Origin: Actinomycetes bacterium
GTDB lineage: Bacteria > Actinomycetota > CALGFH01
Direction: 5' to 3'
DNA: 44,790 bases
Assembly: GCA_036000965.1 (NCBI GenBank)
Contig: DASYUT010000315.1
Span: 1-44,790, forward strand
Below, piece by piece: positions 1 to 44,790 of this stretch. The notes beneath the pieces were generated by a model, which saw only the letters and a program-made list of their open reading frames with translations, was not told where the DNA came from and made no database searches. Position numbers and translations under genes: made by a program. Numbering within the stretch: the stretch's first letter is position 1; each line of letters starts with the position of its first letter.

Positions 1-141
1 CTCGCCGCACTTCAAGTTCCAGAACGACCAGACCGCCTACCGCATCATCGAGCGCGTCGACGGCCGCCCGTGGCTCAACTCGCCCATCACGCCCAAGAAC
101 AGCTCCGCGACCCTCAGCCCCATCGTCACCCTGCTCAGCGC
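1..141. repeat. Terminal direct repeat (contig circularisation overlap), left copy
   Basis: These 141 bases are identical to 44650-44790. The repeat lies wholly inside the capsid gene, and joining the two copies keeps that gene in frame. This is what an assembler produces when a circular or circularly permuted molecule is cut open with an overlap of one k-mer; 141 is a common largest k-mer. A true phage terminal repeat would seldom sit within the capsid reading frame. Confidence 0.95.
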
Positions 142-145
142 CTGA
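1..145 (+). CDS. Major capsid protein, C-terminal end (continues from 43424-44790)
   Basis: The last codons of the HK97-fold capsid gene, which begins at 43424 at the other end of the window. In frame it ends with the TGA at 143-145. It is partial only because the circle was cut here. See the entry at 43424 for the description. Confidence 0.93.
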   Translation, partial: SPHFKFQNDQTAYRIIERVDGRPWLNSPITPKNSSATLSPIVTLLSA

Positions 146-209
146 CCCTGCCCGCCCAGCGCGGCTCAATGGCCGGCAGTAACGCCCCGGCCGGGAAGGA
201 ACCACCACC

Positions 210-731
210 ATGGGAGTCAAGGGACTCGGCCGGGTCTTCGACATCGGCTCCGTCGTCGTGCCGGTCGCCGACCTCGCCGCCGGCGCCAACACCGGCCACC
301 GGATCCACCTCAAGAACTACGACGGCGTGTGCTTCGTCTGCTACATGGGCGCGGTCTCGGCCGGCACCGACACCTTCGTCCCGGACCTGCAGTGCCACAA
401 CGCCGCGACCGGCGGCACCTCGCAGGACCTCGACACCACGACCACCTGGTACCACAAGAGCGAGGCCACCCTCGACGGCGACGAGACCTGGACCAAGGTC
501 ACCCAGGCCGCCGCCAGCGAGGTCTCCCTGACCGGCGCCACCTACGCCGCCTTGCAGATGATCGTCGCGTTCGAGGTGCTCGGCGCGAGCCTGCCCGACG
601 GGTTCGAGTGGGTGTCGGTGGACCTGCCCGACGCCGGCGCCGGCGGCACCCGGCCCGGCTGCATTCTGGCGATCATGTTCGGCCTGAACGTGCAGCGGGC
701 GCCGGAGAACCTGGCCCAGCCCAACGCCTGA
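210..731 (+). CDS. Probable head decoration / capsid-associated protein
   Basis: A 173-residue protein starting at ATG 210 behind GGAAGGA. It has no signal peptide or membrane segment and looks all-beta, with many Thr, Gly and Val. Its C-terminus (VQRAPENLAQPNA) resembles small proteins coded just after the capsid gene in many actinophages. The position directly downstream of the capsid gene supports a role on the outer head surface or in head stabilisation. Function is inferred from position; no catalytic motif is visible. Confidence 0.6.
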   Translation: MGVKGLGRVFDIGSVVVPVADLAAGANTGHRIHLKNYDGVCFVCYMGAVSAGTDTFVPDLQCHNAATGGTSQDLDTTTTWYHKSEATLDGDETWTKVTQAAASEVSLTGATYAALQMIVAFEVLGASLPDGFEWVSVDLPDAGAGGTRPGCILAIMFGLNVQRAPENLAQPNA

Positions 732-748
732 CCCGACAGGGGACCGGA

Positions 749-1111
749 ATGCTGCTGGTCTGCCGGAGGTGCACGACGCGGTACGCGGTGGGGCTGCCCT
801 ACTGCCCGCAGTGCACCTCCACCGACCACACCATCGAGGGTGAGGAGGACCAGGTGGCCAAGATCACCACGCACGGCGGCCCCAGCAACGCCGCCGAGGA
901 GGCCGCCCTAGAGGCGGCCACGGAGGGAGGTGAGCAGTCATCTCCTGGGAGCAGCTCACCAGCATCCTCCGAGAAGCCCGAGAAGAACGACGGGCCGAGC
1001 TCGCCCAGCCGCCGCAGGCCTGCCCGAACGACGGGGAACCGCTCACAGAAGGACCAGGAGGAGTCCGCTTCTGCACCTTCGACGGGTGGGAGTGGCCCCG
1101 CGACGACATGA
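749..1111 (+). CDS. Zinc-ribbon head-region protein
   Basis: Starts at ATG 749 after a GGACCGGA leader. The N-terminus holds two knuckles, C5-x2-C8 and C19-x2-C22, typical of a zinc ribbon, followed by the ITTHGGPSNAAEEAALEA segment that is recurrent in actinophage head-region proteins. The last 60 or so residues are low complexity (Ser, Pro, Arg) and are read through a region where another frame holds a better protein (940-1125). That tail may therefore be genuine overlap or the mark of an indel. The role is unknown; structural or assembly association is inferred from context. Confidence 0.6.
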   Translation: MLLVCRRCTTRYAVGLPYCPQCTSTDHTIEGEEDQVAKITTHGGPSNAAEEAALEAATEGGEQSSPGSSSPASSEKPEKNDGPSSPSRRRPARTTGNRSQKDQEESASAPSTGGSGPATT

Positions 1112-1125
1112 GGCCGAGCGCCTGA
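940..1125 (+). CDS. Small conserved head-region protein with apparent ATC start
   Basis: This frame encodes 61 residues beginning ISWEQLTSILREAREERR, then ACPNDGEPL and RFCTFDGWEWP. This is the pattern of a short family found between capsid and connector genes in actinophages, with a degenerate zinc-knuckle look. The frame has no ATG, GTG or TTG at the expected place. A TGA at 931-933 closes it upstream, and an ATC at 940 stands 5-6 bases after a strong ribosome site (GGAGGTGAG, about 926-934). ATC initiation, or a mutated or misread ATG, is the simplest reading. It overlaps the end of the zinc-ribbon gene in another frame. Confidence 0.6.
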   Translation: MSWEQLTSILREAREERRAELAQPPQACPNDGEPLTEGPGGVRFCTFDGWEWPRDDMRPSA

Positions 1126-1145
1126 CAACCGCATAGCAACATCCC

Positions 1146-1157
1146 GGGCGAAAGCCC
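1146..1157 (+). other. GAAA-tetraloop hairpin upstream of HNH gene
   Basis: GGGC-GAAA-GCCC forms a perfect 4-bp stem capped by a GNRA tetraloop in the 55-base gap before the HNH gene. It may be a trace of a mobile-intron structure or a simple transcript element. No complete intron core was recognised. Confidence 0.35.
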
Positions 1158-1180
1158 TAGGACAGAAAGCGAGTCAAGGG

Positions 1181-1510
1181 ATGGGGCACGTTGGTGTCGC
1201 CCTGCATGGGCACGCCGCGCCTTCAACGGGCGGGCGGACGCCCACGTACTACTCCTGGCAGAACATGATCGCCAGGTGCCGCTACCCCAGCGTCCCCTCC
1301 TATCCCCGCTACGGCGGCCGCGGGATCACCGTCTGCCGGCGGTGGCTGTCGTTCGAGAACTTCCTGGCCGACATGGGCGAGCGGCCCGAGGGCATGACGC
1401 TGGACCGCATCGACAACGACGGCCATTACGATCCGGGCAACTGCCGCTGGGCTACACGGAGCGCCCAGCAGCGCCACCGGTCCAAGAATGCTGCTGGGCG
1501 GTGGGTCTGA
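1181..1510 (+). CDS. HNH-type (homing) endonuclease
   Basis: The 109-residue product contains YYSWQNMIARC, a YGGRGI-x-VC-x-RW segment and the hallmark LDRIDNDGHYDPGNCRWAT. In freestanding HNH nucleases of phages this carries the catalytic Asp/Asn and the metal-binding site. Start is ATG 1181 behind CAAGGG. It sits between two head genes and overlaps the start of the next gene, so it looks like a late insertion that has been fitted into the operon. Expected activity is DNA nicking or cleavage with self-propagation; this is inferred from the family. Confidence 0.8.
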   Translation: MGHVGVALHGHAAPSTGGRTPTYYSWQNMIARCRYPSVPSYPRYGGRGITVCRRWLSFENFLADMGERPEGMTLDRIDNDGHYDPGNCRWATRSAQQRHRSKNAAGRWV

Positions 1511-2550
1511 CGGGGATCTGGTACGCGACCCGCGAGGACGTCAAGCGCGCCCTCGACGCGGCCGAGACGGCCCGCAATGACGCGCAGGTCGACCGGGCGA
1601 TCGAGTCGGGCTCCCGCACGATCGAGGGTCTGACCCACCGCCGCTTCTACCCTGAGCTCGCGACCCGGTACTTCCCCTGGCCGAACCACCAGCATGCTCG
1701 GCCGTGGCGGCTGTGGCTCGACCAGCACGAGCTCATCAGCGTCACCACGCTGGTCGCTGGCGGGACCACCATCCCGGCCACGGATTACTTCCTGGAGCCG
1801 GCCAACGACGGCCCGCCCTACACCCACGTCGAGATCGACCTGGCCTCAGGCTCGGCGTTCGCCGCCGGGAGCACCCACCAGCGCGCCATCGCCATCACCG
1901 GCCTGTTCGGCCACTCCGCCGACGAGGCACCCGCTGGCGCGCTCGCCGAAGCCCTCGACGGGAGCGAGACCGGCGTGGACGTCACCGACTCCTCCCTGGT
2001 CGGCGTCGGCACCATCCTCAAGTGCGAGGCCGAGCGGATGCTGGTCACCGGCCGCTCCATGCTCGACACCGGGCAGAACAGCTCCGCGCTGACCGCGTCC
2101 AGCTCGGACGTGGCCATCACCGGGATCACGGCCGGGACGATCAAGGTCGGCGAGGTCCTCTTGGTCGACTCGGAGCGGATGCTGGTGGTGGACGTGGCCG
2201 GGACCACGCTGACGGTGAAGCGGGCGTGGGACGGCTCGGCGCTGGCCGCCCACTCCGGTGGCGCCGACATCTACGCGCCCCGCTCGCTGACCGTGACCCG
2301 GGGCGCGCTCGGCACCACCGCGGCCACCCACGCCGACGCGACGGCCCTGACCAAGCACGTTGTGCCGGCGCTGGTCCGGGACCTCGCCATCGCCGAGGCG
2401 ATCAACCAGCTGCAGCAGGAAACCTCCGGCTACGCCCGCGTGATCGGCGAGGGCGAGAACGCCCGCGAGGGCACCGGCCGGAGCCTGTTCGACCTGCGCC
2501 GCGACACGATCACCGCCTACGGTCGCAAGGCCCGAGCGAGGGCCGTGTAG
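1501..2550 (+). CDS. Head-tail connector / adaptor protein
   Basis: A 349-residue protein whose first 130 residues (WYATREDVKRALD, IEGLTHRRFYPELATRYF, RPWRLWLDQHELISVTTL) match the pattern of actinophage head-tail connector proteins placed after the capsid gene. The middle is a long beta-rich region with repeated ERMLV motifs, and the end is helical. The start is taken as GTG 1501, which overlaps the HNH stop codon. No good ribosome site precedes it, so translation may be coupled or the true start slightly different. The role is joining the filled head to the tail. Confidence 0.72.
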   Translation: MGLTGIWYATREDVKRALDAAETARNDAQVDRAIESGSRTIEGLTHRRFYPELATRYFPWPNHQHARPWRLWLDQHELISVTTLVAGGTTIPATDYFLEPANDGPPYTHVEIDLASGSAFAAGSTHQRAIAITGLFGHSADEAPAGALAEALDGSETGVDVTDSSLVGVGTILKCEAERMLVTGRSMLDTGQNSSALTASSSDVAITGITAGTIKVGEVLLVDSERMLVVDVAGTTLTVKRAWDGSALAAHSGGADIYAPRSLTVTRGALGTTAATHADATALTKHVVPALVRDLAIAEAINQLQQETSGYARVIGEGENAREGTGRSLFDLRRDTITAYGRKARARAV

Positions 2551-2964
2551 ATGGCCACGCGGATCCGGGTCTCCACCGGCGGCGTCGAGGTCCGCGGCCC
2601 GATGTTCGACGGCCGCGACGTCCCGATCATGAACGCCTTCTTCCGCGACGCCAAGAAGCTGGTCACCGATGCCGGCGAGGAGCAGGTCCGCCAGCGGGTC
2701 AACCGCCGCGCCAAGCACCCGACCAACAGCTTCGCCAGCGCGGTCACGACCAAGGACTTCGCCAAGGGCAAGACGATCATCGCCGACTACCCGCAGGTGT
2801 TGTACGGGCCGTGGCTGGAAGGCACCTCGAGCAGGAACGCCTCGACGCGGTTCAAGGGCTACAAGCTGTTCCGCCTCACCCGCAACTGGCTGCGGAAGCA
2901 CCTCACCGCGATCATCCAGGAGCGCCTCGACCGGGCCGTCGCCGAGCTCAACGGGGGCCACTGA
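2551..2964 (+). CDS. Head closure / tail-joining protein (HK97 gp10-like)
   Basis: 137 residues, ATG 2551 immediately after the previous stop. It is basic, with the segment YGPWLEGTSSRNASTRFKGY and a helical C-terminus. Small basic proteins of this type precede the tail terminator in HK97-like phages and act in the neck. Overlap of its stop with the next ATG (TGATG) indicates translational coupling. The neck role is inferred from order and similarity of pattern. Confidence 0.68.
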   Translation: MATRIRVSTGGVEVRGPMFDGRDVPIMNAFFRDAKKLVTDAGEEQVRQRVNRRAKHPTNSFASAVTTKDFAKGKTIIADYPQVLYGPWLEGTSSRNASTRFKGYKLFRLTRNWLRKHLTAIIQERLDRAVAELNGGH

Positions 2965-3422
2965 TGGCCTTGGGCGCCAGCCCGATCCTGGCCGCCGCCG
3001 AGAGCCACGCGCTGGCCTTGGGGCGGTTCGACCGGGTGAACCGCCACGAGCCGAAATCGGCGCCCGGCAACGGCCTCTCGGCGGCCATCTGGGTGCAGAG
3101 CATCCGGCCGGTCGCGGCCGCGTCGGGCCTGGACTCGACCACCGCCCGCCTCGAGCTGTCGGTCCGCGTGTACCTGGGCATGCTGCACGAGCCGCAGGAC
3201 GAGATCGACACCCTGATTCTCGAGGCGGTCGATGCGCTGATGGCCGCCTACTCGGGCGACTTCGAGCTGGGCGGGCTGGTCCGCGACGTGGACCTGCTCG
3301 GTGAGCATGGCGACCCGCTCGCCGCCGACGCCGGCTACTTGGAGCAGGACAAGAAGATCTACCGCGTGATGGTCGTCACCCTCCCCCTGCTGGTCAACGA
3401 CTTGTGGAGCCAGGCGCCATGA
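2964..3422 (+). CDS. Tail terminator / tail completion protein
   Basis: 152 residues from ATG 2964. The protein shows the conserved actinophage pattern ALGASPILAA, HEPKSAPGNGLSAAIWV, VYLGMLHEPQDEID, VDALMAAYSGDFELGG and VDLLGEHG-x-PL. These proteins cap the tail tube and bind the neck. Position between the head-closure and tail-tube genes agrees. High confidence in family, moderate in exact role. Confidence 0.78.
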   Translation: MALGASPILAAAESHALALGRFDRVNRHEPKSAPGNGLSAAIWVQSIRPVAAASGLDSTTARLELSVRVYLGMLHEPQDEIDTLILEAVDALMAAYSGDFELGGLVRDVDLLGEHGDPLAADAGYLEQDKKIYRVMVVTLPLLVNDLWSQAP

Positions 3423-3730
3423 ATGCTGCTGTCGATCCCCCCGTGGTCATGGTGTCCCCGACCGTCATGGACGGCACCGTGGTCCGCTGGTACCGCTCGG
3501 TCGCCGCCGCCGAGATCAGTCGGGCGTCGCTGAGCGCCTCCTGCCGGGGCGTCGCCGTCCACGAGGAGCTCCTCACCGATGTTCCCCCAGCGTGGGTGGA
3601 GCAGGCCGTGAAGGCGTACCAGACGCTCGCCGCCAACCCCCGGGCCGACCTCGGCGGGCTGGCCACGCACCACCACCGCAGGTTCATGAACGGCCCGATC
3701 GTGCCGGTCGCAGAGGGAGCAAGCACATGA
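3419..3730 (+). CDS. Hypothetical protein in neck-tail region
   Basis: 103 residues from ATG 3419, overlapping the previous stop as ATGA. The next gene again overlaps as ATGA at 3727. It has no recognisable motif. The unbroken overlaps place it in the structural operon, perhaps as an assembly factor. Confidence 0.6.
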   Translation: MNAAVDPPVVMVSPTVMDGTVVRWYRSVAAAEISRASLSASCRGVAVHEELLTDVPPAWVEQAVKAYQTLAANPRADLGGLATHHHRRFMNGPIVPVAEGAST

Positions 3731-4344
3731 CGTTCCGGGACCAGGGCAACAAGCGGTTCCCCGCCGACCTGCGCAAGGAGATCTGGGACCTTGCCGAGCT
3801 GTTCGCCGATACCCGCGCGGGCGGGAGCGACCCGACGCAGCAGAACCTGCTCGGCTGGTCGTATGACCCGCAGATCGGCAGCGGCAACTCGGTCATCGGC
3901 GGTGGCGTCGAGTACCTGACCCGGGTGGTGCCGGTCCGGGACGGCACCGTCAAGAACGTCACCCTGGGCCTGCACTCGGTCGGGGTCACCCTGACCTCGG
4001 GCCAGTGCTTCGCCGGCCTCCGGGACCGCAGCGGCAACCTGCTCGGCAAGACGGTCAGCCAGCACACCAACTGGGCTTCGGGCCTGTTCGAGAAGAAGAT
4101 GGCCCTGGACGTCCCCGTCGACGTGCTCGGCGGCGTCCCGGTCTACGTGTGCTTTGTCGCCAACGGCTCGACGCTGCCAGGGTTCGCCCGGCTCTCGACC
4201 TCCGACGTCATCAACGCCGGGTGCATCGCCGGGCAGGGCCGCAGCATGTATTCGGGCGGCGGCCTGACCGACCTCCCAGCCAGCGTCACCATGCCGGGGC
4301 TCGGCATGACCAACGTCGTCGGCTGGTGGGCGGCGATCAGCTGA
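3727..4344 (+). CDS. Probable beta-sandwich virion protein (decoration or fibre-like)
   Basis: 205 residues from ATG 3727. The N-terminal 60 residues are polar. The rest resembles the actinophage jelly-roll pattern in which a Cys/Gly-rich stretch (CFAGLRDRSGNLLGKT), a KKMALDVP segment and VPVYVCFVANGS form beta strands. Such modules occur in head fibres and minor tail proteins. Its position between tail terminator and tail tube suggests a virion-surface role. Function is inferred. Confidence 0.5.
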   Translation: MTFRDQGNKRFPADLRKEIWDLAELFADTRAGGSDPTQQNLLGWSYDPQIGSGNSVIGGGVEYLTRVVPVRDGTVKNVTLGLHSVGVTLTSGQCFAGLRDRSGNLLGKTVSQHTNWASGLFEKKMALDVPVDVLGGVPVYVCFVANGSTLPGFARLSTSDVINAGCIAGQGRSMYSGGGLTDLPASVTMPGLGMTNVVGWWAAIS

Positions 4345-4384
4345 TGGCTAATCTCCGAGACTGTTCGGAAAGGGGCTGCTAGGG

Positions 4385-5122
4385 GTGCCTAAGAGTGCGG
4401 GCCTCGGGGATAACCTCTACGTCGCGGGTTATGACCTGTCCGGCGACATCGGCGCGCTCGACTCGATCTCCGGCGGCCCGTCGCCGCTCGAGGTCACCGG
4501 GATCGACAAGTCCGGGTACGAGCGCATCGGCGGGGCGCGCGACGGCGGCATCGAGTTCACCGCGTTCTTCAACAAGGCGACCGACCGGGCCCACCCGCGC
4601 CTCAAGCTGCTCCCCACGACGGACGCGATCGTCAGCTACCTCCGCGGGACCGCCCTGGGCGGGCAGGCCGCCTGCCTGGTCGGCAAGCAGCTCAACTACG
4701 ACGGCAACCGCGGCGAGGACGGCTCCCTGACCTTCAAGGTCGCCGCCAAGGCCAACGGCTTCGGGCTGGAGTGGGGCCGCACCCTCACCGCCGGGAAGCG
4801 GACCGACTCGGCACCGACCAACGGGACCGGGGTCGACCTCACCACCGTCTCGACCACCTTCGGCTGGCAGGCCTACCTGCACGTCTTCGCGTTCGCCGGC
4901 ACCAGCGTGACGGTGACCTTGCAGGACTCCGCCGACGACAGCTCCTACGCCAACCTGGCCGGCGGGGCGTTCACCGCCGCGAGCGGGGTGACCTCGGAGC
5001 GGCTCGCCGGCGCCGGCGGCGCCACCGTCCGCCGCTACCTCCGCGCGATCACCTCCGGCACCTTCTCCAACGCCGTGATCGCCGTCGTGTTCGTGCGGAA
5101 CGAGACGGCGGTGGTGTTCTAG
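4385..5122 (+). CDS. Major tail protein (tail tube), 245 aa
   Basis: Starts at GTG 4385 after AAAGGGGCTGCTAGG. The sequence GLGDNLYVAGYDLSGDIGAL, VTGIDKSGYERIGG, DGGIEFTAFFN and the C-terminal beta region (VFAFAGTSVTVTLQDSADDS) fit a tail-tube-type protein of high-GC actinophages, with an extra Ig-like or beta C-terminal domain. It is the larger of two tube-type proteins here (see 5581). Confidence 0.75.
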   Translation: MPKSAGLGDNLYVAGYDLSGDIGALDSISGGPSPLEVTGIDKSGYERIGGARDGGIEFTAFFNKATDRAHPRLKLLPTTDAIVSYLRGTALGGQAACLVGKQLNYDGNRGEDGSLTFKVAAKANGFGLEWGRTLTAGKRTDSAPTNGTGVDLTTVSTTFGWQAYLHVFAFAGTSVTVTLQDSADDSSYANLAGGAFTAASGVTSERLAGAGGATVRRYLRAITSGTFSNAVIAVVFVRNETAVVF

Positions 5123-5173
5123 GTGTGGCAACCGCCCCTCAATCGCGTCGCGCCCCGCATGGAGGCGCACGAG

Positions 5174-5575
5174 ATGAAGACGTACCAGGTCGTCGCGCCG
5201 CTGGCGTCGCACTGGCGGCCGGCGTCGTGCGCCGAGGTCGACTGCCCGCACTTCCTGAGCGGGTGGCGGACCGTGCTCGACACGGCCTCCCAGGGGGAGC
5301 TGGTCAAGGCCGTGATGGAGAGCGGGCGGAAGCCTTCGGCGGTCTTGCGCGAAGGCAGCACGATCACGTTCGTGTTCGAGCCGGGAACGCCGTGCTTCAA
5401 GGCCAGCCAGCACCGGGTTCCCCTCGAGCGGGAGCCGCTCTACCTGGTGCGGGGGGGTGACTGGCGCGGCAACCCGCGCGGCACCCCGCTCCGCCGCCAC
5501 GTCCGCCCGGACGACTGGGTGGACGACTTCGCCACCCACCAGCAGGACCTCGCCGACCGCCTAGAAAGGGGCTGA
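5174..5575 (+). CDS. Conserved tail-region protein, cysteine/histidine-rich
   Basis: 133 residues from ATG 5174, chosen because GGAG lies nine bases upstream; GTG 5123 would add 17 residues. Motifs HWRPASCAEVDCPHFLSGW, GTPCFKASQHRVPLER and GGDWRGNPRGTPLRRHVRP-x-DWVDDFATHQ are those of a conserved family placed between the two tail-tube genes of many actinophages. It lacks a known enzymatic role; a chaperone or adaptor role in tail assembly is plausible. Confidence 0.7.
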   Translation: MKTYQVVAPLASHWRPASCAEVDCPHFLSGWRTVLDTASQGELVKAVMESGRKPSAVLREGSTITFVFEPGTPCFKASQHRVPLEREPLYLVRGGDWRGNPRGTPLRRHVRPDDWVDDFATHQQDLADRLERG

Positions 5576-5580
5576 GCACG

Positions 5581-5988
5581 TTGGCTAAAGAATCCGGATT
5601 GGGCTGGACGACGCTCTCCGTCGACGACTCGGGCGGCAGCGTCCAGGCCATCAAGAACGACGTGACCAACTTCGAGTTCGCCACCCCGCGGGAAGAGCAG
5701 GACGTCACCGGGGTCGACAAGAGCGCGGTGGAGCGGCTGCTGCTCCTGGCCGACTTCTCCATCCAGCTCAACGGCGTCTTCAACGACGCCGCCGGCGCCT
5801 CCCACGCGGTGTTCAAGACCGTCCCGTCGACCTCAGTGGCGCGCACGACCTCGCTGGCGATCTCCGGGCAGACCCTCAACAACGAGGTGCTCTACACCGA
5901 CTACCAGATGACCCGCAGCGAAAAGGGCGAACTCACCTGGCAGGCGCCTGGGGCGCTGGCCGATGGCGCCGTCCCAACCTGGTCATAA
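5581..5988 (+). CDS. Second tail-tube-type protein, 135 aa
   Basis: Starts at TTG 5581 after GAAAGGGGCTGAGCACG. The pattern GLGWTTLSVDDSGGSVQAIKND, FEFATPREEQDVTGVDKSA, LLLADFSIQLNGVFND and TLNNEVLYTDY is typical of small tail-tube proteins. Both this and the 245-residue protein share the VTG-x-DKS tube motif, so the tube may use both or one may be tail-tip or terminator-proximal. Confidence 0.75.
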   Translation: MAKESGLGWTTLSVDDSGGSVQAIKNDVTNFEFATPREEQDVTGVDKSAVERLLLLADFSIQLNGVFNDAAGASHAVFKTVPSTSVARTTSLAISGQTLNNEVLYTDYQMTRSEKGELTWQAPGALADGAVPTWS

Positions 5989-5997
5989 AGGACGAGC

Positions 5998-6417
5998 ATG
6001 GGCTACCGGCCGAAGCGGAAGGTCTACCGGCTGACCTTCGAGGACGAGGACATGGGCGGCCTGGTCGTCCGTGCCCACTCGACCTCGCTGGGTGGCCTGC
6101 TCGCCGCCCTGGGGATCCTGACGATCGACACCGACGACCTCAGCGCGGAGGACCTCGCCAAGCTCGGAGAGCTGTTCCGCACCTTCGCCGCTGCGCTGGT
6201 CGAGTGGAACGTCGAGGACGAGGCGGGCCAGCCGGTCCCGGCGACCTTCGAGGGCCTCGCGTCGCAGGACGCCGACTTCGTCCTGGTCATCGTCCGGGCC
6301 TGGGCAGAGGCCATCTCCGGTGTGCCGGCCCCTTTAGGGCCGCCCTCACCCGATGGCAGGCCGTCCCCGGCGCCGTCGATCCCGATGGAGGCGTTGTCAC
6401 AGAACCAGGCGAGCTGA
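5998..6417 (+). CDS. Tail assembly chaperone, short form (gpG-like)
   Basis: 139 residues from ATG 5998. It contains an acidic N-terminal domain (LTFEDEDMGGLVVRA), a helical middle and a low-complexity tail ending SIPMEALSQNQAS. It lies just before the tape measure gene, where tail chaperones are coded. The slippery heptamer C CCT TTA at 6330-6336 is in its frame, and ribosomes shifting there make the long form. Confidence 0.82.
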   Translation: MGYRPKRKVYRLTFEDEDMGGLVVRAHSTSLGGLLAALGILTIDTDDLSAEDLAKLGELFRTFAAALVEWNVEDEAGQPVPATFEGLASQDADFVLVIVRAWAEAISGVPAPLGPPSPDGRPSPAPSIPMEALSQNQAS

Positions 6418-6569
6418 GCCAAGCGCGATTCATCCTCGGGCTGTGCGAGCGGTTCGGCAAGCTGCCCAGCGAGGTGCTAGCCGAGGATGCCGAGCTGCTC
6501 CGGCTGCTCAGGATCGAGGACCTCGGCAGGCCCGACGTGGATCCGGAGCTGATGGCCGAGGGGAGGTGA
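5998..6569 (+). CDS. Tail assembly chaperone, frameshifted long form (gpGT-like)
   Basis: After C CCT TTA (6330-6336) a -1 shift continues in the overlapping frame to the TGA at 6567-6569, giving about 190 residues: 113 from the first frame and 77 from the second. The added part carries QARFILGLCERFGKLPSEVL and EDAELLRLLRIEDLG, the conserved T-domain pattern. No good independent start precedes this second frame. As in lambda gpG/gpGT, the long form would bind the tape measure and recruit tube subunits. Confidence 0.8.
6330..6336 (+). promoter_or_regulatory. Programmed -1 frameshift site (C CCT TTA)
   Basis: The heptamer follows X XXY YYZ exactly and is in register with the first frame (GCC CCT TTA). 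The downstream sequence GGGCCGCCCTCACCCGATGG is GC-rich and could form a stimulatory structure. Confidence 0.82.
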
Positions 6570-6572
6570 GCG

Positions 6573-8201
6573 GTGGCGAGCAGGGGATCCGGGAACGAAG
6601 TCGAGATCGTCGTGAAGACGAAGGACGAGACCAAGGGCACGGGGCAGCGAATCAAGCGGGAGCTCATCCGCCAGGGCGGCGAGGCCGGCAAGGGCTACGG
6701 CCGGTCGTTCGGCACCGGGCTGAAAGGCAGCCTCTCCGGCGCGGTCGGGGTCGCCAAGGTCCTCGGCAAGGGGCTGCTGCTCGCCGGCGGCGGCGTCGCC
6801 GCGCTCGCCGCCGGCGCGGTCATCGCCGGCCCGAAGCTGGCCAGCATGTCGGCACGGCTCAAGGACCTCGACGCCAAGGCCCAGGCCGTCTTCGTCGGTG
6901 AGCTCCCCAAGGTCCGCCGCTGGGCGGAGGCGAACAAGCGCGCTCTGGGCCTCTCCAGCCGGGAGACCGTCGGCCTGGCCGCCAACCTGGCCGACCTGCT
7001 CAAGCCAATCGGCTTCACCGCCCGCGAAGCCACCAACATGAGCCTCAGGTTCCTCGACCTGGCCGGAGCGCTCAGCAAGTGGTCCGGCGGCACCCGCTCG
7101 GCCGCCGAGGTCTCCGACATCCTCGCCGCCGCGGTTCTTGGCGAGCGCGAGCAGCTCAAGGAGCTCGGCATCGCGATCTCCGAGGCCGACGTGCAGGCGC
7201 GGCTGGCCGCCAAGGGTCAGCAGGACCTGACCGGCGCGGCGCTGCAGCAGGCCGAGGCCGTCGCCACCCAGGAGCTGATCTACGCGAAGTCGACCGACGC
7301 GCAGAAGGCGTGGGCCGAGGGCGGCCGCCAGGCGGCCATCGCGCAGAAGTCCCTGTCCTCGACCATCGCCGAGCTCAAGGAGAAGCTCGTCACCGCGCTC
7401 ACGCCGGCCATCCAGACCGCGACCGCATGGCTGGGCAGGAACCTGCCCGTCGTGCTGCAGGCCGCGACCACCTGGTGGGACAAGAACAAGACCAGCGTGC
7501 AGACGCTCGCCGACGCGCTCACCGTGCTGTTCGTCCCGGCCGCCGGTAGCGCCTCGAAGTCGACCGACGGGGTGACCAGCTCACTCAAGCGGCTGCAGAA
7601 CCTCTTCTCCGGCGTGATGGTCGTGATCCTGCGGATCGTCCAGGGGTTCCTGCTGGTGGCGCTGGCAGCCGGGAACGTCCGCAAGTGGATCCTGAACCTC
7701 GGCATCGCCGCCGGCATGCTGATCAACGCGATCGACCGGCTCTCGGGCGGCTCGGGCCACGCGGCCGACGGCATGGTCCGCGACTTCCGCAGGATGCGGG
7801 ACGAGGGCGAATCGCAACTCGCCCGGATCCGCGAGCAGATCCGCGCCACCCAGCGGGAGATCGACCGGCTGCACGGCAAGACCGTCGACATCCGCATCCG
7901 CGTCCGCGGCGCGGGCGGCGGAACCAAGACGATGCTGCCCGGCTACCAGCACGGCACCGCGAGCGCGCCGGGCGGCACTGCCATCGTCGGGGAGCGCGGC
8001 CCCGAGCTGGTCGACCTGCCCCGCGGCGCCCGGGTCACACCGATGCACCGCATGGCCGGCGGCGGCGGCACGATCATCAATATGACCGTGAATGTGGCGC
8101 CGACTGCGCACCCGGCCGAGGTCGGCAGCGAGATCGTCCAGGCGATCCGGGCCTATGAGCGGCGCAACTCGAACACCTGGCGGACGGGGCCGCGCGGATG
8201 A
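6573..8201 (+). CDS. Tape measure protein
   Basis: 542 residues from GTG 6573 behind GGGAGGTGAG. N-terminal basic region, then a hydrophobic Gly/Ala segment around residues 60-85, long amphipathic helices, two further hydrophobic stretches around 340-390, and a C-terminal domain with GTASAPGGTAIVGERGPELV and GGTIINMTVNV, both common at tape measure C-termini. At about 1.5 angstroms per residue it predicts a tail of roughly 80 nm, short for a siphovirus. It is the longest gene in the genome. Confidence 0.88.
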   Translation: MASRGSGNEVEIVVKTKDETKGTGQRIKRELIRQGGEAGKGYGRSFGTGLKGSLSGAVGVAKVLGKGLLLAGGGVAALAAGAVIAGPKLASMSARLKDLDAKAQAVFVGELPKVRRWAEANKRALGLSSRETVGLAANLADLLKPIGFTAREATNMSLRFLDLAGALSKWSGGTRSAAEVSDILAAAVLGEREQLKELGIAISEADVQARLAAKGQQDLTGAALQQAEAVATQELIYAKSTDAQKAWAEGGRQAAIAQKSLSSTIAELKEKLVTALTPAIQTATAWLGRNLPVVLQAATTWWDKNKTSVQTLADALTVLFVPAAGSASKSTDGVTSSLKRLQNLFSGVMVVILRIVQGFLLVALAAGNVRKWILNLGIAAGMLINAIDRLSGGSGHAADGMVRDFRRMRDEGESQLARIREQIRATQREIDRLHGKTVDIRIRVRGAGGGTKTMLPGYQHGTASAPGGTAIVGERGPELVDLPRGARVTPMHRMAGGGGTIINMTVNVAPTAHPAEVGSEIVQAIRAYERRNSNTWRTGPRG

Positions 8202-9469
8202 CCGTCCCCACCGTGCGGCTGGAGGTGGCGTTCACCGCTGATGCGAGCCTCGGCGACCTGCTCCACCTTGACGATGCGACGCGCGGCAAGCTCGATACGG
8301 GCACGCTGTCAGGCGGCGCCGAGTTCTTGACCATCCCCGCGAACGACCTGCGGTCATTCACCACTAAGCGGGGCGCGACCCGGGTGGAAAGCCCGGTCAT
8401 CCGCTATGAGGCCGGCACCTTGTCAGCGGTGCTCAAGGATGCGAGCCGCAACTACGATCCGGACAACCTCGCGGGGCCGTACGTCTCGGCCGGGATTACG
8501 CAGGTGACGCCGGGCCGGGCGGTGCGGGTCATCGCCGAGCATGCCAGCATCGCCTACGACCTGTGGCGGGGGTCGGCGGACAACTGGGAACACGACTATT
8601 TCCCGCCGAGCTATGCCGAGGTGACGCTGACCGCAACGGACGGGTTCGGCGTGCTCGGCCAGGCCGACCGTACCGCGGTCGGGGCGGCGGGGGCCAACGA
8701 GGACACCGGGGCGCGCATCTCGCGGATTCTCGACTCGGCCGCCTGGCCCGCCTTGGACCGGGACATCGCCACGGGCGACAGCCTGCTAGCGGCGACGACG
8801 CTGGAGGGCAACGCGCTCAGCGAGCTGTATGCCGCCGCTGATGCCGAGGTCGGCGAGTTGTACATGGACCCGCAGGGCCGCGTCTACTTCCGCAACCGGC
8901 TGGCCCTGCTCACCGATGCCCGCTCGAACACGGTACAGGCGACCTTCTCGGCCCCGGTCGGCGCTGATCTGCCCTTTCAGGTGGCACCGCCCGCCTACGA
9001 CCGTGAGCAGCTCGCTAATACCGCCATCATCGCCCGCGACGGCGGCGCCGAGCAGACCTCGACGGACACCACCTCGAAGAACACGTATGGGCCGGCGACG
9101 TTCCGCCGCACCGACCTGCCGTTGCCGGATGACACCGCCGCCCTCGACTACGCCGGCTATATCGTCGCGCTCGGTAAGGACCCTGAGCGCCGGTTCGCCG
9201 AGCTGGTCCTGTGGCCCGAGAAGGCCCCGGCGACGCTGTATCCGCATGCGCTCGGCCGACGCATCGGCGACCGGATCGCCATCAGCCTCCAGCCGCCCGG
9301 GGGCGGCACGCCGATCACCCGGGAGTGCTTCATCCGCGGCATCACCCACAGCATGCAAGCGGCATGGTGGGAGACCCGCTGGACGCTGCAATCGGCTACC
9401 AGGTACTCGTTCCTGCTGCTCGACCATGCCACCCTCGGCAAACTCGACCAAAACGCCCTGAGCTACTGA
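8198..9469 (+). CDS. Minor tail protein (distal tail / tip)
   Basis: 423 residues from ATG 8198, overlapping the tape measure stop as ATGA. The pattern PVIRYEAGTLSAVLKDASRNYDP and the following barrel-like region match minor tail proteins after the tape measure in actinophages. The protein begins and ends with related motifs, LDDATRGKLDTGTLSG and LDHATLGKLDQNALSY. It probably forms the tail tip and perhaps a receptor-proximal part. Confidence 0.72.
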   Translation: MTVPTVRLEVAFTADASLGDLLHLDDATRGKLDTGTLSGGAEFLTIPANDLRSFTTKRGATRVESPVIRYEAGTLSAVLKDASRNYDPDNLAGPYVSAGITQVTPGRAVRVIAEHASIAYDLWRGSADNWEHDYFPPSYAEVTLTATDGFGVLGQADRTAVGAAGANEDTGARISRILDSAAWPALDRDIATGDSLLAATTLEGNALSELYAAADAEVGELYMDPQGRVYFRNRLALLTDARSNTVQATFSAPVGADLPFQVAPPAYDREQLANTAIIARDGGAEQTSTDTTSKNTYGPATFRRTDLPLPDDTAALDYAGYIVALGKDPERRFAELVLWPEKAPATLYPHALGRRIGDRIAISLQPPGGGTPITRECFIRGITHSMQAAWWETRWTLQSATRYSFLLLDHATLGKLDQNALSY

Positions 9470-9482
9470 CAGGACAGGTGAG

Positions 9483-9953
9483 ATGGCCTCATCGCCGAAG
9501 GATTTCGCCGCTGGCGCGGTGCTGACCGCCGCACAGATGGACTCGCTGCCGCAAGGCGTCTTCGCGGTCGCCACCGCCACCGCCGATGTCGGGCCGACTT
9601 CCGGCACAACCGAGCTCGACGTCGTGACCGCGAGCGCGGTGGTGCTGCTCGCCGCCAACCGGCGCCTCAAGCTCACCTTCGCATGGCGCGGCCTGTCCGG
9701 CGCCACCTCGGGCGACGTGTACACCCTCCGCATCAAGGAAGGCGCGACCGTCCTGATGGAGTCGACCCAAGCTCCCAGCGGCGCCCTCGGTCAACTCGGC
9801 GGCACGATGGTCAGGCATCTGCCCAGCCCCACGGCGGCCTCACACACGTACAAGGCCACGATCCAGCGGGCCGCTGGGACCGGCACCGTCTCGGTGCAAG
9901 GCAACGCGAACTATCCGATCCAGCTGATTGTCGAGGACGGCGGCGAGGCGTAG
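9483..9953 (+). CDS. Tail tip / receptor-binding candidate
   Basis: 156 residues from ATG 9483. The N-terminus (KDFAAGAVLTAAQMDSLPQGV) matches short actinophage tail proteins that anchor with an F-x-AG-x-VLTAAQM motif. The rest is beta-rich. It is the last structural gene before the regulator block, so it is the best candidate for host recognition, though this is inferred from position. Confidence 0.6.
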   Translation: MASSPKDFAAGAVLTAAQMDSLPQGVFAVATATADVGPTSGTTELDVVTASAVVLLAANRRLKLTFAWRGLSGATSGDVYTLRIKEGATVLMESTQAPSGALGQLGGTMVRHLPSPTAASHTYKATIQRAAGTGTVSVQGNANYPIQLIVEDGGEA

Positions 9954-9958
9954 CGAGC

Positions 9959-10009
9959 GCGGCCGGTTCCCCGGCCTGGACGCTTATGAGTCCCCCGGGC
10001 GTGCCCGGC
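9959..10009 (+). terminator. Paired hairpins ending the structural operon
   Basis: Two perfect stems follow the last tail gene: GGCCGG-TTCC-CCGGCC (9961-9976) and CCGGGC-GT-GCCCGG (9995-10008). There is no T-run, which is common in high-GC actinobacteria. They separate the tail operon from the regulator promoter. Confidence 0.55.
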
Positions 10010-10030
10010 TGTCGGCACCGCCGGCCTGGC

Positions 10031-10073
10031 TTGACACCGCGTCGCCATCGGCGGATAAGCTCGGTACTTAACC
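10031..10073 (+). promoter_or_regulatory. Promoter of the GntR gene with an operator half-site
   Basis: TTGACA (10031-10036), 17 bases, GATAAG (10054-10059). The CTCGGTAC half of the recurring GntR-type dyad lies at 10060-10067, just downstream of -10 and over the expected start point. This suggests autoregulation. Confidence 0.65.
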
Positions 10074-10101
10074 ACCGCTGACCTTGGAGGACACCCCACG
10101 C

Positions 10102-10866
10102 ATGGTCTCGCGAGTCCCGCCCCGGCCGACCTCGTACCGGGAGATCGCCGCCGAGGTGCGCGCCGCCATCCTCGCCGGCGACTACGCCCCCGGCGACCGC
10201 CTGCCCTCCCAGCCCGAGCTGGCCCGAAGCTACGGGGTCGCCGACCGCACCGCCCAGCGCGCCGTCGAGGCCCTGCGCGCCGAGGGCCTGGTCGTCGCCA
10301 GCGTCGGCAAGGGCACCTACGTGCGCCCCCGGCCGCAAAAGATCCGCCGGCTGGTCGACGACCTCCTGGAAACCGCGCCCCGCGCCGGCTTCTACGCCGC
10401 CCTTGACCGGTACGGCCTCGAGGCCGAGGTCCACACCACCGTGAGCTGGGCGCGCCCGCCGGCGTGGGCCACCGCCGAGCTCGGCACCGACCCCGACGCC
10501 GAGGTCCTGGTCCGCGACCGGGTGATGGGCGTGGCTGGCCAGCCGCCCTTGCAGCTCGCCACCTCCTACCTGCCCCGCGACGTCGCCGAGCAGGTCCCCG
10601 CGCTGGCCCAGGAGTCCACCGGGCCGGGCGGGATGCTGGCCCGGCTCCGGGAGGCCGGCTATGAGCTCAGCTTCGAGGTCGTCGCCAACTCCCGCATGCC
10701 CTCGCCCGACGAGGCCGAACGGATGGGCCTGCAGCCCGGCACGCCGCTGGACACCCACCTGCGGCTGACGAAGGCGCAGGACGACCGGGTGCTCGACTGC
10801 ATGATGGTGGTCTCGGACTCCTCCCGGGTGGAGTGGGCCTACCGGTTCGGCCCGGAACCGGCGTAG
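10102..10866 (+). CDS. GntR family (HutC-type) transcriptional regulator
   Basis: 254 residues from ATG 10102 (GGAGG at 10086-10090). The N-terminal winged helix-turn-helix is clear: YREIAAEVRAAILAGDYAPG, then SQPELARSYGVADRTAQRAV and LVVASVGKGTYV. The C-terminal 160 residues fit a UTRA ligand-sensing domain. Relatives such as KorSA control transfer and excision in actinomycete conjugative elements. A repeated dyad with the GT-x-AC form expected of GntR operators lies in its own promoter, in the transfer operons and at the integrase. It is therefore a strong candidate for a master repressor, responding to an unknown small molecule. Confidence 0.88.
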   Translation: MVSRVPPRPTSYREIAAEVRAAILAGDYAPGDRLPSQPELARSYGVADRTAQRAVEALRAEGLVVASVGKGTYVRPRPQKIRRLVDDLLETAPRAGFYAALDRYGLEAEVHTTVSWARPPAWATAELGTDPDAEVLVRDRVMGVAGQPPLQLATSYLPRDVAEQVPALAQESTGPGGMLARLREAGYELSFEVVANSRMPSPDEAERMGLQPGTPLDTHLRLTKAQDDRVLDCMMVVSDSSRVEWAYRFGPEPA

Positions 10867-10925
10867 CGGACAGCCTGGCCGCTTGACCCTTCGGGGGGAT
10901 CGGTGCTTCCCTGAACCCGACAGGT

Positions 10926-10943
10926 TCGGTACTGAGGTTCCCA
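10926..10943 (+). promoter_or_regulatory. GntR-type operator before the SpdB-like gene
   Basis: TCGGTACTGAGGTTCCCA matches 14 of 18 positions of the site at 14049. It lies 13 bases before the start of the 10956 gene, overlapping its leader. A GACAGCCTGG element (10869-10878), one base from the second recurring motif, lies upstream. Confidence 0.6.
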
Positions 10944-10955
10944 GGGAGGCCACCA

Positions 10956-11711
10956 GTGACCGCCAGCCCCGCCACGCTGCCCGCGCTCGAGGGCGCGAGC
11001 GCGGTCGTCCCGCTGCACGTCCTCGACCCGCTCCGCCGCCGCTTCCTCACCGTCCTCGCCGGCTTCCTCGGTGCCTGCGTGGTCGGCATCATGGCGCTGG
11101 CGTTCGCGGTCTCGTTCCGCAACATCGCCAGCTACGGCAAGCCCTACATGCGCGGCTGGGAGTACGCGCTGCCGTTCTTCGTCGACGCCTTCATCGCCGT
11201 CGCGGCCGGGATCGACCTGTGGTTCGCGCTGTCCCACGACGAGGGCCACACCGAGCGCACCTGGCGCGACTACCGCCGCGAGTGGGCGCCGAAGTTCTTC
11301 TTCGCCGGGATGGTCGGCGTAAGCTTCCTCTTGAACGAGGCCGCCGCCCAGGTGCCGCTCGATGCGCGGCACGCGCCCGCGCTGATCACCCACGGCCTGG
11401 CGCCGTTCGCGCTGCTGGTCACGCACCTGCTGTTCATGACGCTGGTGCGGTCGATCGCCGCCAACCGCAACGCGGCGATCCTTGCCGCGCTCGATGGCGT
11501 GGATCCTGCAGGGCATTCAGCAGAGCAAGCAAAGCCTCGGGACCTGACCCTGAGGGAGCAGCGGAAGGTGCTCGCCATCCGGGAGCGGCACCCCAACCTT
11601 CCTGCAACCCGAGTTGCCGCGCAGGCCGGCATCGCCTACGACCCCGTCCGGGCGTTCCTGCGCGACCAGCGGCCCACCGCCGACCCGGTGATGAACGGCA
11701 AGGGGGCGTGA
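10956..11711 (+). CDS. DUF2637 / SpdB-like membrane protein
   Basis: 251 residues from GTG 10956 behind GGGAGG. Four hydrophobic segments are visible at about residues 31-53, 70-90, 113-130 and 140-165, followed by a cytoplasmic helix-turn-helix-like tail (LREQRKVLAIRERHPNLP, VAAQAGIAYDPVRAFL). This layout is that of the DUF2637 proteins common on Streptomyces conjugative plasmids and AICEs, where they sit beside the FtsK-like transfer protein and are linked to intramycelial spread. It begins the transfer-like operon. Confidence 0.75.
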   Translation: MTASPATLPALEGASAVVPLHVLDPLRRRFLTVLAGFLGACVVGIMALAFAVSFRNIASYGKPYMRGWEYALPFFVDAFIAVAAGIDLWFALSHDEGHTERTWRDYRREWAPKFFFAGMVGVSFLLNEAAAQVPLDARHAPALITHGLAPFALLVTHLLFMTLVRSIAANRNAAILAALDGVDPAGHSAEQAKPRDLTLREQRKVLAIRERHPNLPATRVAAQAGIAYDPVRAFLRDQRPTADPVMNGKGA

Positions 11712-11712
11712 G

Positions 11713-12312
11713 GTGCGCACCGCCCTGCTGCTCGCTGCGGCCGTCGCCTACGCGGCCACGTTCGCGCTCGTCTGGCCGCGGCACCGCTCGCGGGTGCGGC
11801 TGGTCCGGCGGGTCTACCGGCATGTCGACGAGGTCCTCGGCGCGCGGAAGTACGAGGCCGACCGGGCCGCGACCCTGCGGCGCCGCTGGTCCTGGATCTC
11901 CCGCGACCTCGCCAATGCGCTGTACCCGCCGACGCAGCACGCCGGCGCGGTCGCGCTGCCCCGCTACCACCGCATGCGCCGCGGCCGCGACCTGCTCGGC
12001 CGCCCGAGCGGCTACGTCGACCTCGCGCTCTCCCCGGTGCCGTGGCCGCGGCGGTTCCGCCCCTGGCACGTCCCCGCGCTCACGCTGCGCTGGACGAGCG
12101 AGGCCGGCGTCGCGGTCGGCGGCCACCAGTGGTTCACCCGGCTGGAGAAGCAGGTCGCGCAGGCTCTCGGCCTGGAATGGTCCGACGAGCTGTTCGAGAC
12201 CAAGGCGGCGTTCTCCCACGACCGGGTCCGGCTGGTCCTCGCCCGGCCGCGGCCGGTGCCCGACGGCCTGCCGTTCCGGCCCCAGCCCAAGGAGCCCGCC
12301 GATGCCGGCTGA
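11713..12312 (+). CDS. Membrane-anchored protein of the transfer-like operon
   Basis: 199 residues from GTG 11713, one base after the previous stop. One N-terminal transmembrane segment (residues 2-20) is followed by a basic, Arg-rich cytoplasmic region. Its end overlaps the FtsK-like gene. It may act as the membrane-anchor part that the short FtsK-like protein lacks; this is inferred from order. Confidence 0.6.
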   Translation: MRTALLLAAAVAYAATFALVWPRHRSRVRLVRRVYRHVDEVLGARKYEADRAATLRRRWSWISRDLANALYPPTQHAGAVALPRYHRMRRGRDLLGRPSGYVDLALSPVPWPRRFRPWHVPALTLRWTSEAGVAVGGHQWFTRLEKQVAQALGLEWSDELFETKAAFSHDRVRLVLARPRPVPDGLPFRPQPKEPADAG

Positions 12313-13201
12313 CCAGCGCGCCTTCCTCGGCTGGACGCCACGGCAGGCCAGCCCCACCCTGGTCGCGCCACGCACCGCGCCCGACGGCGCCGAGGGCCTC
12401 GCCGCGGTCTGGCCATACGGGCCCGGCTACGCCCCCCACATGCTGGTCGTCGGCACCACCGGCGGCGGCAAGACCTCGGCGAAGCGGGTCATCCTCGTCG
12501 ACCGGGTCACCGCCCCCGGCCGCCGCAAGGTCGTCATCATCGACGGCAAGGGCGGCGGCGACTACACGATGTTCCGCGGCCAGCCGGCCGTCGCCGAGAT
12601 CGTCAACGTCAACCCGCTCGCCGACCCCGAGAGCCCCGAGAAGGCCGCCGCGGCGGTCAAGGCGGTGCTCGCCGAGGTCCGCACGCGCAACGCCGCGACC
12701 GAGCGCGCCCAGCGGGAGGCGTGGGCGACCCGCCGCACCCCCGCCTACTCCGCGCCGCCGGAGCTGTGGCTGGTCATCGACGAGTGGATGTCGCTGATCT
12801 ACCAGTGCCGCAAGCTCGACGTCGACCTGGTCGGCGACGCCATCGAGATCGGCCGGGTCGGCCGCTCCACCGACACCCACCTGCTGATCGGCACCCAGCG
12901 GCCCGACACCAAGTCGGTCGAGGCCGGCCTGCCGGGCGAGCTGAAAGCCCAGCTCGGCGCCCGCGTCGCCGCCGTCGGCCCGCTCGGGCTGCGCAAGCTC
13001 GAGGCGATCATGGCGTTCGACGACGCCGAGGCCCGCCGGCTCGTCCCCCGTGAGCTCGGCGGCTGCCTGCTCATGGTCGGCGACACCTTCGTCCCCTACG
13101 TCACCCCGTACATGCCCAACCCCACCTCAGAGGACCCGTCGATCACCGACGAGCAGCGCGCCCGAGTGTGGGCGCTGCTGCCAGCCCGGGAGGCCGCGTG
13201 A
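12302..13201 (+). CDS. FtsK/SpoIIIE-type DNA translocase (TraSA/TraB-like)
   Basis: 299 residues from ATG 12302. Walker A is GTTGGGKTS at residues 51-59, Walker B is LWLVIDEW, and the FtsK sensor-like GRVGRSTDTHLLIGTQRPD follows. There is no membrane segment and no gamma domain, and the length is close to that of the pSAM2 transfer protein TraSA. Such proteins move double-stranded DNA between mycelial cells. In a phage this is unexpected, because packaging already has its own terminase motor. The preceding membrane proteins could supply the anchor. Family call firm; transfer role inferred. Confidence 0.82.
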   Translation: MPADQRAFLGWTPRQASPTLVAPRTAPDGAEGLAAVWPYGPGYAPHMLVVGTTGGGKTSAKRVILVDRVTAPGRRKVVIIDGKGGGDYTMFRGQPAVAEIVNVNPLADPESPEKAAAAVKAVLAEVRTRNAATERAQREAWATRRTPAYSAPPELWLVIDEWMSLIYQCRKLDVDLVGDAIEIGRVGRSTDTHLLIGTQRPDTKSVEAGLPGELKAQLGARVAAVGPLGLRKLEAIMAFDDAEARRLVPRELGGCLLMVGDTFVPYVTPYMPNPTSEDPSITDEQRARVWALLPAREAA

Positions 13202-13545
13202 GCACCAGCACCTGGACGCCGCTGCTGGCCGGGCCGCTGCTCCGCCCGGCCCTGGTCGCCCTGCTCGACCAGCTCGAGGCCGGCGAGACCGACCGGGCCA
13301 CGATCCGCCGGGCCGTCCTGGCCGCCTCGGCGGTCAAGCCGAAGACGTTCGACACGCTCGTCTACGAGCTCGCACGGTTCGGCCTGCTGAACCGTTCAGG
13401 CACCCGCAACGACGCGCTACAGCTCACCACGCTGGGCCAGGCGTGGCTGGTCGAGCAGGGCGCCTGGCGTGCTTCTGCCAGGGCCGAAACCAACCCTGTA
13501 AGGGTGGTTTCACCGGCGAAAGCCGGCGCTGAGGCGGAGCGGTGA
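13198..13545 (+). CDS. Small winged-helix-like protein
   Basis: 115 residues from GTG 13198, overlapping the translocase stop as GTGA. Residues 35-90 (TIRRAVLAASAVKPKTFDTL, YELARFGLLNR, LQLTTLGQAWL) look like a winged helix. In the operon it may be a DNA-binding partner of the translocase or a local regulator. Confidence 0.55.
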   Translation: MSTSTWTPLLAGPLLRPALVALLDQLEAGETDRATIRRAVLAASAVKPKTFDTLVYELARFGLLNRSGTRNDALQLTTLGQAWLVEQGAWRASARAETNPVRVVSPAKAGAEAER

Positions 13546-14021
13546 GCGACCACCGACCGAGACCGCGGGAGCGGTGGCCCATCGGTGAGACCGAGGTGCC
13601 CCTGCCCCACGACTGGGCAGGGCTGTGGCTCCGCTACCGGCTGAGCCGCGAAGGCTACCTGGCCCTCCTGGAGCACCAGCGGGGCCGCTGCGCAAAGTGC
13701 CACCGGCTGCCGTTCGGAGATACCCCGCTGGTGGTCGACCACCGCGAGAGCCGCATCTGGGGGCTGCTGCACGACCGCTGCAACCGGCCGATCGATGACG
13801 AGCTGGTGGCCTACCTGCGTGACCCGCCCGCATTCGGACTCGGCGAGGCGTTCGGCGTCATCCCGCCCGAGGTGGAGCGGCGGGGCGCCGAGCGACGGCG
13901 GCGGAACCGGCTCGCGCAGCGCGACTGGCGCAAGCGCCGCAGCGCCGAGCAGGCCGAGCACCAGGCCGCCGCCGACCGCGTCGACGGGTATGGGGAGTGG
14001 CTGGCGGGGCGGCTGCGGTAG
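13542..14021 (+). CDS. Endonuclease VII-like HNH protein
   Basis: 159 residues from GTG 13542, overlapping by GTGA. It has C-x2-C (GRCAKCHRLP), VVDHRES and GLLHDRCNRPI, the beta-beta-alpha metal layout of the T4 endonuclease VII family; the first cysteine of the second knuckle appears replaced by His. The C-terminus is a charged helix. It may resolve branched DNA or nick transfer or replication intermediates. Final gene of this operon. Confidence 0.72.
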   Translation: MSDHRPRPRERWPIGETEVPLPHDWAGLWLRYRLSREGYLALLEHQRGRCAKCHRLPFGDTPLVVDHRESRIWGLLHDRCNRPIDDELVAYLRDPPAFGLGEAFGVIPPEVERRGAERRRRNRLAQRDWRKRRSAEQAEHQAAADRVDGYGEWLAGRLR

Positions 14022-14040
14022 GCCGGCCGGGATCGACAGC

Positions 14041-14069
14041 TTGTCACCTTGGTACTGAGGTACTAAGCT
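14041..14069 (+). promoter_or_regulatory. Promoter with GntR-type operator in its spacer
   Basis: TTGTCA (14041-14046), a 17-base spacer, TAAGCT (14064-14069). The spacer and -10 hold the dyad TTGGTACTGAGGTACTAA (14049-14066), so a bound repressor would block polymerase directly. The same architecture recurs at the integrase (23222-23250). It drives the small-membrane-protein operon from 14110. Confidence 0.75.
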
Positions 14070-14109
14070 AGGCGGTCAGACAAGGACCCCTCGCTCCCGG
14101 GAGCCCGCG

Positions 14110-14331
14110 ATGGGATGGCGCGACTACTTCACCGACAGCGGCGACGAGCCCGAGGACCGCACGTTCACGTTCACCGGCTTCTCGACCCCGAAGTTCGAGC
14201 AGGCGCTGGCCGATATGCGGCGCCACTTCGGCGACGACGACCCGGACGACCCGCTCGGGGACACCGCCTGGAACGCTTGGCTTGACGACCGGGGCCGCGA
14301 CTGGCTGCGGAAGCAGGAGCAGGGAGGCTGA
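14110..14331 (+). CDS. Small acidic hypothetical protein
   Basis: 73 residues from ATG 14110 behind GGGAG. Strongly acidic in the middle (GDDDPDDPLGD). First gene of the operator-controlled operon at 14041. No family recognised. Confidence 0.6.
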   Translation: MGWRDYFTDSGDEPEDRTFTFTGFSTPKFEQALADMRRHFGDDDPDDPLGDTAWNAWLDDRGRDWLRKQEQGG

Positions 14332-14334
14332 CCC

Positions 14335-14547
14335 ATGGCCAAGGGCATCGTGATGTTCCTGCTGGGGTTCGCCTCGACGATCCTCGGCCTGATCGTGTTC
14401 CTGTTCGTCATGTCGGTCCTGCCGGCCGGGCCGCTGGCCGCAGCCGCCGGCGGCGTCCTCAACGGCCTCGGCTACCTGTTCGGCGAGGCGCTGCCGGAGA
14501 TCGGCCGCATTGCCCTGAAGGCCGCCGCGAAGCAGCTCGGGGTCTGA
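14335..14547 (+). CDS. Small membrane protein
   Basis: 70 residues from ATG 14335. Residues 4-32 form a long hydrophobic segment and a second weaker one follows (AAAAGGVLNGLGYLFG). Second gene of the operon at 14110; an accessory membrane role in the transfer-like cassette is inferred. Confidence 0.6.
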   Translation: MAKGIVMFLLGFASTILGLIVFLFVMSVLPAGPLAAAAGGVLNGLGYLFGEALPEIGRIALKAAAKQLGV

Positions 14548-14552
14548 GCCCG

Positions 14553-15242
14553 ATGAGTGGCTGGGTCGTCACCGCCGGCCTGGTCCTGGCGGTCGCCATG
14601 GTGGCGAGCCGGGGCGGCCCGTTCGGCGCGGCCGGGTGGCTGGTCGCGCTGCCGCTCCGCCTCGGCGCCTGGGCACTCGGCAAGGTCTGGGCCGGCACCA
14701 AGCTCGGCGTCCTGTCGTTCCTCGCCCTGGTCGGCGAGGAGGTCCAGCGGTGGCTGATCCTCGCCACCTGGGGCGCGGTCCTGCTCGGCTTCTCCTACGC
14801 CGGCCGGGCCGTCCACGCCCCGCTGACCCTGCAGGGCGTCGTCGCGGTCGCCACGCTGGTGTGGCTGACCCTGCTGGTCCGCAACCTGCGCCGCGTCCTG
14901 GCGGGCCGGTTCGCGCGGTCGGCGAACCGGGCGCTGTTCCGCAAGCTCGAGGAGATGGCCGACGCGCTGCCGGGCCAGGTCGAGGCGGCCGTCGCCGCAG
15001 GCCGGCAGGGCGCGGCGCAGGCGCTGCCGGCGGTCCGGCCGTCGCCGCACCCGACCGAGCGGTTCACCGCGCGGATCCGGCAGAAGGCCGCCGAGGCGGT
15101 CGCGGGCACGACCGGGGAAGGCGGGCTGGCGTTCGAGCCGGTCGTCGCCGCGCCGGAGGTGCCCCGCTGGATGCGCCGGGCGGCCGGGCAGACCCGCCAG
15201 GGCTTCCGGCAGGGCCTGGGAAGGAAGCGAGGCCGCTCGTGA
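14553..15242 (+). CDS. Multi-pass membrane protein of the transfer-like cassette
   Basis: 229 residues from ATG 14553. Hydrophobic segments at about residues 4-20, 70-88 and 95-112 are followed by a basic cytoplasmic tail ending RQGLGRKRGRS. There is no recognisable family. Small multi-pass proteins with basic tails are typical of spread (Spd) genes next to FtsK-like transfer proteins in Streptomyces plasmids. Confidence 0.55.
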   Translation: MSGWVVTAGLVLAVAMVASRGGPFGAAGWLVALPLRLGAWALGKVWAGTKLGVLSFLALVGEEVQRWLILATWGAVLLGFSYAGRAVHAPLTLQGVVAVATLVWLTLLVRNLRRVLAGRFARSANRALFRKLEEMADALPGQVEAAVAAGRQGAAQALPAVRPSPHPTERFTARIRQKAAEAVAGTTGEGGLAFEPVVAAPEVPRWMRRAAGQTRQGFRQGLGRKRGRS

Positions 15243-15469
15243 TCCTCAACTTCGCCTGCGCCGTGCTGATGGTGTGCGGCGTGCTCTACCTGGTCGGCTG
15301 GCCGCACCGCCGCCGGACCTACAAGGCCGCCTGCCGGGCCGCGGTCGACGCGGCGTGGCTGCGCGCCCAGCTCGAGTCCGCCCCCGACCCCGCTGGGGGC
15401 GGCGAGGTGGCGCCGGTGACCCAACTGCCCACCGGGAGGGGCGACCGGGGCCGGCGCCACCTCAACTAG
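15239..15469 (+). CDS. Small membrane protein
   Basis: 76 residues from GTG 15239, overlapping the previous stop (GTGA). One N-terminal transmembrane segment (residues 2-20) and an Arg-rich cytoplasmic tail. Coupled to the preceding membrane gene. Confidence 0.55.
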   Translation: MILNFACAVLMVCGVLYLVGWPHRRRTYKAACRAAVDAAWLRAQLESAPDPAGGGEVAPVTQLPTGRGDRGRRHLN

Positions 15470-15488
15470 CAGAAGGGAGGCTGTACGC

Positions 15489-15782
15489 ATGCCGTCGCCG
15501 CGCGCTACCCTCAAGGTGCTTCGGTACCGAGGAGGGCGCGTGCGCACCGACGAGATCATCGCCAGGGTCGCCGCGGTGGTGCTCCGCGACCCGCACGGCG
15601 ACGTCCTGGGCACCCTGCGCCGTGAGCTCTCCGGGGACGACCTGGAGTTCGCGGAGACGCTGGCCGCCGTGTGCGTGTTCATCCACGAGGAGCGGCAGGT
15701 GGCGGGGTTCGGCCCGGACGGCGTCGCGCGGTTGCGTGACCACTACGAGGCCCGGCGGCTCGCCGCCTCCGTCCGCCGCTAG
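15489..15782 (+). CDS. Hypothetical protein, possible second start at 15540
   Basis: 97 residues from ATG 15489 behind GAAGGGAGG. An in-frame GTG at 15540 has its own GAGGAGG ribosome site and yields 80 residues (RTDEIIARVAAVVLRDPHGD). A GntR-type operator half (15521-15532) lies just before that second start, hinting that a shorter product could be made from an internal promoter. The protein is small and helical, with no family recognised. Confidence 0.6.
   Translation: MPSPRATLKVLRYRGGRVRTDEIIARVAAVVLRDPHGDVLGTLRRELSGDDLEFAETLAAVCVFIHEERQVAGFGPDGVARLRDHYEARRLAASVRR
15521..15538 (+). promoter_or_regulatory. Partial GntR-type operator inside the 15489 gene
   Basis: TCGGTACCGAGG matches 11 of the first 12 positions of the integrase site, but the right half is absent. 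TACCCT at about 15516 could serve as a -10. Weak site. Confidence 0.4.
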
Positions 15783-15815
15783 CCGACGGGGGCCTGCCTC
15801 GAAAGGCTGCCCCGC

Positions 15816-16019
15816 ATGACCACCACCACCCACGCCGCCGCCGCGGCGGTCCCCGCCAAGCCCGCCACCCACCCCGGCGAGATGTCGCTGGGCGAGCACG
15901 TGGTCCTCGCCTGGCAGACGACCGACCTGGCCGTCCGCACCGTCCTCGTCGGCCTCGTCGGCCTGCTGATCGCGCTGTCCGCCGCGCTGGGGCTGCTCGC
16001 CCCGCACGTCCTGCGGTGA
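15816..16019 (+). CDS. Small membrane protein
   Basis: 67 residues from ATG 15816 behind GAAAGG. Ala/Thr-rich N-terminus, then one transmembrane segment (VRTVLVGLVGLLIALSAALG, residues 40-60). Its stop overlaps the next start. Confidence 0.6.
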   Translation: MTTTTHAAAAAVPAKPATHPGEMSLGEHVVLAWQTTDLAVRTVLVGLVGLLIALSAALGLLAPHVLR

Positions 16020-16222
16020 ACGGCGCCGGCGCGATCGTGGTCGTCGCCCTCGTCCTGATGTGGCTGGTCGACCTGATCCCGTTCGACGCCTACCTGCACG
16101 TCGACGCCCGCCGCCAGCAGCACGAGGCGCACCGCCGCCTCCTGGCTGAGGCCGAGCTGGAGCCGACCGTGCCGCTGCACGGTGAGCTCACCCGGCCGGG
16201 CCGGGACCTGGAGCGCCGCTGA
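16016..16222 (+). CDS. Small membrane protein
   Basis: 68 residues from GTG 16016, overlapping by GTGA. N-terminal transmembrane segment (AIVVVALVLMWLVDLIPF) and a charged cytoplasmic helix. One of a run of small membrane proteins behind the translocase. Confidence 0.58.
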   Translation: MNGAGAIVVVALVLMWLVDLIPFDAYLHVDARRQQHEAHRRLLAEAELEPTVPLHGELTRPGRDLERR

Positions 16223-16440
16223 TGCGCCTGGTGTTCCGTTGCTGCCCGGCCTGCCGCCAGCCCGTCCCGGTCGACCGGGACGGGCTGCTGCTCGCCCACC
16301 GCGTCCTCGCCGACCCGGCGCGGCACCGCTGCGCCTACGAGGGCGTAGGTGTTGACAACCTGGACGCACGATCGTACGGTCCAGGCGTGCGCGGGGGCGC
16401 GCGCCCTGCGGTCAGGGCAGCCGTGGCGCGTCGTCCGTGA
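16222..16440 (+). CDS. Small zinc-binding protein
   Basis: 72 residues from ATG 16222 (TGATG overlap). The start MRLVFRCCPACRQPVPV gives a C-x2-C knuckle and another Cys follows at about residue 37 (RHRCAYEG). The C-terminal third is read through the promoter of the next gene. Recalls small RRQRL or zinc-binding genes beside AICE transfer genes, not provable here. Confidence 0.5.
   Translation: MRLVFRCCPACRQPVPVDRDGLLLAHRVLADPARHRCAYEGVGVDNLDARSYGPGVRGGARPAVRAAVARRP
16352..16380 (+). promoter_or_regulatory. Sigma-70-like promoter for 16451
   Basis: TTGACA (16352-16357), 17 bases, TACGGT (16375-16380), lying within the end of the 16222 gene. Confidence 0.6.
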
Positions 16441-16450
16441 GGAGACCGCT

Positions 16451-16639
16451 GTGACCGTCCCCGCCACCCAGCCCGCCCGCCCGGTCGCGGCCACCTCCGG
16501 GCCGCTGGTCACCCTCGATGCCCGCGACCCCGACGCCCGCGCGGCGCTGCACTGGCTGGCCGACCGGCTCGACGCTGCGGCGTGGACGCCGGACGGGATG
16601 CTGCTGCGCGACGTCGCCCGCGCCTACGCCGACCCGTGA
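16451..16639 (+). CDS. Small hypothetical protein
   Basis: 62 residues from GTG 16451 behind GAGGAGA. Contains DARAALHWLADRLDAAAWTP. Has its own promoter (16352) and is closed by a strong hairpin (16671). Last gene of the cassette. Confidence 0.55.
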   Translation: MTVPATQPARPVAATSGPLVTLDARDPDARAALHWLADRLDAAAWTPDGMLLRDVARAYADP

Positions 16640-16670
16640 CCTCGAAGCACTGGCCCTAGACCCCACGACG

Positions 16671-16705
16671 ACGCCCCGCCGGGAACGTGAAACTCGGCGG
16701 GGCGT
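16671..16705 (+). terminator. Strong hairpin terminator ending the transfer-like cassette
   Basis: ACGCCCCGCCG (16671-16681) pairs perfectly with CGGCGGGGCGT (16695-16705) around a 13-base loop. It marks the boundary between the cassette and the lysis genes. Confidence 0.8.
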
Positions 16706-16770
16706 TCGCGTAGGCGGCCCTGGACGGAGCCGGACGGGACCGCAGGGGGGCCACCTCGGCAGCATAGCGT

Positions 16771-16802
16771 GACAGACTGTCAGCACGATCGGGCGGTAGG
16801 AT
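16771..16802 (+). promoter_or_regulatory. GACAGNCTGT operator and -10 before the lysis genes
   Basis: GACAGACTGT (16771-16780), extended to the full palindrome TGACAGACTGTCA, precedes a TAGGAT -10 at 16797-16802. No good -35 exists at 17 bases. The lysis operon starts at 16825. Confidence 0.6.
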
Positions 16803-16824
16803 TGGCACACGATGGAGGCGGCAC

Positions 16825-17238
16825 GTGGGACGACTGCGCAGGCTGGCCCGGCGGGTCGGCCGCCGCGGTGCCGCGCTGGCCTGGTTCGGCCTGCTCGACC
16901 TGGTGATCGGCTGGTCGCTGCTGTCCCCGAGCCTGGCCGCGAGCCCGGCCGCGCTGGCGCAGTACCGGGTGCTCTTGCAGGTCCGGCCGCTGGCCTTCTG
17001 GGGCTGGGTGTGGATCGCCGTGGGGCTGGTCTGCCTGGCGCACGTCCCGGCCCGCTCGGACCGCCTGGCGTTCGCCGCCGCGATCGCCATCAAGGCCGTC
17101 TGGTCGTCGGGGATCTTCGCCGCCTGGGTCGCCTACAGCGCCTACCGCGCCTGGGTGAGCGGGACGGTGTGGGCGACGTTCGGCCTGTTCGTGCTGCTGA
17201 TCGCCGGCTGGCCCGAGCCGAGGCACCACGGTGGGTGA
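16825..17238 (+). CDS. Multi-pass membrane protein, lysis region
   Basis: 137 residues from GTG 16825 (GGAGG six bases before). About four hydrophobic segments (residues 18-35, 55-73, 80-100, 108-128). It opens the operon leading to the endolysin and may be a holin-like or accessory membrane protein; no family recognised. Confidence 0.55.
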   Translation: MGRLRRLARRVGRRGAALAWFGLLDLVIGWSLLSPSLAASPAALAQYRVLLQVRPLAFWGWVWIAVGLVCLAHVPARSDRLAFAAAIAIKAVWSSGIFAAWVAYSAYRAWVSGTVWATFGLFVLLIAGWPEPRHHGG

Positions 17239-17512
17239 CTGGCTGGTCCCCCTCGCCGCCGCCCTGGTCGCGGCGCTTCCCGGGCTGCTGGCCTACCGGC
17301 AGGCGACCCGGGCCAACCGCGACCAGATCGAGGCCGGCGCCTACGAGCGCGCCAAAGGCCACTACGAGTCCGGGATCGACCAGCTCGAAGAGCAGGTCGG
17401 CCGGCTCCGCCGCGAACTCGACGAGGAACGCACCGCCCGCCGCCGGCTGGAGGACACCGTGACGAAGCTGCGCCGGCTGCTGATCCTGCACGGCATCGAG
17501 GTCGAGGCGTGA
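17231..17512 (+). CDS. Holin-like or spanin-like protein with coiled coil
   Basis: 93 residues from GTG 17231. An N-terminal transmembrane segment (WLVPLAAALVAALPGLLAY) precedes a long heptad-rich helix (residues 40-85, QLEEQVGRLRRELDEERTAR). This layout is frequent among single-pass proteins next to actinophage endolysins. Confidence 0.6.
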   Translation: MGDWLVPLAAALVAALPGLLAYRQATRANRDQIEAGAYERAKGHYESGIDQLEEQVGRLRRELDEERTARRRLEDTVTKLRRLLILHGIEVEA

Positions 17513-17997
17513 CGGGCACCCACCAGCAGCGCCAGCGGCGGGTGCCGTGGCGCGCCTACAACACCCTGATCGTCGGCCTGGCGTTGGCGGTGGCGCTGCT
17601 GGCCGCGTTCGTCGCGCTGGCACCGCTCCCCGACCGGCCACCCCGCGCGCCCGCCCACCCGGCACCCGCGTACGCGGCCGAGCCGGCCGGGCCTCCGCCC
17701 GAGAAGGCGTCGCGCGGCGCGCTCAGCGAGCCCGTGCCGGGCGCAGAGGCGCCGCCGGGTGTCGGCACACCCCGGAATCGTTCTGAGGGCGTTTCAGCGC
17801 CGACCCGGCGGGTCGGCGCCGGGCCGGCGGCGCCGGGCACACCTGGCGGGGACGTGCCCGGCGCCCCATCGCCGCCCACCACGACGACCCCGCCGCCGCC
17901 GCACGGCCCCCCGCCATCGCCGCCCTCGACGGTGCCGCCCGTCATCAGCACCTGCGTGCACCTGCCGCCCATCGACGTCTGCCTGGACGTGCCATGA
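17509..17997 (+). CDS. Membrane-anchored proline-rich protein, lysis region
   Basis: 162 residues from GTG 17509. Basic N-terminus, one transmembrane segment (residues 20-40, LIVGLALAVALLAAFVALAP), then a long Pro/Ala/Thr-rich outside region and a two-Cys end (STCVHLPPIDVCLDVP). The layout would let it span peptidoglycan, so a spanin-like or wall-reaching role fits. It is coupled to the endolysin by ATGA. Confidence 0.55.
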   Translation: MTGTHQQRQRRVPWRAYNTLIVGLALAVALLAAFVALAPLPDRPPRAPAHPAPAYAAEPAGPPPEKASRGALSEPVPGAEAPPGVGTPRNRSEGVSAPTRRVGAGPAAPGTPGGDVPGAPSPPTTTTPPPPHGPPPSPPSTVPPVISTCVHLPPIDVCLDVP

Positions 17998-18944
17998 CCA
18001 AGACCGGCGCCGACATCTCCCACCACCAGCCGGCCTTCGACGCCGCCCGGTACGCCGCCGCCGAAGACTTCGTGATCTTCAAGGCGACCGAGGACGACGG
18101 GTTCACCGACCCGACCTTCACCGGGCGCTGGCAGGCAGCCGGCCGCGCCCGCCTGCCCCGCGGCGCCTACCACTTCGCCCGGCCCGGCCGCGCGACGGTC
18201 GACGCGCAGGCCGACCACTTCCTCCGAGTCGTCCGCGCGGCCGGCTTCGGGCCCGGCGACGCCTGGGCGCTCGACCTCGAAGACGCCGGCAACCTCGGCC
18301 CGGCCACGCTCATGACCTGGGCGGAACGGTGGATCGGCCGGGTGCGCGCGGCGCTCGGCGGCCGTGGGCTGTTCTACACGGGCGTCGCGTTCGTCTTCGA
18401 CGCGCTGGGCGACCCCGGCCGCATCCCCGGCGGCTGCCTGGGCTGGATCGCCCGCTACTGCACCGACGGGCCGTACGCGGCGCCGTACCGGCGGCCTAGG
18501 GGCTGGCCCGAGGTGCCGGACGTGTGGCAGTGCACCAACGGCACCGACGGCTGCATCCACAACGTGGCCTCGGTCGGGTTGTGCGACTGGAACCGGGCCA
18601 CCGACGCCGCGTTCGCGGCCCTATTCGGAGGAGACGACATGCCGACCGTCGACGAGATCGGCGACGAGCTGGTCAAGCGCCTCGGCGCCGACGCCACCCA
18701 CCCCTACACCGGCACCGCGATTCGCGCCGCGGTCGACAAGGGCAACGCCGCCCAGGCCGCCGGGCAGGCAGCCATCAACGAGCGGCTCGGCCTGGTCGCC
18801 GACCGGCTCGCCGCGCTCGAAGCCAAGGCCGCCCAGCCGATCGACCTGGAGACCCTCGCCGCGCTCGTCGCCGGGAAGCTCGAAGTCGCCGGGTTCCCCA
18901 ACCTGGCCATCACCGGCGAGGCGCGTCCCATCCCACCCGCCTGA
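17994..18944 (+). CDS. Endolysin, GH25 lysozyme (muramidase)
   Basis: 316 residues from ATG 17994. The GH25 domain spans residues 1-205: D7 in GADISHHQ and the D94-x-E96 pair in WALDLEDAG are the expected catalytic acids, with YHFARPG and a VDVWQ-type end also visible. It would cut the glycan between N-acetylmuramate and N-acetylglucosamine. The C-terminal 100 residues are helical, with no recognised wall-binding repeat. An in-frame ATG at 18639 with a strong ribosome site could produce that C-terminal part separately. Confidence 0.9.
   Translation: MTKTGADISHHQPAFDAARYAAAEDFVIFKATEDDGFTDPTFTGRWQAAGRARLPRGAYHFARPGRATVDAQADHFLRVVRAAGFGPGDAWALDLEDAGNLGPATLMTWAERWIGRVRAALGGRGLFYTGVAFVFDALGDPGRIPGGCLGWIARYCTDGPYAAPYRRPRGWPEVPDVWQCTNGTDGCIHNVASVGLCDWNRATDAAFAALFGGDDMPTVDEIGDELVKRLGADATHPYTGTAIRAAVDKGNAAQAAGQAAINERLGLVADRLAALEAKAAQPIDLETLAALVAGKLEVAGFPNLAITGEARPIPPA
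18639..18944 (+). CDS. Possible internal product of the endolysin (C-terminal 101 aa)
   Basis: GGAGGAG at 18628-18634 stands five bases before an in-frame ATG at 18639, at the border between the GH25 domain and the helical C-terminal region. Several phage endolysins use such internal starts to make free C-terminal domains that oligomerise with the full enzyme. The sequence supports initiation here; assembly is inferred. Confidence 0.5.
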   Translation: MPTVDEIGDELVKRLGADATHPYTGTAIRAAVDKGNAAQAAGQAAINERLGLVADRLAALEAKAAQPIDLETLAALVAGKLEVAGFPNLAITGEARPIPPA

Positions 18945-18971
18945 CCACGCGAACCACGAAAGGAGCCTGAC

Positions 18972-19301
18972 ATGTCCTGGTCCCTGCACGTCGGCACCGT
19001 CCGCCCCGCCACCATCACCGCGATCGAGCAGGCCGCTGGCGCCGCGCTCGCCGAGCTGCGCGCCAAGGGGCCGAGCTACGCCGGCCAGTTCGACGCGCCC
19101 GAGACCGCCCAGGAGGTCGCCGAGCAGGTCCAGGCAGCAACCAGCGCGGCCGGGCAACTCCTCAGCGGCCTCGGCGTCGTCGAAGAGGTCACCGTCAACC
19201 TGTCCGGCCACGCCAACCCCGGCCACCAGCCCCGCCCGGGCTGGGCGCCCGATCAGGTCACCGTGACCGTCAACGCCGTCGAGGCCCCCAAGGAGTCGTG
19301 A
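18972..19301 (+). CDS. Conserved hypothetical protein, lysis region
   Basis: 109 residues from ATG 18972 behind AAAGGAG. The segment WSLHVGTVRPATITAIEQAA and the closing NLSGHANPGHQPRPGWAPDQVTV resemble small proteins found beside actinophage endolysins. No membrane segment. Function unknown. Confidence 0.6.
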   Translation: MSWSLHVGTVRPATITAIEQAAGAALAELRAKGPSYAGQFDAPETAQEVAEQVQAATSAAGQLLSGLGVVEEVTVNLSGHANPGHQPRPGWAPDQVTVTVNAVEAPKES

Positions 19302-19627
19302 TGGACCTCACCAAGCTGCTCGCCGTGTCCGCCGTCCTCGGCGGGGTGATGCCGTTCGTCGCCGCGCTGGCGCAGCGGCCCGGTGCCGAGCGGTGGAACC
19401 TGCTGGTCCGCGTCGTCCTCGCCCTGGTCGCCGGCGGCATCGCCGTGCTCGCGGTCTGCCCGGTGGTCACCTGGGAGTGCGTCGCGGCGTCGCTGGCGGT
19501 GATCGTCGCCGCGGCGCAGTCGAGCTACAGCGCCTGGACGAAACCGGCGGTCGACGCGCTCACTGCCGCAACCAGCCCGAAGGCCCGCACCGGCCGGATC
19601 GCCCGCGCGCCGGGACGGCCAGCGTAG
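19301..19627 (+). CDS. Holin candidate
   Basis: 108 residues from ATG 19301 (AAGGAG five bases before; GTG 19298 is too close). Hydrophobic segments at residues 5-25, 35-54 and 58-78, with a basic C-terminus (ARTGRIARAPGRPA). Three short membrane passes, small size and place just after the endolysin fit a holin. Confidence 0.62.
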   Translation: MDLTKLLAVSAVLGGVMPFVAALAQRPGAERWNLLVRVVLALVAGGIAVLAVCPVVTWECVAASLAVIVAAAQSSYSAWTKPAVDALTAATSPKARTGRIARAPGRPA

Positions 19628-19629
19628 CC

Positions 19630-19761
19630 GTGGGCGAGCTGGACCCGGTCGAGCGCGGCTGCCTGCGGATCGTGTGGCCGCTGGCGCTGGCCTGGTGGTG
19701 GCTGACCGGCGTCGTGGGCGGTGCGCGCGACCGGCTGCGCCGTTGGCTGGCCGGCGGGTGA
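19630..19761 (+). CDS. Small membrane protein
   Basis: 43 residues from GTG 19630, two bases after the holin candidate. Central Trp-rich segment (IVWPLALAWWWLTGVVGG) and a basic end. A possible second holin or anti-holin. Confidence 0.45.
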   Translation: MGELDPVERGCLRIVWPLALAWWWLTGVVGGARDRLRRWLAGG

Positions 19762-19766
19762 GCGGC

Positions 19767-19964
19767 ATGAGTGCCCACGCCGAGGCCCAGGCCCGCGACG
19801 AGGGGCTGTCCGAGGCGGCCCTTGATGTGCGCGCCGTCCTCGAGGCGGCGGCCCTGCTCACCCCCGAGGCCGGCGAAGCCGAGCTGGCCGCGCTGCTGTT
19901 CGAGGTCTACACCGCCGAGCTGCCGTGGTGGCGCCGGCTGCGGCTGGCCATGTGGGGATGGTGA
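19767..19964 (+). CDS. Small hypothetical protein
   Basis: 65 residues from ATG 19767. Acidic, Ala/Glu-rich helix ending in a Trp-containing basic tail (LPWWRRLRLAMWGW) that could touch the membrane. Ends nine bases before a convergent gene. Confidence 0.5.
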   Translation: MSAHAEAQARDEGLSEAALDVRAVLEAAALLTPEAGEAELAALLFEVYTAELPWWRRLRLAMWGW

Positions 19965-19973
19965 CCAGCACCG

Positions 19974-20594
19974 TCAGGTGGGCGGTTCCGGTTTTCCGCC
20001 CTCGTCTGAGGCGGTCTCAGGGTCCTCGACCGCGACGACCTGGCCGCGCAGGTCGGCGAGGCGGCCAAGCAGGTCGGCGCGGACCTCGCGGGGGTAGCCG
20101 AGGTCGTGCAGGGTGGCGGCCAGGTGGTCACCGAGGCGGTCGAACGCCTCGCCGGTCATGCCCGGCGGCCAGGTCCCCGGCGCGAGCTGGCCGAGCCGGG
20201 AGGGGTCGTCGGCGCGGGCGAGGTCCTCGACGGCGCGGCGCAGGTGCCAGGCCAGCCACCGCCACCACTCGCCCTCATCGTGGCCGCCGCGCGGGCCGAG
20301 CTGCCGGAAGTGGCCGAGCAGCAGCATGTCGGGGGACCGCCAGGCAGCACCGGCGATCCGCGCGTACAGCCCGTCGATGCCGCGCGGGTCGCCGTCGGTG
20401 ATCCGGGCGATCCCGCCGGCGTGGCCGAGCCGGGCGTAGAGGCTCGGCCCGGCCGGCGGGGTGGGCAGGGCATCGTTGGCGGCAAGGCCCGCGCGCAGGA
20501 CCCGCACGATGGTGGCGCGGTCGATGCGCAGCTCCTCCGCGAGCGCGTCGAGGGCGTCGCCGCGGAGGTAGCGGGCGAGGGTGCGCAGGGACAT
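19974..20594 (-). CDS. Hypothetical protein with N-terminal HTH-like segment
   Basis: 206 residues, ATG at 20594 on the minus strand, overlapping the upstream stop. The N-terminus LRTLARYLRGDALDALAEEL and RIDRATIVRVLRAGLAAND resembles a helix-turn-helix. The rest is helical with many Trp/His. Forms a two-gene minus-strand operon with 20594-21079. It may be expressed in the lysogen, since it opposes the lytic genes. Confidence 0.58.
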   Translation of the reverse strand: MSLRTLARYLRGDALDALAEELRIDRATIVRVLRAGLAANDALPTPPAGPSLYARLGHAGGIARITDGDPRGIDGLYARIAGAAWRSPDMLLLGHFRQLGPRGGHDEGEWWRWLAWHLRRAVEDLARADDPSRLGQLAPGTWPPGMTGEAFDRLGDHLAATLHDLGYPREVRADLLGRLADLRGQVVAVEDPETASDEGGKPEPPT

Positions 20595-21079
20595 CAGCCG
20601 CCCGGCCCCGTGGCCTGCCGCGCCACCTCATCGCGGCAGGCCAGGTGCTCGCGCTGCGCCGCGTCGTAGAGCCGGCGCAGCTGCGGGTCGGACAAGACGC
20701 GGTTGTCGATGCTGCCGTGGACGTCCTTGTACTGCACGCCGCCGCTGATCAGCGCCCAGGCGGCGGCCTCGGACCGGCGGCACGAGCTGAGCGGCTCAGC
20801 GGCGGCTGCGGGGCGGTCGCCGCGGACCAGCACCACCCCGACGCACACCACGACGATCGCGACCGTCGCGACGATGCCGAGGATCGTGTCCCACTCGGCG
20901 AGGATGAAGCGGCGTCGGCGGTGGGCGGTCGCCTCATGCCGGCCATGGTCGACTGCTTGCATCAGACCCGTCACCATGACCACGCTCGCGCTGTGGCCTG
21001 GCGGCCGGCCGTTACCAGCCGACGGTGCCGGTCTTGCGCCTTGCGGCTGCCGGCTTCTCGCTTCACCGGGGTCCGCCAT
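20594..21079 (-). CDS. Single-pass membrane protein with Cys pair
   Basis: Up to 161 residues from 21079, or 123 from an ATG at 20962. One clear transmembrane segment (ILGIVATVAIVVVCVGVVLV) is followed by an outside domain with two cysteines (LSSCRRSEAAAWAL, REHLACRDEVA). The start is uncertain because no strong ribosome site is visible. Its isolation on the minus strand near the integrase fits a lysogenic-conversion or superinfection-exclusion gene; this is inference. Confidence 0.55.
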   Translation of the reverse strand: MADPGEARSRQPQGARPAPSAGNGRPPGHSASVVMVTGLMQAVDHGRHEATAHRRRRFILAEWDTILGIVATVAIVVVCVGVVLVRGDRPAAAAEPLSSCRRSEAAAWALISGGVQYKDVHGSIDNRVLSDPQLRRLYDAAQREHLACRDEVARQATGPGG

Positions 21080-21188
21080 CCGGCTGCTGCCGGGTAGGTC
21101 TTACGTCCCCTCCACGAGCGTTTCGCGTCTCCGGGCCACTCCCGGCGACGGGCCAACATTAGCATCGGACCAGGACAGGCCATGCCGT

Positions 21189-21205
21189 GCACACCCCCCG
21201 TGTGC
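21189..21205 (-). other. Hairpin with all-C/all-G loop in the leader of the minus operon
   Basis: GCACAC-CCCCC-GTGTGC is a perfect 6-bp stem with a 5-base loop. A G7 run at 21277-21283 is complementary to the loop, so the minus-strand transcript could form a pseudoknot between GGGGG and CCCCC. Confidence 0.45.
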
Positions 21206-21329
21206 GAGGCCCGTTCCGGTCCCCCGGGCCGGTCTGCGTGGGCGCTCGTGCCGCCCTCGGGCGCGCGTGCAATCACGGGGGGGAACGGTGACCGGATCGC
21301 ATCCCCCGGACGGCACGAGCCGGACGGGA

Positions 21330-21358
21330 CGGTAACGCCTAGGTCCCGCAGGTGTCAA
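21330..21358 (-). promoter_or_regulatory. Candidate minus-strand promoter for 21079-19974
   Basis: On the minus strand TTGACA (21358-21353), 17 bases, TTACCG (21335-21330). Good -35, weak -10. It would give a leader of some 240 bases. The rest of 21080-21468 holds only the hairpin above and the plus promoter below. Confidence 0.45.
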
Positions 21359-21401
21359 CAGGCTGGACGATCCACCCAGGCGGCAGCCGCCGCGGGCGTG
21401 G

Positions 21402-21429
21402 TTGCCGCCGGCCGTCCGGCTGCTACGCT
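21402..21429 (+). promoter_or_regulatory. Candidate promoter for the excisionase-like gene
   Basis: TTGCCG (21402-21407), 16 bases, TACGCT (21424-21429), 40 bases before ATG 21469. Confidence 0.5.
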
Positions 21430-21468
21430 ACGGTCCACCGAAGGTGTTGGACCGCAACGGGAGCGGCG

Positions 21469-21933
21469 ATGACCGCGATGGCCGAGCACGACCGCAGCGA
21501 GCGCCTGGAGGCCGGCAACGGCAACTACTGGCGCGACCCTGACGGGGTGTGGCGCTACGCCTGGGGCGATGGGCCGGTGCCCCGCGCGCGCGACCGCCTC
21601 GACGCCGACGGGGAGGTCGTCGGCCTGGATGCGCCGGAGCTCGCCCCGGACGCGCTGGTGGACGCCCACACGATCGCCCGCGAGCGGGGCTGGCAGCCGC
21701 AGACCCTGCGGATGGTGGTCCACCGCCGCCGGCACTGCCCGCCGGTGGTCAGCTTCACCGGCAACGGACAGCCCGCCCTGTACTCCCGCGCCGCGATCAA
21801 GAAGTTCGACGCCTGGCTGGCCGCGAAGCTCAACGCGGCCGGCCTCGATGCGTCGCGGTGGCCGCCGCGGCTGCTGGCCGCGCGCGACCGCTCCCGCGAG
21901 TTCGCCGACATGCTCAACGACCAGGGCCACTAG
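21469..21933 (+). CDS. Excisionase-like HTH protein
   Basis: 154 residues from ATG 21469 behind GGGAGCGG. Residues 60-115 (VDAHTIARERGWQPQTLRMVV, then a beta turn and YSRAAIKKFDAWLAAKL) look like the winged HTH of excisionases (RDFs). The gene converges on the integrase, overlapping it by four bases. The last residues, DRSREFADMLND, are an exact 39-bp copy of part of the candidate repressor (23778-23816), after which the protein ends within three residues. The end may therefore have been made by recombination. Confidence 0.6.
   Translation: MTAMAEHDRSERLEAGNGNYWRDPDGVWRYAWGDGPVPRARDRLDADGEVVGLDAPELAPDALVDAHTIARERGWQPQTLRMVVHRRRHCPPVVSFTGNGQPALYSRAAIKKFDAWLAAKLNAAGLDASRWPPRLLAARDRSREFADMLNDQGH
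21883..21921 (+). repeat. 39-bp inverted repeat, left copy
   Basis: Exact inverted match to 23778-23816. The pair flanks the whole integrase gene. Confidence 0.9.
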
Positions 21934-23186
21934 CCGGCCCTCCGGTCGGGGAGCGCCAGCACGTCGGTGACCACGTCGAGGTCGTAGCCGACCGTGTAGC
22001 GGCGGGTCACCGCCGACCCGGGCCGGTGGCCGAGCGCGATCCCGATGGCGCGTTCGTTGCGGCCACGGCCGAGCCGGGCCATGTCGTGGGCGAAGGTGTG
22101 CCGCAGGCCGTGCGCGGTCGCGTCGCCGCCGGCGTCGTTCTTGATCCCCAGGTCGCGCAGCTTGCCGTTGAGGAGCTTGGAGACGGCCTTGGCGGTCAGG
22201 TGGTCGCCCGGGTGGGTCAGGCTCTCGATGACCGGGCCGCGGGTCGTCCGCGCCGCCAGGTGGGCGGCGAGCTCGTCGGCCAGCCAGGGCAGCAGCGGCA
22301 CCGACCGCTCCCGTGAACCCTTGCCGGTGACGTACAGCACCGGCACCTCGCCGCCGAGGTTGACGTGCTCGACCCGCAGCGACGCGACCTCGGCGCAGCG
22401 CAGCCCGGCGCGGTAGGCGAGCAGGACCATCAGCCGCAGCCGGGGATCGGTGCCGGGCAGGTCGCAGGCGGCGAACAGCGTCCGAAGGCCGGGGCCGAAC
22501 CGGGACGCCTCCCACGGGATCGCGCGGGGGATCGCGGCCTCGCAGCTCGGCACGGTGAGCCGGGCCAGCGGGTCGCGGCGGACCCAGCCCTCGGAGGTCG
22601 CGAAGCCGTAGAAGCTCTTGCCGGCCGTCACGTACAGCTCGACCGACTTCGGCGCGAGGAACCCGGTGCGGGCCCTCGGGCGGGACGCGGCGAGGAAGTC
22701 GGTGAACAGCTCCCGGGTCGCCTTCGTCCAGTGCTTGGGGCGCGTCCGCCGCTCGAGGAAGCCGTTCGGGCCGGCGAACGACCACAGCGGCTGCCGATAG
22801 GCGGTCGCGGTGGTGGCGGTGCGGTGGCGGTCGGCGACCAGGTAGGCGCGGTAGCGCTCCCAGGCCACGGAGAAGGCCACGACTGCGGTGTCGGCGTCGA
22901 ACGGGTCGGCGCCGGCGTGCGTGGGGGGCTGGCTAGCCATGGCGGCCACCGCGACGCCCAGGACCACGCCTGCCACCCAGGCGCGGGCACGGGACCGGGA
23001 CCAGGTCGAGCATCGCGGCACAGCGGCGCCCCCTGCTGCTGCCAGCCCCCCGGTGCACGCACCTGTCATAGGCGCCGCGGGGTGCCGGATCGTTACGGGT
23101 TCCGGGTCTTCCTCGGTAGGACTGCGGAGCGGGTGGGCGCCCCGCCCGGCGGCCATGGCCGCCGGGTAACCGCCGGGCGGGGGCAC
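21930..23186 (-). CDS. int: Tyrosine integrase
   Basis: A tyrosine recombinase on the minus strand. The core-binding domain (VAWERYRAYLVADRHRTATT to SFYGFATSEGW) is followed by the catalytic domain with Arg in AGLRCAEVASL, Lys in TGKGSRERSVPL, HGLRHTFAHDMARLG, the ALGHRPG box and Tyr in RRYTVGYD. The start is unsure: GTG 23186 gives 418 residues with a hydrophobic stretch (WVAGVVLGVAVAAM) unusual for an integrase, whereas ATG 22940 (MASQPPTHAGADPF) gives a usual 336 residues. A promoter with the GntR-type dyad lies at 23222-23250. It would insert the circle into an unidentified host site. Confidence 0.88.
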   Translation of the reverse strand: MPPPGGYPAAMAAGRGAHPLRSPTEEDPEPVTIRHPAAPMTGACTGGLAAAGGAAVPRCSTWSRSRARAWVAGVVLGVAVAAMASQPPTHAGADPFDADTAVVAFSVAWERYRAYLVADRHRTATTATAYRQPLWSFAGPNGFLERRTRPKHWTKATRELFTDFLAASRPRARTGFLAPKSVELYVTAGKSFYGFATSEGWVRRDPLARLTVPSCEAAIPRAIPWEASRFGPGLRTLFAACDLPGTDPRLRLMVLLAYRAGLRCAEVASLRVEHVNLGGEVPVLYVTGKGSRERSVPLLPWLADELAAHLAARTTRGPVIESLTHPGDHLTAKAVSKLLNGKLRDLGIKNDAGGDATAHGLRHTFAHDMARLGRGRNERAIGIALGHRPGSAVTRRYTVGYDLDVVTDVLALPDRRAG

Positions 23187-23221
23187 GAGTGGCGGGTCTG
23201 TCGGGTTGCTCTGGTTCGTTC

Positions 23222-23250
23222 AGTTTAGTACCTCGGTACCAAACCGGCAA
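23222..23250 (-). promoter_or_regulatory. Integrase promoter with GntR-type operator in its spacer
   Basis: Minus strand: TTGCCG (23250-23245), 17 bases, TAAACT (23227-23222). The near-perfect dyad TTAGTAC-CTCG-GTACCAA (23225-23242) covers the spacer and part of -10. It matches 17 of 18 positions of the operator at 14049 and sits in the same register. Confidence 0.75.
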
Positions 23251-23319
23251 GGGGGAACCCAGCAGGACGGCGAAGGCAGGGGCGGCGGGCATGGCGGGGC
23301 TCTCTCGGCGGGGCAGCGG

Positions 23320-23341
23320 GGACACGGCCGCCCAGGTGTCC
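23320..23341 (-). terminator. Hairpin after the candidate repressor gene
   Basis: GGACAC (23320-23325) pairs with GTGTCC (23336-23341) right after the minus-strand stop at 23343. It would separate repressor from integrase transcription. Confidence 0.5.
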
Positions 23342-23342
23342 G

Positions 23343-24299
23343 TTACGACGCGAGCGCGGCAGTCGTGGCGGCTTCGACCAGCTCGTCAGCGTAGTTGGCG
23401 CTACCTGGGGAAACGTCGTAGTGTCTCTTATGACCTTTGTCCTGGTCAGAAGCGGCGTTTGGAGCTTGGCCGCCCGAGTCCAAGACGCGGCGGAGCCGTC
23501 GCGCGTCCAGGCCGGCGGCGAGGCCGCCGAGCCACCACACCGCGACCTGCTCGCGGTCCAGGGTCGGGACGACCGCGACGCAGGCGTCGACGATCTCGTG
23601 GTCGGGGGTGGCGGGCAGGTGCTCGTCGCCCTCCAGGCCCAGGAGCCGCTGCACCTGCTTGTGCCGGTAGGAGAACGTCGGGTCGTCCTTGGCGGCGCGC
23701 AGGTGCCGGGTGATCGCGGTCGCGAGCTCGCCCACGGTCACCGGCTGGCCGCGCCGGGAGCCCCACTCGTCCAGCGCGTCGTTGAGCATGTCGGCGAACT
23801 CGCGGGAGCGGTCGCGGGGCCGGGCGGTGCGGGCCGCCCAGCGGTCGGAGGTGGTGGCGATCCTCACGGTCACGTCCTCCCCGTCGTAGACCTGGCGGGC
23901 CGCGGCCAGCAGCCGGCCGGCGTCGAGGTCGACGCCGAGGTCCTGGAACGCGGCGACCCACGCGGCGAGCAGCCGCTGGCCGTGGCCGTCGCGGGACCAG
24001 CCCGGCGCGGCGCGGTCGTCGTCGTCGCCGACGAAGCGGCCCATCGAGTCGCGGACCCGGCCGTGCTCATCCGGGTAGAGCTGCCCGTCGGCGATGAACT
24101 TCACGTAGCCGCGCAGGACCTTCTTGGCCTGGTAGGGGGTGTAGGTGTGCTCGCTGCCGAGGTGGCGGTCGATCCGGGCGGCCAGCTCCGAGGGGGTGAC
24201 CGGCCGGCCGCGGCGCCGCTCGGCGGTGCGCACGGCGTTGTTGAGGGCGGCGGCCAGCGCGGGGCTGCGCGGCTGCTCAGCCTGCCGGTCCGCAGGCAT
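23343..24299 (-). CDS. Candidate phage repressor / HTH protein with duplicated domain
   Basis: 318 residues, ATG at 24299 on the minus strand behind GGAGG. Two segments are clearly related: LNNAVRTAERRRGRPVTPSE with ARIDRHLGSEHTYTPYQAKK near the N-terminus, and LNDALDEWGSRRGQPVTVGE with AITRHLRAAKDDPTFSYRHK in the middle. This points to a tandem HTH-like module. It is divergent from a small HTH gene and next to the integrase, the usual place of an immunity repressor. It carries the 39-bp sequence shared with the excisionase-like gene. Confidence 0.6.
   Translation of the reverse strand: MPADRQAEQPRSPALAAALNNAVRTAERRRGRPVTPSELAARIDRHLGSEHTYTPYQAKKVLRGYVKFIADGQLYPDEHGRVRDSMGRFVGDDDDRAAPGWSRDGHGQRLLAAWVAAFQDLGVDLDAGRLLAAARQVYDGEDVTVRIATTSDRWAARTARPRDRSREFADMLNDALDEWGSRRGQPVTVGELATAITRHLRAAKDDPTFSYRHKQVQRLLGLEGDEHLPATPDHEIVDACVAVVPTLDREQVAVWWLGGLAAGLDARRLRRVLDSGGQAPNAASDQDKGHKRHYDVSPGSANYADELVEAATTAALAS
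23778..23816 (-). repeat. 39-bp inverted repeat, right copy
   Basis: Inverted copy of 21883-21921; here it lies in the middle of the candidate repressor. Confidence 0.9.
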
Positions 24300-24330
24300 G
24301 CAAGGCCTCCACTGGTGTCCTGGTCCCGGT

Positions 24331-24360
24331 GCGTACGCGAGTAAGCCTACTCGTACGGCC
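24331..24360. promoter_or_regulatory. Palindromic operator between divergent HTH genes
   Basis: The arms CGAGTA and TACTCG are flanked on both sides by CGTACG/CGTACGG, giving a nested dyad of about 28 bases upstream of the candidate repressor. Another CCGTACGG lies at 24423-24430 at the opposite promoter. It could be bound by either HTH protein, as in a genetic switch. Confidence 0.55.
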
Positions 24361-24402
24361 AAGTGTGTGTCTATCTGTCCGCACGGCCGGACGGCCAGGA
24401 AG

Positions 24403-24431
24403 TTGACGAGCTGTGCAACCACCCGTACGGT
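24403..24431 (+). promoter_or_regulatory. Promoter for the small HTH gene
   Basis: TTGACG (24403-24408), 17 bases, TACGGT (24426-24431). The CCGTACGG element overlaps -10. Confidence 0.62.
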
Positions 24432-24472
24432 GCCGGTGGGGCCGGACACCCGCACGACCCGAGGGAGGCGTG

Positions 24473-24718
24473 ATGGGCACTGTGCCCCGCAGGTTCGACC
24501 ACCAGCGGCTCAAGCAGCTCCGCCTGGCGCGCGGCTGGTCGCTGACCCGCGCCGCCGCCGAGGCCGGCGTCACCGAGGCCACCTGGCGGAAGTGGGAGGA
24601 CGACACCACGCCCCGGTTCGACCTCGGCGTCGCCCTGGCCGCCGCCCTCGGCGTCGAGTGCGACGCGCTGCTGACCCCCGCCACGGCAGGCGTTGACACC
24701 CTGGCTGACAGCCTGTAG
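24473..24718 (+). CDS. Small XRE/Cro-type HTH regulator
   Basis: 81 residues from ATG 24473 behind GGGAGG. A single HTH domain (LKQLRLARGWSLTRAAAEAG, VTEATWRKWEDD) almost fills the protein. Divergent from the candidate repressor, it is in the place of a Cro-like protein that opens the early operon. The -10 of the next promoter overlaps its stop codon. Confidence 0.72.
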   Translation: MGTVPRRFDHQRLKQLRLARGWSLTRAAAEAGVTEATWRKWEDDTTPRFDLGVALAAALGVECDALLTPATAGVDTLADSL

Positions 24719-24721
24719 GCT
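24693..24721 (+). promoter_or_regulatory. Early promoter with GACAGNCTGT operator
   Basis: TTGACA (24693-24698), 17 bases, TAGGCT (24716-24721). GACAGCCTGT (24707-24716) fills the end of the spacer and touches -10. Confidence 0.75.
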
Positions 24722-24844
24722 ACGCCCGTCAGGCAAGCCCGCTGACCAGCACGGACGCAGAACGGCGGACCCGCCGAGGAGCCCGCCGTCCCGATTCGAA
24801 GTCCGCCCCGCCAAGGACAGATCCCGAACCGCCAGGAGCATACC
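24722..24844 (+). other. Leader with stem-loop before 24845
   Basis: ACGGCGG (24762-24768) pairs with CCGCCGT (24783-24789). No other signal was seen in this 120-base untranslated stretch. Confidence 0.4.
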
Positions 24845-25021
24845 ATGCGCGACCCCGACCCCCTCGCCGAGTTCCACCAGCTCGCCCGCCACCCTGGCCC
24901 CGCCGACGGCTGCCAGGCGTGCGCCCAGGCCGATGTCGCCAGCCGGCAGGCCGCCACCCGGGCGCGGGCCGGCCGCCGCGCCCGCGAGCGTGCCGTCGAC
25001 CGCCTCCTGGAGGTGCTGTAG
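24845..25021 (+). CDS. Small Cys-pair protein
   Basis: 58 residues from ATG 24845 behind AGGAGCA. Contains GCQACAQA (C-x2-C) and an Arg-rich helix (RARAGRRARERAVDRLLEVL). First gene of the early run of coupled small genes. Function unknown. Confidence 0.6.
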   Translation: MRDPDPLAEFHQLARHPGPADGCQACAQADVASRQAATRARAGRRARERAVDRLLEVL

Positions 25022-25188
25022 TGGCCGCGCACGGGTCCCTCGACGGCCGAGAACTCACCGACGCCGAGGACCGCTTCTGGCGCAAGGTCTACGCCACCCG
25101 ACGGAAGGCCGGCGACACGCCCGATGAGGCCATCGTCTGGGCCGACAACGCGGTGCGGGATTACCGCGACGCGCAAGAGCAGTTCTGA
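25021..25188 (+). CDS. Small hypothetical protein
   Basis: 55 residues from GTG 25021, overlapping the previous stop (TAGTG). Contains LTDAEDRFWRKVYATRRKAG and a helical end. Coupled to both neighbours. Confidence 0.55.
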   Translation: MAAHGSLDGRELTDAEDRFWRKVYATRRKAGDTPDEAIVWADNAVRDYRDAQEQF

Positions 25189-25418
25189 TGGCCTCGCCGT
25201 GGCGGGACACCACCACCCACCTGCCGGCCGGCGCCGACCGGGCCGCGTTCGACGCCTGCCCGCCCGTGGTCTCGAATGGCTACGTCGGCCCCGACCCGAT
25301 GGAGCTCGCCGTCGAGGCGGCGCTCGAGGAACGCTACTTCGACGAGGGCCGCGACCCCGGCCTCGCCCTGTGGGGCTGGCTGGCCACCCGCACCGACGAC
25401 CCGAAGGACGCCGCATGA
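25188..25418 (+). CDS. Hypothetical protein
   Basis: 76 residues from ATG 25188, overlapping the preceding stop. Acidic with ELAVEAALEERYFDEGRDPG. No family recognised. Confidence 0.55.
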   Translation: MASPWRDTTTHLPAGADRAAFDACPPVVSNGYVGPDPMELAVEAALEERYFDEGRDPGLALWGWLATRTDDPKDAA

Positions 25419-25657
25419 AGGCCGAGGGCCAGCCCCGCGGGATGTTCGCCACCACGCCGGTTGCCGCGCGCACCTACCAGTGCGACGGCTACCGCTGCGG
25501 CCGGCCGATCCTTCGCGGCGAGCGCTACCGCCAGTTCGTCGTCGCGCCCTGGTACGAGCATAACTACGGCGCCAAGACGCTGCAGCCCGACGGCAGCTGG
25601 AAGGACACCCACTGGCTGACCTATCGGCTGCACCTCGATCCGGAGTGCAGAGCATGA
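25415..25657 (+). CDS. Small zinc-finger-like protein
   Basis: 80 residues from ATG 25415 (ATGA overlap). YQCDGYRCGRPILRGERYRQ and the C-terminal HLDPECRA give Cys/His spacing suggestive of a zinc site that binds or recognises nucleic acid. Early operon. Confidence 0.55.
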   Translation: MKAEGQPRGMFATTPVAARTYQCDGYRCGRPILRGERYRQFVVAPWYEHNYGAKTLQPDGSWKDTHWLTYRLHLDPECRA

Positions 25658-26442
25658 AGGCCGAGCAAGCCATCGCCCTGCTGTCAGGCGACTGGCCACC
25701 GAAGATCGATGAGCACTGGCCGCCGAAGGACAAGGCCCGCTGGCGCCGGGGGATGCACCTGCAGGGGCTGATCGAGGCGGTCCTGCACCCGCCCCGCCCC
25801 GACGGGTCGAAGCACCGCGGCGAGCCCTACCTGGCCCTGTACGTCCGCCGCCTGGTCGACGGCCGGCTGGTGATGTGGCACGGCTGGCACACCGCCGCCG
25901 AGGACGTGCCCGCCATGCAGCCCGCCCCCGGCCTGCTGTTCACCGCCGTCTACCGCGGCCAGGGCGCCAACGACTTCGAAGACTTCAAGTACCTCGTGAC
26001 GCCCTACGACCCGCCCGAGTCGACCGGTTCTGCGCCGCTGCCCGGTGATGACCGGCCCCCCGAGCGGCCACGCGGCCAGGTCAGCCCACGGCGCACGGTG
26101 ACGCCCTCGGTGACCGACCGGCCGCCACCGCCCCCGCCAGCTGCCGGCCCGGTCACCCGCGAGGCGCAGGCCGAGGCGACCGCGACCCGCAACGGCCGAC
26201 GGCCCGCGCCCGGCACCGCCGCCAAGATCGCCGAGCGGGAGGCCGGCATCCCCACCGAGGAGGCCATCGCCGCCGTGCGCGACCGCGCCGATGGCCATCG
26301 GTTGCTGCTCGCCGCCAGCCCGGAGTTCCGCGCCGCCGCCACCGCCGACGGCACGCTGTGGGCCTCGACCGACGCCGCGAGGTGGCGCGAGTACCTCGCC
26401 GAGACCCGACGGGCGTTCCTCGGCCAGGAGGCGCCAGCATGA
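25654..26442 (+). CDS. Hypothetical early protein, two-part
   Basis: 262 residues from ATG 25654, overlapping the previous stop. Residues 1-120 form an apparently compact domain (RRGMHLQGLIEAVL, EPYLALYVRRLVDGRLVMWH); a Pro/Arg linker follows and then a helical C-terminus (GTAAKIAEREAGIPTEEAIA). It is the longest gene of the early operon. A DNA-metabolism role is possible but no motif proves it. Confidence 0.55.
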   Translation: MKAEQAIALLSGDWPPKIDEHWPPKDKARWRRGMHLQGLIEAVLHPPRPDGSKHRGEPYLALYVRRLVDGRLVMWHGWHTAAEDVPAMQPAPGLLFTAVYRGQGANDFEDFKYLVTPYDPPESTGSAPLPGDDRPPERPRGQVSPRRTVTPSVTDRPPPPPPAAGPVTREAQAEATATRNGRRPAPGTAAKIAEREAGIPTEEAIAAVRDRADGHRLLLAASPEFRAAATADGTLWASTDAARWREYLAETRRAFLGQEAPA

Positions 26443-26810
26443 CCGCCGAGATACGCGGCAACTGGGAGACCCGTGACCGGGCCGGTGCCACCGGCACGAC
26501 CATCCTCGCCTGGCCCACCGTCCCGGAGGAGCGGAACTGCCCGCTGTGCCGCCGTAACGTCCTGCACACCCGCGCCGAGCACGACCTGGTCTACGGCCCG
26601 GCGAAGCAGGAGCGCGACCGGATCCGTCGCCAGCTCGACGCCGCCCAGCAGCTCGTCTTCGAGGATGCCCTGGCCGCGCTCATCGGGCAGGGCTGGACGG
26701 CGGAGAAGGCCTTCGACGAGCTAGTCGCGCTCGAAAGCCACGTCGGCTTCGACCGCGTCGAGGCCATCGCCGACGGCGAGCCGCACCCGTGGGAACGCCG
26801 GTTCATCTGA
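26439..26810 (+). CDS. Hypothetical protein with CPLC knuckle
   Basis: 123 residues from ATG 26439 (ATGA). NCPLCRRNVLHTRAEHD gives a C-x2-C with two downstream His, and a long helix follows. Possibly a small zinc-binding DNA-associated protein. Confidence 0.55.
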   Translation: MTAEIRGNWETRDRAGATGTTILAWPTVPEERNCPLCRRNVLHTRAEHDLVYGPAKQERDRIRRQLDAAQQLVFEDALAALIGQGWTAEKAFDELVALESHVGFDRVEAIADGEPHPWERRFI

Positions 26811-26829
26811 GCGGCGCCGAAGGGGGACG

Positions 26830-27318
26830 ATGGGGGCCATGCCGACCTACGCGAGCAAGACCGACGTGCCGGTCGCCGCGAGCGTCGCGGAGATCCAGCG
26901 CACCGTCGAGCGGTTCGGCGCCGAGGAGTTCGGCTACGCCGTCCGCCGCGACGCCGGCATGGTCGAGTTCATCTCCGGCGGCCGGCGGGTCCGCATCGTC
27001 GTGCCGCTGCCCGACCGCGACGCCAAGGAGTTCACCACCTACCTGCGCGGCGGCTTCCGCTACGAGCGCGCCGAGGGCGAGGCGACGAAGCGGTGGGAGC
27101 AGGCGTCCCGGCAGCGGTGGCGCGCCCTCGCCCTGGTCGTCAAGGCCAAGCTGGAAGCCGTCGAAGCCGGCATCTCCACCTTCGAGGCCGAATTCCTCGC
27201 CCAGCTCGTCCTGCCAGGCGGCATCACCTTCGGCCAGGCGGTCGCGCCCCGGCTCGAAGAGGTGCTGGCCGGGTCGGCGCCGGCGAGCCTGCTCGAGCTC
27301 GAACCGAAGCGTCCGTGA
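26830..27318 (+). CDS. Conserved phage early protein of unknown function
   Basis: 162 residues from ATG 26830 behind AAGGGGGACG. The pattern KTDVPVAASVAEIQRTVERFGA, RIVVPLPDRDAKEFT, SRQRWRALALVVKAKLEAVE and FEAEFLAQLVLPGG is that of a protein conserved in many actinophages near replication genes. Its role is not established. Confidence 0.65.
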   Translation: MGAMPTYASKTDVPVAASVAEIQRTVERFGAEEFGYAVRRDAGMVEFISGGRRVRIVVPLPDRDAKEFTTYLRGGFRYERAEGEATKRWEQASRQRWRALALVVKAKLEAVEAGISTFEAEFLAQLVLPGGITFGQAVAPRLEEVLAGSAPASLLELEPKRP

Positions 27319-27339
27319 GCACCACCTGGCGGGGCAGGC

Positions 27340-27368
27340 GTGACAGGCTGTGGGAACCGTCGTAGACT
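27340..27368 (+). promoter_or_regulatory. Promoter with GACAGNCTGT over the -35
   Basis: GTGACA (27340-27345), 17 bases, TAGACT (27363-27368). GACAGGCTGT (27342-27351) overlaps -35. Confidence 0.7.
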
Positions 27369-27506
27369 GCCGCCGGTGACGCGAGGACCCGGCTAAGGAG
27401 TGACGTCCCGCCGGGTCCCGATCCAAGACGGAGGCTGCGTCCGTCTCGGTGCGCTTGGGCGCATCCTACCAGGCGACGCGGACCTCCGGGAAGCATGGAG
27501 GCTGCC
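27369..27506 (+). ncRNA. Structured leader of the nuclease gene (candidate)
   Basis: Three hairpins lie between promoter and start codon: GGACCCGGC/GCCGGGTCC (27385-27393 and 27410-27418, 9-bp perfect stem), GACGGA/TCCGTC (27427-27432 and 27440-27445), and GTGCGC/GCGCAT with a TTGG loop (about 27450-27465). Such a leader of about 130 bases is unusual here, where most genes are leaderless or overlap. It may control the nuclease or be a small RNA. Confidence 0.4.
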
Positions 27507-27971
27507 GTGCCAACTTCCCCGCACCGGCTGCTGCCGGCGCGCCCCACTACCTACCGGGGCATCCGCATGCGCTCGCGGCTCGAGGCCGACTTCGCGCGCT
27601 GGCTTGATGGTCCGGCCTCACCATGGCGAGCGAAAGGCTACGCCTGGGCCTATGAACCCGAGTGCTTCGCCGATGAGCGCGCCCAGTACCTTCCGGATTT
27701 CCGCCTCACGGCGACAGGGAAGCCAACGCAGTACATCGAAGTGAAACCGATCAGCTTTGCGGGTGGAGAAGGAGAGGCGCACCTGCTCGCAGGGACGATT
27801 CACCGCATGGAGACCATCTGGTCATCTTGTCCCGACGCGATCCTCGTGCTGGTGTTCTGGGAGTGGCAGGAGGATGGTCCGTCCGCCTTCCTGCTCGGCT
27901 GGCCCGGTTCTCACGAATGGTGGCTGCGAGATATCGATGGCCGCACCTACCAATTTCCGAAGGCTGGCTGA
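27507..27971 (+). CDS. PD-(D/E)XK family nuclease
   Basis: 154 residues from GTG 27507 (GGAGG six bases before; ATG 27495 is an alternative). The fold signature is clear: Glu in RMRSRLEADFARWLD, Asp in YLPDFRL and the E-x-K pair in YIEVKPI. Codon use is visibly less GC-rich than its neighbours, suggesting recent gain. Similar proteins act as Holliday-junction, recombination or restriction-type nucleases. It sits alone behind a promoter and structured leader, just before the replication initiator. Confidence 0.75.
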   Translation: MPTSPHRLLPARPTTYRGIRMRSRLEADFARWLDGPASPWRAKGYAWAYEPECFADERAQYLPDFRLTATGKPTQYIEVKPISFAGGEGEAHLLAGTIHRMETIWSSCPDAILVLVFWEWQEDGPSAFLLGWPGSHEWWLRDIDGRTYQFPKAG

Positions 27972-27977
27972 TTCGGG

Positions 27978-28877
27978 GTGACCAGCCCCGTCCGCGTCTA
28001 CGGCCGCAACTTCGGCCGGGTGCCAGACGAGCTGCTCTGGGACACGGGCGCCTCGGACGCGGCGTGCCGGCTCTACGCCGCGTTGACCCGCTACGGCCAG
28101 CGCGGCGACCGGATCGTCCCGCCGCGCAAGGAGCTGGCCAAGCGGCTCGGCTGGTCGACCAGCAAGCTCGACCGCTACCGAGAGGAACTCGAACGCATCG
28201 GTGCGCTGTACGTCGAGCACTGCTTCGACCCCAAGACTCGCCGCCAGGAGGAGTCGGCCTACTGGATCGACGGTCGCCGGCCCCTCCCCAAATCTGATAA
28301 GGGGTCCCTCCCCACTGATGATGAGGGGTCCCTCCCCAAATCTGGGAAGGACGCCGTTCCGAAATCTGGGGAGCCTATAGAGCAGAGAGAGAGTTCGGCT
28401 CCTAACGGAGCCGGCGCCAAGGCGCCGGCGTCGAGTTCGAACGGCACGAGCGGCAACCCGCAGACCAGCCTCGCGGCCCTGATCGACCACGTCCGCGAGC
28501 GGACCGGCAACCCCGCCTACCGGCCGGACGACACGACGATCGGCAAGCTCACCAAGGCGTTCGAGCGGTGCTACGCGGCCGGCGCGACCGCCGCCGAGGT
28601 CGATGCGGCCGCGCGGGCGTGGGCGGCCGAGGACCGGGACGCCTCGCTGCTGCCGTCGTTCGTGGACGCCCGCCGTCGTGGCGGCCAGCGCAACGGCCAA
28701 CCAGGGCACGTGACGCCGCCGCGGTCGCACGTGGGCCACGACGGCCGCCACGACCCGGCGTGCTGGTGCTACTCACCGACTGGCGGCACGGGCGCGCCGC
28801 CCCTGCTCGAGGCCGCCGGGATCGCCCGCCGAACTCCCGTCCCCGCAGGCGTTGACAACGTGGCCGCTGATGGGTAG
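27978..28877 (+). CDS. Replication initiator (lambda O-like) with internal origin iterons
   Basis: 299 residues from GTG 27978. The N-terminal 100 residues are a winged helix (YAALTRYGQRGDRIVPPRKE, LAKRLGWSTSKLDRYREEL) as in phage and plasmid initiators. Residues about 101-132 are four 8-residue repeats of the LPKSDKG/LPTDDEG type, coded by 24-bp iterons. The C-terminal half (residues 155-220) is a DnaD/O-like helical domain (IDHVRERTGNPAYRPDDTTI). The protein would bind its own gene and load a host helicase. Confidence 0.72.
   Translation: MTSPVRVYGRNFGRVPDELLWDTGASDAACRLYAALTRYGQRGDRIVPPRKELAKRLGWSTSKLDRYREELERIGALYVEHCFDPKTRRQEESAYWIDGRRPLPKSDKGSLPTDDEGSLPKSGKDAVPKSGEPIEQRESSAPNGAGAKAPASSSNGTSGNPQTSLAALIDHVRERTGNPAYRPDDTTIGKLTKAFERCYAAGATAAEVDAAARAWAAEDRDASLLPSFVDARRRGGQRNGQPGHVTPPRSHVGHDGRHDPACWCYSPTGGTGAPPLLEAAGIARRTPVPAGVDNVAADG
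28279..28374 (+). repeat. Four 24-bp iterons, candidate replication origin
   Basis: Units at 28279-28302, 28303-28326, 28327-28350 and 28351-28374. Units 1-3 share CCCTCCCCA followed by AATCTG or a variant; unit 4 is degenerate. They are in frame within the initiator gene and are followed by a purine-rich, relatively AT-rich stretch (28375-28400). This is the lambda ori layout. Confidence 0.65.
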
Positions 28878-28880
28878 CGT
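28852..28880 (+). promoter_or_regulatory. Promoter of the BldC-like gene
   Basis: TTGACA (28852-28857), 17 bases, TAGCGT (28875-28880), inside the end of the initiator gene. A degenerate copy of the second motif (ACAAGCTGTC) follows at 28881. Confidence 0.65.
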
Positions 28881-28923
28881 ACAAGCTGTCGAAACGACCC
28901 GTACCCTCCAAGGGAGCCCCGCC

Positions 28924-29127
28924 ATGTCGAAGGACGCCAAACCGACGTACCTCCGTGCCGCCGAGGTCGCGGCGCTGATGCATGTCACGCCGAAGACGGT
29001 CTCCCGCTGGGCGCACGAGGGCAAGCTGCCCCACCTGCGCACGCTTGGCGGCCACCGCCGCTACCTGGAGGCAGAGATCCGCGAGCTGGTCGAGCGGCTG
29101 TCGGCCGAGGTCGAGGCGGGCGAGTGA
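28924..29127 (+). CDS. BldC/MerR-type small DNA-binding protein
   Basis: 67 residues from ATG 28924 behind AAGGGAG. YLRAAEVAALMHVTPKTVSR, WAHEGKLPHLRT and LGGHRRYLEAEIRELVERL match the winged HTH of BldC, the short developmental regulator of Streptomyces, and of related excisionase-like proteins. BldC binds direct repeats and acts on developmental genes, so this copy could act on phage promoters or on host development. It has its own promoter (28852). Confidence 0.8.
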   Translation: MSKDAKPTYLRAAEVAALMHVTPKTVSRWAHEGKLPHLRTLGGHRRYLEAEIRELVERLSAEVEAGE

Positions 29128-29651
29128 TGGCCGCCACCGAGCCCGCGTACTTCCTCGGGTCCCTGCTGCTCTCGGACGACACCAGGGTCGACGAGCGCGC
29201 GCGCCCCTGGGTCCAAGACGACCGGCTGTGGGCCGTTGTCGACGTGCCGCTCGGTCGCGGCGGGGTCACCGTGCAGGGCCAGCCGGCCGGTTTGCGCCGA
29301 CTCGGCAAGGCGCTGCTGTTGGCGGCCGACCGGGCCGAGCGGGCGCTGGCGGCGTGGCAGCTCGCCGCACCGCTCGCTGCCCCCGTCATCACCGAGCCCG
29401 TCGAGGCCGGCGGGGTGCCTCCCCGCCCCGCCGGCCCGGCACCCGCCCCCGGGCCCGACCATGACCCTGACCACGAATCCACTGACGACCACTCGCACCT
29501 CGTTGACGGTGCCCTCATCGGTGGCCATGGGCTGTGTGCGGACCTGCCGGCGGGCTTCGCGTACGTCGAGGAGGGCACCGTCCACTACCACGCCCCCACC
29601 GACCCGCCCGTCAACGACTCGGCCGACCCCGACCCGAGGTGGCAGCAGTGA
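29127..29651 (+). CDS. Hypothetical protein, acidic C-terminus
   Basis: 174 residues from ATG 29127, sharing its A with the previous stop. Globular N-terminal part (FLGSLLLSDDTRVDE), Pro-rich linker and a His/Asp-rich segment (DHDPDHESTDDHSH). No family recognised. Confidence 0.55.
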   Translation: MAATEPAYFLGSLLLSDDTRVDERARPWVQDDRLWAVVDVPLGRGGVTVQGQPAGLRRLGKALLLAADRAERALAAWQLAAPLAAPVITEPVEAGGVPPRPAGPAPAPGPDHDPDHESTDDHSHLVDGALIGGHGLCADLPAGFAYVEEGTVHYHAPTDPPVNDSADPDPRWQQ

Positions 29652-29950
29652 GCCGCGACCCGCACCCGGCCGACGACTACGCGGCCTGGAAGCCGCTGGC
29701 GGAGGCGACCCGGCAGGCGCTGGACCTGCTCGGCTACGGGACGCCCCGGTGCCTGCCGGGCGAGCCGGAGGCGTGCGGCGGCAACTTCGCCGAGCACGCG
29801 CTGGGCCACCTGGCCGCGCTCAAGGCGGTGGTGGAGCACCGCATCGCCCACCTCGGCGAGGGGTCCGGGCCGATGGTCGAGCAGGTCTACGCCGCGACGC
29901 TGGCGACCCTGCGGCGGACCGACCCGTGCGACCAAGGACACCAGTCGTGA
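29648..29950 (+). CDS. Hypothetical protein
   Basis: 100 residues from GTG 29648 (GTGA overlap). Helical, with three cysteines spread through it. Coupled to both neighbours; unknown role. Confidence 0.55.
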   Translation: MSRDPHPADDYAAWKPLAEATRQALDLLGYGTPRCLPGEPEACGGNFAEHALGHLAALKAVVEHRIAHLGEGSGPMVEQVYAATLATLRRTDPCDQGHQS

Positions 29951-30486
29951 CCCGCGACCCGCAGGCCGAGCGGGGCGTGCTCGCCCGCGCGCTCGACCCT
30001 GACCCGCTGGGCGCCCTGGCCGACTACGTCGACGCGGGCTACGCGGGCGCGCAGTTCGAGGTCCCGACCGAGGACGCTGCCGCGATCGTCGCGGAGGTCC
30101 GGACGCTGCGCCGGTTCGTGAATGCGGCTCGTGCCTTCATCCGCGCTGAGGAGCTGGACAGCTCGTACGGCGCTCCGGCCTGGGCGCTGCTCAAGGACGC
30201 CCTCGACAGCTACGACCGCGCCACCACGCAGCGCCGTCCCGCCGGCCCCGACCCGGCGGCCGAGGTCGACCGGCTCCGTGGCCTGCTGGCCAAGCTGGAA
30301 TGGGCCGGCAACGGCGCACCACAGACGGGCGCACCCGCTGTCGACTGGGCAAGCTGCCCGGTCTGCGGGCTGATCCGGCAGGAGCCGGCCGGCGGGTTCC
30401 ACCTTGACGACTGCTGGCTTGCCGCTGAGGTCCGTGGCTGGTCCCGGCGGGACGGCGAGGCCGCCGGAGAGGCGGGTGGGTCGTGA
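29947..30486 (+). CDS. Hypothetical zinc-finger-like protein
   Basis: 179 residues from GTG 29947. Helical N-terminal half and a C-terminal ASCPVCGLIRQE with HLDDCWLAAE, giving a C-x2-C...H-x3-C zinc site. Unknown role, early operon. Confidence 0.55.
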   Translation: MTRDPQAERGVLARALDPDPLGALADYVDAGYAGAQFEVPTEDAAAIVAEVRTLRRFVNAARAFIRAEELDSSYGAPAWALLKDALDSYDRATTQRRPAGPDPAAEVDRLRGLLAKLEWAGNGAPQTGAPAVDWASCPVCGLIRQEPAGGFHLDDCWLAAEVRGWSRRDGEAAGEAGGS

Positions 30487-30596
30487 GCCGCCAGCGCCTG
30501 CGGGCATTGGCCGAGCTGGCGGCCCTCATCACTGTGGCTTGCCTGCTGCTCGCGCTCCTACAACTCATCTTCGACGGCGAGGTGCGCTGGTGGTGA
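30483..30596 (+). CDS. Tiny single-pass membrane protein
   Basis: 37 residues from GTG 30483, overlapped at both ends by its neighbours (GTGA). One transmembrane segment (LAALITVACLLLALLQLIF). One of several such genes between 30 and 38 kb. Confidence 0.55.
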   Translation: MSRQRLRALAELAALITVACLLLALLQLIFDGEVRWW

Positions 30597-31012
30597 GCGA
30601 GCGCTACGTCCCCGACCAGGCCGCCGTGGACTGGGCGCGCGCTGCGGTCGAGCGCGTCTTGGCCCGCATGGAAGAGCACCACGCCTGGCAGGAGGCCAAC
30701 CGTCCCTTGGCCCAAGCCCAGGGCTATCAGATGGCGATGCGCTGGCTGCGCCGCGAGCTGATCGGCGGGCAGGGCTGCGTCATCGCCGCGTTCGACCAGC
30801 GCCGCCCCGAGGTCGAGAAGGCGATGGAACACGGTCGGCCGTGGGTCGACCGCACGATGCATGACCGGGCCGACGGTCCGCCCCTCGCGCCGCCGGTCCG
30901 CGCCCCCGCCTCGGCCGCGACTTCCCCCGCGGCCGAGGCGGGTTCCACGTCCGGTGGGGCGGCAGAGCTGGGGCCCGCCGCCCCGCCGGAACGACCCGAA
31001 GGCGGGCGATGA
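30593..31012 (+). CDS. Hypothetical protein upstream of the methyltransferases
   Basis: 139 residues from GTG 30593. Helical N-terminal 95 residues (VDWARAAVERVLARMEEHHA) and a disordered Pro/Ala tail. Overlaps the methyltransferase start. Confidence 0.55.
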   Translation: MSERYVPDQAAVDWARAAVERVLARMEEHHAWQEANRPLAQAQGYQMAMRWLRRELIGGQGCVIAAFDQRRPEVEKAMEHGRPWVDRTMHDRADGPPLAPPVRAPASAATSPAAEAGSTSGGAAELGPAAPPERPEGGR

Positions 31013-32505
31013 CCCGCACCGTCGTGGACCTGTTCGCCGGTGGCCCGTCCGGGTGGGAGTGGGCCGCCCGCGCCCTCGACATCGACCCGATCGGCTTCGA
31101 GCTCGACCCGTGGGCGTGCGCGACCCGCGCCGCCGCCGGCCTGCGGACCGTCCGCGCCGACGTCGCCCGCCTCCCGGTCGGCCACCTCGCTGGCCGGGTG
31201 TGGGGCGTGGTCGCGTCGCCGCCGTGCCAGCAGTTCTCCGCCGCCGGGTCCGGCGCCGGCCGCCACGTCGAGCAGGTCCTGGCCTCGGCGATCGTTGACG
31301 CGCTGCGCGGCCGGCGCACCCTCGCCCGCCGCCGCCGCGAGATGGCGCGGGCGCTCCAGGCCGCCGGCTGGCCCGACTGGAAGCTGCCCCGCGCCGAGCG
31401 GTCCCGCCGCGCCTGGGCCGCCGTCCGCAACGCCGCCCTGGTCGTCCAGCCCGCCCGGTGGGTCGCGGCCACCCGGCCCGAGTGGGTCTGCATGGAGCAG
31501 GTCCCCGCCGTCCTCGGCCTGTGGCGGGTCTACGCCGCCGAGCTGCGCCGCCTCAGCTACAGCGCCTGGGCCGGCGTCCTCAACTCGGCCGACTACGGCG
31601 TCCCGCAGACCCGCGAACGGGCCATCCTCATCGCCTCGCGGGTGGGCGTCTCGACCGCGCCGGCGCCCTCCCACGCCCGCGACCCGCAGCCCACGCTGTT
31701 CGGCACGCTCGAGCGCTGGGTGTCGATGGCCGAGGCCTTGGGCTGGGCAGGCGCGGTCGAGACCGAGCAGACCAGCGAGGTGGCCGCCGGGCGGGTGCCG
31801 CACCTGGTCGGCACCGAACGGCCTGCACTGGCCGTGGTCGCCAACGCCGACCGCTGGCTGGTGCGGACCACCTACGGGCAGCCGCGCGACCACCCGAAGA
31901 ACGGCAGCCACCTGCTCGACCCGCACGCCCGGCCCGCGCATGCGGTGACCAGCAAGGCGCGTAACTGGACGGTCCGCACCGGCATCAATGGGATGAAGCA
32001 CTCCCGCGACGTGGCCGACCTCGAGCCGTACGAGCGGCCCATCGACCAGCCCGCCCCGACCGTCCACCAGCCGCAACGCTGGCGCGTCGCGCCGGAGGGC
32101 GGCCACCGCCCCACGCCGCAGGAGTGGCGGCTGCGCAGTGGCAACCAGCCGAAGGCGACACAGCGGCCCCTCGGTGAGCCTGCACCAACGCTCGCCTTCG
32201 GCCACAACTCGGCCCGGGTGCAGTGGGCTGACCACCGCCCCGCCACCACCGTCCAGGGCGACCCGCGAGTAGGTCGCCCCGGCCACAAGCAGCGCGAGCA
32301 CGGCGAGGGCCAGTTCGAGGCCGACGCGGTGCGGATCACCGTGCCGGAGGCGCTCGTGCTGCAGGGCTTCCCGCCCGACCTGTCCGTCCAGGGCACCAAG
32401 ACGGCCCAGTTCACCCAGGTCGGCAACGCCATCCCGCCGCAGCTCGCGCTGGCGGTGCTCGGCCAGGTCGTGCCCGCGCCCGAGGCCGGGCAGGTGCCGG
32501 CGTGA
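31009..32505 (+). CDS. DNA (cytosine-5) methyltransferase
   Basis: 498 residues from ATG 31009. Motif I is VVDLFAGGPSGWEWA, motif IV is ASPPCQQFS with the nucleophile Cys73, motif VI is EQVP rather than ENV, motif VIII is QTRERAILIA and motif X is QVGNAIPPQLA. Between VIII and X lies a long target domain with repeated P-A-x-T units (QPAPTVHQ, EPAPTLAF, RPATTVQG). No restriction enzyme is beside it, so it probably protects phage DNA from host cutting. The Gln in place of Asn in motif VI is notable. Confidence 0.88.
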   Translation: MTRTVVDLFAGGPSGWEWAARALDIDPIGFELDPWACATRAAAGLRTVRADVARLPVGHLAGRVWGVVASPPCQQFSAAGSGAGRHVEQVLASAIVDALRGRRTLARRRREMARALQAAGWPDWKLPRAERSRRAWAAVRNAALVVQPARWVAATRPEWVCMEQVPAVLGLWRVYAAELRRLSYSAWAGVLNSADYGVPQTRERAILIASRVGVSTAPAPSHARDPQPTLFGTLERWVSMAEALGWAGAVETEQTSEVAAGRVPHLVGTERPALAVVANADRWLVRTTYGQPRDHPKNGSHLLDPHARPAHAVTSKARNWTVRTGINGMKHSRDVADLEPYERPIDQPAPTVHQPQRWRVAPEGGHRPTPQEWRLRSGNQPKATQRPLGEPAPTLAFGHNSARVQWADHRPATTVQGDPRVGRPGHKQREHGEGQFEADAVRITVPEALVLQGFPPDLSVQGTKTAQFTQVGNAIPPQLALAVLGQVVPAPEAGQVPA

Positions 32506-33155
32506 CCGCGCTCGAGCCCTACTACGATGACGGCACGGTCCGCCTCTATGTCGGTGACTGCCGCAGGGTCCTGCCCGAGCTCGACCCGGCCGCATTCGCC
32601 GTGCTGGCCGGTGACCCGCCCTACGGGATCGGCTACCGCTCTGGCCAGTACGGGACGCTGCCACGGTCGATCCTTGGCGATGAATCCACCCTGATCCGGG
32701 ACGCCGCCCTCGAATGGTGGGGCAGCCGGCCGGCGCTGGTCTTCGGCTCTTGGAAGATCCCCCGCCCGGCCAGCACCCGGATGCGGCTGGTCTGGGACAC
32801 CAAGGGCGCCAACGGCATGGGCGCGCTTGACCTGCCTTGGAAGCCATCCGACCAGGAAATCTACGTCCTCGGCCGGGGCTTCCACGGTCGCCGCGACTCC
32901 AACGTCCTCCGCTTCGCCCCCGTGCAGAGCCTTGCCCGCAACGGTCGCGTCCACCCGCACGAGAAGCCCGTCGACCTGATGCGCGCGCTACTGCTCAAGT
33001 GCCCACCCGGCGCGGTCATCGACCCGTGGTGCGGTAGCGGCCCTACCCTGCGGGCCGCAAAGGACCTCGGCCGCCCCGCCGTCGGCATCGAGCTGGAAGA
33101 GCGCTGGTGCGAGCAGGCTGCCCGCCGGCTCGCCCAGGAAGTGCTCGCTGTATGA
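32502..33155 (+). CDS. DNA amino-methyltransferase (N6-adenine or N4-cytosine), beta class
   Basis: 217 residues from GTG 32502, overlapping the C5 enzyme. The catalytic motif DPPYGIGY (motif IV) precedes the AdoMet motif DPWCGSGPTLRAAKDLGR (motif I), the order of beta-class enzymes. Short target region. Together with the C5 enzyme it gives two modification types. Confidence 0.85.
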   Translation: MTALEPYYDDGTVRLYVGDCRRVLPELDPAAFAVLAGDPPYGIGYRSGQYGTLPRSILGDESTLIRDAALEWWGSRPALVFGSWKIPRPASTRMRLVWDTKGANGMGALDLPWKPSDQEIYVLGRGFHGRRDSNVLRFAPVQSLARNGRVHPHEKPVDLMRALLLKCPPGAVIDPWCGSGPTLRAAKDLGRPAVGIELEERWCEQAARRLAQEVLAV

Positions 33156-33379
33156 CCGCCCAGCCCGCCCCTGCGGTGGTCGGCCCGGTGCGGCTGACGT
33201 GCGGCCCGTGCGGGGTGGTGCTGTACGTCGCCGGCCAGCCCGAGACGGTCAGGCGGCTCACCGAGGGTTTCGAGGCGGCGCACCCGCACGAGGCGCCCGG
33301 CCACGGACCGGCGGCGTGGCCGCCGAGCTCCGACGGCCGCGAGCCACGACGACCCGACGCCACCAGGAGGACGAGATGA
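33152..33379 (+). CDS. Small zinc-finger-like protein
   Basis: 75 residues from ATG 33152 (ATGA). LTCGPCGVVLYV with a later HPHEAPGH suggests a zinc site. Unknown role. Confidence 0.55.
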   Translation: MTAQPAPAVVGPVRLTCGPCGVVLYVAGQPETVRRLTEGFEAAHPHEAPGHGPAAWPPSSDGREPRRPDATRRTR

Positions 33380-33804
33380 ACATCAACGCGATCAAGGCCC
33401 GCCGCGACGCCGCCCGCATGTGGGCCGCTGGTGTCGCGCCCTACTCGACCGGCTTGGGCATCGACCCCGACGGCGAATTCCACGATCACGCCGCCCAGGA
33501 CATCGACGACCTGTTGGCCGTCCTTGACCCGCTGCTGCCCTACCTCCACCACGACCAGCCGGTCGAGACGCTGGCCGAGGTCGTCCAGATGATCCGTGAG
33601 AGCCACGAGCGCGCCCCGTTCATTACCGAGGACTGGCACCGCGAGCGGCAGGACCGGGAGTTCTACGAGGGCCTGCTTCGTGAGTGCGAACAGGCCATCG
33701 GCCCGAAGGCCGATGGCGACCCGGCCCTGCGTGAGCTGGCCAGCCGCCTCCGGGCCGTCCTTGCTGATGAGGACGAGGACGCCGGCCCGATCGTCGGAGC
33801 CTGA
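33376..33804 (+). CDS. Hypothetical protein
   Basis: 142 residues from ATG 33376 behind AGGAGGACG, one of the best ribosome sites here. Acidic and helical (AAQDIDDLLAVLDPLLPYLH, DWHRERQDREFYEGLLRECE). No family recognised. Confidence 0.58.
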   Translation: MNINAIKARRDAARMWAAGVAPYSTGLGIDPDGEFHDHAAQDIDDLLAVLDPLLPYLHHDQPVETLAEVVQMIRESHERAPFITEDWHRERQDREFYEGLLRECEQAIGPKADGDPALRELASRLRAVLADEDEDAGPIVGA

Positions 33805-33825
33805 GACCCACTGAGGAGCCCCGCC

Positions 33826-34365
33826 ATGCCCCGCCGCCACGACCTCGACGACCGCCCGCCGCGCGGCACCCGCCGCCTGGAGCCCGTCCCCGACCGGCCC
33901 CGCCCCCTCGCCGTCTCCCCGCGGTCGCTGCGCCGCCTGGCGCCATCGACCGCGCAGTCCTGGGCCGGGCGGGGCACCTGCGCGGCCGGCCACGCCGGCA
34001 CCTCCTACCCCGCCGACCTGTGGTGGCCCGAAGGCGCCGGCGACCCCCGCGCCCTGGTCGCCGCGCAGGTCTGCAAGCTCTACTGCCCGGTCCGGCAGGA
34101 GTGCCTCGACTACGCCGAGGCGAACGACGAGCCGACCACCGACCGGATCGGCGGCGGGATCTGGGGCGGCCTGCAACGCCGCGAACGGCGCGCGCTGCGC
34201 CGGTCGGGCTGGCGGCCCGGGATGCCCGCCCCGGCCGTCCCCGAGCTGACCCGCACCGACGAGGCGGCGGTGCTCGCCTCCGAGTGGGCCAGGTGGCTGC
34301 CCGTCCCCGTGCTGGCCGAGATCGCGTCGCGGTGGCAAGCCGCCCAGGCTCGCAAAGCCGTGTGA
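33826..34365 (+). CDS. WhiB-like iron-sulfur regulator, variant cysteine spacing
   Basis: 179 residues from ATG 33826 behind GAGGAGCC. Cys52, Cys83, Cys87 and Cys93 with GGGIWGGLQRRERR make a WhiB-like core. Cys83-x3-Cys87 differs from the usual C-x2-C. The C-terminal extension (residues 125-179) is long for phage WhiB proteins. WhiB proteins bind a 4Fe-4S cluster and contact the main sigma factor, and phage copies can alter host WhiB control. They occur only in Actinobacteria, which fixes the host group. Confidence 0.82.
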   Translation: MPRRHDLDDRPPRGTRRLEPVPDRPRPLAVSPRSLRRLAPSTAQSWAGRGTCAAGHAGTSYPADLWWPEGAGDPRALVAAQVCKLYCPVRQECLDYAEANDEPTTDRIGGGIWGGLQRRERRALRRSGWRPGMPAPAVPELTRTDEAAVLASEWARWLPVPVLAEIASRWQAAQARKAV

Positions 34366-34392
34366 CAGCCTGTGCGCACCCCCGGATATGAT
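34364..34392 (+). promoter_or_regulatory. Leaderless promoter with GACAGNCTGT
   Basis: GACAGCCTGT (34364-34373) overlaps the -35 region and the WhiB stop. The -10 TATGAT (34387-34392) is six bases before ATG 34399, so the transcript should start at or near the start codon. Confidence 0.65.
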
Positions 34393-34398
34393 CCCGCC

Positions 34399-34692
34399 AT
34401 GCCCGTCCACCAGGCCGGCGACCCGATCGCGGTCCACGAGTTCAGCTGCCACGACCCCGAGCAGCACCACCGCGCCGTCCGCCGCGGCCACGTCATCGAG
34501 GTCTGCGAGTCCCGCTCGCCCAAGCACCCCGAGGTGGTCGCCTACTACTACCGCGCCCGCCTCGACTCGGGCGAGGTCGTGCAGCTGTCCGGCGACCACT
34601 ACGGCGGCCCGTTCGGCTGGCAGCCGGCCGACTGGTCGGAGACGGCCTGCCCGAACTGGCGGCCCGCAACGATCCAGAGGGAGGCGTCGTAG
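34399..34692 (+). CDS. Hypothetical protein
   Basis: 97 residues from ATG 34399, apparently leaderless. Contains HEFSCHDPEQHHRAVRRGHV, EVCESRSPKHPEVV and a beta-rich C-terminus. Unknown role. Confidence 0.58.
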   Translation: MPVHQAGDPIAVHEFSCHDPEQHHRAVRRGHVIEVCESRSPKHPEVVAYYYRARLDSGEVVQLSGDHYGGPFGWQPADWSETACPNWRPATIQREAS

Positions 34693-34694
34693 CC

Positions 34695-35006
34695 ATGGCC
34701 ACCGCCACCAAGCGCCGCGCGTACCCGCTCAAGGTCGAGCGGTGGGGCGAGGACGGCGAGCTGCTGCTGTCCCGCGGCCACCATGAGCCGCGCACCTTCC
34801 GGGAGGCCGCCCAGGAATTCTGCGTCGAGGACGCCGACGACACCGCGCTCGCCGGCCGGATCGGCAGCGAGCGGGTCTACCGCGAGTGGTGGCGGTTCGT
34901 GCCCCACCACGACGACGGGTCCGAGTGGGCCGACATGCGCATCTACCACCAGGCGCCCGGCCCAGGTCGCGGCGTGTTCCCCGTCACCTACCTCAGCCTC
35001 GACTAG
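34695..35006 (+). CDS. Hypothetical protein
   Basis: 103 residues from ATG 34695, behind GAGGCGTCGTAGCC. Compact beta-alpha look (RAYPLKVERWGEDGELLLSR, VYREWWRFVPHHDD). Unknown role. Confidence 0.55.
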   Translation: MATATKRRAYPLKVERWGEDGELLLSRGHHEPRTFREAAQEFCVEDADDTALAGRIGSERVYREWWRFVPHHDDGSEWADMRIYHQAPGPGRGVFPVTYLSLD

Positions 35007-35016
35007 GAGCGTCGCC

Positions 35017-35349
35017 ATGCCAGAGGCAGAGAACCCCTTCGCAAGCTGGGCGATCGTCGATCTCATGGGCAAGATTCGCCTGGGCGGGTACGCGACGGAG
35101 GAGACCCACTTCGGCCAGTCGATGCTCCGCCTCGACGTGCCCGATGGCACCGGCGAGCTGCGGACCCGCTACTTCGGCGGCGGCGCGATCTACTCCGTGT
35201 CGCCGTGCTCGGAGGAGCTGGCCCGGTGGGTCGCCAAGGGCGCCGACCCCGCCCCGGTGAAGCGCTGGGAGCTGCCCGCCCCCGACCACGACGACCCGGA
35301 CGACGACGACGACCAGCAGGCGCTGCTCGTGGGGCCGGAGTTCGACTGA
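35017..35349 (+). CDS. Hypothetical protein with acidic tail
   Basis: 110 residues from ATG 35017 behind AGGAGCG. The N-terminal 70 residues (WAIVDLMGKIRLGGYATEET, SMLRLDVPDG, YFGGGAIYSVSPCSEELAR) resemble a small beta-barrel seen in many actinobacterial phages and plasmids. The Asp-rich tail (DHDDPDDDDDQQ) recalls DNA mimicry but is short. Unknown role. Confidence 0.58.
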   Translation: MPEAENPFASWAIVDLMGKIRLGGYATEETHFGQSMLRLDVPDGTGELRTRYFGGGAIYSVSPCSEELARWVAKGADPAPVKRWELPAPDHDDPDDDDDQQALLVGPEFD

Positions 35350-35678
35350 TGGCCGCCCGTATCGACGCCCGAGGCGTCTGCACCGGCTGCCGCATGCTGG
35401 CTGCCGACTGCATCTGCCCGCTCGACTTCGACCCGCAGGCAGCGGTGCGCGAGCACCTGCCGAGTGGCCCGCTGACCGGCGGGATCGTGTGGCCGCCGGC
35501 CGATCCGCATGCCCCGCTGGACTTCTCGGCCCGCCGGGACTTCGAGCGCCTGCGCGAGCAGCTCGACCAGGCCACGGTGCTGCGGTGGCGGCTCGACCGC
35601 CTGGCCGTCGTCGGCCGGACGCGCTGCGAGCGCTGCCAGGCCGACCACGACGTCTACGCGGTCCGGGAGGCCTCGTGA
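35349..35678 (+). CDS. Small Cys-rich protein
   Basis: 109 residues from ATG 35349 (TGATG). VCTGCRMLAADCICPLDFD at the start and TRCERCQADHD at the end give two cysteine clusters that could bind zinc. Unknown role. Confidence 0.55.
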   Translation: MAARIDARGVCTGCRMLAADCICPLDFDPQAAVREHLPSGPLTGGIVWPPADPHAPLDFSARRDFERLREQLDQATVLRWRLDRLAVVGRTRCERCQADHDVYAVREAS

Positions 35679-35767
35679 CCGGCGGCTGGATCTGGGTCGG
35701 CTGCATCGTGATCGTCGTGGTCGCGCTCGGGATCGCGCTGCTGCTGGACTCGGCGGACCGGCGCTGA
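35675..35767 (+). CDS. Tiny single-pass membrane protein
   Basis: 30 residues from GTG 35675, overlapped on both sides. One transmembrane segment (WIWVGCIVIVVVALGIALLL). Confidence 0.5.
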   Translation: MTGGWIWVGCIVIVVVALGIALLLDSADRR

Positions 35768-35961
35768 TGGCCACGATCCTGGTCAGCCTCACGGCCTGCT
35801 GGGCGCGTCGCGACGACGCCCCGCCGTTCGAGGACCCCACCCGCAGCCACCCGGCCGAAGAGGCCCACACCTGGGCATGCCGCGCCGAGGTCCCCGCCGA
35901 CGACCCGCTCGGCCTGTGCGCCCACCACCGCGCCCAGCTCGCCCGCCGGGTGCCGCGGTGA
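35767..35961 (+). CDS. Small hypothetical protein
   Basis: 64 residues from ATG 35767 (TGATG). Three Cys and several His (AEEAHTWACRAE, GLCAHHRAQLA) suggest a metal site. Unknown role. Confidence 0.5.
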   Translation: MATILVSLTACWARRDDAPPFEDPTRSHPAEEAHTWACRAEVPADDPLGLCAHHRAQLARRVPR

Positions 35962-36056
35962 GCCGGGCCGGCTGGATCGCGGTGGTCCTCGCCGTGCTGG
36001 TCGTCGCGCTGCTGGTCGCCCCGGCCGTCTACTTCGCGGCGGCGATGCGGCCATGA
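35958..36056 (+). CDS. Tiny single-pass membrane protein
   Basis: 32 residues from GTG 35958. Almost entirely one transmembrane segment (WIAVVLAVLVVALLVAPAVY). Overlaps the next gene as ATGA. Confidence 0.5.
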   Translation: MSRAGWIAVVLAVLVVALLVAPAVYFAAAMRP

Positions 36057-36178
36057 GCCTCACCGGCTGCTGCAAGTGGTGCCGCCACACCATGACGAAG
36101 GTGAAGCGGGCCTCGGGGATCTGGTGGTACTGCGCCGCCTGCGACCCCCACCTCGCCGGCATCCCCGAGGTGGCCTGA
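36053..36178 (+). CDS. Tiny zinc-ribbon protein
   Basis: 41 residues from ATG 36053. CCKWCRHTM and WYCAACDPH form two C-x2-C knuckles, a complete minimal zinc ribbon. Overlaps the next start (TGATG). Confidence 0.55.
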   Translation: MSLTGCCKWCRHTMTKVKRASGIWWYCAACDPHLAGIPEVA

Positions 36179-36420
36179 TGAGCCTCGCCGACCCGACCGC
36201 GCCCTGGTACGCCCACGCCACCCGCCAGCGCCTCGAAGACCGCGCCGCCGGCCGCATCACCGAGGCGGAGAGCCGCCAGCTCGCCGCCGAGATCCGCGAC
36301 GCCGTGTGGGCACCAGCCGGGGCGAACAGTGGTACGGTCCCGCTGGCGGGCCGGACCGGAGAGCGTGAAGCCTTGACGGGAAGCAGCCGGCCCGCCACGC
36401 CCGCCAGGAGGGCCGGGTGA
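36178..36420 (+). CDS. Small hypothetical protein
   Basis: 80 residues from ATG 36178. The helical segment TRQRLEDRAAGRITEAESRQ is followed by a disordered end. Unknown role. Confidence 0.5.
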   Translation: MSLADPTAPWYAHATRQRLEDRAAGRITEAESRQLAAEIRDAVWAPAGANSGTVPLAGRTGEREALTGSSRPATPARRAG

Positions 36421-36965
36421 GCGAGCGCGTCCCGCCCATCCCGATGGGCCTCGCCCACCGCCCCACCACGGGCGGCCTCGTGATCCCCTGGGTCAACGTC
36501 GCCCTGGCCGACGGCGGCGCCGACTTCCGCTCGGTCCACCACTCGCGCTGGGTCCGGTGCTGGACGCAGGGGATCTGCCAGTCCTGCGGCGAGGCGCTCG
36601 GCAGCCCGGTCGTCATGCTCGGCGGCCCCAACCAGCTCGCCGGCTACTTCGACGAGCCGCCCCTGCACCCGTGGTGCGCCTCCTACGCCACCAGGGCGTG
36701 CCCGATGGTCGCTGGCCGCATGCCGCGCTACGCCGACCGGCAGCACGTCTCCGAAGGCGTCCGCGGGCGCTCCTGCCCGGAGCCCGGCTGCGACTGCGCC
36801 GGCTGGGTCCCGCACACCCGAGGCTCCGCTGGCGGCGAGCCGGCGCACGAGTGGTGGGCGGTCTGGTGCCGCTCCTGGTCGATCGCGGTCACGCCCGAGC
36901 GGCGCCTGCTCGGTGGTGTCCCGGCCGATGAGGTGCGCCGCTACCTCGTGTCCACCCCCGCCTGA
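36417..36965 (+). CDS. Conserved Cys/His-rich actinophage protein
   Basis: 182 residues from GTG 36417 (GTGA). The order IPMGLAHRPTTGGLVIPWVN, GICQSCGEAL, LHPWCASYATRACP and SCPEPGCDCAGW is common in actinobacterial phages and prophages. At least nine cysteines suggest zinc binding. Role not established. Confidence 0.65.
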   Translation: MSERVPPIPMGLAHRPTTGGLVIPWVNVALADGGADFRSVHHSRWVRCWTQGICQSCGEALGSPVVMLGGPNQLAGYFDEPPLHPWCASYATRACPMVAGRMPRYADRQHVSEGVRGRSCPEPGCDCAGWVPHTRGSAGGEPAHEWWAVWCRSWSIAVTPERRLLGGVPADEVRRYLVSTPA

Positions 36966-36979
36966 CCACCGCTGGTGCC

Positions 36980-36994
36980 GACAGGCTGTATCCT
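36980..36994 (+). promoter_or_regulatory. Leaderless promoter with GACAGNCTGT abutting -10
   Basis: GACAGGCTGT (36980-36989) abuts TATCCT (36989-36994) in the same register as at 24707. ATG 37001 is six bases on. Confidence 0.62.
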
Positions 36995-37000
36995 CCCGGC

Positions 37001-37147
37001 ATGAGCGCCCCCGGCCCGATCAGCCCACCACCCGGCGGCAACGACGAACCCAGCGCGATCCGAGGTGGCCTGATCAGCCTCATCGTCCTGCTCGCCGTCG
37101 CCGGGCTCGTGTGGCTCCTAGTCGGCGGCCACCGGGTGCCCTGGTGA
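37001..37147 (+). CDS. Tiny membrane protein
   Basis: 48 residues from ATG 37001, apparently leaderless. Pro/Gly-rich start, then one transmembrane segment (LISLIVLLAVAGLVWLLVGG). Confidence 0.55.
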   Translation: MSAPGPISPPPGGNDEPSAIRGGLISLIVLLAVAGLVWLLVGGHRVPW

Positions 37148-37164
37148 GCGCTGAGAGGAGACCG

Positions 37165-37467
37165 ATGAACGCCCAGCCGCAAGCTCTCTTCCCCTTCCTC
37201 GCCCCCGGCGACCGGTGCACCCTGGTCCTCGTCAACGGCCGCGTCTGCCCCGGCACCGTCATCGACCTGGACGCCCGCGACGGCGAGCTGCGCTGGGTCC
37301 GCGTCCAGTCCGACGCCCAGGGCGAGGGCGCGGTGACCGTCCAGGGCCGCGCCATCGCCGTGTGGCGCAGGGGCGAACCCATCCAGGCCAAGCCGCAGAT
37401 CGTCGAGACGCAGGTCGCCCCGGCGGACCTGGCCCGCCTCATCGGCAACGGCAGGCCCGGCCGCTGA
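37165..37467 (+). CDS. Hypothetical protein
   Basis: 100 residues from ATG 37165 behind GAGAGGAG. Beta-rich (CTLVLVNGRVCPGTVIDLDA), like a small SH3-type barrel. Unknown role. Confidence 0.52.
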   Translation: MNAQPQALFPFLAPGDRCTLVLVNGRVCPGTVIDLDARDGELRWVRVQSDAQGEGAVTVQGRAIAVWRRGEPIQAKPQIVETQVAPADLARLIGNGRPGR

Positions 37468-37475
37468 CCCTGCCG

Positions 37476-37730
37476 GTGAGCCGGGGCTGGAAGGGCGGCT
37501 CGACCCGAGCCTGGCGCCGCGTCCGCCGCCAGGTCCTCGAACGCGACGGCTACCGCTGCCAGCTCAAGCTCGATGTGTGCACCACCCGGGCCACCACCGC
37601 CCACCACGTCAAGGGCAAGGCGATGGGCGACGACCCCCGCTTCCTCGTCGCCGCGTGCCAGCCGTGCAACCTCAAGGTCGGCGACCCCACCAAGCACGAC
37701 CCGGCGCCGCTGCCGTGGGGAGGATGGTGA
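37476..37730 (+). CDS. HNH endonuclease of packaging-module type
   Basis: 84 residues from GTG 37476. WRRVRRQVLERDGYRCQLKL, TTAHHVKG, DDPRFLVAACQPCNLKVGDP form a full HNH motif with two C-x2-C-like pairs. In HK97-like phages this gene usually stands just before the terminase and works with it in cos cutting. Here the terminase block beyond it is inverted and lies on the other strand. Confidence 0.82.
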   Translation: MSRGWKGGSTRAWRRVRRQVLERDGYRCQLKLDVCTTRATTAHHVKGKAMGDDPRFLVAACQPCNLKVGDPTKHDPAPLPWGGW

Positions 37731-37734
37731 ATCT

Positions 37735-37836
37735 GTGAAGCGGACACCATGGTGGCGTGACCCCGGAACGCTGCTGGTCCTGGGCCTGATCGTGGGTGGC
37801 CTCGTGATCATCGGCGTCGTCAACGGTTGGCGCTGA
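37735..37836 (+). CDS. Tiny membrane protein
   Basis: 33 residues from GTG 37735. One transmembrane segment (LLVLGLIVGGLVIIGVVNG). Confidence 0.5.
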   Translation: MKRTPWWRDPGTLLVLGLIVGGLVIIGVVNGWR

Positions 37837-37856
37837 CGTAAGCCAGGCTGGTGATC

Positions 37857-38066
37857 ATGAACGACGCTCCTCGGTGCACGGCGCGGTTTGAGCGGATGCA
37901 GCCGCGCGTCTGGTGCATGCTCGACCTCGGCCACGACGGCGACCACCAGGTCACCGACACGCTGTACAAGCTGACCTGGAACGACCGGGCCGCCAAGCAC
38001 GTCGTGCCGAAGACGCTGACGCCTCAGCCCTGCGCTGGCGGCCCGGCCACGACGGCCAGTGGGTAG
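37857..38066 (+). CDS. Small hypothetical protein
   Basis: 69 residues from ATG 37857. Pattern RCTARFERMQPRVWCMLDLG with GHDGDHQV recalls short Cys/His phage proteins. Its end overlaps a convergent minus-strand gene by 43 bases. Confidence 0.52.
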   Translation: MNDAPRCTARFERMQPRVWCMLDLGHDGDHQVTDTLYKLTWNDRAAKHVVPKTLTPQPCAGGPATTASG

Positions 38067-38182
38067 GCGGCGACCGCGTCCCGCAGGTCGGTCCAGTAGG
38101 CGTTGTGCTCCAGGATGCCGCGCCGGGTCACGGCAACGAATGCCTGCGCTGCAGCGACAAGCCGAACCTCACGATCGTCCAT
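38024..38182 (-). CDS. Small hypothetical protein
   Basis: 52 residues, ATG at 38182 on the minus strand behind GTGAGGG. Contains VRLVAAAQAFVAVTRRGILE. Second gene of a two-gene minus operon. Confidence 0.5.
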   Translation of the reverse strand: MDDREVRLVAAAQAFVAVTRRGILEHNAYWTDLRDAVAAYPLAVVAGPPAQG

Positions 38183-38189
38183 CCGGCCC

Positions 38190-38417
38190 TCACCGCCTGG
38201 CCCGGATGAGCAGGTACACCAGCACGGCGACCACATCGAACACCACCCACAGCACCAGGACCAGCGCCGACAGGGCTATGTTCCGCACGCTGGCCGCCAC
38301 CAGCCACCAGGCGAACAGGACGTTGTAGAGCAGGACCACCCACACGCCGATGCGGGACCGGCGCCGAGGCCGGTCGTGACGGCGGGCGGCCATGGCCTGG
38401 CGGGTCGCCTCGAACAT
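38190..38417 (-). CDS. Two-pass membrane protein
   Basis: 75 residues, ATG at 38417 behind GGAGGAGGGA. Basic N-terminus (MAARRHDRPRRRSR), then two transmembrane segments. It is downstream of the portal on the same strand. Confidence 0.6.
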   Translation of the reverse strand: MFEATRQAMAARRHDRPRRRSRIGVWVVLLYNVLFAWWLVAASVRNIALSALVLVLWVVFDVVAVLVYLLIRARR

Positions 38418-38804
38418 GGTGGTCCCTCCTCCTCACGGGGTCCGAGCACGAGCCGACAGAGGCTACCCCACCTGGGGCGGCCACCAGCGGTGAACGCGGA
38501 GCGTGGCCACGACGAGGCGACGTCGCTTGTTCGCACGGACAACGACGGCTCGCGAAAGTTACCTCGGCTTGGGGGGACGGACAGGGCTCGAAGGGGCTGT
38601 TTTTCCCTCCCCCGCGCCGCTGCAAACCCGCAGGTCAGAGGCTTGCCGGTCCGGCGGTCTGTCCGAGTCGCACCATCCTGCTGGATCGCTGAGTGTCGTC
38701 GGTCCCAATCCGGACATACCCGCTGCCCCGTCGGTCCCCCGATTGTCCGTGGGAACAAAGCCGGCCTCGGCGATGGTCCTGCGTCGCCACGCATCGTGGC
38801 CGGG
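38418..38804. other. 387-bp intergenic region, candidate packaging (cos) or control site
   Basis: The stretch has no convincing gene. It holds an inverted pair of 16-bp elements, TTGTTCGCACGGACAA at 38527-38542 and its near copy in reverse at 38743-38758, each itself partly symmetric. Between them are at least three more GGACA/TGTCC words and a G-run/T-run segment (38564-38606). It is the largest gap next to the packaging genes, so cos or terminase-binding sites are likely here. Not proven. Confidence 0.4.
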
Positions 38805-40052
38805 TCAGGCGCCTACCTGGGCGGGGTCGGGCTGTGGCTGGGCGGGCTGGGGTGGTGGTGCGGGTGCTTTCGGGGCCATCTTGACAGACGGCCAGCCGCA
38901 CAGCAGCGCCGCGTCGCCGGGGTCGACGCCGGCATCGACCAGGGTCTTGAACGCGGTCGCTTTCGAGGTCCGCTCCCGGTCGTCCGATTCGCGGTCGGGC
39001 GGCTCGGGGTTGTCGTGGTCGAGCTCGATCGCCGCAGCGGTCTCCCCGAACATGGGCAGGAGCTTGGCGTTGGCGGCGCCCTTCATCCTGGCCAGGCGCG
39101 GGCGGACCAGCCACTTCCCGAACGAGGTGGCGCCGGCTTCGGCGTTGGCCTTGTTGACGTCCTCGCTCAAGCCGAGCATGTGGCCGTGCATGCCGTAGGC
39201 CTCGCGGATGACCTCGCGGGACAGCTTGCGCAGCTCGGCGAACTGCATGTCCCGCTGGGAGATCACCCGGTCCTTCCAGGTGCCCTTCTCGAGGATGGCG
39301 ACGCGGTGGGCGGCGGCGACGCCCTGGTGCTGCTCCCGCCACCGGGTGGTGAACTCGTCGAACTCGGGGTCGGTGAGCTTGTCGGGGAACTCGATGATGC
39401 CGCCCGGCTCGGCGGAGTTGAGGAAGAAGTTGCGGTTCCACTCCGCGCTGTACTTGGCGGCGTCGAGGTCGGCGAGGATCGCCTGCACAGGCCCCAGGCC
39501 CCGGTAGGGGTCCAGGGGGTTGGGCAGCTTGATCTGGATGACCTCGTTGAGCTGCAGCGGGACCTGTTCGCCGTCGGGGCCGCGGTAGATGTAGCCGGAC
39601 AGGTACCGGGTGGGGTGGGGGACCGGGGTCATCCGGTCGGGCCGGATCGTCCACAGGTCGAGGGGCAGGTCGGCCAGGGGCGAGCGGCCGATCACCCACC
39701 AGCCTTCGCCGACGAGGTCGAGGTGCTGCTGGGTGGCCTCGCGGAACTCCTGGCCGGTCTGCCAGGGGTTGGGCTTGTTCCACAGGTCGACGGCGGCGTG
39801 GCGGGTGACCTCGGTGCGGGTCTGCTCGGCCTCGTAGCGGCGGCGGCCATCGGTCGAAGTGCGGTACAGGCGCCAGTCGACCTGGCTGGTGGCTTCGGAG
39901 AGGCGGTGGACGATGGCGAACAGGGTGCCGACCGATCCGTAGGCGCGGAGTTGCGCCTCGGCGGTGTTGGGGTGGAACAGCGGCAGCTCCAGCGCCCGGC
40001 TGGCCATCTTGACCGGGGTCTGGTTGCGCAGGAGCTTGAGCGTCGACCTCAT
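38805..40052 (-). CDS. Portal protein (HK97 family)
   Basis: 415 residues, ATG at 40052 on the minus strand. VGTLFAIVHRLSEATSQVDW, DLWNKPNPWQTGQEFREATQ, GEGWWVIGR, RGLGPVQAILADLDAA and NRNFFLNSAEPGGIIEFPDK are portal motifs. The C-terminus is Pro/Gln-rich. The portal forms the 12-fold ring through which DNA enters the head. It is coded on the strand opposite to the capsid gene. Confidence 0.9.
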   Translation of the reverse strand: MRSTLKLLRNQTPVKMASRALELPLFHPNTAEAQLRAYGSVGTLFAIVHRLSEATSQVDWRLYRTSTDGRRRYEAEQTRTEVTRHAAVDLWNKPNPWQTGQEFREATQQHLDLVGEGWWVIGRSPLADLPLDLWTIRPDRMTPVPHPTRYLSGYIYRGPDGEQVPLQLNEVIQIKLPNPLDPYRGLGPVQAILADLDAAKYSAEWNRNFFLNSAEPGGIIEFPDKLTDPEFDEFTTRWREQHQGVAAAHRVAILEKGTWKDRVISQRDMQFAELRKLSREVIREAYGMHGHMLGLSEDVNKANAEAGATSFGKWLVRPRLARMKGAANAKLLPMFGETAAAIELDHDNPEPPDRESDDRERTSKATAFKTLVDAGVDPGDAALLCGWPSVKMAPKAPAPPPQPAQPQPDPAQVGA

Positions 40053-40294
40053 TCGCCGGCCCGCAGCTCGAGGACGAAGAACGCGAGGCCGGCGACGGCC
40101 AGGCCGAGCGGCACGGCGACCATGGCGGCTGCGGCGGTGAAGCAGGCCAGGCCGGCGACGGCCAGGCCGTGCTCGGCGACGACGCCGGCCAGCCGGGTGG
40201 TGCGGGTCCGGGTGCCTGCCCGCTGCTCGCGGCGCTGGCGCGCGGCGTGCCGGGCGGCGCGCCACCCGACGGCGAGGGCTTCCATCGTGCTCAT
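40049..40294 (-). CDS. Small membrane protein between terminase and portal
   Basis: 81 residues, ATG at 40294 on the minus strand. Arg-rich helix (VGWRAARHAARQRREQRAGT) followed by two hydrophobic segments. Its stop overlaps the portal start. A membrane protein here is unusual. Confidence 0.6.
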   Translation of the reverse strand: MSTMEALAVGWRAARHAARQRREQRAGTRTRTTRLAGVVAEHGLAVAGLACFTAAAAMVAVPLGLAVAGLAFFVLELRAGE

Positions 40295-40305
40295 GAGCGT
40301 CCTTC

Positions 40306-40524
40306 CTACTCGGGCGGCAGGGCGGCGCGGACGAAGCAATCCTTGGCCTCCAGGAGCTTGCACAGGCCCGTGGTCAACTCAGGGCCGTCGGGCAGCTCGC
40401 GGATCATGGCCTCGGCGAGGTAATGGCTGTAGGCCGAGACGGTGCGCATGGGCTCGGGCAGGTGCTCGTAGGTGAAGAACCGGGCGATCTGCTGCGTTGC
40501 GGGGTGCCGGCCTTCAAGCTTCAT
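40306..40524 (-). CDS. Conserved small packaging-region protein
   Basis: 72 residues, ATG at 40524 on the minus strand. ARFFTYEHLPEPMRTVSAYS and LPDGPELTTGLCKLLEAKDC match a short helical family widespread in actinophages. Function unknown. Confidence 0.65.
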   Translation of the reverse strand: MKLEGRHPATQQIARFFTYEHLPEPMRTVSAYSHYLAEAMIRELPDGPELTTGLCKLLEAKDCFVRAALPPE

Positions 40525-40535
40525 CGTTGCCTCCG

Positions 40536-41981
40536 TCAGTAGGTGAGGATCCGGAGTCCCTGCCGGGACGGCTGGGGCAGGGTTTGGGCGAGGTAGCAGG
40601 CGCCGGCGGCGGCGTAGGCGGCGTCGACGTGGCCGGCGCCGCGGCGGACGAACCGCCACCCGTCGCCGGTGTAGAGCTTGCTCGCGCCGGCCACGTGGGC
40701 GTCCAGCAGCGGGTCGCCGGGGTGGACGACCCGCCGCGTGGTGGCCAGGTCGGCGAGGCCCTGGCAGGCCTCCCCGACCTTCCCGCCGGTCAGTTCCACC
40801 TGGTTCGGCCGGGCGCGCAGGATCGGCGCGAGGCGGGCGGCGGGGCCGCCGGGGAACCAGCCTTCCTGGACGGCTTGCACCTTGTCGAGGATGTCGCCCA
40901 ACTCGAAGCGGGCCTCATCGGTACCCCGCCACGCCTTGATGACCTGCACGCGGACGCGGCCGTCGTCGGTGACGGCCGCGGCGGCGAGGGTGACGTGGCC
41001 GCCGTCCGGCGCCACGTCGACCACGGCGGCCAGGCGGTCCTTCTGGCCGCGCAGGCTCCCCGTGGCGTCGGTGCACGCCTTCCACGCGCCGACGTCCACC
41101 GCCGCGTCGAGGTGGGCGACCCGCTGGCACAGGACCTCGGTGCGGAACACGTCCGGCGGGTCGGTCGCCAGCGCGCCGCGGACGGCCAGCGCGCCCATCA
41201 CGTGGCCGAGGCCGGGGTTGGCCTGCGCCCACCCGCGCGGGTCGTCGAGCTCGCACCCGTCGGGCGCGGACCACTCGAACAGGCCGATCGACGGGTCGCG
41301 GCCGGCCAGGGCCGCGTCGCGGAGCTGGTTGAGCACCACGCTCTCATCGTCGCCGGCGTTCGACATCGCCCACAGCTGGGCATTCTCGCGGGCCATCAGG
41401 GTCTTCGAGACGGCCGACCAGGCCTTCCAGTCGTGCTGCTCGCGCAGCTCATCGATGTTGGCCTCGTCGATCGAGTAGCCGCGGCCGGCCTTGCGGTTCA
41501 TCGCACGGATCATGTAGCGGCCGCCACCGCGCAGCCAGAACTTCTCATCGCCGTTGACGTTGCGGACCCCACCCCACTCGGCCTCGAGGTCGGGGCAGTC
41601 GTGGATGGTGTCCTGGCACAGCGTCCACTGCTCGCGGGCCAGCGCGACGTCCTGGGCGAGGCCCAGGACGGTGCGGGCGCCGTCCATGTACAGGCGCCAG
41701 AGGGTCACGATGCGCTTGAGGCTCGACTTGCCGTTCTGCCGGGCGACCAGGACCAGCACGATGCGGAACCGGTAGGTGCTGTCGGGGAGCAGCTCCATGG
41801 CGTGCTTGACCAGCCAGGCCTGCCATGGAAGCAAGGGCTCGCCGATGAGCTGGGCGAACTCGATGACCTCGTAGCCGCGGCTGGTCCGGCGGTTGAGGGG
41901 CCGAAGCGGCGGGGTGAACAGCCTGGGCTGGCTACGTCCGACGAGCTTCGCGGAGCGCCTGGAGGCGGTTCGGGCCGGCAT
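40536..41981 (-). CDS. terL: Terminase large subunit
   Basis: 481 residues, ATG at 41981 on the minus strand, four bases after GGGGGAGGT; GTG 41987 is an alternative. The ATPase has Walker A ARQNGKSS at residues 80-87 and an acidic Walker B region (GYSIDEANIDEL). The C-terminal half, from VVDVAPDGGHVTLAAAAV to HVDAAYAAAGA, fits the RNase H-like nuclease. It pumps and cuts DNA during head filling. Overlaps the small subunit by 50 bases. Confidence 0.9.
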   Translation of the reverse strand: MPARTASRRSAKLVGRSQPRLFTPPLRPLNRRTSRGYEVIEFAQLIGEPLLPWQAWLVKHAMELLPDSTYRFRIVLVLVARQNGKSSLKRIVTLWRLYMDGARTVLGLAQDVALAREQWTLCQDTIHDCPDLEAEWGGVRNVNGDEKFWLRGGGRYMIRAMNRKAGRGYSIDEANIDELREQHDWKAWSAVSKTLMARENAQLWAMSNAGDDESVVLNQLRDAALAGRDPSIGLFEWSAPDGCELDDPRGWAQANPGLGHVMGALAVRGALATDPPDVFRTEVLCQRVAHLDAAVDVGAWKACTDATGSLRGQKDRLAAVVDVAPDGGHVTLAAAAVTDDGRVRVQVIKAWRGTDEARFELGDILDKVQAVQEGWFPGGPAARLAPILRARPNQVELTGGKVGEACQGLADLATTRRVVHPGDPLLDAHVAGASKLYTGDGWRFVRRGAGHVDAAYAAAGACYLAQTLPQPSRQGLRILTY

Positions 41982-42315
41982 CGCCACCTCCCCCGCCGCG
42001 CCGCCTGGCCCTGGCCGCGGGGGTCGCCTGCAGGGCTGCCAGGGCCTGTAGGAGCTTCGGGCCGAGGTTGCCCAGGACGGCCTGGCCCTCGACCTTGGCG
42101 GCGAGCAGGGCCAGGCGCTGCCGGCCGGGGAGGTCGTCGGGGTCCAGGCCCTCGCCGATGGCGTCGGCCTCGGCGGCCAGCTCGGCGGCGCGGTCGATCG
42201 CGGCGGCGTACCGCTCGGCCAGCTTCACCAGCGCCGCGTCCTCGTCGGCCAGTGTCAGGTGGCCGAGGGTCTCGGCCAGGGCCGGGCCGAGCAGCTCGTC
42301 GGCGGACCGCAGCAC
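41932..42315 (-). CDS. terS: Terminase small subunit (candidate)
   Basis: 127 residues, GTG at 42315 on the minus strand, five bases after GGAGGT. Almost all helical (ALVKLAERYAAAIDRAAELA, GRQRLALLAAKVEGQAVLG) with a basic Gly/Arg end. Position just before the large subunit and size fit a DNA-recognising small subunit. No clear HTH is visible. Confidence 0.68.
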   Translation of the reverse strand: MLRSADELLGPALAETLGHLTLADEDAALVKLAERYAAAIDRAAELAAEADAIGEGLDPDDLPGRQRLALLAAKVEGQAVLGNLGPKLLQALAALQATPAARARRRGGGGGDAGPNRLQALREARRT

Positions 42316-42419
42316 CTGACACCTCCCTGGCACGTCGCGGCTGGTCTTGGGGTACAGTACCGCGCAAGTGACAGGCTGTCCGAAACAGCGTGCGGGGTGC
42401 GCGGGGATGGTGGCGGTGC
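42316..42419. promoter_or_regulatory. Divergent control region between packaging and capsid operons
   Basis: It contains the palindrome GGTACAGTACC (42351-42361) and the motif GACAGGCTGT (42370-42379), extended by C to an 11-base perfect dyad GACAG-G-CTGTC. TACAGT or its complement could be a -10 for either strand. It controls both halves of virion production. Confidence 0.6.
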
Positions 42420-43427
42420 ATGGATGACGCCGGTAGGCGCCGGTTGCGGCTGGCCCGCCCGGTCGCCCGGCAGGGCCAGTCGTGGTACCGCATCCAAGGC
42501 AAGGCCGCCGAGGTCGCCGACGTCTACATCTACGACGAGATCTCCTGGTGGGGCATCACCGCCCAGGATTTCGTCAACGAGCTGCGCGAGGTCACCGCCC
42601 CGAAGGTCAACCTGCACCTCAACTCGCCCGGCGGCGACGTCTTCGACGCCCATGCGATCTACCAGGCGCTGGTCGACCACCCCGCCGAGGTGACCACGCT
42701 GGTCGACTCGCTGGCGGCGTCGGCCGCGTCGGTGATCGCCATGGCTGGCGAGCGCATCGTGATGGGCAAGGCCGCCATGCTGATGATCCATGACGCCTGG
42801 GGCCTGGCGATCGGCAACGCGGCCGACATGCGGGACATGGCCGCCCGGCTCGACAAGATCTCCAACGTGATCGCGGGGGTCTACGCCGAGCGTGCCGGCG
42901 GGCCGCTGGAGTTCTGGCGCCAGGCGATGCTGGAGGAGTCCTGGTACGACGCCGAGGAGGCTGTCGCCGCGGGCCTGGCCGACGAGGTCCGCAGCCGCAA
43001 GGCCAGCAGCCCGGACGACGGCGACGGCGACGGCCAGGGCGACGGTGAGGGTCAGGGGCCGGAGGACCGTTGGGACCTGTCGGTGTTCACCTACGCCGGC
43101 CGGCGCAAGGCGCCCGCGCCGCCGATCCCGTCGAAGTTCCGGCCAGCGGCCCACGCCGACCGCCCGGCCGCCGGCGAGCCCGGTCCCACCGACGACGAGG
43201 CGCTCGCCGAGGCGTTCGCCGGGGCGTGGGCGCAGGTCGCCGACGCCCTGGACGAGGTGTTCGACCCGGTCAGCGGCTACGACCCCGCCATGGTCGGCAC
43301 CACGATCCTCGACGTGTACGCCGACGCGCCCGCCCCGCCCGCCATCCCGCCGCGCCCGCCCGGGCCGCGCACGACCGTCTCCGTCGATGAGCTCATCGAC
43401 GCCATCCAGGAAGGGGTGCGGCCTTGA
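42420..43427 (+). CDS. Prohead protease, ClpP-like (S14), with long C-terminal region
   Basis: 335 residues from ATG 42420. ClpP-like domain: YIYDEISWWGITAQDFVNEL, LNSPGGDVFDAHAIYQAL, Ser within SLAASAASVIAMAG, His in MIHDAWG. Residues about 205-335 are acidic and Pro-rich and may act as a scaffold, since no separate scaffold gene exists. It matures the capsid, whose gene overlaps its stop (TTGA). Confidence 0.85.
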   Translation: MDDAGRRRLRLARPVARQGQSWYRIQGKAAEVADVYIYDEISWWGITAQDFVNELREVTAPKVNLHLNSPGGDVFDAHAIYQALVDHPAEVTTLVDSLAASAASVIAMAGERIVMGKAAMLMIHDAWGLAIGNAADMRDMAARLDKISNVIAGVYAERAGGPLEFWRQAMLEESWYDAEEAVAAGLADEVRSRKASSPDDGDGDGQGDGEGQGPEDRWDLSVFTYAGRRKAPAPPIPSKFRPAAHADRPAAGEPGPTDDEALAEAFAGAWAQVADALDEVFDPVSGYDPAMVGTTILDVYADAPAPPAIPPRPPGPRTTVSVDELIDAIQEGVRP

Positions 43428-44790
43428 CCGCCACTGCCACCGAGCCCGATGAGCTGACCGTCCCCACCACGCCGGCCGAGCTCGAAGAGTTCATGCGCGA
43501 CGCCAAGAAGATGAAGGCGCTGTTCGGCCAGAAGGACGGCTTCGCCACCTTCGTGCGCAACTACGCCAAGGCGGTGCACGACCGCGACCAGGAGATCGCC
43601 ACCCAGGTCCGGGAGGAGACCCAGCGGGTCCTGGCCGACTGGCTCAAGGAGCAGCGCGACGGCGAGGGCGTCGTCCCGGTCAACCTCGGCTTCACCAACC
43701 CCGAGGGCGTGCTGCGCAGCGCCGAGGCGCGTGGCGGGCTGCACAACCCCAAGGCGATGGGCGCGGTGCTGGACAAGGAGTTCGCCAGCTCGTCGGAGTT
43801 CTTCTCCCTGATCTGGCACAACCGGCAGCGCGACGCCGCGGCGCAGGGTCAGCTCCACCGGGTCCGCAACGCCTTCTCCTCCACCGTCCCCAGCGAGGGC
43901 GGGTTCCTCATCCCCGAGCAGCTCCGCTCGGAGCTGCTCCGGGTCTCGCTGGAGACCTCGATCGTGCGGCCCCGCGCCCGGATCATCCCGATGGAGACGC
44001 TCCGGGTTCCGTTCCCCGCGATCGACGACACCTCCCACGCCTCCAGCGTGTTCGGCGGCATCGTCGGCTACTGGACCGAAGAGGGCGCCGCGCTCACCGC
44101 CAGCCAGGCCAGCTTCGGCCGGATCGTCCTGGACGCCAAGAAGCTGACCGCCTACACCGAGGTCCCCAACGAGCTGATCTCCGACTCGATCACCTCGTTC
44201 CAGGCGTTCATCGACGAGATCTTCCCCGAGGCGCTCGGCTTCTACGAGGACGACGCCTTCATCAACGGCTCCGGCGTCGGGATGCCGCTCGGCTTCCTCA
44301 ACGGGTCGGCACGGATCACCGTCACCGAGAACTCGGCCAACCTGGTCAAGTTCGAGGACGTCGTCGCGATGTACTCGCGGATGCTGCCGTCCTCGCTCGG
44401 CCGCGCCGTGTGGATCGCCTCCATCGACGTGTTCCCGCAGCTCGCGGCCATGGTGGTGCCCGGCGGCGCCGCGCCGAACGCGGTCTGGCTGTCCAACGGC
44501 CAGATCATCGACGGGCCGCCGATGACGATCTTCGGCCGGCCGGTCTACTTCACCGAGAAGGTGCCCAAGCTCGGGGTCACCGGCGCGCTCAACTTCGTCG
44601 ACTTCGGCTTCTACCTGATCGGCGACCGGCAGGTCATGAGCGCCATGTCCTCGCCGCACTTCAAGTTCCAGAACGACCAGACCGCCTACCGCATCATCGA
44701 GCGCGTCGACGGCCGCCCGTGGCTCAACTCGCCCATCACGCCCAAGAACAGCTCCGCGACCCTCAGCCCCATCGTCACCCTGCTCAGCGC
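43424..44790 (+). CDS. Major capsid protein (HK97 fold), 5' part
   Basis: Starts at TTG 43424, overlapping the protease stop, and continues across the circle junction to 145, 456 residues in all. An N-terminal helical delta-domain of about 145 residues (AELEEFMRDAKKMKALFGQK) is followed by PSEGGFLIPEQLRSELLRVS, ETSIVRPRARIIPMETLRVP, EEGAALTASQASFGRI, KLTAYTEVPNELISDS and GSGVGMPLGFLN, the order of an HK97-type capsid. The delta domain is probably removed by the protease. Confidence 0.93.
   Translation, partial: MTATATEPDELTVPTTPAELEEFMRDAKKMKALFGQKDGFATFVRNYAKAVHDRDQEIATQVREETQRVLADWLKEQRDGEGVVPVNLGFTNPEGVLRSAEARGGLHNPKAMGAVLDKEFASSSEFFSLIWHNRQRDAAAQGQLHRVRNAFSSTVPSEGGFLIPEQLRSELLRVSLETSIVRPRARIIPMETLRVPFPAIDDTSHASSVFGGIVGYWTEEGAALTASQASFGRIVLDAKKLTAYTEVPNELISDSITSFQAFIDEIFPEALGFYEDDAFINGSGVGMPLGFLNGSARITVTENSANLVKFEDVVAMYSRMLPSSLGRAVWIASIDVFPQLAAMVVPGGAAPNAVWLSNGQIIDGPPMTIFGRPVYFTEKVPKLGVTGALNFVDFGFYLIGDRQVMSAMSSPHFKFQNDQTAYRIIERVDGRPWLNSPITPKNSSATLSPIVTLLS
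44650..44790. repeat. Terminal direct repeat (contig circularisation overlap), right copy
   Basis: Exact copy of 1-141. Removing one copy gives a circle of about 44,649 bp. Confidence 0.95.

Follow-up and report, generated by a model that had tools for sequence, protein, structure and literature searches.

Gene content and setting of the cassette

The window (the whole stretch of DNA that was analyzed, 44,790 nucleotides, from a high-GC actinobacterium) represents the complete genome of a circular-mapping temperate siphovirus with identical ends of 141 bp. Profile searches of its ORFs recovered a complete virion gene set for head, packaging, tail, and lysis, with the TerL, portal, protease, HK97-type capsid, tail tape measure, recombinase, and repressor of an HK97-type temperate siphovirus. 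The contig is circular and carries virion genes, a circularity that would also arise from permuted virion DNA, and no partition gene or plasmid Rep of a phage–plasmid was found in the window ORFs scanned.

A cassette of ∼6.8 kb separates the final tail gene from the lysis genes. It encodes a GntR/UTRA regulator, a divergent DUF2637 protein, a one-TM anchor, an FtsK-type motor, an HTH-like protein, and an endonuclease VII, along with five small membrane proteins. It reads in the same direction as the late genes, and all of its ORFs are intact, with high coding bias by GC3 and tight overlaps. The preliminary description had placed a DNA-transfer-like cassette between the tail and lysis genes of a phage, which was confirmed gene by gene.

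9483-9953: final tail-side gene, just ahead of the cassette
10038..10059, + strand: promoter-like sequence of the regulator gene (TTGACA ... GATAAG/TAAGCT), read from the sequence by consensus only
10102..10866, + strand: GntR/UTRA (KorSA-like) transcription regulator; PF00392 2.2e-16, PF07702 2.4e-8
10956..11711, + strand: DUF2637 (Spd-type) multi-TM membrane protein, divergent; TM-like stretches, BLAST
11713..12312, + strand: single-TM anchor; TM 1-22 at the N terminus, no family match
12302..13201, + strand: FtsK/SpoIIIE-type translocase motor, 299 aa; PF01580 2.9e-12, above cut-off
13198..13545, + strand: small HTH-like protein, overlapping the motor gene; no family match
13542..14021, + strand: endonuclease VII-like HNH nuclease; PF02945 5e-5, score exactly at cut-off
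14110..14331, + strand: small acidic protein, first gene past operator-like site O3; coding score, no family match
14335..14547, + strand: small membrane protein; TM 1-42
14553..15242, + strand: membrane protein, 229 aa; two TM-like stretches
15239..15469, + strand: small membrane protein; TM 1-23
15540..15782, + strand: small soluble protein (ORF open from 15489); coding score, no family match
15816..16019, + strand: small membrane protein; TM 35-67
16016..16222, + strand: small membrane protein; TM 1-27
16451..16639, + strand: final small cassette ORF (open from 16349); coding score
16825: 4-TM holin-like gene, after the cassette
17994: endolysin, after the cassette; phrog_291 2.7e-28

The regulator ORF opens at a TTG at 10084, and an ATG with GGAGG follows at 10102. 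An automatic scan of its promoter region found no promoter. The protein shows the features of the KorSA type: a GntR HTH with a UTRA domain, a gene beside tra, and operator-like sites, with predicted binding, at the tra and regulator promoters. It matches GntR proteins whose genes adjoin TraSA in AICEs (E 1.7e-29 and 6.8e-31) and the GntR protein of Micromonospora phage pMLP1 (33% over 247 aa). KorSA of pSAM2 is a GntR protein that represses replication and transfer (PMC3218068).

A direct Pfam search gave no match for the DUF2637-like protein. By BLAST it shares 38.6% over 145 aa (E 3e-15) with another protein encoded in the same genome, one scoring above the PF10935 cut-off, so that its membership in this family is transitive. 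DUF2637 genes are scattered across the genome.

The anchor and motor ORFs share 11 bp, and the anchor may possibly correspond to the N-terminal portion of a TraSA/TraB-like pump, split off as a gene of its own. The motor carries a Walker A (GTTGGGKT) and a Walker B (LWLVIDEW) motif. The translocase had been called TraSA-sized, which applies to anchor and motor combined (199 + 299 aa), whereas the motor alone falls short of complete AICE TraSA proteins (421–461 aa). Likewise, the reading of the next gene product as a winged-helix protein is only plausible, since the family search gave no match and the single-sequence AF2 model, with three short helices, is of low confidence (pLDDT 56). This model and that of the anchor (pLDDT 41) were too poor for fold searches. 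The assignment of the endonuclease VII-like gene, on the other hand, stands, with PF02945 at cut-off and matches to three PHROG endonuclease VII families (4e-8 to 8e-7). The "some five small membrane proteins" proposed earlier correspond to the genes at 14335, 14553, 15239, 15816, and 16016, all with TM-like stretches.

Lineage of the motor and recurrence of the core

The core of anchor, motor, and EndoVII recurs at ∼40% identity on C300, a further contig from the same bin and likewise phage-like, where a 41% homologue of the anchor lies immediately upstream of the motor. A similar-sized membrane protein occupies the place corresponding to 14335..14547, and 14553..15242 has a positional counterpart at 2696-3283, to which BLAST detects no homology at 1e-2. 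The ends of C300 have nothing in common with other contigs, so that this element could not be extended.

In the ML tree, the two motors group together (support 98) and fall outside the AICE TraSA clade (100) as well as the FtsK and EccC clades, forming a deep, separate lineage. Membership in the TraSA clade is thereby ruled out. The best curated motor-domain match is EccC, the type VII secretion ATPase (TIGR03924, 7.5e-14), with a score of 51 against a cut-off of 509; the cassette motor has a single motor domain in contrast to EccC, and no ESX genes were seen. Together with its position outside the EccC clade, this led to rejection of an EccC identity. FtsK-family motors are also known from cluster J mycobacteriophages (Omega, LittleE), but these group with cellular FtsK (support 100), a position not shared by our motor, and no DUF2637/GntR cassette is present in the annotated neighborhood of the cluster J gene. 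The nearest plasmid relative (32%) is the FtsK/SpoIIIE protein (737 aa) of the Micrococcus linear plasmid pJD12, which has been termed probably conjugative (PMC4463532). This protein is weakly sister to our motor in the tree. It differs by its long branch and by being one large protein on a linear plasmid without known virion genes, and its transfer role is putative.

A search of 397 genomes from the phylum gave, outside the bin, relatives of the motor at the level of EccC/FtsK only. Pattern searches, which are insensitive to divergent proteins, returned no relatives of the motor (single protein or two-row alignment) in viral and genome contigs, nor of the DUF2637-like protein, GntR, and gene B in viral contigs. 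Two near-complete phage relatives (TerL 80–84% identical) lack the cassette, which is therefore cargo; in one of them, G397, the holin-like gene lies directly 3′ of the final tail gene. No relative, whether lytic or not, was found to carry the cassette, and neither of the outcomes named in the preliminary description as speaking against it was encountered.

TraSA, DUF2637, small membrane proteins, and Rep-Xis-Int occur together in seven AICE-type loci of Streptomyces and in an annotated circular element of S. formicae, several of them with a GntR gene adjoining TraSA. The cassette shares with pSAM2-type modules the GntR/UTRA regulator, DUF2637, an FtsK-type pump, small membrane proteins, and a tyrosine recombinase with the same predicted regulator. 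Unlike these modules, it resides in a complete phage genome, its pump belongs to another deep lineage and is split into anchor and motor, the gene order differs, and EndoVII is part of the core. An AICE-type Rep was not found by Pfam in ∼20 larger non-structural ORFs, a search that covers small ORFs in part and has no Pfam model for RepSA; the region 27978-28877 looks phage-like (phrog_270 3.6e-6). Neither were clt-like repeats detected, which the preliminary description had suggested looking for: no clustered 8-mer stood out above the GC-rich background as a clt/TRS candidate, and a tandem-repeat scan was unremarkable. The proposed AICE or conjugative-plasmid character is thus supported in part: the gene set resembles that of actinomycete conjugative elements, with a regulator and a DUF2637 gene like those of AICEs, but the motor lies outside the TraSA clade.

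The claim that such genes are not characteristic of siphoviruses was too strong. DUF2637 is present in phage G397 and on contig C311 of the bin, the actinophage pMLP1 has GntR genes similar to those of AICEs as well as small membrane genes close to genes of lysis type, and FtsK-like motors occur in cluster J mycobacteriophages and in Bacillus phages. An FtsK motor was not found in pMLP1. Gene 4149 of this phage, DUF2637-like by eye, was missed by a home-made profile, and a DUF2637 gene near a Prauserella prophage appears to lie outside the phage genes and was left out of the count.

Operator-like palindromes and the recombinase gene

Five intergenic sites in the window resemble GntR operators. 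The PWM was trained on O3 and O5.

10052..10071, + strand: O1, weak GntR-operator-like site in the gntR promoter; PWM 8.1, third best outside the training sites
10925..10944, + strand: O2, GntR-operator-like site between gntR and the DUF2637 gene; PWM 17.5
14048..14067, + strand: O3, palindromic operator-like site CTTGGTACTGAGGTACTAAG within promoter-like TTGTCA-N17-TAAGCT
15512..15531, + strand: O4, weak GntR-operator-like site; PWM 11.3, second best outside the training sites
21930..23186, − strand: XerC-like tyrosine recombinase; PF00589 1.6e-17, XerC model 8.2e-30, conservative start 22967
23224..23243, − strand: O5, palindromic operator-like site in promoter-like TTGCCG-N17-TAAACT, ∼38 bp upstream of the recombinase ORF

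O3 and O5 agree in palindrome and promoter geometry, each lying within the 17-bp promoter spacer. The score of O2 was reached by none of 100 shuffled genomes. O1 and O4 are not significant alone (a third-best site of at least 8.1 in 16, and a best site as good as O4 in 20, of 100 shuffles). GGTACYNAGG occurs four times in the window (0.32 expected) and GTACn4GTAC twice (0.15 expected), for motifs that, like the lytic motif below, were picked out after inspecting the sequence.

A different motif (TGACAGnCTGT) is found at lysis, early, and late genes; TGACAGNCTGT stands at five gene junctions against 0.02 expected. It was not found in phage relatives, which makes a check of its conservation impossible. 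The cassette lacks TGACAGNCTGT, and the GTAC palindromes are absent from the lytic promoters. Judged from these sequence patterns, the GTAC palindrome is probably the GntR operator, and the tyrosine recombinase is likely co-regulated with the cassette; the two seem to form a regulon separate from the lytic genes. An in-frame 39-bp inverted repeat lies on either side of the recombinase gene, and the enzyme may therefore be an invertase. A search for attB within the bin gave no convincing site.

Possible roles of the cassette

We tentatively favor, at somewhat less than an even chance, a reading in which the cassette regulates itself and encodes a membrane-anchored dsDNA pump that carries phage DNA through septa or points of hyphal contact. 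Given its plasmid-transfer-like cassette and a pump of its own lineage, it is plausible that the phage might also move DNA directly between cells. The cassette forms a self-contained module of cargo, which the temperate siphovirus has acquired at the junction of its tail and lysis genes. The GntR protein would bind the palindromes and keep cassette and recombinase silent; upon its release, anchor and motor would assemble as a membrane-bound dsDNA pump, with DUF2637 and the small membrane proteins acting Spd-like at septa or contact sites. This pump would send phage or prophage dsDNA to neighboring hyphal compartments or cells, as does Streptomyces TraB/Spd (pSVH1, pIJ101), which likewise pairs a membrane-associated FtsK-like motor with small membrane/spread proteins. 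TraB is a single polypeptide with a DNA-recognizing winged helix and a clt target, whereas anchor, motor, and HTH-like protein are separate here and no target was found. The cassette would hence work like an AICE transfer unit yet outside the AICE TraSA family.

Transfer is favored by the gene assignments, the comparable AICE-type loci, the absence of the cassette from the two relatives, the two-copy core in the bin, the operator palindromes with their separate lytic motif, the KorSA precedent, and the TerL relatives, which sit in genomes of Micromonospora, Prauserella, Amycolatopsis, and Jiangella, all filamentous genera. Counting against it are the position of the motor outside the TraSA clade, one-to-one profile scores that place EccC above TraSA, the negative search for a clt/TRS repeat cluster, and an EndoVII that belongs to the conserved core but has no part in AICE transfer as known. 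In addition, C300 has no GTAC operator and lacks the HTH gene at the matching place, and the motifs were picked out after inspection, with O1 and O4 not significant alone.

A rather unlikely role is that of a superinfection exclusion or defense moron, in which, under GntR control, the anchored FtsK/HerA-type motor and the EndoVII-like nuclease would work together to cut DNA that enters the lysogen or to expel it. Motor and nuclease both belong to the conserved core, the regulator is independent of the lytic motif, and the site between tail and lysis genes fits a moron. The motor also matches the defense motors SspH and Mad8 (1e-11 and 1e-10), but these PADLOC matches are generic and reflect the motor fold only, no complete system was recognized, and DUF2637 and the AICE-like GntR would be left unexplained.

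It is improbable that the cassette serves a step of phage growth, with pump and EndoVII clearing, resolving, or positioning DNA for packaging, or carrying replicating DNA through septa before lysis. EndoVII is classically a packaging-stage resolvase, and the orientation shared with the late genes would suit such a role. However, the closest complete relatives grow without the cassette, which has its own regulator and operators in place of TGACAGNCTGT. In favor of this role, FtsK-like proteins are known from mycobacteriophages of cluster J, where translocation of phage DNA is their presumed function (PMC3706429). Non-functional or passenger AICE debris is very improbable: mobile elements of the bin swap such genes and DUF2637 genes lie scattered in the genome, but the ORFs and their coding bias are intact, the core is kept in C300, and the operator sites are ordered.

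The transfer reading can be extended to two modes of spread, which we consider unlikely as a whole: the phage would travel as virions and also send its own dsDNA via septa or hyphal contacts through the split, new-lineage pump, with a separate GntR regulon governing both this transfer and the recombinase, and the recombinase may flip a regulator gene and so switch modes. Phages and conjugative elements are usually seen as separate spreading routes, and a 2024 survey found just two P1-like phage–plasmids with any mob/oriT function (PMC10879196). If true, a phage equipped with Spd-type proteins and a dedicated dsDNA pump under separate regulation would give a direct view of AICE–phage module exchange in actinobacteria, with specific predictions for the operator, the split pump, and the regulon linking transfer genes with the recombinase. 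DUF2637 and FtsK genes were known separately in phages before; new here is the GTAC palindrome that occurs both at cassette promoters and in the promoter of the tyrosine recombinase.

The cassette as cargo of a temperate phage

The window covers one contig from end to end: 44,790 bases at 72.8% G+C, from a bin of 6.47 Mb. Its first 141 bases are identical to its last 141, and it therefore maps as a 44,649-bp circle, which could be a circular replicon or phage DNA that is circularly permuted. It encodes a portal, a terminase, a head maturation protease, an HK97-type capsid protein, tail proteins, a tape measure protein and an endolysin, together with an XerC-like tyrosine recombinase, a candidate Cro/C1-type repressor and a phage-type replication initiator. 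The window is a temperate siphovirus. Relatives of its terminase TerL reach 84% identity among IMG/VR viral contigs and are also found in genomes of Micromonospora, Prauserella, Amycolatopsis and Jiangella, which are filamentous genera.

The terminase and portal genes lie on the minus strand and the protease and capsid genes on the plus strand (38805-44788), a divergent layout also seen in the IMG/VR relative G397. At 31009-33155 and 33826-34365, neighboring C5-cytosine and N6/N4 DNA methyltransferase genes are followed by a WhiB-family gene. Three further phage portal genes, on contigs C347, C311, and C287 of the same bin, indicate a host rich in prophages.

The cassette is cargo of this phage. 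It occupies the place equivalent to the tail/holin junction of G397, in which the last tail gene runs to 31360 and a holin-like gene begins at the next base, 31361. Both G397 (43.7 kb, TerL 84%) and a second relative, G399 (28.7 kb, TerL 80%), have identical ends and thus look complete. Among 14 records with terminase relatives, many of them fragments, the motor was found in none, the search returning one weak generic match (E 7e-4). The cassette core is repeated in the same order on another contig of the bin, C300 (anchor 41%, motor 39-44%, and EndoVII 42% identity), with membrane genes downstream. C300 runs on into early genes of phage type: members of PHROG families, a regulator of phage type, and a gene resembling a recombination directionality factor (PF18897). 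The cassette is therefore a module common to two phage-like elements. C300 (locus L011, 10,285 bp) shows no link at either end to other contigs.

Gene content, pump lineage, and putative function

Family and profile matches and transmembrane stretches bear out the gene list of the preliminary description, with two assignments needing work. The DUF2637 protein has no direct Pfam match but is linked to the family by its similarity (38.6% over 145 aa, E 3e-15) to another protein encoded in this genome, which scores above the PF10935 cut-off. The proposed winged-helix protein matches no family, and its three-helix model is weak. The pump gene, described as TraSA-sized, is by itself smaller than a complete TraSA, but reaches that size together with the one-TM anchor ORF that precedes it with an 11-bp overlap. 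Near the cassette end, a small ORF contains a perfect 30-bp palindrome, CAGCCCGTCCCGGTCGACCGGGACGGGCTG (16258-16287); in pIJ101, sps palindromes also lie within an spd gene (PMC4170104).

We compared the cassette with seven Streptomyces loci chosen by DUF2637 and an annotated circular element of S. formicae. All show the gene order of AICEs, in which TraSA and DUF2637 are followed by small membrane proteins and then Rep, Xis, and Int, and in several loci a GntR gene adjoins TraSA. The window GntR matches such TraSA-adjoining genes with E 1.7e-29 and 6.8e-31. In hhalign, most of the motor domain can be aligned with AICE TraSA (E 2.8e-11), but the alignment with EccC is better (3e-18). A maximum-likelihood tree places the motors of the window and C300 in one lineage (98), outside the clades of TraSA (100), FtsK (100), and EccC; a long-branched protein of plasmid pJD12 joins this lineage weakly. 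Identification of the motor as a TraSA was therefore rejected; it is a TraSA-type pump in working manner at most. Judged by the features that define AICEs (PMC3218068), the window has Tra, an uncertain Int, and virion genes, and a Rep was not found among its scanned ORFs. The term AICE-like suits the regulator and the DUF2637 gene, but not the lineage of the pump.

The gene set had also been called uncharacteristic of siphoviruses. This claim is tempered by phage precedents for DUF2637, GntR, and FtsK-like motors. G397 carries a Pfam-level DUF2637 gene near a gene judged by eye to be transglycosylase-like, and this pair (35734-37930) is shared with C311 (L141 1-1648) at 81-85% identity. AICE-like GntR genes occur in pMLP1, and FtsK-like motors in many Bacillus phages and in cluster J mycobacteriophages (PMC3706429). 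What is new is the combination, along with the pump lineage and the regulation: AICE-type transfer functions and a pump of a new lineage are built into a complete phage.

As its most likely function, we tentatively propose that the cassette is a membrane-anchored dsDNA pump that carries the DNA of the phage through septa or hyphal contacts, in which DUF2637 and the small proteins would take Spd-like roles. AICE transfer as known has no role for an EndoVII nuclease like that of the core, whose presence is the strongest argument for two alternatives, namely that the cassette serves exclusion or defence, which we consider unlikely, or, more doubtfully, a step of phage growth.

Predicted regulons and an invertible segment

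Predicted regulatory features of the window
14048-14067, 20-bp palindrome CTTrGTACYnnrGTACYAAG within the 17-bp spacer of promoter-like TTGTCA/TAAGCT, upstream of the cassette's second half
23224-23243, minus strand, palindrome of the same form (O5) within the 17-bp spacer of promoter-like TTGCCG/TAAACT, ∼38 bp before the recombinase ORF
10925, operator-like site between the regulator and DUF2637 genes
15512, operator-like site
10052, operator-like site in the regulator promoter
16770, 24706, 27341, 34363, 42369, TGACAGNCTGT at gene junctions preceding the lysis, early, and late genes
21883-21921 and 23778-23816, arms of a 39-bp inverted repeat, each in frame inside a regulator-like gene

A matrix built from the two palindromes gave 10925, 15512, and 10052 as its next three sites; the first scores above all 100 shuffled genomes, and neither of the others reaches significance by itself. 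The five sites all lie between genes. GGTACYNAGG occurs four times versus 0.32 expected. These figures, the shuffles included, are somewhat generous since the motif was noticed before being tested. TGACAGNCTGT has six strand hits in its five places (0.02 expected), none in the cassette proper, and was not found in the relatives searched; it is probably the operator of a lytic regulon. The simplest reading is two predicted regulons, the lytic one and a second joining cassette and recombinase. We liken the predicted GntR control of the latter to pSAM2, in which the GntR protein KorSA represses replication and transfer via pra (PMC3218068).

The arms of the 39-bp inverted repeat, which is perfect, lie on either side of the tyrosine recombinase (21469-24299) and both encode the same 13 residues, RDRSREFADMLND. 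Inversion of the segment would yield intact ORFs, 295 and 177 aa long, in place of those of 154 and 318 aa. From its sequence, the segment is probably a regulator switch inverted by the recombinase, and operator O5 lies within it.
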